In this document: positions 1-50,213 of the stretch, one piece after another
Position numbering within the stretch: position 1 is the stretch's first letter
Layout of the letters: each line of letters begins with the position of its first letter
Assembly: GCA_031275735.1 (NCBI GenBank)
Contig: JAISOJ010000023.1
Location: 1-50,213, forward strand
Length of the DNA stretch: 50,213 nt
Direction: 5' to 3'
Source: Dysgonamonadaceae bacterium
Lineage (GTDB): Bacteria; Bacteroidota; Bacteroidia; Bacteroidales; Azobacteroidaceae
The notes under the pieces: model-generated
Database searches by the model: none
Told to the model about the DNA's origin: nothing
The model's input: the letters and a program-made list of their open reading frames with translations, nothing else
Made by a program: the position numbers and the translations under genes

Positions 1-537
1 ACGTCCTTAACGGCAAGCGCCCCTACGGTTACAGCATCCGAGTTCAAATGGTATGAATCACAAACAGCGCCAGATGCATTGCACACCGGCGCTACATACC
101 CGACGCCGGCATTGACGGCCAGTACAAGCTATTATGTGAGCGTTTCCGGAACGAACTACTGCGAAAACGCTACGAACGGCAGAAAGGAAGTAACGGTTAC
201 GGTCAATCCGGCAGTTGCGTCCGCTGTGGATATCACAGCGCAACCGGATTTTATAATCTGCGAAGACGATGCTGCGGCTATTGTATTTACAGCCGTTCCG
301 ACCAATGGCGGCTCCACACCGTCGTATGTGTGGAAGTTAAACGGCTCTCCGGTAGGTAATTCCACCGGCAGCTATACCGCCGATGCGAATCTGCTCCGCC
401 GTAAATCAATAATTTCCTGTACGTTAACGCCCAGTATCGCGTGTCCTGTTCCGGCTACGGCAAGCAAGGAAAAAGAAGTACATGTCAGTTCCTGCGTGAT
501 TCCCGTCAATCCGCATATACGGGGACGGATAAAATAG
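1..537 (+). CDS. Ig-like repeat surface protein, 3' end (partial)
   Basis: The frame is open from the first base, so the gene starts outside the window; 178 C-terminal residues are visible. They hold two Ig/PKD-like beta-sandwich repeats with the typical spacing of conserved tryptophan and tyrosine (FKWYES, SYYVSVSG, YVWKLNGS) and paired cysteines, as in large secreted adhesins of Bacteroidetes. The protein ends shortly after a cysteine-containing strand (SSCVIPVNPHIRGR) and shows no T9SS sorting domain or gliding-motility C-terminal domain, which such proteins usually carry. A MITE-like element begins 61 bases after the stop, so the 3' end may have been altered. Function beyond surface adhesion or structure cannot be inferred. 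Confidence 0.7.
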   Translation, partial: TSLTASAPTVTASEFKWYESQTAPDALHTGATYPTPALTASTSYYVSVSGTNYCENATNGRKEVTVTVNPAVASAVDITAQPDFIICEDDAAAIVFTAVPTNGGSTPSYVWKLNGSPVGNSTGSYTADANLLRRKSIISCTLTPSIACPVPATASKEKEVHVSSCVIPVNPHIRGRIK

Positions 538-598
538 GTAGGAAGGAGGATATGATTATCCGCAATATTACTTCCTCCTCCTCCTGGAAGTCCCGACT

Positions 599-729
599 GG
601 GGCTGTCTCAAAAGCCCCTTGTGGTGGGCTTGTCATTGCGGGCTTGACCCGCAATCCCCTGAAAGACAACGCTCGTTTTTCGGGAGATCCCGCGTCAAGC
701 GCGGGATGACGCACTTTTGAGACAGCCCC
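599..729. repeat. MITE-like palindromic element with 16-bp terminal inverted repeats
   Basis: The left end GGGGCTGTCTCAAAAG (599-614) is repeated as its exact reverse complement at 714-729. The interior is itself palindromic: a GTCATTGCGGGCTTGACC segment and a CGCGGGATGAC segment face each other, and each arm contains a smaller GC-rich hairpin (GCGGG/CCCGC and CCCGC/GCGGG). There is no room for a transposase. GC content is well above the flanks. Perfect terminal repeats of this kind suggest a non-autonomous element mobilised by an IS transposase elsewhere. I could not identify a clear target-site duplication. Confidence 0.8.
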
Positions 730-758
730 TTATCTAAAAATTTACAAATAAAAGCAAT

Positions 759-863
759 ATGAAAAAATTTGTAATATTTCTAAAATCTTTTTTCTTATCA
801 GAAATGGGGTTTTTTATTTTGTCACTTTTAACATGGGATATCATTAACGGTGAAGCAAAATAG
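759..863 (+). CDS. Possible 34-residue peptide
   Basis: A short frame begins MKKFVIFLKSFF and contains a hydrophobic stretch, ending ...LLTWDIINGEAK. It sits 29 bases after the MITE-like element in a stretch with no other gene. An A-rich leader precedes the ATG, but no promoter motif or family resemblance was recognised. It may be chance or the relic of a longer gene. Confidence 0.2.
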   Translation: MKKFVIFLKSFFLSEMGFFILSLLTWDIINGEAK

Positions 864-865
864 TA

Positions 866-1012
866 ATGTATAAAGAAATGTTATTGAGGTATATTATCGT
901 TAATTGTCCCGATTCAAATCCATACAAACAAATTTTTGTTGCTCTATTTTTTAGTGTATTTTTGGGTATATACCTTATGGAGTATTTTTTTACTAACTCA
1001 AGCAAAGTATAA
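866..1012 (+). CDS. Possible 48-residue small membrane protein
   Basis: The frame starts two bases after the stop of the preceding short frame and encodes a central hydrophobic segment (IFVALFFSVFLGIYLMEYFF) flanked by polar ends, compatible with one membrane helix. The tight spacing would fit coupling with the upstream short frame. No homology is recognised, and an AT-rich region can produce such frames by chance. From here to 1134 nothing else is recognisable. Confidence 0.25.
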   Translation: MYKEMLLRYIIVNCPDSNPYKQIFVALFFSVFLGIYLMEYFFTNSSKV

Positions 1013-1134
1013 CGTCACAATCGCTGAAAGCAAGCGCCTTATTCATTCTTTTCAGTGTTTTATAAATCTGCAGGGAATTTAACAGGAAGTGAAAATTAGG
1101 CACTACTTCATTGTAAGTATCCATTTTCTGAAAT

Positions 1135-1749
1135 TCATTCGCCGTTTGAATTCGGCAAATCTTTAATTTCATCCAATTCTACCATTTTATTTACTATCGC
1201 ATAAATAGTTAGCCCCGCCGTACTGTGGATTTGCAGTTTAGCGGCAATATTCCGGCGGTGACTGATAATCGTATGTGTGGAGAGATACAACTTTTCTGCA
1301 ATTTGTTTATTTGTCATTCCTTTAATGACGCAAATAATGATTTCTTTTTCCCGTAAAGTCAACGATTCATGACGTTTATTTGATTCCGGCTCGATAATCG
1401 TTCGGGTGAGTTTTTCCCCGATTTGTTCGGCAGAATCATATATAGAAATAACATCGTCGTAGGCTTTTAAAATGGCGTTATCGAAGAGCGAATTTTGTAA
1501 GGCAATGCATTTTAAATCGCTGTTACCCGACATCTTCTTTATTTGTTGTAAGGAAATAAGCCCCAATACAGATGGATTTATTACCAGTATGTCAGGATTT
1601 CGCCGACCAAAAACACTTTTCAATTGCTCTACTTCGGCAACTTCAAAGACGTCGGTCTGAATCATGTTTAGCCGGTGTAAAATGGTTATCAAGCCGCTTC
1701 GAATGAGTAAGGAAGGTTCGATAATTGCTATTTTGACGGAGCCATTCAT
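1135..1749 (-). CDS. LuxR/NarL-type regulator with a pseudo-receiver domain
   Basis: This is a 204-residue protein with response-regulator layout. Residues 1-120 resemble a receiver fold, and a LuxR helix-turn-helix lies at about 127-190 (LTLREKEII...MTNKQIAEKLYLSTHTIISHRRNI). The receiver lacks the acidic pocket: the usual paired Asp near the N-terminus reads Glu-Pro (residues 11-12), and the phospho-acceptor position reads Asn58 (ILVINP), so phosphorylation is unlikely. Its ATG overlaps the stop of the upstream hemerythrin gene in an ATGA, which points to translational coupling. From that context I infer a partner regulator whose activity may follow the hemerythrin protein rather than a histidine kinase. 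No kinase gene is nearby. Confidence 0.85.
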   Translation of the reverse strand: MNGSVKIAIIEPSLLIRSGLITILHRLNMIQTDVFEVAEVEQLKSVFGRRNPDILVINPSVLGLISLQQIKKMSGNSDLKCIALQNSLFDNAILKAYDDVISIYDSAEQIGEKLTRTIIEPESNKRHESLTLREKEIIICVIKGMTNKQIAEKLYLSTHTIISHRRNIAAKLQIHSTAGLTIYAIVNKMVELDEIKDLPNSNGE

Positions 1750-2450
1750 GGCTTTTTTCCAATTTTATTTTCCAAATCCAAAATTGCAGGGACAAATAAA
1801 CGGTCTTCAATAGCATTGTGTGAAGCCAAGTCTTTTTCACAATTAAAAATATCAAATAAGACGCTATTGATTTCATTCGTGCTTTTGGCTGGATAATATT
1901 TGATAAGAATGTGCTTAAATTCCGTCAGTTTCACCTCTATTTGGTCATGTTGCTTGCTGAATATTCCAATATTGTAATTGTCTTTTTTCTCGCCTTGAAG
2001 CAAAGAACGGACATAAGGAAAAACATTTTTTTCTTCGTATTTCATGTGTTTGTGCACTTGCAAAACGTACTCGTCGAAATAATGCAATACGGCCTTATTC
2101 AGTTCTTTTTGAGCAGGATCGAGCGCTTCGACCAATTTAGTCCGGATTTCAGGTAACCGGTAATTCAAAAAATAAGTATGAGAATTATGAAGGTAATTTG
2201 TTAGCGATTCCAAAGAACAAGAAGTTTCACTGTATTTTATCTCCAAATTTTTATCCATCAGGAGGTTAATTATTGTGAGAAAAGTATTTGTGTCAACCCC
2301 CGTATCTCTACATACTTCACCGATGCTTTTGTTTCCAAAACCTAAAGCGATTCCGAAACGGCTAAGAACAAGCAATGTGAAGTATTTTTCACACAATAAC
2401 TTACTCATACTGTCGGACTCGCGGTACTTTCCTAATCTAAAATTTGTCAT
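1746..2450 (-). CDS. Hemerythrin-domain protein (RIC/YtfE-like)
   Basis: This 234-residue protein has an N-terminal helical part (about 1-75, winged-helix/ScdA-N-like) followed by a hemerythrin four-helix bundle. Likely di-iron ligands are visible: H88 and H91 in HNSH, H133/H135 with E139 in HKHMKYEE, H168 in KQHD, and H211 with E215 in SHNAIED. Related proteins repair iron-sulfur clusters or respond to nitric oxide and oxygen. No signal peptide is present, so it is cytoplasmic. It overlaps the LuxR-type gene by four bases and has a -7 box just upstream of its ATG. The pair probably forms a stress-responsive sensor/regulator operon; that role is inferred from gene order. Confidence 0.85.
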   Translation of the reverse strand: MTNFRLGKYRESDSMSKLLCEKYFTLLVLSRFGIALGFGNKSIGEVCRDTGVDTNTFLTIINLLMDKNLEIKYSETSCSLESLTNYLHNSHTYFLNYRLPEIRTKLVEALDPAQKELNKAVLHYFDEYVLQVHKHMKYEEKNVFPYVRSLLQGEKKDNYNIGIFSKQHDQIEVKLTEFKHILIKYYPAKSTNEINSVLFDIFNCEKDLASHNAIEDRLFVPAILDLENKIGKKP

Positions 2451-2464
2451 AAATAAAATTTTTA

Positions 2465-2472
2465 CAAAGATA
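2465..2472 (-). promoter_or_regulatory. -7 box (TATCTTTG) of the hemerythrin/LuxR operon
   Basis: Read on the minus strand, TATCTTTG fits the Bacteroidetes TAnnTTTG element and lies 14 bases ahead of the hemerythrin ATG, implying a very short leader. I see no TTG at the expected -33 distance, so the promoter may be weak or activator-dependent. Confidence 0.5.
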
Positions 2473-2581
2473 ACAATGATTCTATTAATTTATATTCCCT
2501 ATTTGTAGGTAGAATAGTAAACAAAAATACTAAAAAATAAGGAGAATAGGAGGAATAAGCCTTTTTCTTTTTTGGTTTATC

Positions 2582-3265
2582 TTATTTCCGTGCTTTTAAC
2601 ATTTCGCGTTTTCCCGTCGGGCCGGGAATGCGCTCGACAGTAAAACCGGATTGTTGTAACATTCGGCGGATATTGCCTTTGGCGCAATAAGTTACGAGTA
2701 TGCCTCCGGAATCTATGACAGAGAAAAGTTTGTCGAATAATTCCTGCGACCAAACGTCGGGTTGTTTATCGGGAGCAAAAGCGTCGTAATAAATTAGATC
2801 GTACAGGCAGGTAAATTCGTAAGCATTGAAATCGCAATTGACTTTTTGTAAAGTGAAAAAAGGCGTTATCGGTACCGCCTTTCCCCATTCCGCTACGTGA
2901 ATCCGTTGATATAGATCCGAATCTAATTCTTTATAATTTAACTGTTTGATAATATTATACGACAAGGCGTATTTTTCAAGCGCAACGTAGGTCGTTTGGA
3001 TTTTTTTGTTTTGACTTTCCAAGCTTGTGAGTAAAGCGTTGAGTCCCGTACCAAACCCCATTTCCAATATCCGGATAGTTTCTTTCAAGCACTGATTGAA
3101 ACCCGCTTCAATGTATACATGCCGCGATTCTTGTACCGCGCCGTTGACCGAGTGGTAATGCTCGTTTATTTCCGGGAAAAACAGCGTATGCGAACCATCG
3201 GCGGTTATTTCGGGCAATACCCGTTCGTCGGCCAGCACATTGATTCCTTGTTTGTCATTAAGCAT
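2582..3265 (-). CDS. mnmD: MnmD-type tRNA 5-methylaminomethyl-2-thiouridine methyltransferase
   Basis: The protein resembles the methyltransferase half of MnmC, which completes the mnm5s2U modification at the tRNA wobble position using S-adenosylmethionine. Visible features are the N-terminal ITADGSHTLFFPEINEHYHS stretch, the SAM-binding loop EMGFGTGLNALL, and YDLIYYDAFAPDKQPDVW, the typical Methyltransf_30 (DUF752) motif. The frame is open further upstream to 3349, but that start would overlap the thioesterase by 83 bases. The ATG at 3265, one base after the thioesterase stop, gives 227 residues, the usual length for the stand-alone enzyme. The oxidase domain of fused MnmC is absent. It is last in a run with cysS and the thioesterase. 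Confidence 0.85.
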   Translation of the reverse strand: MLNDKQGINVLADERVLPEITADGSHTLFFPEINEHYHSVNGAVQESRHVYIEAGFNQCLKETIRILEMGFGTGLNALLTSLESQNKKIQTTYVALEKYALSYNIIKQLNYKELDSDLYQRIHVAEWGKAVPITPFFTLQKVNCDFNAYEFTCLYDLIYYDAFAPDKQPDVWSQELFDKLFSVIDSGGILVTYCAKGNIRRMLQQSGFTVERIPGPTGKREMLKARK

Positions 3266-3266
3266 T

Positions 3267-3680
3267 TTATTCCGAAAAAACGGCATCAAAAGGTAAAAGC
3301 GTATTTTTCCGATAAGCTGTTGCGGTGAACAAAGCGATAAGTTCTTCATCTTGATTCACAACTCGTACCTCGAAAGTTGCCAGCTTCCGATGCAAATGTA
3401 TTACTTTTGCTTCAGCCCAAAGCGTGCCGTTTCCTACGCCTTTAAAATACCGGATGCTCGTTTCTGTAGATATGGATAGATTGCCGTAAGCGTTGACGGC
3501 GGCGGCAAAAGTTAAGTCGGCCAACGTGAAAATAGCGCCTCCTTGTACAATATTTCCGGCATTGAGATGCATTTCTTTGATTTCCATTTTTGCCCGCGCT
3601 TTTCCGGGCGCAACATCTAATAGTTCGACTCCCGAAAAAGCCGCATAACGATCGTTTTTGAAAAATTCCCGGATAGTCAT
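3267..3680 (-). CDS. PaaI-family hotdog thioesterase
   Basis: This is a compact hotdog-fold acyl-CoA thioesterase of about 137 residues. The family signature is visible: [25 protein letters not shown], where the G-G-A and the Asp of TLAD correspond to the active-site helix, followed by the strands [11 protein letters not shown] and [10 protein letters not shown]. The chosen ATG forms an ATGA overlap with the cysS stop and yields the usual N-terminus ([15 protein letters not shown]); an ATG five codons upstream at 3695 is also possible. The substrate is unknown; relatives act on phenylacetyl- or hydroxyphenylacetyl-CoA. Position between cysS and mnmD gives no pathway clue. Confidence 0.8.
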
Positions 3681-5173
3681 CGGTTTAATTTCCATTCAAA
3701 ACCCTCTTTGGTATCTTTTATCTCAAAACCCAGAGCAGTAAGTTCATTTCTTATTTTATCGGAAGTAGCCCAATCTTTATTTTGTTTGGCTTGTAACCTG
3801 ATTTCTAACAAAATATCGATCGCTTTAGCAAAAGATTTGTATGAAGCCTCCCCGTCTTTCGGATCGTCCTTGATACCTAATAGTTCAAACAAGAACAGAT
3901 CGAAAAAGCGTTTTAAATCCCTGATTTCCTCTGTGATGAGCGAACATTGTTCTGTTAAAGCCGAATTAATAATCTTAGCCGCTTCGAAAAGATAAGAAAT
4001 AACGATGGGCGTATTCAAGTCGTCGTTTATTGCTTCGAAACTTTTGACTATCAGCTCGCCGGCGCTTGTAATAGAATCATTCTTCAACGTATTCTCTTCT
4101 TTTGATGGCGTAATACGTTCGATACTCTTGTAGGCATCCAGTAAGCGGGAAAGACCTTTTTCCGAAGCTTGCAGAGCTTCATTGCTAAAATCGACCGTAC
4201 TACGGTAGTGCGCCTGAAGCATGAAAAAACGAATAGTCATTGGAGCGTACGCCTGTGTCAACAACGAATGTGTCCCATTGAAAAATTCGGTTAAATTAAT
4301 GAAATTTCCTAACGATTTACCCATTTTTTGACCGTTGATAGTGACCATGTTATTGTGCATCCAATACCGCACAGCTTCGCGACCGGTAGACGCTACGCTT
4401 TGGGCGATTTCACATTCGTGGTGCGGAAAAACCAAATCCATTCCTCCGCCGTGAATATCAAACGATTCGCCTAAGTATTTTTTACTCATAGCCGTACATT
4501 CCAAATGCCAACCGGGAAATCCAATGCTCCAGGGACTGGGCCAGCGCATAATGTGTTCGGGTGAAGCCCTTTTCCATAAAGCAAAATCAATCGCTTTGCG
4601 TTTTTCTTCTTGTCCCTCTAGTTCGCGCGTAGTATTCAACATGTCTTCGATGTTCCGTCCCGATAATATGCCGTAATTGTATTGTCCGTTGTATTTTTCC
4701 ACATCGAAATAAACGGAGCCTTGGTTTTCGTAAGCGAACCCTTTTGCCATGATTTCTTTTATCAACTGTATTTGTTCGATAATGTGTCCGCTGGCGTGAG
4801 GTTCGATACTGGGCGGAAGCACATTCAATGCTTCCATCGCCTTATGGTAACGGTTCAAATAAAACTGCACGACTTCCATTGGTTCCATCTGTTCCAATTT
4901 CGCTTTTTTCGCTATTTTATCTTCTCCTTCGTCGGCGTCGTTTACCAAATGCCCAACGTCTGTGATATTTCTTACATAACGAACCTTGTAACCCAAGTAT
5001 TTTAGGTAACGAAACAGGATATCGAAGGTAACGGCGGGCCGTGCATGGCCCAAATGGGGATCTCCATATACAGTTGGTCCGCAAACATATAAACCGACCC
5101 TACCCGGATTTAAAGGCTCAAATAATTCCTTTTTTCTTTTTAGTGTATTATAAATAAATAATTGACTATTCAT
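3677..5173 (-). CDS. cysS: Cysteine--tRNA ligase
   Basis: This class I aminoacyl-tRNA synthetase charges tRNA-Cys in the cytoplasm. The 498 residues are standard. Cys31 in YVCGPTVYG is the first zinc ligand; HLGH (residues 40-43) is the HIGH motif; WHLECTAMS and FPHHECE carry the remaining zinc ligands; and KMGKSLGN near residue 282 is a KMSKS variant with Gly for Ser. The C-terminal DALR-like helical region follows. It begins a cysS-thioesterase-mnmD run with four-base and one-base junctions. An imperfect hairpin (TTTTGTGT...ACACAAAA at 5213-5239) lies upstream, between this gene and the S41 protease, and could separate the two transcripts. Confidence 0.97.
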
Positions 5174-5315
5174 ACTAATTTTCTTTGTTAATTATACTTC
5201 GCGCGGGGGTAATTTTGTGTATTGTAGCTACACACAAAACGATACAGGGCATATAACGATTGTCTTTTTATGTTAATTATCCAAATTTTAAAGTGACCGT
5301 AAAAGAGGGATTTTT

Positions 5316-7007
5316 TTAATTTTTACCCAATAGTTTATTGTACTCTTCATCGCTTTTAATGATTTGAATGGCCCTTTTCAGCGTATTGTTTTCTTTATTG
5401 AAAATTTGGTAATATTCGCTCAAGTGCCATAAATCGCGTGCAATCATCGCTTTTATATGATTCTGAATCAATGATTTTGATATCTCAAATTGTTCCATAT
5501 CCACTTCTGTAAAATCGAAAGTTTGTTCGTCCGGCTCTCCTTCGGCATTTTCTTCCGTACTGTTCGAAACTCCTTCAGTTTTATCGATTGTATTCTTTTT
5601 TTTCTCTTCTTTGTACAATTTCAATAAATCACTTAATAAATCTTCATCGACTGTAAAATACTTATTGAACGATTCAAAATCGCTATATTTTTTCTGGTAG
5701 GAAGTTCTGTTTTTGTCAATTGTATTCATGACAAATTTGTAAATAGTTCCCGAAGCAAATAAAGAGCGGTATAAATGAGTGAAACGGGTAGTATCAAGGG
5801 GAACGAAGCAGTCGGGCATGATTCCCCCTCCTCCATAGACAGTGCGTCGATTGACTAAAGTATTGTATTTCAATGAGTCGAGAAAATGAATACTGTCGAC
5901 ATTTGTCATTTCTCCTTTGTCGAGCCGGGAAAATATTTCTTTATAATACAATTCGGTATTTCCTTTTTCATAAGGTTTTTGAATAGAGCGCCCCGTTGGT
6001 GTATGATAACGGGCAACGGTTAAGCGTATCATTGAGCCGTCGGGGAGAGGTATGGGACTTTGAACTAATCCTTTACCGAAAGTTCTCCTTCCTACGATAA
6101 CTGCTCTGTCCCAATCTTGCAAAGCGCCGGAAACAATTTCGCTGGCTGAAGCTGATGATTCGTCTACTAAAACGATTACTTTTCCCATTTCTAATGAGCC
6201 TTTATAAGAAGCCCGCGATTCTCTTCTTTCTTGGTGAGCGCCTTCCGTATAAACGATCAGATCGCCCCATTTCAAAAATTCGTTCGCAATATCGATAGCA
6301 GCATTCATGTATCCTCCACCATTGCTTTGCAAGTCAAAAATAAGGTTTTTCATCCCTTTCTCCCGCAATTCTTTTATTGCCTTCATAAATTCATCGTAGG
6401 AAGTTGCTGCAAAGCGGTTTAATTTGATATAAGCGGTTTCGTCGTCGATCATGTAAGAAGCGTCCAAACTGTAAATAGGAATTTTGTCGCGTACAATTTT
6501 AAAAACCAATAAATTAGGGTTGTTTCCGCGTTTGATTTTCACATTGACGGTAGTGCCTTTTGTTCCGCGAAGACGCGACATAATGTCGGAATTTTTCATC
6601 TTTACTCCCGCAATAGACGTATCATTGACGAAAATAATACGGTCGCCGGCCATGATGCCTACTTTTTCGGAAGGTCCTCCCGGAATTACTTGCTCAATGT
6701 ATAAAGTATCGGTAAGCATATTGAATTGAACGCCAATCCCTTCAAAATTTCCTTGTAAAGGTTCATTCATCGCTTTCACTTCCTCTGGGGTGAGGTAGTT
6801 GGAATGAGGGTCTAATTTTTCCAATAAACCGATAATGGCGTCTTCTGCTAGTTTATTACGATCGATGGTATCGACATATAAATTTTCGATAGCCGACATG
6901 GCTGCGCTGACTTTTAGGATGGAAGGGTCTATTTGTCTTTGCCCGAACGAGCAAGCAAACAAGCAAACGGATAAAAAACTGACTAATGCAAAATGCTTCA
7001 TTTTCAT
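5316..7007 (-). CDS. S41 C-terminal processing peptidase (CtpA/Prc family)
   Basis: This 563-residue exported serine protease starts with a signal sequence ending LFACS, where Cys19 could be lipidated. A PDZ domain (about 85-170, with NFEGIGVQF and PGGPSEKVGI) is followed by the S41 catalytic domain. The catalytic Ser is S287 in SSASASE and the general base Lys is K312 in GKGLVQ, with Gln316 four residues on; the 25-residue Ser-Lys spacing equals that of E. coli Prc. The C-terminal tail is rich in charged residues. It acts in the periplasm or at the outer membrane, trimming or degrading exported proteins. The coaD stop is one base upstream of its start, so it is cotranscribed with parE and coaD. 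Confidence 0.93.
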   Translation of the reverse strand: MKMKHFALVSFLSVCLFACSFGQRQIDPSILKVSAAMSAIENLYVDTIDRNKLAEDAIIGLLEKLDPHSNYLTPEEVKAMNEPLQGNFEGIGVQFNMLTDTLYIEQVIPGGPSEKVGIMAGDRIIFVNDTSIAGVKMKNSDIMSRLRGTKGTTVNVKIKRGNNPNLLVFKIVRDKIPIYSLDASYMIDDETAYIKLNRFAATSYDEFMKAIKELREKGMKNLIFDLQSNGGGYMNAAIDIANEFLKWGDLIVYTEGAHQERRESRASYKGSLEMGKVIVLVDESSASASEIVSGALQDWDRAVIVGRRTFGKGLVQSPIPLPDGSMIRLTVARYHTPTGRSIQKPYEKGNTELYYKEIFSRLDKGEMTNVDSIHFLDSLKYNTLVNRRTVYGGGGIMPDCFVPLDTTRFTHLYRSLFASGTIYKFVMNTIDKNRTSYQKKYSDFESFNKYFTVDEDLLSDLLKLYKEEKKKNTIDKTEGVSNSTEENAEGEPDEQTFDFTEVDMEQFEISKSLIQNHIKAMIARDLWHLSEYYQIFNKENNTLKRAIQIIKSDEEYNKLLGKN

Positions 7008-7008
7008 T

Positions 7009-7485
7009 CTATTTTGTTATTTTATAATCGTTAATGTGTAAATCGGCAGGAACAAAATCATCTACGTTTTTCCCAAAAGATAGTAATTCTCTTACAATGG
7101 AGGAACTGATGTGCGTCAACTCGGGTTTGGTAAATAAAACAAAAGTTTCTATTCCCGCTATTTTACGATTGACGTCGGCAATGTTTTTTTCATATTCAAA
7201 ATCGTTGACGGAGCGAATACCCCTTAATATGAATTGTGCGTTGGTTTCTCGGGCAAAATCTACTGTTGTGCTTGTGTAACTTTGAACGCTTACTTTCGGG
7301 TTTAATTTAAAAAGCCGGGAGATCATATCTATCCGTTGCGCCAGCGAAAAAAAAGTTTTTTTATTCGGATTGATTCCGATAGCGACGATAATTTCATCTA
7401 CTAATTGCAATCCTCTTTCAACCAAAGATAAATGCCCGATAGTGAACGGGTCGAAAGTACCGGGGAATAAAGCCGTTTTTTTCAT
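7009..7485 (-). CDS. coaD: Phosphopantetheine adenylyltransferase
   Basis: This enzyme joins ATP and 4'-phosphopantetheine to make dephospho-CoA, the fourth step of CoA synthesis. The 158 residues match the family. ALFPGTFDPFTIGH carries the nucleotidyltransferase TxGH motif (residues 15-18), FILRGIRSVNDFEYE is the substrate loop, and ISSSIVREL is the second conserved motif. Its start codon directly abuts the parE stop and its stop is one base from the S41 protease start, so it sits inside a tight operon. Confidence 0.96.
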   Translation of the reverse strand: MKKTALFPGTFDPFTIGHLSLVERGLQLVDEIIVAIGINPNKKTFFSLAQRIDMISRLFKLNPKVSVQSYTSTTVDFARETNAQFILRGIRSVNDFEYEKNIADVNRKIAGIETFVLFTKPELTHISSSIVRELLSFGKNVDDFVPADLHINDYKITK

Positions 7486-9360
7486 TCAATCTTCTTTTAC
7501 ATAATCTTCTTCTACCACCAAGTTATTGATGATAAAGCTTTGCCGTTCCATCGTATTTTTTCCCATATAGAATTCCAACATTTCTTTGACGGCGTCCGAT
7601 TTTTTCATTGTCACCGGATCAAGGCGTAGGTCTTTTCCGATAAAATGTTTAAATTCAGCGGGCGATATTTCTCCCAAACCTTTGAAACGAGTGATTTCGG
7701 GGTTGGGCGATAATTTTTCTATTGCATTTAGACGTTCTTCGTCTGAATAGCAATAAATGGTTTCCTTTTTATTGCGAACCCTGAAAAGCGGAGTTTGTAA
7801 AATAAAAACATGGTTGTTTTTAATCAAATCAGGAAAAAATTGTAAAAAGAAAGTAATAATCAGCAAGCGGATATGCATTCCGTCCACGTCGGCGTCGGTA
7901 GCGATAATTACCTTATTATAACGTAGTCCTTCCAATCCGTCTTCAATGTTCAATGCATTTTGCAAGAGATTAAATTCTTCGTTTTCATAAACAATCTTTT
8001 TGGTCAAGCCGTAAGTATTCAACGGTTTGCCGCGTAAACTGAATACTGCTTGATAATTAGGGTCGCGGCTTTGGGTGATCGACCCGCTGGCCGAATCGCC
8101 CTCGGTGATGAAGATACATGTATCTTCGAGTCTTTCGTTTTTCGTATCGGTATAATGCAAGCGGCAATCTCGCAGTTTTTTATTATGCAAATTCGCTTTT
8201 TTTGCACGTTCTTTCGCCAATTTGGTTACGCCGGCAATCGCTTTCCGTTCTTTTTCCGATTCTGTTATTTTTTTTAATAAAGCGTCGGAGGTTTCCGGAT
8301 TTTTGTGCAGGTAGTTGTCCAGCTCCTTTTTTACGAAATCACCAATGAATTTGACAACGGTTGGGCCTTCCGGTCCCATGTCTTTTGAACCTAATTTTGT
8401 TTTTGTTTGCGATTCAAATACAGGCTCCTCTACCTTGATGGCAATAGCAGCTGTGATTCCCATCCGGATATCCGAATATTCGAAATTTTTATTGTAGTAT
8501 TCTTTGATGATTCTTGAAACCGATTCGCGGAAAGCGCTCCAATGAGTTCCTCCTTGAGTTGTATATTGTCCGTTTACAAAAGAATAATATTCTTCCCCAT
8601 ATTGATTGGCGTGAGTAATGGCGATTTCGATATCCTGTCCTTGCATATGAATAATCGGGTATAATGGTTCGGAAGTCATTTTTTCATTCAACAGATCGAC
8701 CAAGCCGTTTTTGGAAGAGAACTTTTTTCCATTGTAAATGATTATCAAACCGGTATTCAAAAATACATAATTTTTTAGTAGTGTTTCTATGTATTCATCG
8801 TTGAAATGATAATTCTTGAAAATCTCCTCGTCGGGAATGAAGTTGACCAAAGTGCCGTTGGGTTCGGTAGAAGGTTGTACCGGAGGATTTTCCACGATGT
8901 GGGCCTGCTTGTATTCGACCGCTTTTGTTTTGCCGTCGCGAAAGCTTTGGACGAGCATATAAGACGAAAGGGCATTTACTGCTTTGATCCCTACGCCGTT
9001 CATCCCTACGGATTTTTTGAATGCTTTGGAGTCGTATTTTCCTCCGGTGTTCATTTGAGAAGAAACGTCGACTACTTTTCCCAGGGGGATTCCGCGCCCA
9101 TAGTCACGGACAGTCACCACCCCTTCGTCCACTGTGATTTCAATAGATTTACCATACCCCATCATGTATTCGTCGATGGCATTGTCCAGCACTTCTTTTA
9201 ATAGCACGTAAATACCGTCGTCGGCATAACTTCCGTCGCCTAATTTTCCGATATACATACCGGGACGGAGTCGGATATGTTCCCACCATTCTAATTTTAC
9301 AATGTTCTTTTCGTCGTAAGTTACATTGTTGTTTACTCCGTTCATATTAATTTCATTCAT
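7486..9360 (-). CDS. parE: DNA topoisomerase IV subunit B
   Basis: This is the ATPase subunit of a type IIA topoisomerase, 624 residues. Visible are the GHKL ATP-binding elements ([35 protein letters not shown]), the transducer, the Toprim motifs ITEGDSASG and [12 protein letters not shown], and the C-terminal [10 protein letters not shown]. The N-terminal [14 protein letters not shown] and overall length fit ParE better than GyrB. The partner parC is not in the window. Upstream is a 96-bp repeat-rich spacer and the GNAT-like gene; downstream coaD follows without a gap. Confidence 0.93.
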
Positions 9361-9456
9361 ACGTAAATGAGTTATGAATTATGAGTTATAAGTGCATTGT
9401 CGTCGTTGGATTGAAAGGCAAGCTACCCTCGTCTGCTTGTTCACTTGTCTACTCGT
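9361..9456. repeat. Spacer with dispersed GTTTAC/ACTTGT repeats
   Basis: The spacer between the GNAT-like gene and parE holds degenerate copies of two motifs also present in front of the BtuG-like gene: a TTATGAATTATGAG-type tandem at about 9370-9389, and a TGTTCACTTGTCTACTCG-type tandem at about 9438-9457. The second motif matches the 24-bp array at 16389-16521 and the leader at 20580-20612. No promoter or terminator is obvious. Confidence 0.5.
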
Positions 9457-10587
9457 TTACTTTAACAACTTAATAAACGCCCGGCGGGTTCTGACATGTT
9501 TCGTGTCAAAATCGAGCCATTGCGATTGTACTTTTGTGTTCAATTCTAATTCAGGGTTACTTTCCGCATAAGTGAAACCGATTTTATTAAAAATAGGTAT
9601 CAAATCATAGAAAAGCGCCGCATTGATTCCTTTATTTTGGTATTCGGGAAGTATCCCTATGATATATAAATCGACTACTTCGCCTTTCCCGCGCAGGGTT
9701 TTCAGCAAGTAAAACCATCCGAAAGGGAGTAATTTGCCTCCGGCTTTGCGTAAGGCTTTCGAGAGGCTGGGCAACGTAATTCCCACTCCCACCACAGCGT
9801 CGTCTTCTTCCCTTACTATCAAGGTAATCATTTCCAAACGCAACATGGGGATGTACATTTTGACGTAATAATCAATTTGGCTGGGCGATAATTCCGAATA
9901 TCCGTAAAGCGGTTTATAGGCTTCGTTCCACAAAAGAAATATTTTTTTTGCATAAGGCCAAATATCTTTTGTTTTTTTGAATTTTTGGATTCTCAATCCG
10001 TATTTTTCCATGACAATTTCGGCGATTCGCCGGTGCTTTTCCGGAATTTTTTCCGGAATTTGGATGTGAAATTCTTTCCAATCCTGGTCCTTTACATAGC
10101 CTAGTTTAGCTAAGTGTTCCTTATAGTACGGGAAATTGTAAGTAGTAGCCATCGTTCCCATCCGGTCGAATCCCCAGATGAGCAAACCTTCGTGGTCGAG
10201 GTCGGTGAAACCTAGGGGTCCTTGTATGCCATTCATTCCTTTTTCGAGCGCCCATTTTTCGACAGCATCAAACAAGGCTTTCGAAACCTCTTCGTCGTCG
10301 ATGAAATCGAGAAAACTGAAACGAGCGTATTGCTGCTTCCAAATTTCGTTGGCGCGGTGATTGATAATTCCCCCGATTCGTCCGACTATTTTATTGTCTT
10401 TATATGCTAAGTAATAAACCGATTCGCAAAATTCGAAAGCAGGATTTTTTTTTCGATCCAGAGTCATCATTTCATCTACGGTAAGCGTCGGAACATGGTA
10501 AGGATTACCTTTGTACAAAAGGATGTTGAAAGCGGCAAATTTCTTGAGTGAAGCTTTGTCTGTTACTTCCTTAATTGCTATGGACAT
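9457..10587 (-). CDS. GNAT-like acyltransferase of unknown substrate
   Basis: This 376-residue cytoplasmic protein belongs to a family common in Bacteroidetes and annotated as uncharacterised N-acetyltransferase. The N-terminal half (KFAAFNILLYKGNPYHVPTL, then GPLGFTDLDHEGLLIWGFD) is the most conserved part of the family. The C-terminal half (about 245-345) has a GNAT fold with an acetyl-CoA loop reading LPEYQNKGINAALF. There is no signal peptide. The substrate is unknown. It precedes parE with a repeat-containing spacer, so cotranscription is possible but not certain. Confidence 0.75.
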   Translation of the reverse strand: MSIAIKEVTDKASLKKFAAFNILLYKGNPYHVPTLTVDEMMTLDRKKNPAFEFCESVYYLAYKDNKIVGRIGGIINHRANEIWKQQYARFSFLDFIDDEEVSKALFDAVEKWALEKGMNGIQGPLGFTDLDHEGLLIWGFDRMGTMATTYNFPYYKEHLAKLGYVKDQDWKEFHIQIPEKIPEKHRRIAEIVMEKYGLRIQKFKKTKDIWPYAKKIFLLWNEAYKPLYGYSELSPSQIDYYVKMYIPMLRLEMITLIVREEDDAVVGVGITLPSLSKALRKAGGKLLPFGWFYLLKTLRGKGEVVDLYIIGILPEYQNKGINAALFYDLIPIFNKIGFTYAESNPELELNTKVQSQWLDFDTKHVRTRRAFIKLLK

Positions 10588-10699
10588 TTTTTTGTATTAA
10601 TTGTTTCAAATGCGCAAATGTACACTCTTTTTTGTAATTCTGCAAAAAAGCTCGTCGGATTTTCGGGTCAAGTTGATCTTCTCTAATCATCCAAGCCAT
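10571..10699 (-). CDS. Possible 42-residue protein or gene remnant
   Basis: A short frame starts 11 bases after the exonuclease stop and reads MAWMIREDQLDPKIRRAF and on to KQLIQKNVHSN, ending just inside the start of the GNAT-like gene. The opening resembles, from memory, the first residues of some Bacteroidetes UvrD-like helicases, so it may be a truncated helicase start; this is a weak resemblance. It could also be an intact small gene. It would be cotranscribed with the exonuclease. Confidence 0.35.
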   Translation of the reverse strand: MAWMIREDQLDPKIRRAFLQNYKKECTFAHLKQLIQKNVHSN

Positions 10700-10709
10700 A
10701 ATAAAAAAA

Positions 10710-11279
10710 TTAAAGTTTACCAATTCGTCTCAGTTCCCAAAAACATCTTGCTGTAGCGTGAATATCTGCTGCTGCATTATGTGCTTCTTCAAAATCAGTT
10801 CCGAATAACTTATAATGAAGTTCAGCGAGTTTTGGCCACTTGTAGCCATAAGGCCCATTAATTGCACAGAAATTTGTTGTTTTTTCCATTGTGCATATTT
10901 TGTTTTTAGCAGATAGTATGTTTGGTATACCAATTCGGATAAATTCTGCACCAACAATCTTTTCGTCAAATTTCATGTTGTGAGCAACTAAATAGTCTGC
11001 TTGCTGCACAAAATGATTAAAGGACTGAAGGACTGACGATAGTGGCTCTCCTTCTTTATCAGCCTTTTCGGTAGTAATGCCATGAACCTGTGATGCGACC
11101 GTTGGAATAGAAAATCCAACGGGTTTAACGATGTGGTTCCCTGACGAAATTAGCTGCCCGGAATTATCATACATCAAGTACGCTAATTGTACTAATCTGG
11201 GCCAATTACTCAAGTCTGATACGGGTGCATTCCAATTTTTCGGAAGTCCAGTAGTCTCAGTGTCAAAAAATAGGTACAT
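10710..11279 (-). CDS. DnaQ-like 3'-5' exonuclease (DEDDh)
   Basis: This 189-residue single-domain exonuclease carries the complete DEDDh set: Asp6 and Glu8 in FDTETTG, Asp105 in AHNMKFDEK, His167 and Asp172 in AHNAAADIHAT. Relatives include the epsilon proofreading subunit and stand-alone RNase T-like or DnaQ-like nucleases. No polymerase or other domain is fused. A TATCTTTG -7 box lies 44 bases upstream of the start. It may be cotranscribed with the 42-residue frame downstream. The substrate (DNA or RNA) cannot be told from sequence. Confidence 0.9.
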   Translation of the reverse strand: MYLFFDTETTGLPKNWNAPVSDLSNWPRLVQLAYLMYDNSGQLISSGNHIVKPVGFSIPTVASQVHGITTEKADKEGEPLSSVLQSFNHFVQQADYLVAHNMKFDEKIVGAEFIRIGIPNILSAKNKICTMEKTTNFCAINGPYGYKWPKLAELHYKLFGTDFEEAHNAAADIHATARCFWELRRIGKL

Positions 11280-11323
11280 AATTCAAATATTTAAAAGTTT
11301 ATATTTTTTAATTGAATCGATGA

Positions 11324-11331
11324 CAAAGATA
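11324..11331 (-). promoter_or_regulatory. -7 box (TATCTTTG) of the exonuclease gene
   Basis: The minus strand reads TATCTTTG, an exact TAnnTTTG match, 44 bases upstream of the exonuclease ATG. The -33 TTG is not evident. The remaining bases from 11332 to 11564 hold no recognisable gene or RNA. Confidence 0.5.
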
Positions 11332-11564
11332 CGGAATATTACTCTAAAAATTGACGTATTTCTTACCTGTGGCCTATTTTTTTAATCTAATTTTCAGCAA
11401 ATTGATATTGTGACGATAGGGATTGTCTTATTCCAAAACAGGTTGACAGAAATATCAGAAACCTAATATTGCCGGAGAGCAGTAAGTAGACAAGATAACG
11501 GAATTGGAATATAAAAATATTGATTGTCGAATCTTGTACATAACCATATTGGGGGACAGGCAAC

Positions 11565-11597
11565 AAAAAAGTGCGCTTGATTTTGGGCGCACTTTTC
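11565..11597 (-). terminator. Intrinsic terminator of the cobalamin operon
   Basis: AAAAGTGCGC (11567-11576) pairs with GCGCACTTTT (11587-11596) around a 10-base loop. Read on the minus strand the stem ends in a T run. It lies 21 bases past the stop of the last gene of the operon. The flanking A and T runs could make it bidirectional. Confidence 0.8.
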
Positions 11598-11618
11598 TCA
11601 AATATTGAATACCCTGTT

Positions 11619-13916
11619 TTACTTCACAATCTTCACTGTATTTCCGCCGATTTTCAGTACATAAATGCCCTTGGGCAGTACAGAAGTAGCGATTCGATTA
11701 TTGCCGTTTACAAGTTTTTCCGTCAGTACGGCTTTCCCCGACAAATCGAAAATCTTTGCCGTTCCGTTTTCTGTTGCATTGACAATAATATAATCGGTAA
11801 ACGGGTTGGGATAAACGCTTATCTTGTTGCTTGCAGCATCGGGAATACCGGCGCCGTTGTCAACCTCAATCCGAATATCGGGTAAAGCCCCGAAATACGC
11901 TTCGCGCACGCTGGCATTCAAATTCGGATTAACGCCGTTTTGAATCGTTATATTGCGGTGTTCGCCGTAGTAACTGCCAAAACCTTTTACCTTGATAACG
12001 CCGTATGTCAGCGTAAATTCACTTTCGGTGTAATCTGCCGGAATGGTTACTTTGTATTCCTGTGCACGGCTGGCGAAGGTATATTGCCCCGGTCCCAGAA
12101 TCAATGGGAAATTGGTGTCGAAGCCCGTATATTGAATGCCCGCGCTCATGTTGTAAATGCCCGACATTTTGTTGGACGGGTGGTAGAGCGTGTTGAACAA
12201 TACCGAAACTTCGTCGCCCGGCTGGAACGGTTCATCGGGATGCGTGGCGTTGCTCACGGTGTAAGTTACCGGTTTGGCGGTAATGACCTGATATGTCGCG
12301 CCGGTGGCCGAAACGAGTTTCACAATGTTGCGTCCGAAGCCTAACTTAACCGTATAACTGCCGTCATTGTTCACCGTTACGCTGTCCGTCGAAAAACCGA
12401 TGTACGCTGTGGCTGTTGCGCTCACAACAGGTGTTGCCGCCAACACTTGCGTTGCGCCTTCGGGTGTAAAGGTATATGGAAAACTACCCTTATCTGCCTC
12501 GAAATACAGCACATCGTGTTCCGCGTCAATGGCAACGCCGTTGGTTTTGTCCGTGCCGTCCTGCGCCCAGTAAGCGTTGAGGTTCATATTGGTTGTGATA
12601 TTCGCATCGGGCTGCGCAACAGACACGACAAACACGGCCGTATTTTCACCCCACGATGCACTGAAAAATGCACCGTCGGCCTTCACATCCGCTACACCTA
12701 CATTGGTGGTATGGCGGCAGAGCATCGCATCGTAATCGACAAGCACAATGGCAGTACCTGCGCCGACGGGACGAATCACGCCGCTATCGCTGACGGTAAT
12801 AACCGTGTTGCTCGGCTGTCCGTTTTCATCCACTACGGTGTAATGAAAATCAGGCTCAATGAAATAGTTATTCACATCGGTATCTATCGCTTGCCAGTTG
12901 CGGGTGTGAATGAGTTGGAAAGCCGTATCCGCCTGCAAAGGCAATGTCAGATAACCCTGCGCATTGATATTGATAAACATATCCGCCACATTTCTGCCGT
13001 TCAAACTGTTTACATCGTGGTCAATGTCCTTTGCATCGTGTGCCGAAAGTTGCACATCGGTAAATACCAGCAGCGTATCCGATTCTACCGCTGTGCCTGC
13101 TTTGGGTTTGAATAAGCCGACGTGAGGCGCTTTGCCTGAGCGGGTTATGCGATAGTTAAATCCGCCGGCGGCATTTTTGGGCTCAGGTAAATCGTAATAC
13201 CAGATGCGGCTCGTGTCGGTTTCGGCAATATGCACTTCCGGCTTGGGAGTAAACGGAACATAGTGCTTGGTCAGGTAATTGCCCGCCACGGTTATTGTCT
13301 GGTCTTTATCGCCTACAAATACCGTTGCGTCTTTGGGGACGTTGAACTGGAAGTTGTGGGCGGGGATGGCTGGCACAGCATAATCTGTGAAACAGAAATC
13401 CCATACCTCAAAACCAGCGTAATATTGATCTGGGGTGGCATCAGTTATTTCGGTTAGTACTAACTGTACTTCACCTGGAATATTGAGATTGTCATACAAT
13501 GCCTGAAACGGTGTATAATCCCCTATGCTGGAATCGTAAGTTATCGTATCGCTCCATATTGTTGTTTCCCCACGTTTTAATTCTATCTTTAATAAACAAT
13601 TTACAATTTCGGTAGTTTGAAAACCTGCCCCGTCCCATTGAAAAGACAACGATTTGCAGCCATTGGGAAAAACAGGCGATTTGAGAATTCCCGTTGCATA
13701 CTTAATATTAACATAGCGCACGCCATCATAGTCGTAGGGTTGAACATTTATGCCTTCCCAACCATTTTGACTTGTAGCATTATCTAAAAACCAACTGTCA
13801 TCTGTTGGCATTGTTATTAAATCGTCCGTAGTGTCGCATTGTGCATTTATGCTTATGCTACATAACAAAAGAGCAACAAAAAATAATAAGGACTTAAAAA
13901 TTTTATTTGCTTTCAT
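11619..13916 (-). CDS. T9SS-exported multidomain protein of the cobalamin operon
   Basis: This 765-residue protein has a signal peptide (residues 1-25, ending INAQ) and a clear T9SS type A sorting domain in the last 70 residues (ISVYPNPFTDYIIV ... GIYVLKIGGNTVKIVK). Residues 27-180 form a beta-rich domain with paired cysteines; the middle holds Ig-like segments (TVVDENGQPSNTVITVSDSG; TYTFTPEGATQVLAATPVVS). No enzyme motif is seen. It begins two bases after the stop of the DUF4465 gene and is followed by a terminator, so it is the last gene of a riboswitch-controlled B12 operon. I infer a surface or secreted accessory role in cobamide capture, but nothing in the sequence proves ligand binding. 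Confidence 0.8.
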   Translation of the reverse strand: MKANKIFKSLLFFVALLLCSISINAQCDTTDDLITMPTDDSWFLDNATSQNGWEGINVQPYDYDGVRYVNIKYATGILKSPVFPNGCKSLSFQWDGAGFQTTEIVNCLLKIELKRGETTIWSDTITYDSSIGDYTPFQALYDNLNIPGEVQLVLTEITDATPDQYYAGFEVWDFCFTDYAVPAIPAHNFQFNVPKDATVFVGDKDQTITVAGNYLTKHYVPFTPKPEVHIAETDTSRIWYYDLPEPKNAAGGFNYRITRSGKAPHVGLFKPKAGTAVESDTLLVFTDVQLSAHDAKDIDHDVNSLNGRNVADMFININAQGYLTLPLQADTAFQLIHTRNWQAIDTDVNNYFIEPDFHYTVVDENGQPSNTVITVSDSGVIRPVGAGTAIVLVDYDAMLCRHTTNVGVADVKADGAFFSASWGENTAVFVVSVAQPDANITTNMNLNAYWAQDGTDKTNGVAIDAEHDVLYFEADKGSFPYTFTPEGATQVLAATPVVSATATAYIGFSTDSVTVNNDGSYTVKLGFGRNIVKLVSATGATYQVITAKPVTYTVSNATHPDEPFQPGDEVSVLFNTLYHPSNKMSGIYNMSAGIQYTGFDTNFPLILGPGQYTFASRAQEYKVTIPADYTESEFTLTYGVIKVKGFGSYYGEHRNITIQNGVNPNLNASVREAYFGALPDIRIEVDNGAGIPDAASNKISVYPNPFTDYIIVNATENGTAKIFDLSGKAVLTEKLVNGNNRIATSVLPKGIYVLKIGGNTVKIVK

Positions 13917-13918
13917 AT

Positions 13919-15082
13919 CTATTTTTCTTCTTTGTTAACTTTTGTTATAGAAATGACCTTGTTTCCATGCTTTAAACTATAATTTCCTTCGGGCAATTCA
14001 GATAAATTTATTTTTTCGCCTGCCTTTACGGTTGTATGAAAAACTTCCTTACCATTAGTAAATATAATAACTTCGCCGCCGGCATAAGATTCTACAGGAA
14101 AATAGTCTGTAATTTGTACGGATTTATTGGCTGTTGCTATTATTTGTTGATTAGGTTCAGACGACGACACTCTGCCTGTTTTTGTTACTTTTACTTTATC
14201 TAAACAAAAATATACGGCAGTATTTGGTCCGTAATCCACACCATCAATAACGAGATTATCCGTAGATTTCATTGTAAAATAAACGGATTTTAGATTATTC
14301 CATCCTTTACGAGCGAAAGACCAATATTGCCAGTTTGGTGATTGTGAAACATTATTTGGCGCACTTGTACTATATTGTTCTAATGTTAAAGAATCTACCA
14401 ATTCACTTCCAGCATTTGGTACACCGTGAATATACAATCTGAAATAGTCGCCAATAGAATCTAATGGGCGTGCAAATCCATCACCGTGTATATTTCCGTA
14501 ATAAGGCCAGGGGTGATTGCAAATGTACATTTCTGTAAGATTAAACAACGAATCGCCGTTCAGTTTTATCTGCAATGAGCGATTGTTCGGGTCTATTCCG
14601 TCAGAGAAATAATCCCAATAAGCAATCAGGTAAGGTGCGCCTTTTACTACTGTTGGCGGAGTAGTTAATCCGTCGCCTGCCATTACACCCCATTGGTTAG
14701 GCACCCAGTTTACGCTTCCGACGTGTCCTGTGGTATCCGGTTTGCCATAGTCGCGAGTGTCGCCATTGGAGCCGGAGGTAAAACCGCCCCAGTAACTGTC
14801 CTGCGACTGTCCTGAATTGTGAGAGAGTTTAAAACTGCCGATACCGAAGCCGGTAGTGTTAAAATAGGTTTGATTCCAATAACCGCCACCTATATTCGTA
14901 GCGGGGTTAGAGGTATAATTCCCTGTAATGGAATCCGTCCAGTTCAGGCAAGTTCCGCTGCCAATGCAGGTGACATCGCTTGCGTTCAATACCCGCACAT
15001 TGCTTTGGGCATTGAGGTTATTGACTAGCAGCCCCAGCATTACTGTTAGGCAAGCCGTTTTTAAAAGGTCATTTTTTGTCAT
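13919..15082 (-). CDS. DUF4465-family exported protein
   Basis: This 387-residue protein starts with a signal peptide ending NLNAQS. Residues 60-310 match the DUF4465 pattern (SYWGGFTSGSNGD, APYLIAYWDYFSDG, MYICNHPWPYYGNIHGDGFARPL, SVYFTMKSTD), a fold repeatedly found in Bacteroidetes B12-uptake loci. The C-terminal 75 residues resemble a sorting-type module (SVQITDYFPVESYAGGEVIIFTN ... LPEGNYSLKHGNKVISITKVN), possibly a divergent T9SS domain. It lies between the BtuG-like lipoprotein and the T9SS protein. A cobamide-binding or handling accessory role is inferred from the operon. Possible relation to the BtuH accessory proteins is unproven. Confidence 0.8.
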   Translation of the reverse strand: MTKNDLLKTACLTVMLGLLVNNLNAQSNVRVLNASDVTCIGSGTCLNWTDSITGNYTSNPATNIGGGYWNQTYFNTTGFGIGSFKLSHNSGQSQDSYWGGFTSGSNGDTRDYGKPDTTGHVGSVNWVPNQWGVMAGDGLTTPPTVVKGAPYLIAYWDYFSDGIDPNNRSLQIKLNGDSLFNLTEMYICNHPWPYYGNIHGDGFARPLDSIGDYFRLYIHGVPNAGSELVDSLTLEQYSTSAPNNVSQSPNWQYWSFARKGWNNLKSVYFTMKSTDNLVIDGVDYGPNTAVYFCLDKVKVTKTGRVSSSEPNQQIIATANKSVQITDYFPVESYAGGEVIIFTNGKEVFHTTVKAGEKINLSELPEGNYSLKHGNKVISITKVNKEEK

Positions 15083-15174
15083 AAAAAAACTTGTTGCGGA
15101 CTTGCACCGCGCCGTTCCTTTGACGGCATTTTTTGATTTTTTAAAATATTCTCTTTCATATCATTAATTACTAA

Positions 15175-16383
15175 TCATTTATAAAGCAATGCGAAATGTG
15201 CCGGAATATCGCCCGTCTGTACCACCCATTTCTTTTTACCATCTTTATCGAAACAGTACAATGCGCCCGGATAGACATAATTGGCGGCGTCGGTAACATA
15301 AATATCTTTTGTAACCGGATTTACCGCAATTCCGTAGGGCATAGACATTTTTTTGTCTTCGCCGTCGGTAATGAAATTGCGGGAAACAATCTCTTTTTTT
15401 GCCACATCAACGATGCCGAAAGCAATTGTCCAATCGTAAGCGTAATAACTCCACTGATTACCCAAAATGTAGAGCGAATCGCCATCGAGCGTAAGTTCTG
15501 CAACGGGAATATCTAACGCGCCGACATAAGTATCCGTTTGGGTATCAATCCAAAACAGCCGCGAAGGAACATCGAAGTAATCGCCGCGCGAAGTAACCCA
15601 AAGGTTGCCGTGCCTGTCCGCCCGCAAATGGTGCAGGTTGATTTCCACAGGAATGCGTTTTATTTCGGTAAATGTGTTTATGTCAATGACCGACACGGTG
15701 TTTTCGTAGTTCGGCACCATATATCCGCCGCTGTTGGCGACATAGATTTTCTCGCCGGCAATTTCCAATTCATCGGGTTGAAAACCGACCAAACAACGTG
15801 CTACCACTCGCAAAGTTGCCGTATCCACTTTGGCAACATAGCCGATTTGCTCGTAGTCGGGATCGATTTCCACCGGTCCCGCGTAGGAAGTTACATAAGC
15901 GTAGCCGTCCTTAAAGTGAATGTAGCGGCAGTTGGGAATGTTTATTTGCCCAATGCGCTTAGCGGTGAATTTGTCCATTACCTCGATTTTGTTCGAGCAA
16001 TTGATTACAGCGTAAAGCCGCCCGCCGTAGATTTGCAGGTCGTTGCCTACATCGCCCAGCTCTTTGGGTACGGAAGGGTTGGCAGTCGCAAAAATGTTGC
16101 GGTGATACTCGCCGGTTGTCAAATCCATGTAGTCGAGCGTAGATTTGTTGCTGCCCATATTTGCCTCGTTGAGGAGGTAAAAACCGATTAGCTCCGGCTG
16201 CGTTACTAATGTATCGGGAGGTTCGACAGGTTCGACAGGCTCAGGAGGCTCAACAGGCTCAACAGGCGTTACAACTTCGGGGATAATTTCCTCATCTTCG
16301 CGGCAACTTGCGAACGCAAGAACACAAAGACACAAAAACAAAATCCTCGTAATTCGTAATTCGTAATTTCTAATTGATTTCAT
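15175..16383 (-). CDS. BtuG-like surface lipoprotein (YncE/DUF5074 beta-propeller)
   Basis: The protein of about 402 residues starts with a lipoprotein signal; the lipobox is AFASC with Cys27, followed by an acidic REDEE stretch like a Bacteroidetes lipoprotein export signal, so it is probably surface-exposed. A Pro-Val-Glu repeat linker follows, then a seven-bladed YncE-like propeller (YVTSYAGPVEI, IYVANSGG, NTVSVIDINTF, HLRADRHGNLWVTSRGD, IYVTDAANYVYPGALYCFD). In Bacteroides such proteins (BtuG) bind cobamides with very high affinity and form a complex with BtuB. The frame stays open upstream to 16569, where it overlaps the btuB stop, but that start would bury the signal peptide behind 62 repeat-encoded residues, so I place the start at 16383. 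Confidence 0.85.
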   Translation of the reverse strand: MKSIRNYELRITRILFLCLCVLAFASCREDEEIIPEVVTPVEPVEPPEPVEPVEPPDTLVTQPELIGFYLLNEANMGSNKSTLDYMDLTTGEYHRNIFATANPSVPKELGDVGNDLQIYGGRLYAVINCSNKIEVMDKFTAKRIGQINIPNCRYIHFKDGYAYVTSYAGPVEIDPDYEQIGYVAKVDTATLRVVARCLVGFQPDELEIAGEKIYVANSGGYMVPNYENTVSVIDINTFTEIKRIPVEINLHHLRADRHGNLWVTSRGDYFDVPSRLFWIDTQTDTYVGALDIPVAELTLDGDSLYILGNQWSYYAYDWTIAFGIVDVAKKEIVSRNFITDGEDKKMSMPYGIAVNPVTKDIYVTDAANYVYPGALYCFDKDGKKKWVVQTGDIPAHFALLYK

Positions 16384-16388
16384 ACGAA

Positions 16389-16521
16389 AATGAGTAAACG
16401 AGTAAACAAGTTGACGAGTAAACAAGTAAACAAGTTGACGAGTAAACAAGTAAACAAGTTGACGAGTAAACAAGTAAACGAGTTGACGAGTAAACAAGCA
16501 AACGAGTTGACGAGTAAACGA
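16389..16521 (-). repeat. 24-bp tandem array between btuB and the BtuG-like gene
   Basis: Units beginning GACGAGTAAACAAG recur at 16413, 16437, 16461, 16485 and 16509 with a diverged unit at 16389, a strict 24-base period. On the minus strand this encodes eight-residue repeats (TRQLVYLF) in frame with the lipoprotein gene. The bases from 16522 to 16569 encode a leader (MKHSC...) that recurs at 20530 in another operon. There are no unique spacers, so this is not a CRISPR array. Confidence 0.9.
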
Positions 16522-16565
16522 ATACTCATTTTTATGCTCTTGAGTGTGTGAAATACATGAATGTT

Positions 16566-18599
16566 TCATATATCTGATTTTAAAATGATTTTAAAATTTC
16601 GCCCCGGCATTGGGTAACAGGTAATTACTTCAAACTGTTGATTGAGGATATTATTAACCTCTGCCGATAATTTGAATTTTGTGTTTTTATAATGAAATGA
16701 TTTCCCCAGTGTCAAATCGTGCGTGTACCAGGGCTGTTCATAATTTTCGCGGATATTTGCCGAGTTATGATACCGCTCGCCTACATAGATAAAACTGTAA
16801 TTCAAATCCCACGACTGCCACACAATATTGGCAATCGCAGAGCCGCTGTGCCGGGGAATATAATTAATTTGCCCGCCGTACCATTTTTTCTCAATCTCAT
16901 TTTTGTATTCGGTAAAATTTTGCGCTTTTTGATAAGTATAATTCAAACTCGTATTGATTTGAACGTTGGCAGGCAATTTCCATCCGATTTGCGCCGAAAC
17001 ATCCACGCCGCGAATTTCCACATAACCCAGATTTTCCATTTGCCAGCGATACAGGCTGCCGCTTCCGCTACCACCTTTCGGTGTCGCCACAATTTTGTCA
17101 ATTACCTCATTGTAATAGGCATCGGCACGGAAGTTCAAATAACCGACAATTCCTTTTTTGAAGTGTTTTTCGTACTGAAAACCAATATTATATTGTGTAG
17201 TATATTCGGGACGAAGTTTGATACTCCCAATATCCGTATAGTACAAATCGTTGAAAGTAGGCATACGGAAAATGTGTTTGTAGAATGCGCGGAAATTCAG
17301 GTTTTCGCGTTTCAGCGGTTTGTACGAGAGGAAAACCGCAGGCGTGTATTCCGATTTGTCATCAGGTTTAGCCCTGTTTTGTTTCCTGACATTTTCAAAA
17401 ACAAATGTGCTCAAAACGCTTGCCTGCGCTTTCCATCGTTGCCATTCAAAAGCCGTTGCCAACACCGCGAGCACGGTATTTCGCGTAGGATAAGGGAAAT
17501 CTACCAAGTTGGCATCAAGCGTGTTCCAAATATAATCGACCGACAAATCCAAATCCCAATTCGGCAAAATGCTGTATTTATTTGCCGTAGAAATATAAAA
17601 TTCCTGTTGCAAAAATCTATTATCAAGTAACATTAATGTGGTATCGGGATTTTGATAGCGCATATAATCGTTTGAATATTTGATATTTGTCAAAAATTCA
17701 TAGTCCTTAAACAGTCGCTTTTGAAAACTGCCCTGCACAAAAGTGTTTCTATCCCATTGCCGCTGCGAGTTTTTCCATACATTGCTCACGATAGCACCCG
17801 GAAGCCCTTTTTCCGAATCATAGAAATAGCTTTTGATATGCCACTTGCCATCGCTGCCGGTAAAACCATTGAAACCGCCTTCGAGCCGCAGGGCGTGCAC
17901 ATCGCCGTTTTTGCGAATGGCAGCCGTATCGTTGGCAATACTTCCGTCGGCATTGCGTACCGTATGGCGGAATTTGTATTTTCCCGAAGCATAAATGTAT
18001 TCGGCATTGAAAGAAGAGGACATGTTTTTGGTAATTTTCTGTTCCCACAGCACAGACGGGTTCACCAAATCGAACGAGCCGGTGCGGAAATAAGAATTGA
18101 TATTGAATTTTTTGCCGTCTGTAAATCGCGGGCGGCGGGTACGCAGATACACCGTTCCTGCCGAACCGAAATCTTTGGCAGATTGGAAAATTTCGCTTTT
18201 TTGACCGTTGTAGAGGGAAATTTCTTCGATATTATCCAGCGAGAACTTGCCTAAATCGACCGTGCCGTTTTGCGCATTACCGAGCTGGATACCGTCGTAG
18301 AAAACGCCTAAATGGTTAGTTCCCATGCTGCGGATATCCACCGTTTTCAGTCCGCCGATGCCGCCGTAATCCTTGATTTGCACGCCCGAAAAATAACGTA
18401 TGGCGTCGGCAACGGAAAAACTGCTCAACGCTTCCAATTTTTCGCCGGAAAGCCGTTGCGAAGGGATAACTTCACGATAGCGGTCGCCCAGAACAACCAC
18501 TTCGTTCAAAATTTGCGTACTGTCCAACTTGCTTTGTGCAAAAGCTATTACTGCCACAAAAAGACATACGCCTGTAAATAATATTCTTTTTAAAAACAT
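16566..18599 (-). CDS. btuB: TonB-dependent cobalamin receptor, BtuB-like
   Basis: This 677-residue outer-membrane receptor has a signal peptide ending AFAQS, a plug domain (VADAIRYFSGVQIKDYGGIGGLKTVDIRSMG ... DGIQLGNAQNGTVDL ... EEISLYNG) and a 22-strand barrel to the C-terminus. There is no N-terminal carboxypeptidase-like extension, so it is BtuB-like rather than SusC-like. The identity rests on the cobalamin riboswitch directly upstream and the BtuG-like gene downstream. It takes up B12 or other cobamides with energy from TonB, with the lipoprotein probably serving as a lid. Its stop overlaps an ATG (ATGA) that opens the repeat-encoded leader before the lipoprotein gene. Confidence 0.9.
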   Translation of the reverse strand: MFLKRILFTGVCLFVAVIAFAQSKLDSTQILNEVVVLGDRYREVIPSQRLSGEKLEALSSFSVADAIRYFSGVQIKDYGGIGGLKTVDIRSMGTNHLGVFYDGIQLGNAQNGTVDLGKFSLDNIEEISLYNGQKSEIFQSAKDFGSAGTVYLRTRRPRFTDGKKFNINSYFRTGSFDLVNPSVLWEQKITKNMSSSFNAEYIYASGKYKFRHTVRNADGSIANDTAAIRKNGDVHALRLEGGFNGFTGSDGKWHIKSYFYDSEKGLPGAIVSNVWKNSQRQWDRNTFVQGSFQKRLFKDYEFLTNIKYSNDYMRYQNPDTTLMLLDNRFLQQEFYISTANKYSILPNWDLDLSVDYIWNTLDANLVDFPYPTRNTVLAVLATAFEWQRWKAQASVLSTFVFENVRKQNRAKPDDKSEYTPAVFLSYKPLKRENLNFRAFYKHIFRMPTFNDLYYTDIGSIKLRPEYTTQYNIGFQYEKHFKKGIVGYLNFRADAYYNEVIDKIVATPKGGSGSGSLYRWQMENLGYVEIRGVDVSAQIGWKLPANVQINTSLNYTYQKAQNFTEYKNEIEKKWYGGQINYIPRHSGSAIANIVWQSWDLNYSFIYVGERYHNSANIRENYEQPWYTHDLTLGKSFHYKNTKFKLSAEVNNILNQQFEVITCYPMPGRNFKIILKSDI

Positions 18600-18630
18600 A
18601 AAAAGCCGTTTAAATCGTTATTAAACAGCC
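18600..18630 (-). terminator. Terminator-like hairpin abutting the btuB start codon
   Basis: On the minus strand GCTGTTTAA (18629-18621) pairs with TTAAACGGC (18613-18605) around a 7-base loop, followed by TTTTT and then directly by the btuB ATG. One pair is G-T. Stem plus T run is the form of an intrinsic terminator, and its position just after the cobalamin riboswitch suggests that it is the expression platform. It could instead hide the translation start. Confidence 0.6.
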
Positions 18631-18723
18631 TTCAAACAATAAAAAACGGTGATAAACACGACAAAAAACCTTGCCTTTGTTTGTCGCCGGCTTCATTCCT
18701 CGAAAGCCTTAAACTGTCTATTT

Positions 18724-18902
18724 TGGCAGGTCTTCTGACTTACTCTTGTGCGAAACGCCTTCCCGGTTTCCCAGTGGCTTAAGTCTTGTTTCGCTTATTT
18801 CTCAATTCGTAATTGAAGTAGAGCTTACAGCAGCGGGTCTGTTCAGGATTTTCACCTGATTCCCTTTTCAATGCTTTTCCCGAAAGGGAACAGCATCACC
18901 AA
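18724..18902 (-). ncRNA. Cobalamin riboswitch
   Basis: On the minus strand the segment contains the conserved core of the B12 aptamer: GGTGATGCTGTTCCC at the 5' end, an AATCAGGTGAAAATCCTG-type stretch, CCCGCTGCTGTAAGC, then the B12-box region GCCACTGGGAAACCGGGAAGGCG, closing with AGTCAGAAGACCTGCC. It lies in the leader of the btuB operon. Binding of adenosylcobalamin or related cobamides should reduce expression of the four genes downstream. Confidence 0.95.
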
Positions 18903-18914
18903 AAATTTCGAGTG

Positions 18915-18922
18915 CAAAGATA
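18915..18922 (-). promoter_or_regulatory. -7 box (TATCTTTG) of the btuB operon
   Basis: The minus strand reads TATCTTTGC, an exact TAnnTTTG match. Transcription would begin a few bases downstream, at the 5' edge of the riboswitch, which supports both calls. A TTG lies 24 bases upstream, farther than the usual 19-20. Confidence 0.65.
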
Positions 18923-19202
18923 TTACTTTTTTCTGATATGAATTCGCAAGAAGTATGAGAAAAAGTTTTCAACTGCTTAAAATTACCAATTCCTTTATAT
19001 TCATTTGACAATAAATTTAGGTAAAAATAATTTGTAATTTTTTTGAATATTCAAAAAAATTATTTTATATCTGCGATTAAATATAAAAAATGGCCTAAAA
19101 AATAGCGCAAAAATACGTGTATTTTAATTGAAAAAATCGTTTAGTTTATCCGTTTTTATGAAATTTCGACCGTTTAGAAAAGACATCCGAATAAAGTGAC
19201 GC

Positions 19203-19290
19203 GCTCTCATTTTCGGTCGGGACCTTATCCCTTAAGTTTTGAGAGTCAAGGTAAGGTAGTCGAGAACCTCATAAAGCCAATGAGCGTTTT
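19203..19290 (+). other. Structured intergenic segment upstream of the Rhs locus
   Basis: In the 447-base gap between the btuB promoter and the Rhs locus lies a nested palindrome. CGCTC(T)CATT (about 19203-19211) pairs with AATGAGCG (19279-19286), enclosing ACCTTATCCCTT paired with AAGGTAAGGT (19222-19257). A T-rich run follows at about 19298-19305. It could be an RNA leader, an attenuator or a small RNA. GC content is higher than in the AT-rich surroundings. No clear TAnnTTTG box was found for the plus-strand genes. Confidence 0.4.
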
Positions 19291-19369
19291 GTCCGCGTTT
19301 TTTTTATGTGCGTATTAAGAATGATCAGGGACAAGTAAAATTGTTTAAAATTTTAAAAATGAATTACTT

Positions 19370-20500
19370 ATGAAAAAGACAAATGTTATATTTCTATTAT
19401 TATTATTGAGCTTTCCGGCTTTTGTGCCGGCTCAGTACGGCTTGCAATCAGGATTAAATATGTTCAGGCCGGAAGATGTAATCGTTAAACAACAAGTAGA
19501 ATATAAGGAACCTGGACGGACAGGAGCAAACGTCCTCTGGGATTTCAGCCGGCTCAATGTTGTCAATGACGAATATGAATTGGTTTATTCTGCTTATAAT
19601 GACACGGTTATTATCGGAACGGAACATTTAACCGCTTATCATTATGCCCTACAAAACGATTCTTTGCTGTTGTGGGGATTTGAGAATCAAACGACAAAAC
19701 TGCGTAATGTACAACCGGAACTGCTTCTGAAATTTCCGTTCCATTACGGCGATACAACCTACAGTTACTATTATGCGCACGGCAAATACGGCAACCGCTT
19801 GGAGTTGGACGCGATGGGAAGTCTTGAAACCGTAGCGGATTCCTACGGCATGATGATTCTTCCCAGTAAGGATACGCTCAAACAGGTATTGCGTACCCGC
19901 ACACTGAAATACATCGCAGAAGATACCCGGCCGATTGGCGATAATTATTACGAAAAAATGGAGCATCCGCTGAATCTGTCTTCCGACAGTATCCGTTTCC
20001 GCATTCAAAATGATTCGGTGGTTTTTGTTGTAGAAACCTTCCGCTGGTACGAAAAAGGCTACCGCTATCCGGTATTCGAAACTGTCCGGAGTTGGGAACA
20101 ATATTCCGGCACAGCGGATTACGAATTTTTGGCAACGGCTTTCTTCTACCCTCCGCAAGAACATTATTACTTGGAGGAGGATGCGGATAATCTCGCACTG
20201 TTAGCCAATGAAGAAAATAATGTTACGGATCCGTGGGCAGGATTGAACTACGATTTGTATCCCAACCCGGTAAAGAACGTCAACCTGAATGTGGAGATAT
20301 ACCTGCCGAAAAACGCTCAGGGTGTTCTCCTTCAATTGCGCAACACAATGGGCTTGATCGTTTTAGATCAAAATTTGGGTGCATATCCTGAAGGGATGCA
20401 TAGTTTTCAAGTCGATACATGGAACCTGCCGGTTGGCAATTATATCCTGGATATCTGGTTGGATGAAAAATTAATCAGTGAAATAATCATGAAACGATGA
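19370..20500 (+). CDS. T9SS-sorted exported protein, first gene of the Rhs locus
   Basis: This 376-residue protein has a signal peptide (1-21, ending VPAQ) and a T9SS sorting domain at about 300-376 (YDLYPNPVKNVNLNVEIYLPK ... LPVGNYILDIWLDEKLISEIIMKR). The body is beta-rich with repeated aromatic strands (YELVYSAYNDTVI, LLLWGFENQ, FRWYEKGYRYPVFETVRSWEQ) and matches no family I recognise. Its stop overlaps an ATG (ATGA) opening the leader of the next gene. Since it alone in the locus has a sorting signal, I infer that it may anchor or escort the downstream Rhs proteins; this is a hypothesis from gene order. Confidence 0.8.
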   Translation: MKKTNVIFLLLLLSFPAFVPAQYGLQSGLNMFRPEDVIVKQQVEYKEPGRTGANVLWDFSRLNVVNDEYELVYSAYNDTVIIGTEHLTAYHYALQNDSLLLWGFENQTTKLRNVQPELLLKFPFHYGDTTYSYYYAHGKYGNRLELDAMGSLETVADSYGMMILPSKDTLKQVLRTRTLKYIAEDTRPIGDNYYEKMEHPLNLSSDSIRFRIQNDSVVFVVETFRWYEKGYRYPVFETVRSWEQYSGTADYEFLATAFFYPPQEHYYLEEDADNLALLANEENNVTDPWAGLNYDLYPNPVKNVNLNVEIYLPKNAQGVLLQLRNTMGLIVLDQNLGAYPEGMHSFQVDTWNLPVGNYILDIWLDEKLISEIIMKR

Positions 20501-20529
20501 AAAGGTTTACTAATAAAAAATTACACAGT

Positions 20530-20619
20530 ATGAAACATTCATGTTTAGCAAACGCCCAAGAGCATGAAAATGCGTATTCGTTTACTCGTCAACTTGTTTA
20601 CTCGTTAACTTATTTACAT
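20530..20619 (+). repeat. Leader repeat (MKHSC...YSFTRQLV) before the Rhs shell gene
   Basis: The spacer encodes, in frame with the next gene, MKHSC then QEH.N.YSFTRQLVYS, and is closely similar at DNA level to the minus-strand segment 16569-16501 in front of the BtuG-like gene; ATGAAACATTCATGT opens both but for the last base. Only one to one-and-a-half copies of the 24-bp GTTTACTCGTCAACTT-type unit are present here. In both places an ATGA overlap with the preceding stop lies upstream and the real signal peptide starts downstream. Confidence 0.8.
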
Positions 20620-21717
20620 ATGAAAAAGCTCTTAATTACTATTGCCTGTCTATTCGGATTTGTTGCTTTGCTTCATTCGCAGCAAGAATCCATTCAACGC
20701 TTGGGCATCAAATCGCCGGAAGTGGCTGCATTTGAGCGGCTGGGCGAAATCCCTGTTGATATTTACACCGGAGTTCCCAAAATTTCCATTCCGATTTATA
20801 CCGTCAGGTCGGGCGATATAGAACTGCCTATCACATTGGATTATCATGCAGTTGCAATCAAAGTAGACCAGGAAGCTACCTGGGTAGGATTGAATTGGAT
20901 ATTGAATGCGGGAGGGGTTGTTTCCACACAAAGGACCTCCATTTATCTGAAACCTGATGTTACCGATGAAGATTGGAAATCTCTATATTCAAAATATAAC
21001 TATTCTGTCGGATATAACCCCGATATTGACCAAACTTATTATCTAGCTGGAAATCACGGCGGAATGCCCAGTAGTTACGGTTATAATTTATTTGACTGTG
21101 AAAACCGGGATTACGATATTCCCCGGGGATTATCAGAAGTGCTTGTTAAAAGACAAGGAGGTGAGTCGCAATTGTTTAGAGCCAACTTTGCAAATAAAAG
21201 CTTTAAATTTGTTTATCATCGCTTGCAAAACAGGTTTATTGTCGTGGGTAAAGATGAAAAAGTAAAAATATCCGGTGGCGTCAGTTGTTTTGGGTGTAGC
21301 GCTTATATTAGTAATATAACAGACGCTAATGGCGTTAAATACTATTTCACTGAAACTGAGGTCAATTCTACAAGTTATAATAATTACGCACCGGCAGCGG
21401 TCGCTCATTATCTGACAGGGCTTACTTCACCTTCAGGCAGTACTATTACATTAAGTTATAAAAAATACGATGGAATCAAGAATCTAGCTACAGTGTCGCA
21501 AAAAATATATAACGGCCATAGGGGGAAATGTTCCAGTTGTGTAGAAACAAACATTACTTCCGCGCCAACCATATATAATTCGTACTTGCATGAAATTAAA
21601 GCGGATAATGTGGTTGTTCGTTTCAATGTAGGAAGCAGGATTGATATGAGGGGAGATCCCAAAAGTTGGAAAGCATCAATATTTATCGTAAGGAAAGCGA
21701 CAATTCGGAAACGTTGA
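20620..21717 (+). pseudogene. Rhs shell protein, N-terminal part (frame lost near 21664)
   Basis: The chosen ATG gives a signal peptide (MKKLLITIACLFGFVALLHSQ); a longer start at 20497 overlaps the previous stop but adds the repeat-encoded leader. The protein continues with a sequence typical of large Bacteroidetes Rhs-associated proteins (GEIPVDIYTGVPKISIPIYTVRSGDIELPITLDYHA ... WVGLNWILNAGGVVSTQ). The frame stops at 21717 in unrelated residues (SIFIVRKATIRKR). In the frame one base back, LESINIYRKESDNSETLIKTIRF continues the protein naturally. One missing A in the AAAA run at 21661-21664 explains the break. Either a sequencing indel or a true mutation would do this. Confidence 0.8.
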
Positions 21718-24215
21718 TAAAAACCATTCGTTTCAATTACGAATATTTTGGACAAAATACAACCGGCGGTAATACGATTTATGACACATATTTTCCAAAC
21801 CATTTACCCCAATACAATCAATACTATAATGATGACGTGATTTATAAACGCCTGAAATTAACTTCCATTCAGGAAGAAGTAGTTAACGAGCAAGGACAAA
21901 CAAAGAAGTTACCGCCCTATCAATTTAATTATTCCGGTACGCCGCCTGCCAAAAGCTCTGCGGCTGTTGATTACTGGGGCTTTTATAACGGACAGGAAAA
22001 TGAAAGCAAATATCCGGAAACCGGACACTTTAACGATCGTGCAATAGGGCATATCTTAATTCCTAACCCAACAACCATTGAAGAAAATAGTACAAATGCA
22101 CATCCTTCCGATTTGATAAATATGGCATGGGCAAACAGGAAGTTTAATCCAAATACTGTTTCCTCGGGTATGTTGTCAGGTATTACTTATCCTACCGGAG
22201 CAACTACCTCATTCTCTTTCGAACCCCATGAATTTACCAATTATGAATATACCGATCTGGGTGTTTCCGATACGGGTGTTCCCGATACAGAAACTCTTGG
22301 AGCTATTTATTATTCGGATGTGAACGGTTCTTGGCCGGAAGAAAGGCATATTCCTAAAGAATTCTGGATCTATCAGGATACAGACGTAACTATTAAGGTT
22401 CATTTCAAGAAATCTTTCGTAAAGTCATGGAAAGATATGTTAGATGCGACAGCAAGCCTGTTTGTCTATCCAAATACAACGGAATCTAACGGAAATTACA
22501 CGCTCCACACCCAATGGAAACTATCGGAAATGGATGCGAAGGACGAAAACAACAACATTGAACTGACTGAAACAATAAATCTTCCCGCCGGCGAGTACCG
22601 TATTGAAGCTTTTCATTCTGTGCCGCAAACCGATCCTATAAACGATCCAGACTTTAGGGGCGAAACTTATGTCCATATGAGAGTTTCAACAACTCGAACC
22701 CCTTCGAATAGTACAAAATACAAAGGAGCCGGAGTAAGGATAAAAAAAATAAAACAGGATCGTACAGTTACGGAATATAGATACAATAATGAAAACGGAA
22801 GTACGTCAGGGGTTTTAATGTCGCCGATAAAATATGCACAACTAAAATCGGCAATTCTTCAAGATTCGGAAATGTACAGAAATCCTCAAGGTGGTTATCA
22901 ATCTCCTTCTAGGGCGAAAACTTTTACCTATTGGCTGCAGGGTTCGGACAATATGGTCCCTGCTTATGAAAACAAAATGGGATATGGCAGGGTGGAGGTT
23001 CATACAAAAGGTAATAGTATGAGCATAGAAAAGAACGGTAAAATAGTCTATGAGTATTGGAACAAAAAACACACTCCGTTCTCCGATTTTTTTCGTCCTT
23101 TGGAAGATCCTCGAAATGGTAACCTTCTGAAAGAATCGGTTTACGATATATCCGGTAAATTGATAAAAGAAATCAATAATACGTATCAGATACTGGATAA
23201 GGAATCTTTCCTGATTAATGCCGTGGCAGAAGATATTTATGAGGGGCCTAATGGACCTTGCGTCACAATGAGTTATTTCCCTCACAATTTATATGCAGAT
23301 GCTTGCCCTACAGGTAGAATGTTGCTATACTTATATCGTTCGACAAAATACTGGATAGAATTAACCGGACGCACGGAAAAATTGTTTGCCGGTAGTGATT
23401 CAATCGTTAATACTACAACTTATACCTATAATCCTTCGAATCTCTCCTTATATTCTGTCAGTCAAAAAATGAAAGATAACGAATACGATGTGACTTATTT
23501 CACTTATCCGACGGATTATAAATATACCGGCGAAAATTATCCGGCGAAATTAGTAAATAAAAATATCGTGAACGTTCCGATAGAAATTGTAAAAGGAATA
23601 GAAAAAGGGAACGATGTGCTTATTACATCGGGAGTTGTCAACAAATACGACGATTACGGGAATTTGATTGAAAACCTGAATTTGGATATAAAAGAACCGG
23701 TCGCTCTCGGCAGTTTCAAGTTTTCCAACAAAAGCAAAAAAGGCATACTCCCCAACAGCACGACCGACTCTACAAGTTATGCATTACATTCGGGCTATGT
23801 TTCCAAGGCTACATGCAGTTATGCAGATGGTAACCCTATATATATCAACAAAAAAGACGCCTATAAGGTAGTTTATCTTTGGGGATACCGGAAACAATAT
23901 CCGGTGGCCAAGATAGAAGACGTTACCTACGACCAGGTCGAAGCTGTTTTGGGACAAACCTTGATAGACAGGATAGCAAACGCCGCTACTTTTTCCGGCG
24001 CCGACTTGACGTCTGTCAATAATCTTCGGATGACATTGACTGCCGCACGGGTTACAACCTATACCTACATCCCTTTGGTCGGTATGCAAACCATGAGAGA
24101 TCCGCGCGGCGTAAAAACAAGTTATTTCTACGACGCTTTCGGCCGCCTGCAAGCCGTGAAGAATGAAAACGATAAAACTATTGAGATGAACGAATATCAT
24201 TATAAAGACCAATAA
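21666..24215 (+). pseudogene. Rhs shell protein, C-terminal part (continuation after frameshift)
   Basis: These 849 residues continue the frame broken at 21661-21664. They include beta-rich segments (PPYQFNYSGTPPAKSSAAVDYWGFYNGQ, MLSGITYPTGATTSFSFEPHEF, GAGVRIKKIKQDRTVTEYRY) and a C-terminus with YD-type repeats (GVKTSYFYDAFGRLQAVKNEND ... NEYHYKDQ). Together with the upstream part the intact protein would have about 1200 residues. It ends in a YD repeat and the next gene opens with more YD-type sequence after 11 bases, so the two proteins look like halves of one Rhs cocoon. The apparent start here is a TTG in the middle of the reading frame, so it is not a natural start. Confidence 0.8.
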
Positions 24216-24226
24216 AAAGAACAGTC

Positions 24227-27200
24227 ATGAAAAAACAGGTATATATAATCATATTGTCGCTGATTGCAATTCTTGATTTAATTGCTCAATCGGTTGACAA
24301 AAATTACATCAAGACAAGCGTCTATCTGGACAATACGGAAACAAGCGCTTTGAAAACCGTCCATTATTTCGACGGCTTGGGACGCCCGGTGCAAACCGTA
24401 CAACAGAATGTGGGACCGGCCAACAATAACCAGGACTTGATAACCGTACAGGAATATGACTATTGGGGTCGCGAATCGAAAACATGGTTACCGTTATACA
24501 GGACAAGCAATACAGGAAATTACTATGGCGGCATCATTCCCAATGATGCAAAAAGTCAATACGGCAATGACGCATTTGCTTATTCCGAAATACTTTATGA
24601 AGCCTCGCCTCTGAACCGGATTAGAAAACAGTATGGACCCGGACAGGCGTGGAGAACGGGAAGCGGTCATCCCGTCGCGACGGATTACCTGGTAAATAAC
24701 GCTTCTTATCCCTGCGGTTATTTCTATGTTTCCGGCGACAACCTGGTAAGCAAAGGTTACTACGCTAACGGCAGTTTAACGGTAACAAAAACGACGGATG
24801 AAGACGGTAATATATCTTACGAATTTACGGACAAATGGAATCGAGTAGTCCTGCAAAGACAGATGAACAAAACAATCCCTCACAATACTTACCTGGTATA
24901 TGACGACAGGGGTAATTTACGCTTTGTATTGCCGCCTGCGGCATCGGATTCCCTGCTCACTTTGGCGCAAACGACTTACAATCCCTCCGCTAACACGGCA
25001 TTGAAAAATTACGCCTACATTTACAAATACGATCACCGGAAACGTTGTACGGAAAAAAAACTGCCTGGAGCCGATCCCGTATTTTATGTTTATGATAAGG
25101 CCGACCGCTTGATTTTTTATCAGGACGGCGAACAACGATCGGACAGCAGCTGGGTTTTCATTAAATACGATGCCTCGAACAGGATAATCCTTACCGGCGT
25201 TTGGAAAAAAAGTCGAAAAACACAAGCAAATTTGGTTAGTCAATTTCAAAACACGTTCGCTACAGAAGGGGTTTCCACGGCAGGAGCTTACGGCTATACG
25301 TGGAATACCTTATCGGGAGTGTCCGGCAGTATGGTGTTGCAAGCCAACTACTACGATAATTCGGATAACTTTCTGAATACACTGGACGCCGCCACCAAAG
25401 GGAAAGTATCTTATGCCACTCTTTCGGGTTACGACACAAGATATGCCAACAGCAGCTTTCCGCTCACTTGGTCGAAAGGTTTGCTGGTAGGAACCCGTGT
25501 CAAGATGTTGGACGATACCTCAAAAGAAATCGTTACCGCCTTTTATTACAACGCTAAAGGCAGGGTGGTGCAGCAAAAATCGACGAATCTACAGGGCGGG
25601 AGCGAAGCGGAATATGTTGCTTACTCTTTTACCGGTAAACCGAAAAAAACGCAAAAAGTGCATACGGCTACCGGTAAACCTGCGATTACGGAAGTCTATA
25701 CTTATGCCTACGATCACGCCGACCGGCTAACCACAACCAAGTATAAATTGGACAATAATGCAGAGATTACGTTATCTACCCTGTCGTATGATAATTTCGG
25801 CAGGGTAAATGAAAAGAAACTGCATGGAGGAAAAGAAACAATCGCTTACACTTACAATATTCGTAGCTGGCTAAAAACGATTAATTCCGCCCATTTCAAC
25901 GAAAAACTGTATTATCACGAATCGTATGCAGGCAATGTAACGGCCTATAACGGTAATATTTCGACAACGTATTCACAGTGGACAATTTCAGAAAGAGAAT
26001 TTTTTATGCGTGGGTATGTTTATACTTACGACGGATTAAACCGCTTGACTAAAGCGCAGTATTTTGAAAATTCTACCAAAAGCAGTTTTTTTAATGAGGA
26101 ATTGGTCTACGACAAACAGGGCAATATAATTGAGTTGAAACGTAACGCTCCGGTTTCGCCGGGAAGCACAACCTATACGACCGAACAATTATATTTACAT
26201 TATACAGGCAATCAGTTGAAAGCTACCGGTACCCAGCCGGGCGTTTTCACTGCGGCTACCCTGAATACATACAATAAAAACGGCAGTATGACGGCATATT
26301 CGAGGTTTAAAATTCCCGAAATCCGATACAATGTATTAAATTTACCGGATAAAATAAAGTTTGGCGTAGGCCATACGATTCAAAACAGTTATGATGCTTT
26401 GGGAGTGAAAAGAAAAACGGAACATATCACAGTGGAAAACAGGATGGTTGTCGGTATAGCTTCGGCGAAAGACGTCTTGCCGTCGGCGCTTGATGCAGCC
26501 ATACCTACCTCATCTCCTGCTTCTTCGTCCGCTTCATCATCATCTTCCGCCGCTTCGGCTCCGGCTGCTGCCATATACGCAACGGTTGTCGATAAAACCG
26601 TAACCGATTATTGCGGAAATATTATTTACGAAAACGGCAATCTGAAATACATCCTGAATCCGGAAGGTTACGTAACAAAAAGCGGAAGTACGCCGGTTTA
26701 CAACTACTATCTGAAAGACCATCTGGGCAACAACAGGGTAGTAACGTCGGTCAACGGCAGCAACTATACGGTTATTCAGAAAACGGATTATTATCCTTTC
26801 GGCAAGCCTTATCCCGACGCACTCAATCCGGAACGCCAACCCTACAAATTCGGCGGGAAGGAATACGACGAAATGCACGGGCTGAACTGGTACGATTTTC
26901 ATGCACGCTACTACTCCGATATCATCCTCAGTTTCCTGACAATGGACCCGATGGCGGAAAAATATTACTGGATTTCCCCGTATGCGTACTGCTTGAATAA
27001 TCCGGTAAGATTTACCGACCCATTCGGAATGGATGTTTGGGAAATCAATAATCTTGGTGAAATAACAAAGCACATAAAAGACAAAACGCAAGATGCATTT
27101 TATATGGTTGCAAAGGATGCAGATGGGAATTATCAACGCACATTTACTACCGATATGGATGGTAATAAAAATTACAATTCTATTTCGTTTGAATATGGAA

Positions 27201-27622
27201 CTGTAACATCTGTTCAAGAAAAAAATGTCAAAACAGATGTGGGAGATGTTACGTTAACAATGTTCAATATTAAGGGAGACGCGTATGCTACTCAATTATT
27301 TGAATTTATGTCTAATCCCGGTGTGACAACAAACGTAGAATGGTCTCATGATAAAATAGGGACTGAAAAATCTGAAAAAAATGTCGTTGGCACCATACAT
27401 CTTCCGAAAAACACAGTTCAAGGATATTATCTGTCAAACAAAGGTTATACAATTAGAGAAGATAACCACAGTCATCCTGGAGGGACTGAAATACCTTCTC
27501 CTGGAGATAAAAGGACTGCCGCATATATTCTTGAGAAAAATCCCAGGACATTACTTAATATTTATATTCCTCAAAAGAAGAAATATATACCGTATAATGC
27601 CAGTGGAAGTATTACAAAATAA
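24227..27622 (+). CDS. Rhs polymorphic toxin with JAMM-like metalloprotease tip
   Basis: This 1131-residue protein has a signal peptide (1-21, ending LIAQ), a DUF6443-like N-terminus (TVHYFDGLGRPVQTVQQ), YD repeats (YDHRKRCTEKKLPG, YDKADRLIFY, YDGLNRLTKAQYF), a Ser/Ala-rich low-complexity insert near 760-780, and an Rhs core at about 850-938 (YYPFGKPYP, YKFGGKEYDEMHGLNWYDFHARYYS ... NNPVRFTDPFGMD). The roughly 190 residues after the core are the variable tip. It contains H1081-S-H1083 followed by seven residues, then S1091-x2-D1094, which is exactly the JAMM (JAB1/MPN) zinc motif; an upstream Glu in NVEWSHDK may be the catalytic acid. I infer a zinc protease toxin. A putative immunity gene follows after 15 bases. 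Confidence 0.88.
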   Translation: MKKQVYIIILSLIAILDLIAQSVDKNYIKTSVYLDNTETSALKTVHYFDGLGRPVQTVQQNVGPANNNQDLITVQEYDYWGRESKTWLPLYRTSNTGNYYGGIIPNDAKSQYGNDAFAYSEILYEASPLNRIRKQYGPGQAWRTGSGHPVATDYLVNNASYPCGYFYVSGDNLVSKGYYANGSLTVTKTTDEDGNISYEFTDKWNRVVLQRQMNKTIPHNTYLVYDDRGNLRFVLPPAASDSLLTLAQTTYNPSANTALKNYAYIYKYDHRKRCTEKKLPGADPVFYVYDKADRLIFYQDGEQRSDSSWVFIKYDASNRIILTGVWKKSRKTQANLVSQFQNTFATEGVSTAGAYGYTWNTLSGVSGSMVLQANYYDNSDNFLNTLDAATKGKVSYATLSGYDTRYANSSFPLTWSKGLLVGTRVKMLDDTSKEIVTAFYYNAKGRVVQQKSTNLQGGSEAEYVAYSFTGKPKKTQKVHTATGKPAITEVYTYAYDHADRLTTTKYKLDNNAEITLSTLSYDNFGRVNEKKLHGGKETIAYTYNIRSWLKTINSAHFNEKLYYHESYAGNVTAYNGNISTTYSQWTISEREFFMRGYVYTYDGLNRLTKAQYFENSTKSSFFNEELVYDKQGNIIELKRNAPVSPGSTTYTTEQLYLHYTGNQLKATGTQPGVFTAATLNTYNKNGSMTAYSRFKIPEIRYNVLNLPDKIKFGVGHTIQNSYDALGVKRKTEHITVENRMVVGIASAKDVLPSALDAAIPTSSPASSSASSSSSAASAPAAAIYATVVDKTVTDYCGNIIYENGNLKYILNPEGYVTKSGSTPVYNYYLKDHLGNNRVVTSVNGSNYTVIQKTDYYPFGKPYPDALNPERQPYKFGGKEYDEMHGLNWYDFHARYYSDIILSFLTMDPMAEKYYWISPYAYCLNNPVRFTDPFGMDVWEINNLGEITKHIKDKTQDAFYMVAKDADGNYQRTFTTDMDGNKNYNSISFEYGTVTSVQEKNVKTDVGDVTLTMFNIKGDAYATQLFEFMSNPGVTTNVEWSHDKIGTEKSEKNVVGTIHLPKNTVQGYYLSNKGYTIREDNHSHPGGTEIPSPGDKRTAAYILEKNPRTLLNIYIPQKKKYIPYNASGSITK

Positions 27623-27637
27623 AGATGGAGGTATGTT

Positions 27638-28153
27638 ATGAAAAAAGAAATCCTATTATTGCTGTTCATACTTTTTGCCATGAATGTATTTGCAAAACAT
27701 CCTAAAAATTACACTGACAGTCTAAGTATTGAAAATACTGACTTAATCATCATGCTCGACAGCATTATTATTCACGAAAAAAGCTGTGATTATTATAGTG
27801 AAGTTTTAATTTTTGTTATTAATTTAGAACCACATAACAATGCAATTCTGATCGGTTCTATAGGAAATAGAGTTTTCTATGATGGTAGACAATTAGGCTG
27901 TTTTGTATATCAAAATCATTTATTTGTTGTTGAAGGAAAACTATTGGATATTACTTTATTTAAAAAGACAGGTAAAAAGAAATACAATATTTTTTCAAAG
28001 TCAAGAAGCGGATACAATAAGAAGACCAAAGAGTGGTTTTTGGATGCAGATGCATTTCAAAATGACTCTTACTCATATTGGTACTACTTCTATAAAGACG
28101 GAGAATTTACATTTGATTCTAAAAGTACTTGTTGCAACTCCACTACGGAATAA
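27638..28153 (+). CDS. Putative periplasmic immunity protein 1
   Basis: This 171-residue protein has a signal peptide (MKKEILLLLFILFAMNVFAK) and a beta-rich body with a terminal CC pair; no family is recognised. A GGAGG sequence 11 bases ahead of the ATG is unusually good for this group of bacteria. Position directly after the Rhs toxin, small size and lack of similarity are the usual marks of an immunity gene. The signal peptide suggests that protection is needed in the periplasm or at the surface, not in the cytoplasm. Function is inferred from position only. Confidence 0.65.
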   Translation: MKKEILLLLFILFAMNVFAKHPKNYTDSLSIENTDLIIMLDSIIIHEKSCDYYSEVLIFVINLEPHNNAILIGSIGNRVFYDGRQLGCFVYQNHLFVVEGKLLDITLFKKTGKKKYNIFSKSRSGYNKKTKEWFLDADAFQNDSYSYWYYFYKDGEFTFDSKSTCCNSTTE

Positions 28154-28171
28154 TATTTTTATTAGATAATT

Positions 28172-29203
28172 ATGCAGAAGCAATTTAAATACTATTTTTT
28201 ATCTATCTTTTTCTGTTTATATGCTTTGAATTCTCTCTGTGCACAGACAGGAAAAGCCCGTTTGACAAATGCCGAAATAAGCCTGACGATGCCCAAAATC
28301 ATCCAGACGACAGACTACTACTCCTTCGGGATACCCTTCCCAAACAACGGAAAAGCACCGGAAAGGCAGCCTTACAAATTCGGAGGAAAGGAATACGGCG
28401 AAATGCACGGGCTGAACTGGTACGATTTTCATGCACGCTACTACTCCGATATCACCCTCAGTTTCTTGACTCCTGATCCTTTGTGTGAGAAATATTACTG
28501 GATTTCCCCGTATGCTTATTGTGCCAATAATCCGGTGAACAGAATAGACCCGACAGGAATGGATTGGTTTTGGGATACAGATAAAACCCGTCAATATGAC
28601 CCCAATATAACTTCGCAAGATCAATTAAAAGAAGGACAAACCTACATTGGTGCAACGGATGTCGTAAAAAATAAAGAAGGAAATGTGATTGAAGATTATC
28701 GAAAAGATGGCAGTATAATGTTTTCGAATGAAACATCAGCCTATAATCGAATGTGGTCGCAAGCAACAAAGAAAAATGTTGAAGAAAGCGGATATGCTTT
28801 GAAAAATGGTAAATTTTTAGTCATGCCGGATTATAAAAATAAAATCAATGACGTAGATATTGTTGATTATAATTATTCTATAGGTAAAGACGGTATCCTT
28901 TCTAATGGAAGCGGAGAAAAGTTCAGAATTGTCGGGAATGTACATACCCACCAAGATCCTTCGGGTAATCCAGAGCCATCGTTCTGGACAGGAACAGGTT
29001 GGGGTGATGCAGGGCATTCAAAAGCAATGGGAGGATTACCTGTTATAACAATAGGACATGACGGAAAAGTACATGGAGCATTTTGGTCTGTTAAAGATAA
29101 TGGATTTAGACGCATCCCTGGTTTTGGAAATCGACAAGATTTATTATCAGGAAAAACCAGATTAGTTCCGTGGTTAATAACATATCCTACAGGAGGAAAA
29201 TAA
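28172..29203 (+). CDS. Mini-Rhs: exported orphan core with alternative JAB-like tip
   Basis: This 343-residue protein opens with a signal peptide (1-24, ending SLCAQ), then about 40 residues of linker leading into a truncated Rhs core (YKFGGKEYGEMHGLNWYDFHARYYS ... NNPVNRIDPTGMDW). The core DNA is nearly identical to that of the full Rhs gene (around 26841-26960). The tip differs: residues 254-279 read VGNVHTHQ...GWGDAG, with H258-T-H260, Ser270 and Asp279. That resembles JAB-like toxins but not the exact JAMM spacing. Without the YD shell it cannot be caged as a full Rhs. It is either a donor cassette for recombination or a stand-alone secreted toxin. The intact signal peptide favours expression. 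Confidence 0.8.
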   Translation: MQKQFKYYFLSIFFCLYALNSLCAQTGKARLTNAEISLTMPKIIQTTDYYSFGIPFPNNGKAPERQPYKFGGKEYGEMHGLNWYDFHARYYSDITLSFLTPDPLCEKYYWISPYAYCANNPVNRIDPTGMDWFWDTDKTRQYDPNITSQDQLKEGQTYIGATDVVKNKEGNVIEDYRKDGSIMFSNETSAYNRMWSQATKKNVEESGYALKNGKFLVMPDYKNKINDVDIVDYNYSIGKDGILSNGSGEKFRIVGNVHTHQDPSGNPEPSFWTGTGWGDAGHSKAMGGLPVITIGHDGKVHGAFWSVKDNGFRRIPGFGNRQDLLSGKTRLVPWLITYPTGGK

Positions 29204-29206
29204 GTT

Positions 29207-29749
29207 ATGAAACATTTAATTTCTTTTATGATTCTATTCGTGATGCTTATGAATTGTTCATGTAATCAAAAAATAGAGTTACGTGATCGGTTAAATTTGC
29301 AAGCCGATGTGGAAAATGTAATAAATAATTATATACAAGAGCATTCACAGTTTAATACTTTCATATTGCAACCGACTCAAGGACTTGAGCAAAATGAAAC
29401 ATTTGCTATGAAGCAAGGTTTTTTGTTGGGACCCGGTTATGAAACTGTTATAGAAAAATGTCAACCAACATTTTATTTCGATATTTCTGACAAGCGAATC
29501 TTTTATATCTCTGAAATTGATAAATTGACGCAAGGGTATAGAAATACATGGATTGTTAAAAATGAACCGGATAGTATGATTATAGTTGATGATTGGATAA
29601 TTAAAAATTCACCGGAATTGTTTATACATCGTGCCATATATTTTTATTATAATAAATTAAAAAAAATAGAAGTGAATTTACGTCCGGATACAATTTTTGC
29701 ACCACGACTTTTGGAAAGTTCAATTCATTTTGAAAACATAAAAGAATAG
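29207..29749 (+). CDS. Putative immunity lipoprotein 2
   Basis: This 180-residue protein has a hydrophobic N-terminus with two cysteines (MLMNCSCNQK); one of them probably receives a lipid. The body is mixed alpha/beta (ENVINNYIQEHSQF, ISDKRIFYISEIDKLTQGY, PDSMIIVDDWIIKN) with no recognised family. It follows the mini-Rhs stop by three bases, so the two are cotranscribed. It is the likely immunity partner of the second tip, anchored in the periplasm. The call rests on position and size. Confidence 0.6.
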   Translation: MKHLISFMILFVMLMNCSCNQKIELRDRLNLQADVENVINNYIQEHSQFNTFILQPTQGLEQNETFAMKQGFLLGPGYETVIEKCQPTFYFDISDKRIFYISEIDKLTQGYRNTWIVKNEPDSMIIVDDWIIKNSPELFIHRAIYFYYNKLKKIEVNLRPDTIFAPRLLESSIHFENIKE

Positions 29750-29789
29750 TTGCAAGTTAATGTTTCGGATGCCTCGAAACTGTTATAGA

Positions 29790-29825
29790 ATTATCCCGAT
29801 GGTCAGAGACGATCATTGGGATAAT
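29790..29825 (+). terminator. Terminator-like hairpin after the Rhs locus
   Basis: ATTATCCCGATGGTC pairs with GATCATTGGGATAAT over 15 positions with two G-T pairs and a 6-base loop. The T run that follows is interrupted (TTATTTA). Its place 41 bases after the last gene of the locus and before the rpsA promoter supports termination. Confidence 0.6.
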
Positions 29826-29893
29826 TTATTTAGCGAAAGCGAGTTTGCTTTTAAAGTTTTGGATATAAGTCGAAAAAAGTCGTTTAAATTTCA

Positions 29894-29923
29894 TTGATAA
29901 TCAGATTTAAAACCGTACCTTTG
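29894..29923 (+). promoter_or_regulatory. Promoter of rpsA (TTG-N19-TACCTTTG)
   Basis: TTG (29894-29896) and TACCTTTG (29916-29923) are 19 bases apart, the consensus Bacteroidetes promoter arrangement. The leader to the rpsA ATG would be about 50 bases. Confidence 0.8.
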
Positions 29924-29982
29924 CAACCGTTTTATTATGACATCATAAAGTCTAACTTATTAATTAACAATTTATTTTAAAC

Positions 29983-31968
29983 ATGAGTGAAGAATTAAAC
30001 AAAGAAGAAACAGTAAACGTTGAAGGAGTTCAAGAAATGTCAACGCCTGTTGAGGAGACTCCTGTCCTTGAAAAAGAAGCAAAAATTTCGGTAGACGATT
30101 CGGTAAAACCGCTGGAAGAACCCGTAAAAAAGGAATCAACACCCAAAATCAAAAAAGCGCCGGTTTCTCAAGAAAACTTTGATTGGGACGCTTACGAAAA
30201 AGGCGAATCTTACGGAGATGTAACGAAAGATCAATTGATCGAGACTTACAACAAATCGTTAAGTAAAATCAATGACCGCGAAGTGGTTATAGGAACTGTT
30301 ACTTCTATGAATAAACGAGAAGTAGTAGTAAACATCGGTTATAAATCCGACGGAGTAGTTTCGATGAATGAATTCCGCTATAACCCCGACCTGAAAGTGG
30401 GCGACGAAGTGGAGGTTTATATTGAAAGCCAAGAAGATAAGAAAGGACAATTAATACTTTCCCATAAAAAAGCGCGCGCTACTCGTTCTTGGGACAGGGT
30501 AAATACTGCTCTTGAAAACAACGAAATTATTAAAGGTTATGTAAAATGCCGCACAAAAGGCGGTATGATTGTGGACGTATTCGGCATCGAAGCATTCCTG
30601 CCGGGTTCGCAGATTGATGTTAAACCGATTCGCGATTACGATATATTCGTAGATAAAACAATGGAATTCAAGGTAGTAAAAATCAACCAGGAATTTAAAA
30701 ATGTGGTCGTTTCGCATAAAGCCCTTATCGAGGCCGAATTGGAAAAACAAAAGAAAGACATTATTGCCAAATTGGAAAAAGGACAAGTACTGGAAGGTAT
30801 TGTCAAGAACATTACCACTTACGGCGTATTCATCGACTTGGGAGGCGTAGACGGATTAATTCATATTACCGATTTGAGTTGGGGACGTGTTAGCCATCCG
30901 GAAGAGGTGGTGAAATTAGATGAAAAAATCAATGTCGTTATTTTGGATTTCGATGACGATAAAAAAAGAATTGCTTTAGGTTTGAAACAATTAACGCCTC
31001 ATCCGTGGGATGCTTTGGACGAAAACCTGAAAGTGGGCGATATCGTAAAAGGGAAAGTAGTCGTAATGGCAGATTACGGCGCATTCATTGAAATAGCGCC
31101 GGGCGTTGAAGGACTTATACATGTGTCTGAAATGAGTTGGACGCAACATTTAAGAAGCGCTCAAGATTTCATGAAAGTAGGCGACGACGTCGAAGCCGTT
31201 ATTTTGACTTTAGATCGTGATGAAAGGAAAATGTCGTTGGGTATTAAACAATTGAAATCCGACCCATGGGAAGACGTCGAAACCAAATATGCCATTGGAA
31301 GCAAGCATACCGCCAAGGTTCGCAATTTCACTAATTTTGGCGTATTTGTTGAGATCGAAGAAGGCGTGGAAGGATTGGTCCATATTTCCGACCTTTCTTG
31401 GACAAAAAAGATCAAACATCCGAGCGAATTCACTTCCATTGGTTCCGATATTGAAGTACAAGTATTGGAAATTGACAAGGAAAATCGACGTTTGAGTTTG
31501 GGACACAAACAATTGGAGGAAAACCCATGGGATGTTTTCGAAACTTTGTTTACGGTAGGTTCTATTCACGAAGGAACCATTATCGAACTGCTGGACAAAG
31601 GCGCCGTTATTTCCCTTCCTTATGGTGTAGAAGGATTTGCAACTCCAAAACATTTGATCAAAGAAGACGGATCTTCTGCTCAGTTGGATGAGAAATTGAA
31701 CTTCAAAGTAATCGAATTTAACAAAGATTCGAAACGGATTATTCTTTCTCACAGCCGTATTTTTGAAGATGAGCAACGGGTTGAAACGAAAAAAGAAGTC
31801 GCGGCGGCTACGGTAGAAAAGAAAGCAGAAAAGAAATCGAAAAAATCGAAAGAGAAAAAAGAAGAAGAGATTTCTCAACAACCGGTTATGGAAAAAACTA
31901 CTTTAGGCGATATTTCCGAATTAGCCGAGTTGCGGGAAAAAATGGAAGACGAAAACGACAAAAAATAG
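29983..31968 (+). CDS. rpsA: Ribosomal protein S1
   Basis: This 661-residue protein helps mRNA bind to the 30S subunit. After an acidic, proline-rich N-terminal extension (1-75) six S1 RNA-binding repeats can be followed, starting near residues 100, 186, 270, 355, 440 and 530 (for example YGVFIDLGGVDGLIHITDLSW, YGAFIEIAPGVEGLIHVSEMSW, FGVFVEIEEGVEGLVHISDLSW). The second and sixth repeats are the most diverged. A Lys/Glu-rich tail ends the protein. It is longer than the 557-residue E. coli protein because of both extensions, as in other Bacteroidetes. It stands alone between a strong promoter and a strong terminator. Confidence 0.96.
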   Translation: MSEELNKEETVNVEGVQEMSTPVEETPVLEKEAKISVDDSVKPLEEPVKKESTPKIKKAPVSQENFDWDAYEKGESYGDVTKDQLIETYNKSLSKINDREVVIGTVTSMNKREVVVNIGYKSDGVVSMNEFRYNPDLKVGDEVEVYIESQEDKKGQLILSHKKARATRSWDRVNTALENNEIIKGYVKCRTKGGMIVDVFGIEAFLPGSQIDVKPIRDYDIFVDKTMEFKVVKINQEFKNVVVSHKALIEAELEKQKKDIIAKLEKGQVLEGIVKNITTYGVFIDLGGVDGLIHITDLSWGRVSHPEEVVKLDEKINVVILDFDDDKKRIALGLKQLTPHPWDALDENLKVGDIVKGKVVVMADYGAFIEIAPGVEGLIHVSEMSWTQHLRSAQDFMKVGDDVEAVILTLDRDERKMSLGIKQLKSDPWEDVETKYAIGSKHTAKVRNFTNFGVFVEIEEGVEGLVHISDLSWTKKIKHPSEFTSIGSDIEVQVLEIDKENRRLSLGHKQLEENPWDVFETLFTVGSIHEGTIIELLDKGAVISLPYGVEGFATPKHLIKEDGSSAQLDEKLNFKVIEFNKDSKRIILSHSRIFEDEQRVETKKEVAAATVEKKAEKKSKKSKEKKEEEISQQPVMEKTTLGDISELAELREKMEDENDKK

Positions 31969-31986
31969 ACGTTTTTATAAGTTTTT

Positions 31987-32030
31987 AAAATTACCCCTGA
32001 AAATTGCACATTTTCAGGGGTAATTTTTTT
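31987..32030 (+). terminator. Strong intrinsic terminator after rpsA
   Basis: AAAATTACCCCTGAAAA pairs perfectly over 17 bases with TTTTCAGGGGTAATTTT around a 7-base loop, followed by more T residues. It lies 19 bases beyond the rpsA stop. Confidence 0.92.
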
Positions 32031-32261
32031 ATGCAAATTCAATACACAAAATTATCCCCATATGAAGTACAATTGGCAATGCTAAAGAAAATTCAAAATT
32101 TATGAACAGGCATTATTTTTTTCAGGAGTGTTTTTCAAAAAAAAATAAATGCTTAAAAATAAAATAGATATAATTTTAATTTATACAAAACCAATCCCTT
32201 GTTTATGTTAGTATTGTTAATAAACTTTCCTGTTTTCAACAGTTATTGTTAATAAATATTT

Positions 32262-32292
32262 TTGACGGGTCTACCAACAATCCCTACTTTTG
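32262..32292 (+). promoter_or_regulatory. Promoter of the GHL10 gene (TTG-N20-TACTTTTG)
   Basis: TTG (32262-32264) and TACTTTTG (32285-32292) are 20 bases apart. Transcription would start near 32299, leaving a leader of about 175 bases. That leader contains a CCTGCAGCAATTACAGG-type hairpin and GAAAAAAT...ATTTTTTC arms (about 32390-32420). The stretch from 32031 to 32261 holds nothing recognisable. Confidence 0.7.
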
Positions 32293-32476
32293 CATTCGTT
32301 TCTGTTGATAATAGCTAATTCTTAGCGAAGGATTATATTATCATCTTCGAAAATCGGAGCGCCTGCAGCAATTACAGGCTCAGTGTATACGAAAAAATGG
32401 AATCCATTGATACGATTTTTTCTATACTTTGTCCGCAAATATTTATTTTATATTTTCATATTGTAATTTTTTCAAA

Positions 32477-33895
32477 ATGAGACATATTCTTTTTTTTAAT
32501 TTATTTCTAATATGCCATACTGTGCTTATCGCCCAACCGAAACAGGAAGTCCGGGCGGCCTGGGTAGCCACTGTTTTTTCTTTGGATTGGCCAAAACAAA
32601 CAATCAAAAATGCCGAAGCTCAACAAAAAGAATTGATCGTTATTTTTGATAAGCTAAAAAAAGCTAATTTCAATACGGTTTTTTTTCAAGTACGTTTACG
32701 AGGAGATGTGATTTATAATTCCCGTTACGAGCCTGTCAACAGGAACATTGCTTTTTCTCCCCAATACGATCCCCTTTCGTTTGCTGTTGAAGAATGTCAT
32801 AAACGGGGATTGGAACTCCATGCATGGTTTACTCCTTATAATTTAGGACGCGATCATAAGTCTCCAACTATTTGTAATCATACCGACATTGTAAAATCTT
32901 GTAAATCAAAAAATAAAAATGGAGAATATTATTTTGATCCGGGCGAGCCTCAAACCAATCAATACCTTCTTTCGTTAATCACGGAATTAGTATCCAATTA
33001 TGATATTGATGGATTCCATTTCGATCGGATACGTTATCCGGATGCAGGAGAAGATTTTGATGATTTTCCAACTTTTAGAAAATATAGCAACGGACAAAAC
33101 ACTCGTACCTGGAGGCGCGAAAATATCAATACCTTTGTTTATGCCGTATATGATGCTATCAAAGCGATAAAGCCTTGGGTGCAAGTAAGCAGCTCTGTCG
33201 TTGGGGTTTATTCGAATTTGCCTTCGGTTGCCCGGTCTTATTTGAAAGCTTATGACGACGCCTATCAAGACCCTGCCGATTGGTTGAAGAAAGGTAAGCA
33301 TGATTTTATTGTTCCTATGATGTATTTTACCAACGACCTGTTCCTGCCTTCCCTTAATGAATGGATGGATTATAGTTCAGGACGTTTTATTGTTCCCGGC
33401 TTAGGAATATTTAAGTTGGATGAAAACGAAGGTAATTGGCCGCCCGAATGGATAACCCGGCAAATCCAATTCTCGCGGGCGAACAACGCCCAAGGAAACG
33501 CTTTTTTCCGAACGCTTTTTTTAACAGAAAACAAGAAAGGAATTTTGGACGAGCTTATCCGGAATTATTACACAAATCCAGCTCTTTTGTATCCTTTGAA
33601 ATGGCTAAAAGATACGCCTCCTACACCTCCGGCCGATCCGGAGATAAAGAAAACCGGAAATACAGTTCAACTACAATGGCAGGAATTGAAAAACAGCAAT
33701 AACGAAAAAGTGTTTTATAATGTTTATTGCTCTCCTTTTACGCCGGTAGATATATCTAATCCTAAAAACATAATAGCAACCAGGCTGGAAACAACCTCGT
33801 TGCCTATAAAAAATCCGTCCGGTTATTATTATGTGATTACAAGCTATGACCGGTATCATAATGAAAGTATTGCATCGGAAGAAGTGTATCTTTAA
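32477..33895 (+). CDS. GHL10-family glycoside hydrolase-like protein (DUF187)
   Basis: This exported protein of 472 residues has a signal peptide from the ATG at 32477 (MRHILFFNLFLICHTVLIAQ); the frame extends 16 codons upstream, but those add nothing typical. Residues 20-380 form a TIM barrel of the glycosyl-hydrolase-like 10 family: EVRAAWVATVFSLDWP, FNTVFFQVRLRGDVIY, LHAWFTPYNLG, YDIDGFHFDRIRYP and DFIVPMMYF are the family motifs, with acidic residues in the DGFHFDRIRYPD strand. A C-terminal Fn3-like domain follows. Relatives are thought to act on cell-wall or surface glycans, but the substrate is unknown. No polysaccharide-utilisation genes adjoin it. Confidence 0.88.
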   Translation: MRHILFFNLFLICHTVLIAQPKQEVRAAWVATVFSLDWPKQTIKNAEAQQKELIVIFDKLKKANFNTVFFQVRLRGDVIYNSRYEPVNRNIAFSPQYDPLSFAVEECHKRGLELHAWFTPYNLGRDHKSPTICNHTDIVKSCKSKNKNGEYYFDPGEPQTNQYLLSLITELVSNYDIDGFHFDRIRYPDAGEDFDDFPTFRKYSNGQNTRTWRRENINTFVYAVYDAIKAIKPWVQVSSSVVGVYSNLPSVARSYLKAYDDAYQDPADWLKKGKHDFIVPMMYFTNDLFLPSLNEWMDYSSGRFIVPGLGIFKLDENEGNWPPEWITRQIQFSRANNAQGNAFFRTLFLTENKKGILDELIRNYYTNPALLYPLKWLKDTPPTPPADPEIKKTGNTVQLQWQELKNSNNEKVFYNVYCSPFTPVDISNPKNIIATRLETTSLPIKNPSGYYYVITSYDRYHNESIASEEVYL

Positions 33896-33905
33896 AATTT
33901 ATTTT

Positions 33906-33913
33906 TACCTTTG
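33906..33913 (+). promoter_or_regulatory. -7 box (TACCTTTG) of the DUF2752 gene
   Basis: TACCTTTG is an exact TAnnTTTG match 28 bases ahead of the ATG. No TTG is found at the expected upstream distance. Confidence 0.5.
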
Positions 33914-33940
33914 CATTTCGAACACAAATAAGAGTGAATT

Positions 33941-34249
33941 ATGCATGCGCTTATCGAATGGCTAAAAGAACATATGCTTACTTGCCCTAGTAAACATTTT
34001 TTCTATTTAGATTGCCCCGGTTGCGGGTTTCAGCGTAGTATTATTGCTCTTTTAGAAGGAGATGTGCTACAAAGCTTTCGATTGTATCCGGCAACGATTC
34101 CGATTATTTTCTGCTTCATTTTTACGGGTTTGCATATCAAATTCGATTTTAAGGAAGGAGCGGCGATTGTTAAAGGATTATTTATTTTTTGCGTAATTAT
34201 CATTGTCATTTTTTATATTTACAAAATATTCACTCATAAATTATTTTAA
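33941..34249 (+). CDS. DUF2752-family small membrane protein
   Basis: This 102-residue protein carries the CPGCGFQRS motif that marks DUF2752 and two hydrophobic helices (YPATIPIIFCFIFTGLHI and KGLFIFCVIIIVIFYIYKIF). Another Cys pair lies upstream (LTCPSKHFFYLDC). Function is unknown; the cysteines might bind metal. The next gene, a CCC-motif membrane protein, starts three bases after its stop; the same pairing occurs in other Bacteroidetes, which suggests that the two work together. Confidence 0.85.
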   Translation: MHALIEWLKEHMLTCPSKHFFYLDCPGCGFQRSIIALLEGDVLQSFRLYPATIPIIFCFIFTGLHIKFDFKEGAAIVKGLFIFCVIIIVIFYIYKIFTHKLF

Positions 34250-34252
34250 GTT

Positions 34253-34606
34253 ATGGAAAACAATTATTACGGACCTCAGATTTCCCTTCCTTATTCAACG
34301 GCTATTTTGGTATTAGGGATAATTTCTATTGCGATGTGTTGGTGTTATGGTATTCCGACTTTAGTTTGTTCCATTATAGCGCTTGTGCTATCCGGATCTG
34401 CATCTAAAAAGTACAAAGCAGAACCGGCTAATTATACGGAAAGTTCGTATAAAAATGCAACTGCGGGAAAAATTTGCGCAATTATCGGCTTGGTTCTTTC
34501 TGTTTTGTTTATTATTTATCTTATTTTCGTAATTGCTATAATTGGATGGGAAACGTTTCAAGACCCTGCCGCAATTCAAGAATGGATACGGGATTACCAA
34601 AGTTGA
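34253..34606 (+). CDS. CCC-motif / DUF4190-like membrane protein
   Basis: This 117-residue protein has two membrane helices (TAILVLGIISIAMCWCYGIPTLVCSIIALVLSG and GKICAIIGLVLSVLFIIYLIFVIAIIGW) separated by a polar loop (SASKKYKAEPANYTESSYKNATAG). Glycines and cysteines in the first hairpin match the small CCC-motif membrane proteins that accompany DUF2752. Role unknown. Confidence 0.8.
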   Translation: MENNYYGPQISLPYSTAILVLGIISIAMCWCYGIPTLVCSIIALVLSGSASKKYKAEPANYTESSYKNATAGKICAIIGLVLSVLFIIYLIFVIAIIGWETFQDPAAIQEWIRDYQS

Positions 34607-34660
34607 TAAATACAAAAGACGCCGGATTACACTCCATGCGTGCTTGAATACTTGCCGGTA

Positions 34661-35617
34661 ATGAAAAAAATTTTGATCACAGGTGCAAGCGGTTTTATCG
34701 GGAGTTTTCTGGTAGAAGAAGCACTGAGCAACAATTATCAGGTTTGGGCGGGAATTCGTTCGACAAGCGACCGGAAATATCTTTGCGACAAACGTATTGC
34801 TTTTATTGACTTGAACTTTTCAGATAAGGAAAAGTTGAAAGATCAAATTCGGAAGCAAATAGTTCAATACGGCCAATGGGATTATATTATTCATAACGCA
34901 GGAGTAACTAAATGCTTGTATTTGAGTGATTTTGAAAAAATTAATTATCTATTTACCCGTAATTTCGTCGAAGCGCTACAAGAAATCGGGGCAGTTCCCG
35001 AAAAGTTTTTGTTAATGAGTAGCCTCAGCGCTTGTTATCCTGAAACTGATTATGGAAGAAGTAAATTAAAGGCGGAACAGTTTCTGAAAACACAAACCGG
35101 TTTTCCTTTTATTATCCTTCGTCCGACAGGAGTATACGGTCCGCGCGATAAAGATTACTATCTCCTACTTAAAACAATCAAAAACGGATGGGATGTGGTT
35201 GCCGGATTCAAAGCCCAAAAACTCACATTCATCTATGTAAAAGATTTGGCAAAAGCTGCTTTCCTTGCTTTGCAAAATCCAGTTGTCCGGAAAACGTACT
35301 CCGTTGCCGACGGCGGTGTATATTCCGGTAAAGAATATACACAGATGGCAAGGGAAATATTGGGAAAAAAAAGAGTAATACGGATACGTATTCCTCTTTT
35401 TATCCTGAAAATTGTATCTATAATGGCTGAAGCGTTTTCTAAATTGAGCCGAAAACCTTCTACGCTTAATCGAGATAAATACAAGATCATGAAACAACGC
35501 GATTGGACTTGCGACGTCGTATCTTTGGAGCAGGACCTGGGTTTCCGAGCAAGTTACAAACTGGCGCAAGGCATTCGCGAAAGCGTCAATTGGTATCGTG
35601 TAAACGGCTGGTTATAA
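34661..35617 (+). CDS. NAD(P)-dependent epimerase/dehydratase family protein
   Basis: This extended short-chain dehydrogenase of 318 residues starts MKKILITGASGFIGS, the NAD(P)-binding GxxGxxG, so the ATG at 34661 is preferred to an in-frame GTG at 34640. The catalytic Tyr-x3-Lys is in TDYGRSKLKAEQ, with Ser in LMSSLSAC; RPTGVYGPRDKDYY and LTFIYVKDLAKAA are typical of nucleotide-sugar epimerases. The exact substrate cannot be read from the sequence. Its 3' end overlaps tsaB by six bases on the opposite strand. Confidence 0.85.
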   Translation: MKKILITGASGFIGSFLVEEALSNNYQVWAGIRSTSDRKYLCDKRIAFIDLNFSDKEKLKDQIRKQIVQYGQWDYIIHNAGVTKCLYLSDFEKINYLFTRNFVEALQEIGAVPEKFLLMSSLSACYPETDYGRSKLKAEQFLKTQTGFPFIILRPTGVYGPRDKDYYLLLKTIKNGWDVVAGFKAQKLTFIYVKDLAKAAFLALQNPVVRKTYSVADGGVYSGKEYTQMAREILGKKRVIRIRIPLFILKIVSIMAEAFSKLSRKPSTLNRDKYKIMKQRDWTCDVVSLEQDLGFRASYKLAQGIRESVNWYRVNGWL

Positions 35618-36313
35618 AGATAAGGTTTTATTCTTAGGTACTGTTGCCTGAAATTCTTTCAAATAAAAGGGTTCGAAATAAGCTACATCTACAAATTCCT
35701 TTCTAAGGAAAGCTTTTTCCGCTAAAGTTGCCATCGCTGTTGCCGAGGGATGTATATTCGCAATAAATATGGCATTCGGAGAATGGATAACGGATTTGCA
35801 TTTGTCCGAACCGTCTCCGAAAAACAAAGTTTTTCCCTGAGAAAGGTACTCCGAGTAAGTATTTTCATCGACAATATCGGCATTGACCTCTCGTACCAGC
35901 TCTAAATTCTGGTTGTAAACAGCGGCATATACTTCCATCCTCCGGGCGTCTATCATTGGACAAAAGTAAAGCGCGTCGGCAGAATAATTGTGCGTAGCAA
36001 GCATCGTTTGGCAGATAATCTTTAGGCTGGAAATAGCTATCAAAGGGATTCCCAATCCATAACAAAGCCCTTTTGCTAAAGAAATTCCTATTCTTAGCCC
36101 TGTATAAGAACCCGGTCCCGCACTCACAGCGACTGCATCGATCGACCATCCGTTTTTTTTAACGTATTCCATCATTTCCGAAGTAAAAATACCCAAATTG
36201 GCAACATGGGAATTACCAACTAAATTAAATCGATCAAAAACAATTTGATCGCCTCGCGAGAGAGCTACAGAGCACGCTCGGGTCGAAGTTTCTATTTGAA
36301 AAATATAGGCCAC
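35612..36313 (-). CDS. tsaB: tRNA threonylcarbamoyladenosine synthesis protein TsaB
   Basis: This 233-residue ASKHA-fold protein acts with TsaD and TsaE to make t6A37 in tRNAs decoding ANN codons. Visible are the N-terminal IETSTRACSVAL, and SAGPGSYTGLRIGISLAKGL, the family hallmark. The C-terminal half is diverged and shorter than the TsaD catalytic domain, as expected for TsaB. It is transcribed away from yicC from a shared intergenic region and converges on the epimerase gene. Confidence 0.93.
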   Translation of the reverse strand: MAYIFQIETSTRACSVALSRGDQIVFDRFNLVGNSHVANLGIFTSEMMEYVKKNGWSIDAVAVSAGPGSYTGLRIGISLAKGLCYGLGIPLIAISSLKIICQTMLATHNYSADALYFCPMIDARRMEVYAAVYNQNLELVREVNADIVDENTYSEYLSQGKTLFFGDGSDKCKSVIHSPNAIFIANIHPSATAMATLAEKAFLRKEFVDVAYFEPFYLKEFQATVPKNKTLSL

Positions 36314-36338
36314 TAGAAAAATAAAAATTTAAAGTTAA

Positions 36339-36377
36339 CAAAGTTACCGTTTTATTAGATAAAAAAAGCTATTTTTG
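36339..36377. promoter_or_regulatory. Divergent -7 boxes of tsaB and yicC
   Basis: On the minus strand TAACTTTG (36346-36339) points to tsaB; on the plus strand TATTTTTG (36370-36377) points to yicC. Both match TAnnTTTG. Leaders would be about 20 bases or less in each direction. The boxes face away from each other with 23 bases between. Confidence 0.6.
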
Positions 36378-36394
36378 CAGAAATAATTTGCATA

Positions 36395-37267
36395 ATGATT
36401 CAATCAATGACAGGTTTTGGGAAAGTGATTGCCGAACTTCCCTGTAAAAAAATTAGCATAGAAATAAAATCCCTCAATAGTAAACAGATGGATATAAATA
36501 CGAGAATTCCGAATATTTACCGAGAAAAAGAATTGGAAATCCGGAATATTTTATCGCAAGCGGTTGAACGAGGAAAAGTTGATTTTTATCTGACTATTGA
36601 GTATGCAGGCGCTGCAAATCCTTCGCGAATTAATCAAGCAGTTATTGAAAGTTATTATGAACAAATCAAAGAGATAGCTGTTAATTTAAATATTACAATC
36701 CCTTCCGATTGGTTTTCCGTCTTGTTGCGCTTACCCGAAACAATAAAAACCGACGTATCCGAATGGGATGAAAACGAATGGAAAGTTGTAAAAGAGGCGA
36801 TATTCCAAGCATTGAAAGCGTTCAATGAATTTAGGGAACAAGAAGGCCTTATGCTTGAAAAAATATTTGCAAGCAAAATCAATATTATTAGAGTTCTTTT
36901 AACAGAAATTGAAAAATATGAACAGGAACGGATTCTTCATATTAAAACAAAAATACAAGAGGCAATTAAAAAATTGGAAATAAACAATTACGACGAAAAC
37001 CGTTTCGAACAGGAAATGATTTATTACATTGAAAAACTAGATATCAACGAAGAAAAAACGAGGCTTGACAATCACTTGCAATACTTTATCGAAACAATGG
37101 ATAAAGAAAAAAAGCAAGGAAGAAAATTGGGTTTCATTGTCCAGGAAATTGGTCGCGAAATAAATACGCTTGGATCAAAATCTTATCAGGCGGAAATGCA
37201 AAAAGTAGTAGTCCAAATGAAAGACGAACTCGAGCAAATTAAAGAACAAATACTAAATGTTTTATAG
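36395..37267 (+). CDS. YicC-family protein
   Basis: This 290-residue protein has both YicC halves: the N-terminal domain (MIQSMTGFGK, IEIKSLNSKQMDINTRIP, VERGKVDFYLTIEY) and the C-terminal DUF1732 domain (EEKTRLDNHLQYFIETM ... GRKLGFIVQEIGREINTLGSKS). Some members have been described as endoribonucleases acting on stem-loops. It lies six bases ahead of gmk; the yicC-gmk order is conserved in many bacteria and probably reflects one transcript, with nadD next. Confidence 0.92.
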   Translation: MIQSMTGFGKVIAELPCKKISIEIKSLNSKQMDINTRIPNIYREKELEIRNILSQAVERGKVDFYLTIEYAGAANPSRINQAVIESYYEQIKEIAVNLNITIPSDWFSVLLRLPETIKTDVSEWDENEWKVVKEAIFQALKAFNEFREQEGLMLEKIFASKINIIRVLLTEIEKYEQERILHIKTKIQEAIKKLEINNYDENRFEQEMIYYIEKLDINEEKTRLDNHLQYFIETMDKEKKQGRKLGFIVQEIGREINTLGSKSYQAEMQKVVVQMKDELEQIKEQILNVL

Positions 37268-37273
37268 AATACT

Positions 37274-37843
37274 GTGAGAGGAAAATTAATCATACTTTCT
37301 GCACCTTCAGGGTCGGGTAAATCAACCATTATTAATCATATATTGGCTGAAGGATTCCCTTTGGAATTTTCTGTCTCCGCAACAAGTCGACCGCCCCGTG
37401 GTAATGAAAAACAAGGGGTTGAATATTATTTCCTCCACCCGGAAGAATTCAAAGAAAGGATAAAAAAAGGACATTTTATCGAATATGAAGAAGTTTATCC
37501 CGACCGTTTTTACGGTACTTTGAAATCGGAAATAGAAGAAAAATTGGAAAAAGGGAAAAATATAATTCTGGATGTGGATGTAGCAGGAGGATTAAACCTC
37601 AAAAAGCAATACGACCATGACGCCCTTTTGATTTTTATTCAACCGCCTTCCATCGAAGAATTGCAGGCTCGGCTCGAAAAGCGGGGCGTCGATTCTCCGG
37701 AAGTAATTAAAGATCGGATATCAAAAGCCGCTTACGAACTTAGTTTAGCTGCTTCGTACGATCAAGTGATTATTAATGACGATTTAGAAAAAGCAAAAAA
37801 CGAAACAATACACACTATAACTAAATTTTTAAAAATATTATGA
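37274..37843 (+). CDS. gmk: Guanylate kinase
   Basis: This enzyme phosphorylates GMP to GDP with ATP. The 189 residues carry the P-loop SAPSGSGKST (residues 9-18), the GMP-binding SATSRPPRGNEKQGVEYYFL, and the lid region. The start is a GTG, since no ATG lies between the yicC stop and the P-loop. Its last four bases overlap the nadD start (ATGA). Confidence 0.96.
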   Translation: MRGKLIILSAPSGSGKSTIINHILAEGFPLEFSVSATSRPPRGNEKQGVEYYFLHPEEFKERIKKGHFIEYEEVYPDRFYGTLKSEIEEKLEKGKNIILDVDVAGGLNLKKQYDHDALLIFIQPPSIEELQARLEKRGVDSPEVIKDRISKAAYELSLAASYDQVIINDDLEKAKNETIHTITKFLKIL

Positions 37844-38430
37844 AAATAGGTATTTTTCCCGGATCTTTTAATCCGGTACACATTGGCCATTTAGCTATTG
37901 CCAATTACATTGTAGAATACGAAGAGTATGACGAAGTTTGGTTCCTTATCACGCCGCAAAATCCTTTAAAGAAAAAAGCGGACTTGTTGGATCAACACTT
38001 CCGAATGGCTTTATTGGAAAAAACCATTCAAGGTTATGAAAAATTTAAAATCAATACGCTTGAATGGGAAATACCACAGCCTACTTATACGATCAATACG
38101 CTTCAAAAATTGCGGATGCTATATCCTCAGGACGAATTTGTGTTAATTATTGGATCCGACAATTGGGATACTTTTCACCGTTGGAAAGACTATCAATTAA
38201 TACTGAAAAACTTCAAAATACTTATTTATCCACGCAGAGGATCAGACAGGATATATTTTAATCATTCGAACGTAACTTTGTGCAAAAACGCACCTAAAAT
38301 CGAAGCATCTTCTTCTTTTGTCAGGAAAGCCATTGAACAAGGAAAAGACGTCCGCTTTTTTTTGCCTTCGGGTATTTACAATGATGTTGTTGAATGTGGA
38401 TTTTTTAAACGTGAAGCTGTAGACGAGTAG
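37840..38430 (+). CDS. nadD: Nicotinate-nucleotide adenylyltransferase
   Basis: This enzyme makes deamido-NAD from nicotinate mononucleotide and ATP. GIFPGSFNPVHIGH (HxGH at 14-17) is the nucleotidyltransferase motif, WFLITPQNPLKK the substrate loop, and IIGSDNWDTFHRWKDY and ASSSFVRKAI further family motifs. The 196 residues are standard. It is last in the yicC-gmk-nadD run, with ATGA coupling to gmk. Confidence 0.95.
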   Translation: MKIGIFPGSFNPVHIGHLAIANYIVEYEEYDEVWFLITPQNPLKKKADLLDQHFRMALLEKTIQGYEKFKINTLEWEIPQPTYTINTLQKLRMLYPQDEFVLIIGSDNWDTFHRWKDYQLILKNFKILIYPRRGSDRIYFNHSNVTLCKNAPKIEASSSFVRKAIEQGKDVRFFLPSGIYNDVVECGFFKREAVDE

Positions 38431-38533
38431 ATATACTTGTTACACCCTTTAGCCTTGGCGCCTTTGTTTTTTGTGAATATAAGAAAGAACAATAAGTCGA
38501 GACTATTTTATTCTGGCTTAAATACGGAAAAAT

Positions 38534-38558
38534 TTCCCCGTTGGGGAATGTTTATTGA
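38534..38558 (+). terminator. Weak terminator candidate after nadD
   Basis: TTCCCC and GGGGAA form a 6-bp stem with a 3-base loop, followed a little later by a T-rich run (TTTATTGATTTTTTTG). It lies about 100 bases after nadD. The rest of the 299-base gap up to lysS shows only AT-rich sequence and the lysS -7 box. Confidence 0.35.
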
Positions 38559-38692
38559 TTTTTTTGTTAAAGTATCAATAAGTTTTCCATCCTTTATTGT
38601 TAATTGAAAAACTAAAAACATTTATTGTCAAAGTATTAATTTTTTAATGATGTCAAAGAAGCACAATATTTTAATATTTACTAATAAAGTAG

Positions 38693-38700
38693 TACCTTTG
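38693..38700 (+). promoter_or_regulatory. -7 box (TACCTTTG) of lysS
   Basis: TACCTTTG lies 29 bases ahead of the lysS ATG. The -33 position reads TTA rather than TTG at 19 bases. Confidence 0.6.
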
Positions 38701-38729
38701 CAATTCAATTCCTCAAAATTTAAAGATAG

Positions 38730-40238
38730 ATGTTTACACTCGAATTAAGCGAACAAGAAATATTTCGCCGTAAAAGCTTGGAAGAACTGCGCAATCTGGG
38801 AATAGAACCTTATCCGGCTCAAGAATACATTGTTACAGCATACGCAAAGGAAATAAAAGAAACATTTAAAGACAATGCTCCCCGGAACGAAGTTTCTATT
38901 GCCGGACGTATTATGAGTCGCCGTATTATGGGAAAAGCTTCTTTTGCCGAATTACAAGATTCTACAGGAAGAATCCAACTATACATCAGCCGCGATGACC
39001 TCTGCCCCGGCGAAAACAAAGATTTATATACTACTGTTTTCAAAAAACTCCTCGACATCGGCGATCACCTAGGAATTAAAGGTTATGTTTTTCGTACCCA
39101 GATGGGTGAAATATCGGTTCATGTAGAAGAAATGACTGTCCTATCCAAATCATTGCGCCCACTACCTATCGTAAAATACAAGGAAGGCGTAGCTTACGAT
39201 GAATTCAAAGATCCGGAATTGCGTTATAGACAGCGATACGTTGATTTGATAGTCAATGAAGGAATCAAGGATATTTTTATTAAAAGGACGCAAATTTTCA
39301 ATTCCATGCGCAATTTTTTCAATCAGCGTGGTTACATTGAAGTGGATACACCTATATTGCAGAGTATTCCGGGAGGAGCTTCTGCCCGTCCTTTCATCAC
39401 CCATCACAACGCGCTTGATATTCCTCTTTACCTTCGCATTGCCAATGAATTATATCTAAAACGGTTGATTGTAGGAGGATTTGAAGGCATTTACGAATTT
39501 TCGCGCAACTTCCGCAACGAAGGAATGGACCGCACGCATAATCCGGAATTTACCGTTATGGAAATCTATGTATCCTATAAAGACTACCATTGGATGATGA
39601 ATTTTACCGAACAAATGCTGGAAGAAATTTGTTTAGATGTCTTGGGTACAACAGAGATGAAAGTGGGCGATACCGTTATTAACTTCAAAGCGCCTTATCG
39701 CAGAATTACAATGATTGATGCAATTAAAGAAAATACAGGTATTGATATCTCAGGAATGGACGAAGAAGCTTTGCGTAAAGTATGTAACCAACTACATATT
39801 GAACACGACAAAACAATGGGTAAAGGAAAACTAATCGATGAAATTTTCGGCGAAAAATGCGAAGGCAAATATATCCAACCGACCTTCATTACCGATTACC
39901 CAAAAGAAATGTCGCCGCTCTGTAAACGTCACCGCAATAATCCGGAATTGACCGAACGCTTCGAATTAATGGTTAACGGGAAAGAATTAGCTAACGCTTA
40001 TTCCGAATTGAACGATCCGATCGACCAACGCGAACGCTTCGAGGAACAATTACGTCTTTCGGAAAAGGGTGACGACGAAGCAATGTTTATCGACCAAGAT
40101 TTCCTCCGGGCGCTGGAATACGGAATGCCTCCCACATCCGGGATGGGAATTGGAATGGACCGTTTAGTCATGCTATTAACCGGACAACCTTCCATACAGG
40201 AAGTGTTATTTTTCCCACAAATGCGACCGCGATTATGA
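38730..40238 (+). CDS. lysS: Lysine--tRNA ligase (class II)
   Basis: This enzyme charges tRNA-Lys. The 502 residues contain the N-terminal OB-fold anticodon domain ([25 protein letters not shown]) and class II motifs: motif 2 [20 protein letters not shown] and motif 3 [15 protein letters not shown]. It lacks the C-terminal extension present in some Bacteroides enzymes. Its stop overlaps the gpsA start (ATGA), so the two are coupled. Confidence 0.97.
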
Positions 40239-41230
40239 ATATTCCAAGAAAAGTAGGTATTATGGGTGGCGGAAGCTGGGCTACCGCCATTGCGAAAATT
40301 ATTTCCATGACGCAAACTAATTTTAGTTGGTACATGCGCCGATCCGAACAAATCGAAGAGATGAAAAATTTCGGGCATAACCCCTACTACTTAACAAGTG
40401 TTAAATTCAATGTCGAAAATATTCGGTTTTACAATAACATCAATGAGATTGTAGAAAATTGCGATATCTTGATTTTTGCAACGCCTTCCCCTTTCCTGAA
40501 ACAACATCTTCAAAAATTGACAATTCCTTTGAAAAACAAGACTATTGTTTCCGCAATTAAAGGGATAGTCCCGGATGAAAATATGTTGGTATCAGATTAT
40601 TTCATCAAGTTTTACGGACTTTCGAGTGATAGTATTGCCGTATTGGGTGGCCCCTGTCATGCCGAAGAAGTGGCATTGGAAAGACTCTCTTATCTGACAG
40701 TGGCTTGTTCCGATCCGGAACAAGGGCAAGCCTTGTCCGCTATGTTCAATACGCATTTTATCAAAACGGCGGTCAGTAAAGATGTGACCGGTATTGAATA
40801 TGCTTCCGTTTTGAAAAATGTTTACGCCATTGTTTCGGGTATTTGCCACGGCTTGAAATACGGCGACAATTTCCAAGCCATTTTCATGTCCAATTCCATC
40901 GTGGAGATGGAACGCTTTATTAACGCTGTCACTCCGTTGGAACGTAATATTTGCGATTCGGTTTATTTAGGCGACTTGTTAGTGACGGCTTATTCCCGTT
41001 TCAGTCGTAATCGTATTTTTGGAACAATGATCGGGAAGGGTTATTCTGTAAAAACAGCTCAATTGGAAATGGAAATGATCGCCGAAGGTTATTTCGGCAC
41101 CAAGTGCATTAAAGAAATCAATGATCTGTATAGAGTGGAAATGCCTATTTTAGACACAGTGTACTCAATACTGTACGAAAGGATATCGGCTGTGCCTGCT
41201 ATCCGTAAATTGACAGATACTTTCAAATAA
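40235..41230 (+). CDS. gpsA: NAD(P)H-dependent glycerol-3-phosphate dehydrogenase
   Basis: This enzyme reduces dihydroxyacetone phosphate to sn-glycerol-3-phosphate for phospholipid synthesis. The 331 residues have the Rossmann motif [14 protein letters not shown], then [32 protein letters not shown] and the catalytic Lys region [22 protein letters not shown]. The order lysS-gpsA-pgi is typical for Bacteroidales. It is translationally coupled to lysS, and pgi follows after 13 bases. Confidence 0.95.
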
Positions 41231-41243
41231 AGCAACTTTTAAT

Positions 41244-42575
41244 ATGAAACAGATTGTATTAGACATTAACAAGGCATTAGGCGCAATTACTCGTGAACAA
41301 GTATATGCGCAAGATTCCAAAGCGGAAGCGGCTAACAAGACATTAGAAAACGGAACCGGAAAAGGAAACGATTTCTTGGGGTGGCTGCATCTTCCTTCTT
41401 CTATCTCCGAAACGGAAATTGCCGATATACAGGCAACTGCCGACATTTTTCGCGCTAATTGCGAAGTTGTAGTAGTTGTGGGTATCGGAGGCAGTTATTT
41501 GGGTTCAAAAGCGGTTATTGAAGCGCTATCCGGTCCTTTTGATTATTTGGAAAATAAAAAACCGGTCATTGTATATGCCGGTCACAACATCGAAGAAGAT
41601 TATTTATACGAATTATCCAACTACTTAAAAAGTAAATCGTTTGGTATTATTAATATTTCCAAATCGGGAACAACTACCGAACCGGCCTTGGCTTTCCGTA
41701 TTCTGAAAAAACAATTGGAAGATTCGGTTGGAAAAGAAATAGCCAGGGAAAGAATTGTGGCAATTACTGATAAAGCGCGAGGCGCTTTACGGACGTTGGC
41801 AACCAAAGAAGAGTACAAGACTTACGTCATTCCCGACAACGTAGGCGGTCGATTTTCTGTCCTGACCCCCGTTGGTTTACTACCTGTCGCTGTGGCGGGT
41901 ATTGATATTAAACAATTGATTGAAGGAGCGGTAGCTATGGAAACGATCACAGGAGCCCATATGCCTTTCTCGAATAATATTGCCGCTATTTATGCGGCTG
42001 CGCGGAACGAACTGTACAAAAACGGCAAAAAAATAGAGATTCTGGTTAATTTTAACTCGAAACTGCATTATGTTTCCGAATGGTGGAAACAACTTTACGG
42101 CGAAAGCGAAGGTAAAGAAAATAAAGGTATATTCACTGCCGCTGTGGATTTTACAACCGACCTGCATTCCATGGGGCAATGGATTCAGGAGGGAGAACGC
42201 AGCATTTTCGAAACAGTGATTTCTATTGCTCAGCCTCAATACCAGGTAGAAATTCCTTCGGACGAACAAGACTTGGACGGATTGAATTTTCTGGTGGGAA
42301 AAAGAGTAGATGATGTAAACAAAATGGCGGAATTAGGTACGCAACTGGCTCATGTAGACGGAGGCGTTCCCAATATCAAAATCACGCTTCCCCAATTAAA
42401 TGCTTACTACCTGGGACAATTGCTCTATTTCTTTGAAAAAGCCTGTGGAATAAGTGGTTATTTGTTAGGAGTCAATCCATTCGACCAGCCCGGGGTGGAA
42501 GCCTATAAAAGAAATATGTTCGCCTTGCTGGATAAGCCCGGCTACGAAGAAGAAAGCAAAAGAATCCAAAGCTAA
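41244..42575 (+). CDS. pgi: Glucose-6-phosphate isomerase
   Basis: This glycolytic enzyme interconverts glucose-6-phosphate and fructose-6-phosphate. The 443 residues belong to the shorter bacterial type. [50 protein letters not shown] and the C-terminal [12 protein letters not shown] are sugar-isomerase motifs with the catalytic Glu and Lys. It ends the lysS-gpsA-pgi operon before a purine-rich terminator-like inverted repeat. Confidence 0.97.
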
Positions 42576-42579
42576 AGAG

Positions 42580-42638
42580 GGAGAAAAGAAGGAAGAAATA
42601 TCGATCTTCGAGTTCTTTCTTTCTTCCTCCTTTTCTCC
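42580..42638 (+). terminator. Long purine/pyrimidine inverted repeat after pgi
   Basis: GGAGAAAAGAAGGAAGAAA (42580-42598) pairs with TTTCTTCCTCCTTTTCTCC (42620-42638) with one mismatch around a 21-base loop. It begins five bases past the pgi stop and ends just before the HAD gene. It probably stops transcription, although it has no classic T run. Confidence 0.55.
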
Positions 42639-42654
42639 TTTCCTCCTAAAATAA

Positions 42655-43332
42655 ATGATTAAAGCGATATTATTTGATATGGACGGCGTCCTTTACGACT
42701 CCATGCGGAGCCATGTGCAGGCTTGGCAAGAAACGATGTCGGCGGTCGGAGTCGAGTCTTCTTTGGAAGATTTTTATCTGTTTGAAGGACGCACCGGCCA
42801 CTCTACCATTGATATTCTTTTCCAACGTGCGTTTGGGAAAGACGCGACTTTAGAAGAGAAAAAAAACATTTACGCCCGGAAAGCCCAGCGCTTTGTTGAG
42901 TTAGAACAGGCCGAATCTACGCCGATGCCGGGTAGTTTGGAAGTATTGAAAAAAACAAAAGCATTGGGTTTACAACGAATTATCGTTACCGGTTCGGGAC
43001 AGCATTTTTTATTTGAGAAATTACACAAAGATTTTCCCGGTTATTTCGATAAGAGCAAGATAGTAACTGCTTACGACGTCAATAATGGCAAACCGCATCC
43101 TGAACCTTATTTGAAAGGTTTGGAAAAAGGAAACCTTTTCCCCAATGAAGCTATCGTGATTGAAAATGCTCCTTTAGGCATTAAAGCCGCTCGAACGGCA
43201 GGAATTTTTACGGTTGCCGTTAATACCGGTCCTTTGCTCGATGCTGTTTTATGGGATGCCGGAGCTAATGTTTTATTTCCATCTATGCCGGTTTTAGCGG
43301 AAAATATCGAAAAATTAATAAATCAACCGTAA
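42655..43332 (+). CDS. HAD-family phosphatase (beta-phosphoglucomutase-like)
   Basis: This 225-residue cytosolic haloacid dehalogenase-fold phosphatase has motif I FDMDGVLYDS (Asp8 and Asp10), motif II IIVTGSGQ, motif III Lys in NNGKPHPEPYL, and motif IV VIENAPLGIKAARTAG. The helical cap lies at about 17-85. Substrates of such enzymes are usually small phosphorylated sugars or nucleotides; none can be specified. Its 3' end overlaps the convergent winged-helix gene by 18 bases. Confidence 0.88.
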   Translation: MIKAILFDMDGVLYDSMRSHVQAWQETMSAVGVESSLEDFYLFEGRTGHSTIDILFQRAFGKDATLEEKKNIYARKAQRFVELEQAESTPMPGSLEVLKKTKALGLQRIIVTGSGQHFLFEKLHKDFPGYFDKSKIVTAYDVNNGKPHPEPYLKGLEKGNLFPNEAIVIENAPLGIKAARTAGIFTVAVNTGPLLDAVLWDAGANVLFPSMPVLAENIEKLINQP

Positions 43333-43815
43333 TCCTTCACTCCGGTAATTAACAATAGATATGGAAGGGTCTAAGCTAAGGTATTTTCTTAATTTGGAAA
43401 TCAAAACATCTAAACTTCTTGATTTGTAATAAGAAATTTCTCCCCAATAATGGTATAGCAGGAAATTCCGCGTAACAATATGATTCGCATTTTCAATTAA
43501 TTCCGCAAGAATTTTAGTTTCCTTGCATGATAAATGGAAAAGTTTTTGATTTTTCCATTGAAGCGTTCTGAAATTTACATCTAAAACAAATTCACCGAAA
43601 AATACCTGATTTTTCACAGGAGAAATCTTCTTGTGGCGTCGTTCTTTTTCTCCTGTAATGATAAATGTATGTGAATCGTCCCAATGTACAGCATAATTTT
43701 CGACAAGTTTTTTTTCAACTCGAATCCGATATCTACCCGTTTCTTCCAAAATTTTCTTTATATTTTCAGCAAGAGTATAGTTTTTCGAATAAATTAAAAG
43801 ATGAAGATTCTTCAC
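43315..43815 (-). CDS. Orphan winged-helix regulator with shortened N-terminal domain
   Basis: This 166-residue protein has an OmpR/PhoB-type winged helix at about 70-166 (HLSCKETKILAELIENANHIVTRNFLLYHYWG ... YYKSRSLDVLISKLRKYLSLDP ... YRSEGLRLIY), close to the DNA-binding half of Bacteroidetes RprY-like regulators. In place of a full receiver of about 120 residues there are only some 65, beginning like a receiver (HLLIYSKNYTLAENIKKILEETG) but with no acidic pocket or phospho-acceptor Asp. No histidine kinase is adjacent. It probably binds DNA without phosphorylation. Confidence 0.8.
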   Translation of the reverse strand: MKNLHLLIYSKNYTLAENIKKILEETGRYRIRVEKKLVENYAVHWDDSHTFIITGEKERRHKKISPVKNQVFFGEFVLDVNFRTLQWKNQKLFHLSCKETKILAELIENANHIVTRNFLLYHYWGEISYYKSRSLDVLISKLRKYLSLDPSISIVNYRSEGLRLIY

Positions 43816-43863
43816 AGTTTTAAGATTTGTTTTGTTACAGAAAGTTTATTCATTAATTTGATG

Positions 43864-43894
43864 CAAATTTACAGAGAAAATTTAAAATTTACAA
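43864..43894 (-). promoter_or_regulatory. Promoter of the winged-helix regulator (TTG-N20-TAAATTTG)
   Basis: On the minus strand TTG (43894-43892) is followed after 20 bases by TAAATTTG (43871-43864), a near-consensus Bacteroidetes promoter 48 bases ahead of the regulator's ATG. Confidence 0.65.
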
Positions 43895-43898
43895 GTAC

Positions 43899-44066
43899 AT
43901 GGAAATAAAAATCGCGATCGGCCTTTGTCTTCTTTGCCGCACCATATTCGAAATACAGTTGTTATCCTTACCTTTGTTAACTAAATTCTTCACGGATTTC
44001 CAGTATTTTTTCTTTTCTACATTTATATATCTATTGATTTTCAGCGAATTTCTAAAAGAAATGTAA
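43899..44066 (+). CDS. Possible 55-residue hydrophobic peptide
   Basis: A frame starting MEIKIAIGLCLLCRTIF and running through two hydrophobic segments to ...FSEFLKEM begins next to the regulator's promoter on the opposite strand. No promoter or ribosome site is clear. The sequence is AT-rich and the frame could be chance. From 44067 to 44226 nothing further is recognisable. Confidence 0.2.
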   Translation: MEIKIAIGLCLLCRTIFEIQLLSLPLLTKFFTDFQYFFFSTFIYLLIFSEFLKEM

Positions 44067-44226
44067 CAATAAAATTAGCGTTTATAACAATTAATAAACC
44101 CAACATTTTAATTTAACATAAATTTCAGATAAAATTAACATATTTATTCGAAAAAATATATTTACTTTGCTTAATCAATATGTATTTTTCCTAACCTAAA
44201 AAAGCCGAAACTTAGCTACAACCAAA

Positions 44227-44266
44227 AAAGGTATATAGAAATAATGATCTATATACCTTTCTTTTT
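44227..44266 (+). terminator. Intrinsic terminator hairpin
   Basis: AAAGGTATATAGA pairs perfectly over 13 bases with TCTATATACCTTT around an 8-base loop, followed by CTTTTT. No recognisable gene ends just upstream. The intron-like sequence starts at the next base, 44267. Confidence 0.8.
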
Positions 44267-44430
44267 GTGCGCCGTGCACGGCAATTAACTTGGTGGAGCA
44301 AGTCCACATATAGGCGGTAGTAACCAACCATTGGCTCAAGGCAAGGGTGTCTATCGCGAGGAGGAATCCGGTTGAATTTATTCTTCGCTTTGCACTCTGG
44401 GGTGCAATACGGATACTTATACGAAGTAAA
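44267..44430 (+). ncRNA. Group IIC-like intron fragment (domain I region)
   Basis: The segment begins GTGCGCC, a group II intron 5' end. It then shows a TGGTGGA/TCCACA hairpin, GGCGGTAGTAACC, and GGCAAGGGTGTCTATCGCGAG followed by GGAATCCG, which parallel domain I of bacterial group IIC introns (GGCAAGGGTGTCC...GGAATCTGAAGG). The usual GAAGGAAGC continuation is missing. After it a nested hairpin (CTTCG, TTGCAC/GGTGCAA, CGAAG at about 44384-44426) follows. No reverse transcriptase and no recognisable domain V are present. It lies immediately after a terminator hairpin, the known insertion preference of group IIC introns. It is either a truncated intron or a reduced intron-derived RNA. Confidence 0.7.
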
Positions 44431-44432
44431 AT

Positions 44433-44462
44433 AAGAGCGCCTCTAAAAAAATTAGCTCTTTT
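44433..44462 (+). terminator. Weak hairpin after the intron-like RNA
   Basis: AAGAGC (44433-44438) and GCTCTT (44455-44460) enclose an A-rich loop and are followed by TT only. It may close the intron-like transcript. Confidence 0.35.
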
Positions 44463-44495
44463 ATGTTAAAAAATCATTTTTTAAAATAAAATCCT

Positions 44496-44503
44496 TATAT
44501 TTG
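44496..44503 (+). promoter_or_regulatory. -7 box (TATATTTG) of the large adhesin gene
   Basis: TATATTTG fits TAnnTTTG and lies 151 bases upstream of the ATG, giving a leader of about 145 bases. No TTG is found at the usual distance. Confidence 0.5.
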
Positions 44504-44654
44504 TAACCGGTTTCTTAGTTGACAATTTAAAACTAAAAAAAACAATAAAACACTTGTGACAATCTATAAAAAATTGTGTTTTTTGTTTTTTTTGACATAA
44601 TATGAATAAAATGACAGAAAATGACTTATAAATTTTTACTTTTAAATTTTTTTT

Positions 44655-47600
44655 ATGAAAAAGAACTTACTTTTATTTGTATTGGTGTGGATGACAAATT
44701 GGTCTTATTCTCAAACGAAAGAATGGATACATTATGATGATGGTACAAATTATGACGGTTCACCCTATGGCGCGAATGTATCAGACTATGATATTGCCAT
44801 AAAATATGATCCGGAAGACATTCAGGAATTGGGAATTACAACCATTCATTCGATTAAAGTCTATAATACGGTTTCGCCTCCGCCTCAAAAAGCTACTGTA
44901 AAAATATGGCAAGGAACCGATGCCGCAAACGAAGTTGTTTCCAAAGATTACGCCCCTGTCGACGGTTGGAATGAGATAGAATTAACCGATTCATATACTG
45001 TAAATAATATGCAGGAATTATGGATAGGAATACGCTACAAAGCCTTTTCTTCTTATCATAATATCGCCCGCTTTGATGCTGTGCTTGACCATCCGGGAAA
45101 AGGGAACTTGCTGCGTTCGACCAATGGCGATACTTACGGCGAATGGAGACCCAATTATGAATTTGGCGATTGGAACATTCAATTTTATGCGACTGTTTCT
45201 CAATTGCATAATATAACGCTCAACGTCGTTGAAGAAAAAGAAGGAAGTCTCGTACCGGTCACAGATGCTGTTGTTTCTATTGATAAACAACTCAATCCCC
45301 AGGGCGTATATACTTTTGATAATTTACCGGCAGGAGAACATAAATATATCGTTTCCAAAAACGGCTATGCTACCGAATCCGGAACTTTTACTTTGCCTGC
45401 TACGTCTGCTTTGACCGTTACGCTGTCCGAAGGAGAATCGCTCCAATATCCGGTCACATTTACAGTTGTCGATGAAAACAACCAGGCGGTAACAAGCGCA
45501 GTGATTACCATTAACGGAACAAAATTAGCTCCAGGCGTTTATACGACGACTTTGGAAGCCGGCATCTATGAATACAGGATTGAAAAGCTGGGGTTTTCCA
45601 ATGGAAACGGGAAAATTGTCCATATCGCAGGCGGTACAACCGAAACGGTACAATTATCCGAAGCCGGAGATGTTCTGATTAAAGCAACAATCAACAATTC
45701 CGAAAATGCTTTATTTTACTATAACGGATCTATCTATACCGCTAATTGGACAGAAAGTACAGGGCTATTGCATGTTTATACTCCATCGGGAACCGAACTA
45801 ATTCCGGCGGGAACGGTAACTTTAACCAACCTGCCTGATAATCAGGGAGAAAATTTTTATGGTTTTGCCTCCGACGGTACATTTATTTACGCCGTCAATC
45901 AAAGTCCTTTTATCTTTGTCATCGATCCATCTTCCATGTCTGTTACGGATTTAATAGAAATAGTCGATTATCCCACATCCGGCGGGCCGGTTACCATTGC
46001 TTACGATGCTGAACAGGACGGTTTTTGGTACTCTTTTCTGCATGATACACAGGTTGTTTTCATAGAAAAAGACGGAACAATCACCGACCGGATTTTGTCA
46101 GGTCCTTCCCATACGGTCATGGGATTAGCCTATGATGATACCAGCGACGGAGGTCCTTATTTATGGGCTTCGACAGGAGGAGCCTCCGCAAACAATTATG
46201 CTAAAATAGGTCGCTGGAATATTTACACAGGGGAATATACCGAAGAAATTAAAAACGTCCCCCACATTATGGGAGTTCCAACCGGCGGAAACTATATGGG
46301 GTCAATCTATCATACACAAGATATTAGCAACGGACGACAACTCTTACTGGGTGTTTTGCCGTCGCAAACAACCTTGTTCGGATACGATTTGAATAACACT
46401 TTCCCTATCCAATCGCCTGACAAAGTGAACCGTTTTGCCTGTACTCCGGTAGCTTCCGGCGCTTTAAGCGCCCAATTAACATGGAAAAATCCGGAACGAA
46501 ACCTTAATGGAACTACCCTAAGCCATTTAAACAACATCAATATTTATCGCAACAATAAATTAGTCCACTCCATTTCCAATCCGGTTATCGGAGAGGAAGA
46601 AAATTGGACAGACAACACCATTGTTTCCCCGAATATTTACAGTTATAAAATTACGGCGGAAAACAATGAAGGAGAAGGAATTTCCACTATCCGTACGGCT
46701 TTTGCCGGACAAGACATTCCGGATACGGTGAGCAATCTGACATTGGTCAAAGAAAATCAAACCGCCCGGATAACCTGGTCTGCTCCGGCGAAAGGAGAAA
46801 ACAAGGGGTGGATAGATCCGACTGCTTTGACATACAAGGTAGTTCGCAAACCGGACAATATCGTTCTATCGGAGAATGTCACGCAAACAAACTATGAGGA
46901 CAACACGATTCCTTTCCTGAGTATGTATTCTTACGTAGTCAGTGCGAAAAACGAGCAAGGAGAAGGCAAACCGGTAACTTCTAACGCCGTTTTACTGGGA
47001 AACACTGTGGCTATTCCTTGGCAGGAAACTTTCAGTTCTCGGGAAAACCTCCCCTTGTGGACGATTATTGATGCAAACAACGACAATGATACGTGGGCGT
47101 ATAATCCTTACAACGGAGGCGGTTCCATGCAATGCGCCTCTTCGATAGGAAACGACGATTGGTTGATTTCTCCGCCTGTTTCATTAGAAAGCGGGAAAAA
47201 ATACCGCTTGCAATGGTCTGCCGCGTCGGTAAGCGGCGTGCAAGCGCGTTATGAGCTGGCAATAGGCATAGATGCAACGGTGGAAAGTCAGAACGTTTTG
47301 GCTTCTTACAATGTAAACGAGTTGGGATTTATTCCGGAAGTTCGAGAAATAACCGTTCCTACATCAGGGATATATCATTTTGCCTGGCATTGCTTCGACG
47401 AAATGCCGGATGAAACCATAGGAACAGCTATCAACGCTATTTCATTGGAAATTGCAAGTACGACCGACTTGTCGGCGATAGCTATTTCCGGTAAGAAAGA
47501 ATTATCCGAAGGCGAAGAAGGTGCATTTACCGTCCGTGTAAAAAACAGAGGCCTTAACCCCGTAAATTCGTTTCTCGTTGACCTGTTAGTCTATAATGAA

Positions 47601-49598
47601 AATACCTGTATAGATAAACAAACGATTACCGGGCAGGAAACATTAGATCCGGAAGAAGAAAAAGATTTTGTCTTCGCATATACTTTTTCTGCGGCAGGAG
47701 ATTTTACACTCAAAGGGGTGGTGACAGCGGCAGGCGACGAAAATGTTCCCAACGACACGACTTACGCTCATTCATTAAAAGTGTATCCGGCCGGAATCAC
47801 TAAAGTGTATATCGGCGATCCGGATTCTGAAGATTACAGCCAACTTTCTCCTTTCAACTGTTATTACGAGCACAATGCAGCGCAATCGCTTTATTACGAA
47901 GATGAAATAAATAAAAAAGGTCTGATCACAGCCATTGAATATTATTATTCGTTCCAGCCGGAAAATCCGGTATATAATAAGCCTGTTCGAATCTATATGG
48001 CTATTACCGGGGAGGATGACTTGCGGGAAGGATGGATTACCCGGGACCTGGTTTTGGTTTATGACGGAATGCTTGATTTTCCCGATAACCAGAGATACGT
48101 AACTATTCCTTTACAGCAGCCTGTCGTGTATTCCGGGGGAAATCTGGTCGTTCATACACAGGGAGATGACACGAGAACCTATCACCAATTCAATCAATTC
48201 CAACAAACAGCAAGCGACCGGATACGATTGCGCGTTTATGCAGATAATTTTACTCCTTTCAATTTTACTCAAACCGGCCATATCCTCCGAAGCGTTACCA
48301 ATATTTCTTTGATAATGGATGAAGAAGGCGGCTCGTTGAGCGGAACAGTTACAGACGATAATCAGCAACCGGTGGCAAACGCAAGCATTGTCATTGAAGG
48401 TAAACAATGGAAAACCTCTACGGACGCTACCGGCAAATACCGGTTTGATTTCCTTCCTGCCGAGATGCCTTATACCCTTCTTGTATCTAAAGCTGGCTAC
48501 AATTCACAAACAAAAACAGCTATCATGCCGGAAAACGATTGCGTATCCGATTTCGTTTTGTCCGCTTGTTCCTCCCAACCGGTGAAAAACCTTACGGAAA
48601 CGCTTCACTCCCCCCAATGGTCAAACGTGTTGTTGACTTGGGAAGCGCCGGATGGTATCTCGTCCGAAAATTATGTTACGGCTTATCATGTATATGCAAA
48701 TTCGCTTTTGAAAGCAATATTGCCTGCCCAGACGCTTTCATATCTCGATTCGGTTTCCTTAGGCAATTATATCTATGAAATTTCCGCCGTATGGAATTCC
48801 GGTTGCGAATCGCCGGCGCTTTCTAAAAATGTCGAAATGCTTCCGGAAACAATCATCTCCGAATATCCCTTTTTCGAAGGATTTGAAGCCGGAAAAATCC
48901 CGGATGCCTGGGAAGAAAAACACATTGAAAACGATATGAATTGGATGGTTATTTCAGAAAAATCGGACGATAAAAAATCATTTACCGCTCATAGTGGACA
49001 ATATTTTGCTTCGCTTAGCGATGATAATCATTACTTGACAACCACCCGTTTGGTAACGCCCATGCTGGATCTTCATTCAGTGGCTCAACCCTATTTGAAT
49101 TTCTGGCACATTCAAGCGGTTTGGGGTTTTGACAGGGACAGGTTAGCCGTTTATTACAAAAACGCCTCCAACGGAAAATGGATAAAATTAGCGGAATACG
49201 ATGAAGACATCGAATCCTGGAAGAAAGAAGTTATTCAACTGCCCGAACCGAGCAGTACTTATTGGATTGGTTTTGAAGGGATCTCTCTCTTTGGTTATGG
49301 TATTATGCTGGACGACATTATCGTATCGGATGGTAAATGGGATGCGATTGTTTTTCCGGATAACGACGCAAGCGTTAAAGTTTATCCCAATCCTGTCCAT
49401 ACGGAAATTACCGTTGTTGGAGAAAATCTGAAACGGGTTGAAATCTACAATACATTAGGTAAAATGCTGGATAACATTGTATTGAGCGGGAAACAACAAC
49501 AGATAAACATGCAGACTTACGAAGCAGGTGTTTATTTTCTGAAAATTTTTGTTTCTGAAAATCAATTTATTACACGGCGAATCGTAGTTTCGCGTTAG
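44655..49598 (+). CDS. Large T9SS-secreted adhesin with choice-of-anchor J domains
   Basis: This 1647-residue protein has a signal peptide (1-20, ending YSQ). Domains in order: an N-terminal beta domain (25-180); two PEGA/carboxypeptidase-like repeats (about 190-335, GVYTFDNLPAGEHKYIVSKNGY and a second copy); a propeller-like region (340-600); two Fn3 domains (600-790); a choice-of-anchor J/cleaved adhesin domain (about 795-935, DNDTWAYNPYNGGGSMQCASS...DDWLISPPVSL); a CARDB-like domain; a carboxypeptidase-regulatory repeat (GSLSGTVTDDNQQPVANASIVIEG); a second choice-of-anchor J domain (about 1405-1560); and a T9SS sorting domain (VKVYPNPVHTEITV ... GVYFLKIF). The architecture resembles hemagglutinin/adhesin proteins of Porphyromonas. 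No protease motif was seen. It ends before a strong terminator. Confidence 0.88.
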   Translation: MKKNLLLFVLVWMTNWSYSQTKEWIHYDDGTNYDGSPYGANVSDYDIAIKYDPEDIQELGITTIHSIKVYNTVSPPPQKATVKIWQGTDAANEVVSKDYAPVDGWNEIELTDSYTVNNMQELWIGIRYKAFSSYHNIARFDAVLDHPGKGNLLRSTNGDTYGEWRPNYEFGDWNIQFYATVSQLHNITLNVVEEKEGSLVPVTDAVVSIDKQLNPQGVYTFDNLPAGEHKYIVSKNGYATESGTFTLPATSALTVTLSEGESLQYPVTFTVVDENNQAVTSAVITINGTKLAPGVYTTTLEAGIYEYRIEKLGFSNGNGKIVHIAGGTTETVQLSEAGDVLIKATINNSENALFYYNGSIYTANWTESTGLLHVYTPSGTELIPAGTVTLTNLPDNQGENFYGFASDGTFIYAVNQSPFIFVIDPSSMSVTDLIEIVDYPTSGGPVTIAYDAEQDGFWYSFLHDTQVVFIEKDGTITDRILSGPSHTVMGLAYDDTSDGGPYLWASTGGASANNYAKIGRWNIYTGEYTEEIKNVPHIMGVPTGGNYMGSIYHTQDISNGRQLLLGVLPSQTTLFGYDLNNTFPIQSPDKVNRFACTPVASGALSAQLTWKNPERNLNGTTLSHLNNINIYRNNKLVHSISNPVIGEEENWTDNTIVSPNIYSYKITAENNEGEGISTIRTAFAGQDIPDTVSNLTLVKENQTARITWSAPAKGENKGWIDPTALTYKVVRKPDNIVLSENVTQTNYEDNTIPFLSMYSYVVSAKNEQGEGKPVTSNAVLLGNTVAIPWQETFSSRENLPLWTIIDANNDNDTWAYNPYNGGGSMQCASSIGNDDWLISPPVSLESGKKYRLQWSAASVSGVQARYELAIGIDATVESQNVLASYNVNELGFIPEVREITVPTSGIYHFAWHCFDEMPDETIGTAINAISLEIASTTDLSAIAISGKKELSEGEEGAFTVRVKNRGLNPVNSFLVDLLVYNENTCIDKQTITGQETLDPEEEKDFVFAYTFSAAGDFTLKGVVTAAGDENVPNDTTYAHSLKVYPAGITKVYIGDPDSEDYSQLSPFNCYYEHNAAQSLYYEDEINKKGLITAIEYYYSFQPENPVYNKPVRIYMAITGEDDLREGWITRDLVLVYDGMLDFPDNQRYVTIPLQQPVVYSGGNLVVHTQGDDTRTYHQFNQFQQTASDRIRLRVYADNFTPFNFTQTGHILRSVTNISLIMDEEGGSLSGTVTDDNQQPVANASIVIEGKQWKTSTDATGKYRFDFLPAEMPYTLLVSKAGYNSQTKTAIMPENDCVSDFVLSACSSQPVKNLTETLHSPQWSNVLLTWEAPDGISSENYVTAYHVYANSLLKAILPAQTLSYLDSVSLGNYIYEISAVWNSGCESPALSKNVEMLPETIISEYPFFEGFEAGKIPDAWEEKHIENDMNWMVISEKSDDKKSFTAHSGQYFASLSDDNHYLTTTRLVTPMLDLHSVAQPYLNFWHIQAVWGFDRDRLAVYYKNASNGKWIKLAEYDEDIESWKKEVIQLPEPSSTYWIGFEGISLFGYGIMLDDIIVSDGKWDAIVFPDNDASVKVYPNPVHTEITVVGENLKRVEIYNTLGKMLDNIVLSGKQQQINMQTYEAGVYFLKIFVSENQFITRRIVVSR

Positions 49599-49615
49599 AT
49601 CAAAAAAACACGAAG

Positions 49616-49654
49616 AATGGTGCACGAATAAAGAATAGATCGTGCACCATTTTT
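49616..49654 (+). terminator. Intrinsic terminator after the adhesin gene
   Basis: AATGGTGCACGA pairs perfectly with TCGTGCACCATT around a 12-base loop, followed by TTT and an AT-rich run. Confidence 0.88.
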
Positions 49655-49728
49655 ATTTTAATCATAAATCATTTAATTTTGTGTTCAACTTTCTTTATTT
49701 TATTTAAATTTTTTAATAGACGAAACAA

Positions 49729-50213
49729 ATGAAACAGTTTTTTTTTATCGTTTTGTGTTTTATCCTGCTTCCCATTACTACTCGTGTGCAAGCGGAAGAA
49801 CAACTGTATTATATGCACCAGAAAACAGGAACGGAACAGTTGTTACAGCAATATATAACAAGCATACTGAAAAAAACCGGTAATTTGGCCGACACACTTG
49901 ACCATATTTATATGAATTTTATTCCTCCGATGGGTTGTCCTCGTTGCGAAGGCATACTTATTCAATACAACCGGATGTTGCAGGAAAAAAATCCGGATAA
50001 TCATTTGATAATTAATGTTATACTATACGAAAAAGAAAAAGCTGTGCCGGAATATATCCGCCGGCAGAATTTTCCGGGTGATGTCGTATTTGTGGATACC
50101 ACCCAACAATTTTACCAAATTTTTCAAGTAAACAATGGGAGAGTATATGTTCCCTACCTTGCGAAAATATCCTTGAAGCAGGGAAGAACCGTAACTGCCA
50201 TATCGGTATTAGG
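49729..50213 (+). CDS. Exported protein with CPRC motif, 5' part (partial)
   Basis: The frame runs off the end of the window; about 161 residues are visible. It starts with a signal peptide (MKQFFFIVLCFILLPITTRVQAEE). A segment reads NFIPPMGCPRCEGILIQYNRML, where Cys-Pro-Arg-Cys after a beta strand and before a helix looks like a thioredoxin-fold redox motif, followed by strands HLIINVILYEKEK and VVFVDTTQQFYQIFQV. A redoxin-like role in the periplasm is plausible but not certain. It follows the adhesin terminator, so it should have its own promoter, which I could not identify in the AT-rich leader. Confidence 0.7.
   Translation, partial: MKQFFFIVLCFILLPITTRVQAEEQLYYMHQKTGTEQLLQQYITSILKKTGNLADTLDHIYMNFIPPMGCPRCEGILIQYNRMLQEKNPDNHLIINVILYEKEKAVPEYIRRQNFPGDVVFVDTTQQFYQIFQVNNGRVYVPYLAKISLKQGRTVTAISVL

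What the first reader, a model, noticed from the sequence alone, without database searches (positions are those of the whole stretch)
19370..29749. Rhs polymorphic-toxin locus with a T9SS-sorted first gene and a split shell
Seen: a T9SS sorting-domain protein, an Rhs shell protein ending in a YD repeat, a second Rhs protein with YD repeats, core and variable tip, then two toxin-tip/immunity modules, all on one strand with short gaps. The two Rhs proteins have signal peptides but no sorting domain, and only the first gene has one. Inference: the small T9SS protein could anchor or carry the two-part Rhs cocoon at the cell surface, a delivery route different from T6SS.
Basis: partly seen in the sequence, partly recalled or inferred. 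Interest (0 to 1): 0.85.

Follow-up and report, generated by a model that had tools for sequence, protein, structure and literature searches.

The report
Rhs toxin locus with T9SS partner
A gut bacterium carries a toxin system in three parts, a protein tagged for the type IX secretion machine and two halves of a toxin shell, and relatives keep these parts together while shuffling their order, which points to a little-studied way of putting toxins on the cell surface.

Summary
The locus is real, with one correction: gene B is broken by a frameshift near 21,650-21,670 in this assembly. Around it stand A (19370-20500, T9SS sorting domain), C (24227-27622, DUF6443, Rhs core, JAB-like tip), a second core-tip ORF and two putative immunity genes. 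The A-B-C association is strong: in the own genome all three DUF6443 loci carry A and B; of 62 A genes, 60 lie beside B and/or C on the same strand, in several orders. Two relatives fuse B and C in one frame, so they look like halves of one shell. In 28 sampled DUF6443 loci without A, 13 of 30 adjacent genes carry a T9SS sorting domain against 3 of 97 others. A and C co-vary; B is shuffled. SprA is in the own genome; a T6SS sheath gene was not found. Against T9SS dependence: three SprA-negative genomes carry DUF6443. Apibacter rhs genes beside sorting-domain genes are in print (PMC8125069). New variant of a known kind; the carrier or anchor mechanism is plausible, not shown.

The parts
19370..20500 (+). 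gene A: 376 aa, signal peptide, own beta-rich domain, C-terminal T9SS type A sorting domain
   Evidence: 27-member family alignment
20620..21717 (+). gene B, first piece (signal peptide, N-terminal part of the Rhs-type shell protein); start codon chosen by eye
   Evidence: ORF 20497-21717 matches B model 3-358
21666..24215 (+). gene B, second piece in another frame; ends in an RHS/YD repeat
   Evidence: matches B model 367-965; RHS_repeat 5.9e-06
24227..27622 (+). gene C: signal peptide, DUF6443, YD shell, Rhs core, Toxin-JAB1 tip (1131 aa)
   Evidence: relatives of the C profile in PDB: YenC2 1.4e-15, Rhs 7q97, teneurin-like
27638..28153 (+). putative immunity gene of C, signal-peptide-like start
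   Evidence: position and N-terminus only; no family match above cut-off
28172..29203 (+). second core-tip ORF with its own signal peptide; tip not recognised, holds a HxH motif (by eye)
   Evidence: Rhs core 2.3e-15; the only one of 30 orphan core-tip ORFs with a signal-peptide-like start
29207..29749 (+). putative immunity gene of the second tip, lipoprotein-like start
   Evidence: position and N-terminus only

Best explanation
A-B-C is a modular, Sec-exported polymorphic toxin system of Bacteroidales that is tied to the type IX secretion system. B and C form a two-chain Rhs-type shell (as TcB and TcC do, recalled) around the variable tip at the end of C. A, or an unrelated T9SS-sorted protein in its place, is the surface partner: exported and fixed at the outside by T9SS, it carries out, anchors or displays the B-C shell. 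Displaced tips with immunity genes are kept downstream. Shown here: linkage, fusions, sorting domains, tip polymorphism, shuffling of B. Inferred: the shell assembly, the physical A-BC contact, the export route and the toxic action.
For: Own genome: 3 of 3 DUF6443 loci have A and B, in orders A-B-C, B-A-C, A-C-imm-B. 60 of 62 A genes are beside B and/or C, same strand, none opposite; gap <=119 bp in 59 of 60. Family: A in all 19 DUF6443-positive genomes and in 3 of 26 negative ones. Order sample: 18 of 20 strong A matches (E<1e-50) have DUF6443 within 8 kb on the same strand; the other two stand beside B or a B/C remnant. B-C fusions in L241 and L243. In 28 A-less loci, 13 of 30 adjacent genes have a sorting domain against 3 of 97 others (Fisher p 2e-7), with different N-terminal domains. 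SprA in the own genome and in 58 of 61 DUF6443-positive genomes; T6SSiii TssC in 6 of 61 and not found in the own genome. Tips: 29 of 1596 pairs alike against 1822 of 1830 core pairs. A-C distances correlate, r 0.62.
Against: SprA is nearly universal in the order (324 of 344), so its presence with DUF6443 is no enrichment (p 1). G149, G156 and G255 have DUF6443 but no SprA match: B-C can exist without T9SS. TssC is even a little more frequent in DUF6443-positive genomes (6 of 61 against 10 of 283, p 0.045). 16 or 17 of the 28 A-less loci show no sorting-domain gene directly beside B or C; several are cut by contig ends. Four of eight Rhs-core matches of the own genome lie outside the three loci, without A. 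No convincing solved fold for A's N-terminal domain. In the window itself B is broken, so this copy may not work. The model of a relative's B is only partly confident (pLDDT 62.1, pTM 0.64) and its fold search could not be run.
Confidence: 0.5

Rival explanations
1. A is an independent T9SS-exported surface protein (adhesin, receptor or specificity factor) that works together with the toxin outside the cell, while B-C leaves by another route (vesicles, lysis, or an unknown exporter) and never touches T9SS.
For: B-C pairs stand in three SprA-negative genomes without a sorting-domain gene beside them where read (L226, L233, L234). B and C lack a sorting domain in 57 and 61 full-length copies. 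A-like proteins without any Rhs gene in the stretch read exist (L131-L136, L144), so the A fold has uses of its own.
Against: The near-constant adjacency of A and its co-variation with C more than with B suit a direct partner; unrelated sorted proteins at the same place have in common mainly their export signal.
Confidence: 0.3
2. A (or its stand-in) is a processing or protective factor for the shell at the surface, for example a chaperone-like or self-protection protein rather than a carrier.
For: Co-encoded with B and/or C in 60 of 62 cases; no enzyme family found in A.
Against: Propeller-like and beta-helix stand-ins do not suggest one shared enzymatic or chaperone activity.
Confidence: 0.12
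3. The linkage is ancestral synteny or hitch-hiking on a mobile toxin island and A has no part in it.
For: Rhs loci are known to recombine (recalled); one locus has a shortened A beside a transposase-like gene (L048).
Against: Several gene orders with retained linkage and short gaps, B swapped while A and C stay, and independent sorted proteins in the same position.
Confidence: 0.05

Closest known systems
Apibacter rhs genes beside T9SS type A sorting-domain genes (PMC8125069, 2021; passages read)
   Same: Rhs proteins without T6SS signals, adjacent to genes for type A sorting-domain proteins; the authors suggest T9SS association.
   Different: They describe N-terminal SpvB/TcdB domains; of 18 B homologues here one matches each of these models, weakly (E 0.02-0.05). 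The passages read describe no three-part unit, fused B-C, shuffled B or alternative sorted partners.
TANFOR polymorphic toxins (PMC7073777, 2020; first part of the text and passages read)
   Same: Polymorphic toxins mostly with a Sec signal; neighbourhoods enriched in T9SS sorting-domain genes; proposed by the authors as T9SS substrates.
   Different: No TANFOR match in the seven window ORF translations (NCBIfam); here the carrier part is an Rhs-type shell.
Tc toxin B and C components (YenB/YenC2 in PDB)
   Same: The C profile matches YenC2 (1.4e-15); the B profile matches YenB weakly (0.005); shell in two chains (the TcB-TcC cocoon is recalled).
   Different: Signal-peptide-like starts on both chains and a T9SS-sorted partner; a TcA-like gene was not searched for.
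T6SS Rhs effectors (RhsA, Tse5)
   Same: YD shell, core, variable tip, gene behind the tip; the C profile matches 7q97 (5e-11) and 8cp6 weakly.
   Different: Signal-peptide-like start, no T6SS domain reported by Pfam/NCBIfam, no T6SS sheath gene found in the own genome, shell in two chains.

Membership tests
Rhs/YD polymorphic toxins | YD/RHS repeats and Rhs-associated core before the tip | tested here: met
   RHS_repeat in B (second piece) and C, Rhs_assc_core in C and in the second tip ORF
Rhs/YD polymorphic toxins | conserved core, exchanged tips | tested here: met
   tips alike in 29 of 1596 pairs, cores in 1822 of 1830
Rhs/YD polymorphic toxins | toxic tip neutralised by the downstream gene | not testable with these tools
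   Toxin-JAB1 match only; immunity by position
T9SS type A cargo (gene A) | N-terminal signal peptide | tested here: met
   by eye in gene A; in full-length homologues 50 of 55 by a loose hydropathy rule, 38 of 55 by a strict one; the loose rule also fires in 55 of 97 nearby genes, so weak by itself
T9SS type A cargo (gene A) | C-terminal sorting domain | tested here: met
   below cut-off alone; 20 of 27 family members match at E<=0.1; fold matches 8glk_D and 8qb1_A, E 0.016
T9SS type A cargo (gene A) | host has T9SS | tested here: met
   SprA at G000:C9; other components not searched
T9SS type A cargo (gene A) | surface location depends on T9SS | not testable with these tools
   experiment needed
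T9SS cargo (B and C) | own sorting domain | tested here: not met
   0 of 57 full-length B, 0 of 61 full-length C (HMM from A's sorting domain); no Pfam sorting domain in window B pieces or C
Tc toxin BC component | two-chain cocoon, TcB- and TcC-like | tested here: inconclusive
   C like YenC2, B like YenB only at 0.005; B-C fusions; no complex modelled
Tc toxin BC component | TcA partner | not tested
   no search for TcA was made
T6SS Rhs effector | T6SS present | tested here: not met
   no VipB or TssC match in the own genome (genome 76% complete)
T6SS Rhs effector | T6SS loading domain (PAAR and the like) on the Rhs protein | tested here: not met
   none reported by Pfam or NCBIfam at E<=1
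TANFOR toxins | N-terminal TANFOR domain | tested here: not met
   no match in the seven window ORF translations (that the library holds this model was not checked)

The most novel reading that the evidence does not exclude
A T9SS route for toxins that lack a sorting signal: exchangeable sorted adaptors (A family, propeller-like, beta-helix and others) bring a two-chain, Tc-like Rhs shell to the outer surface, with B as an independently swapped, fast-changing half (perhaps target recognition) and the tip of C as the payload.
Probability: 0.4. Interest if true: 0.85.

Novelty: new variant of a known kind. Interest (0 to 1): 0.62.

Why it matters
Whether T9SS delivers polymorphic toxins has been raised (PMC7073777, PMC8125069) but, in the passages I read, not shown. 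The three-part unit gives a concrete test: one small sorted protein per toxin, present in Dysgonomonas records that are not labelled as metagenome-assembled, natural fusions that mark the shell halves, and interchangeable partners. If right, T9SS would be a route for interbacterial toxins through adaptors rather than through a tag on the toxin.

Tried and rejected
Strict co-occurrence of DUF6443 with SprA was tested and gives nothing (58 of 61 against 324 of 344). PF05943 (VipB) as a T6SS marker was set aside: 0 of 344 while PF17541 found 16 of 344, so it misses the Bacteroidota type. Exported immunity as a sign of the route: 48 of 63 genes behind a tip pass a loose signal test, but so do 55 of 97 other nearby genes (p 0.009); with a strict rule 40 of 63 against 46 of 97, p 0.03: weak. 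Position of B as a clade marker: 16 changes on a quick B tree, 11 on an A tree, not used. Profile comparison of B with C: no convincing match. Anti-phage library: no match in five window proteins. Fold search of B: machine busy. DUF6443 is in no paper of the library; rhs + type ix secretion + yd repeat together in none. Rows dropped: of the 65 rows of the A table, three under 130 bits (L133, L144 and one of two pieces of the A gene in L035) were left out of the 62; duplicates with the same residues 60-120 had been removed before.
Full report
What is there. The features lie on the + strand between a TonB-receptor-like gene on the - strand (named by eye) led by a cobalamin riboswitch and a ribosomal-protein-S1-like gene (by eye). 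A (19370-20500) has a signal peptide, a domain of its own and a weak T9SS type A sorting domain. B follows at once but is broken: its two ORFs lie in different frames and match consecutive parts of one B model, 3-358 and 367-965. C (24227-27622) carries DUF6443, YD repeats, the Rhs core and a Toxin-JAB1 tip. Then come a small protein with a signal-peptide-like start, a second core-tip ORF with its own signal peptide, and a lipoprotein-like gene.

Organism. I recall these as symbionts in termite guts; the inference rests on names and lengths.

Linkage in the own genome. There are three DUF6443 genes and three A genes (one A is reported in three pieces), and each DUF6443 gene has an A and a B beside it: A-B-C in the window, B-A-C on C104, A-C-imm-B on C101. 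A of the window is 64% and 52% identical to the other two. Of eight Rhs-core matches in the genome, four lie in these loci and four elsewhere (C47 twice, C90, C112) on short ORFs without A.

Linkage elsewhere. A search of named genomes gave 35 loci. The family sample (45 genomes) has A in 22 and DUF6443 in 19, all 19 within the 22; the three A-only genomes have only weak matches of a shorter A-like clade. Reading 76 loci and later 12 more chosen for strong A gave 62 A genes over 130 bits, duplicates removed. 60 stand beside B and/or C on the same strand, none has B or C on the opposite strand. The two exceptions are L033 (contig ends 30 bases after A) and L048 (A cut short before a transposase-like gene). 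The nearest B or C is within 119 bases in 59 of 60. Orders include A-B-C (14), B-A-C (13), A-C (9) and A-C-B (5); the rest are partial, fused or with broken or extra pieces. Seven of the 62 lack a sorting-domain hit: four end at the contig, L048 and L116 are short, L243 is full length but divergent. Most of these loci were found with A itself as the query, so they say little about DUF6443 loci without A; those follow.

Order-wide. In 344 genomes DUF6443 occurs in 61, and 20 A matches have E<1e-50 (the A search scored at most five candidates per genome). 18 of the 20 have DUF6443 within 8 kb on the same strand; the other two are L237 (beside a 159-aa remnant that joins the start of B to the core of C) and L239 (beside B). 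Most listed DUF6443 matches of the order have no A nearby, so A is a partner of some lineages only.

What stands in for A. I fetched 28 of the listed DUF6443 loci without a strong A (L207-L234). Genes between B and C or directly upstream: 13 of 30 carry Por_Secre_tail at E<=0.001, in at least 11 loci. Of 97 other genes in the same loci, 3 do, one of them near Rhs genes too (L231) (Fisher p 2e-7). Contig-edge genes were kept in the first set and left out of the second. The partners differ: 566-734 aa proteins that look propeller-like by eye (L207, L211, L216, L223, L224; propeller models match three of these five, weakly in L211 and L216), 702-726 aa proteins with only the sorting domain recognised (L227, L228, L230), a beta-helix protein (L218), a Flg_new protein (L232) and a pair of remote A relatives (L222).

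Two halves of one shell. Two relatives carry B and C in one ORF: L241 (2116 aa, B 4-1013, C 1031-1895) and L243 (B 1-832, C 908-1570, cut by the contig), each right behind A. The C profile matches YenC2, teneurin-like proteins and T6SS Rhs proteins in the PDB (its best hit, E 1e-30, is an insect salivary protein); the B profile matches YenB only weakly (E 0.005). A model of a relative's B is beta-rich with low overall confidence (pLDDT 62.1, pTM 0.64).

A's fold. The model of window A is good (pLDDT 87.8, pTM 0.79). Among its PDB matches are the T9SS sorting domains 8glk_D (with NucA substrate) and 8qb1_A (mirolase), probability 1.00, E 0.016 each, at ranks 41 and 42; better-ranked are FlgD-type and other beta proteins and low-TM matches such as transglutaminases. 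The matched range is not printed; from the 82-95 aligned columns I take it to be the last domain. Nothing convincing covers the N-terminal domain.

Modules. In 29 loci with all three parts, A and C distances correlate (r 0.62), A-B and B-C weakly (0.21 and 0.23, permutation p 0.005 and 0.003). In one genome two loci share A at 88%, C at 68%, B at 31%; in two different genomes loci share B at 68%, A at 34%, C at 45% (L019/L020 and L027/L118). B is best conserved towards its end and around positions 51-100. So B seems to be exchanged on its own. A target-recognition role for B is inference.

Route. SprA is present in the own genome. T6SSiii TssC is not found there and occurs in 6 of 61 DUF6443-positive genomes, against 10 of 283 others (p 0.045, a slight excess). 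SprA is in 324 of 344 genomes of the order, and three SprA-negative genomes (G149, G156, G255) carry DUF6443. At the loci read from them (L226, L234, L233) B and C stand without a sorting-domain neighbour found. The shell pair is thus not bound to T9SS everywhere; where T9SS exists, a sorted partner is common. B and C have signal-peptide-like starts by a loose rule (57 of 57, 58 of 61), by a strict rule 44 of 57 and 45 of 61; the loose rule also fires in 55 of 97 other genes nearby.

Prior work. PMC8125069 (passages read) says most Apibacter rhs genes lie beside genes for type A sorting-domain proteins and are probably T9SS-associated; PMC5913662 (passages) had counted Apibacter Rhs genes among potential T6SS-secreted proteins. 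PMC7073777 (first part of the text and passages read) reports an excess of sorting-domain neighbours for TANFOR toxins. The idea of T9SS-linked polymorphic toxins is therefore not new; the three-part unit, the fused halves, the shuffled B and the exchangeable sorted partners were not in the passages I read. My searches listed no paper that by title or abstract is about them; the library holds open-licence papers and no preprints.

Verdict. Ordinary as an Rhs toxin locus, unusual in its anatomy.

Noticed in passing
18918-18708 (-): Cobalamin riboswitch (Rfam RF00174, 94 bits) before the TonB-receptor-like gene 18599-16566.
   Followed up: yes
28172-29203: The second core-tip ORF has its own signal peptide; 1 of 30 orphan core-tip ORFs with such a start. 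It could be exported without the rest of the shell.
   Followed up: partly
L032, L050, L051, L123: B lies in two or more ORFs here as well: B is broken in several of these assemblies, by decay or by assembly error.
   Followed up: no
L131-L136, L144: A shorter A-like clade (about 326-346 aa; sorting-domain-like ends in the three printed) found away from Rhs genes in the stretches read, e.g. beside a ruvC-like gene; possible origin of A.
   Followed up: partly
16392-16519 and 20580-20617: Short tandem repeats at the 5' ends of two ORFs that also share their first residues.
   Followed up: no
27500-27999 and 29500-29999: G+C falls to 0.28 over tip and immunity genes against 0.41-0.47 over most of C.
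   Followed up: no
L237 6454-6933: 159-aa ORF joining the start of B to the core of C beside an intact A: looks like a deletion remnant.
   Followed up: partly
PMC7712824 (passage): A table lists a P. gingivalis protein (PG99 46 kDa antigen, 423/405 aa) described as RHS repeat protein in a paper on a sorting-domain protein; possibly an A-type protein.
   Followed up: no
G000:C47, C90, C112 (L011-L013, L018): Four further Rhs-core pieces of the own genome on short ORFs, outside the three A-B-C loci.
   Followed up: partly
44655-49598: Long ORF of 1647 aa on the + strand.
   Followed up: no
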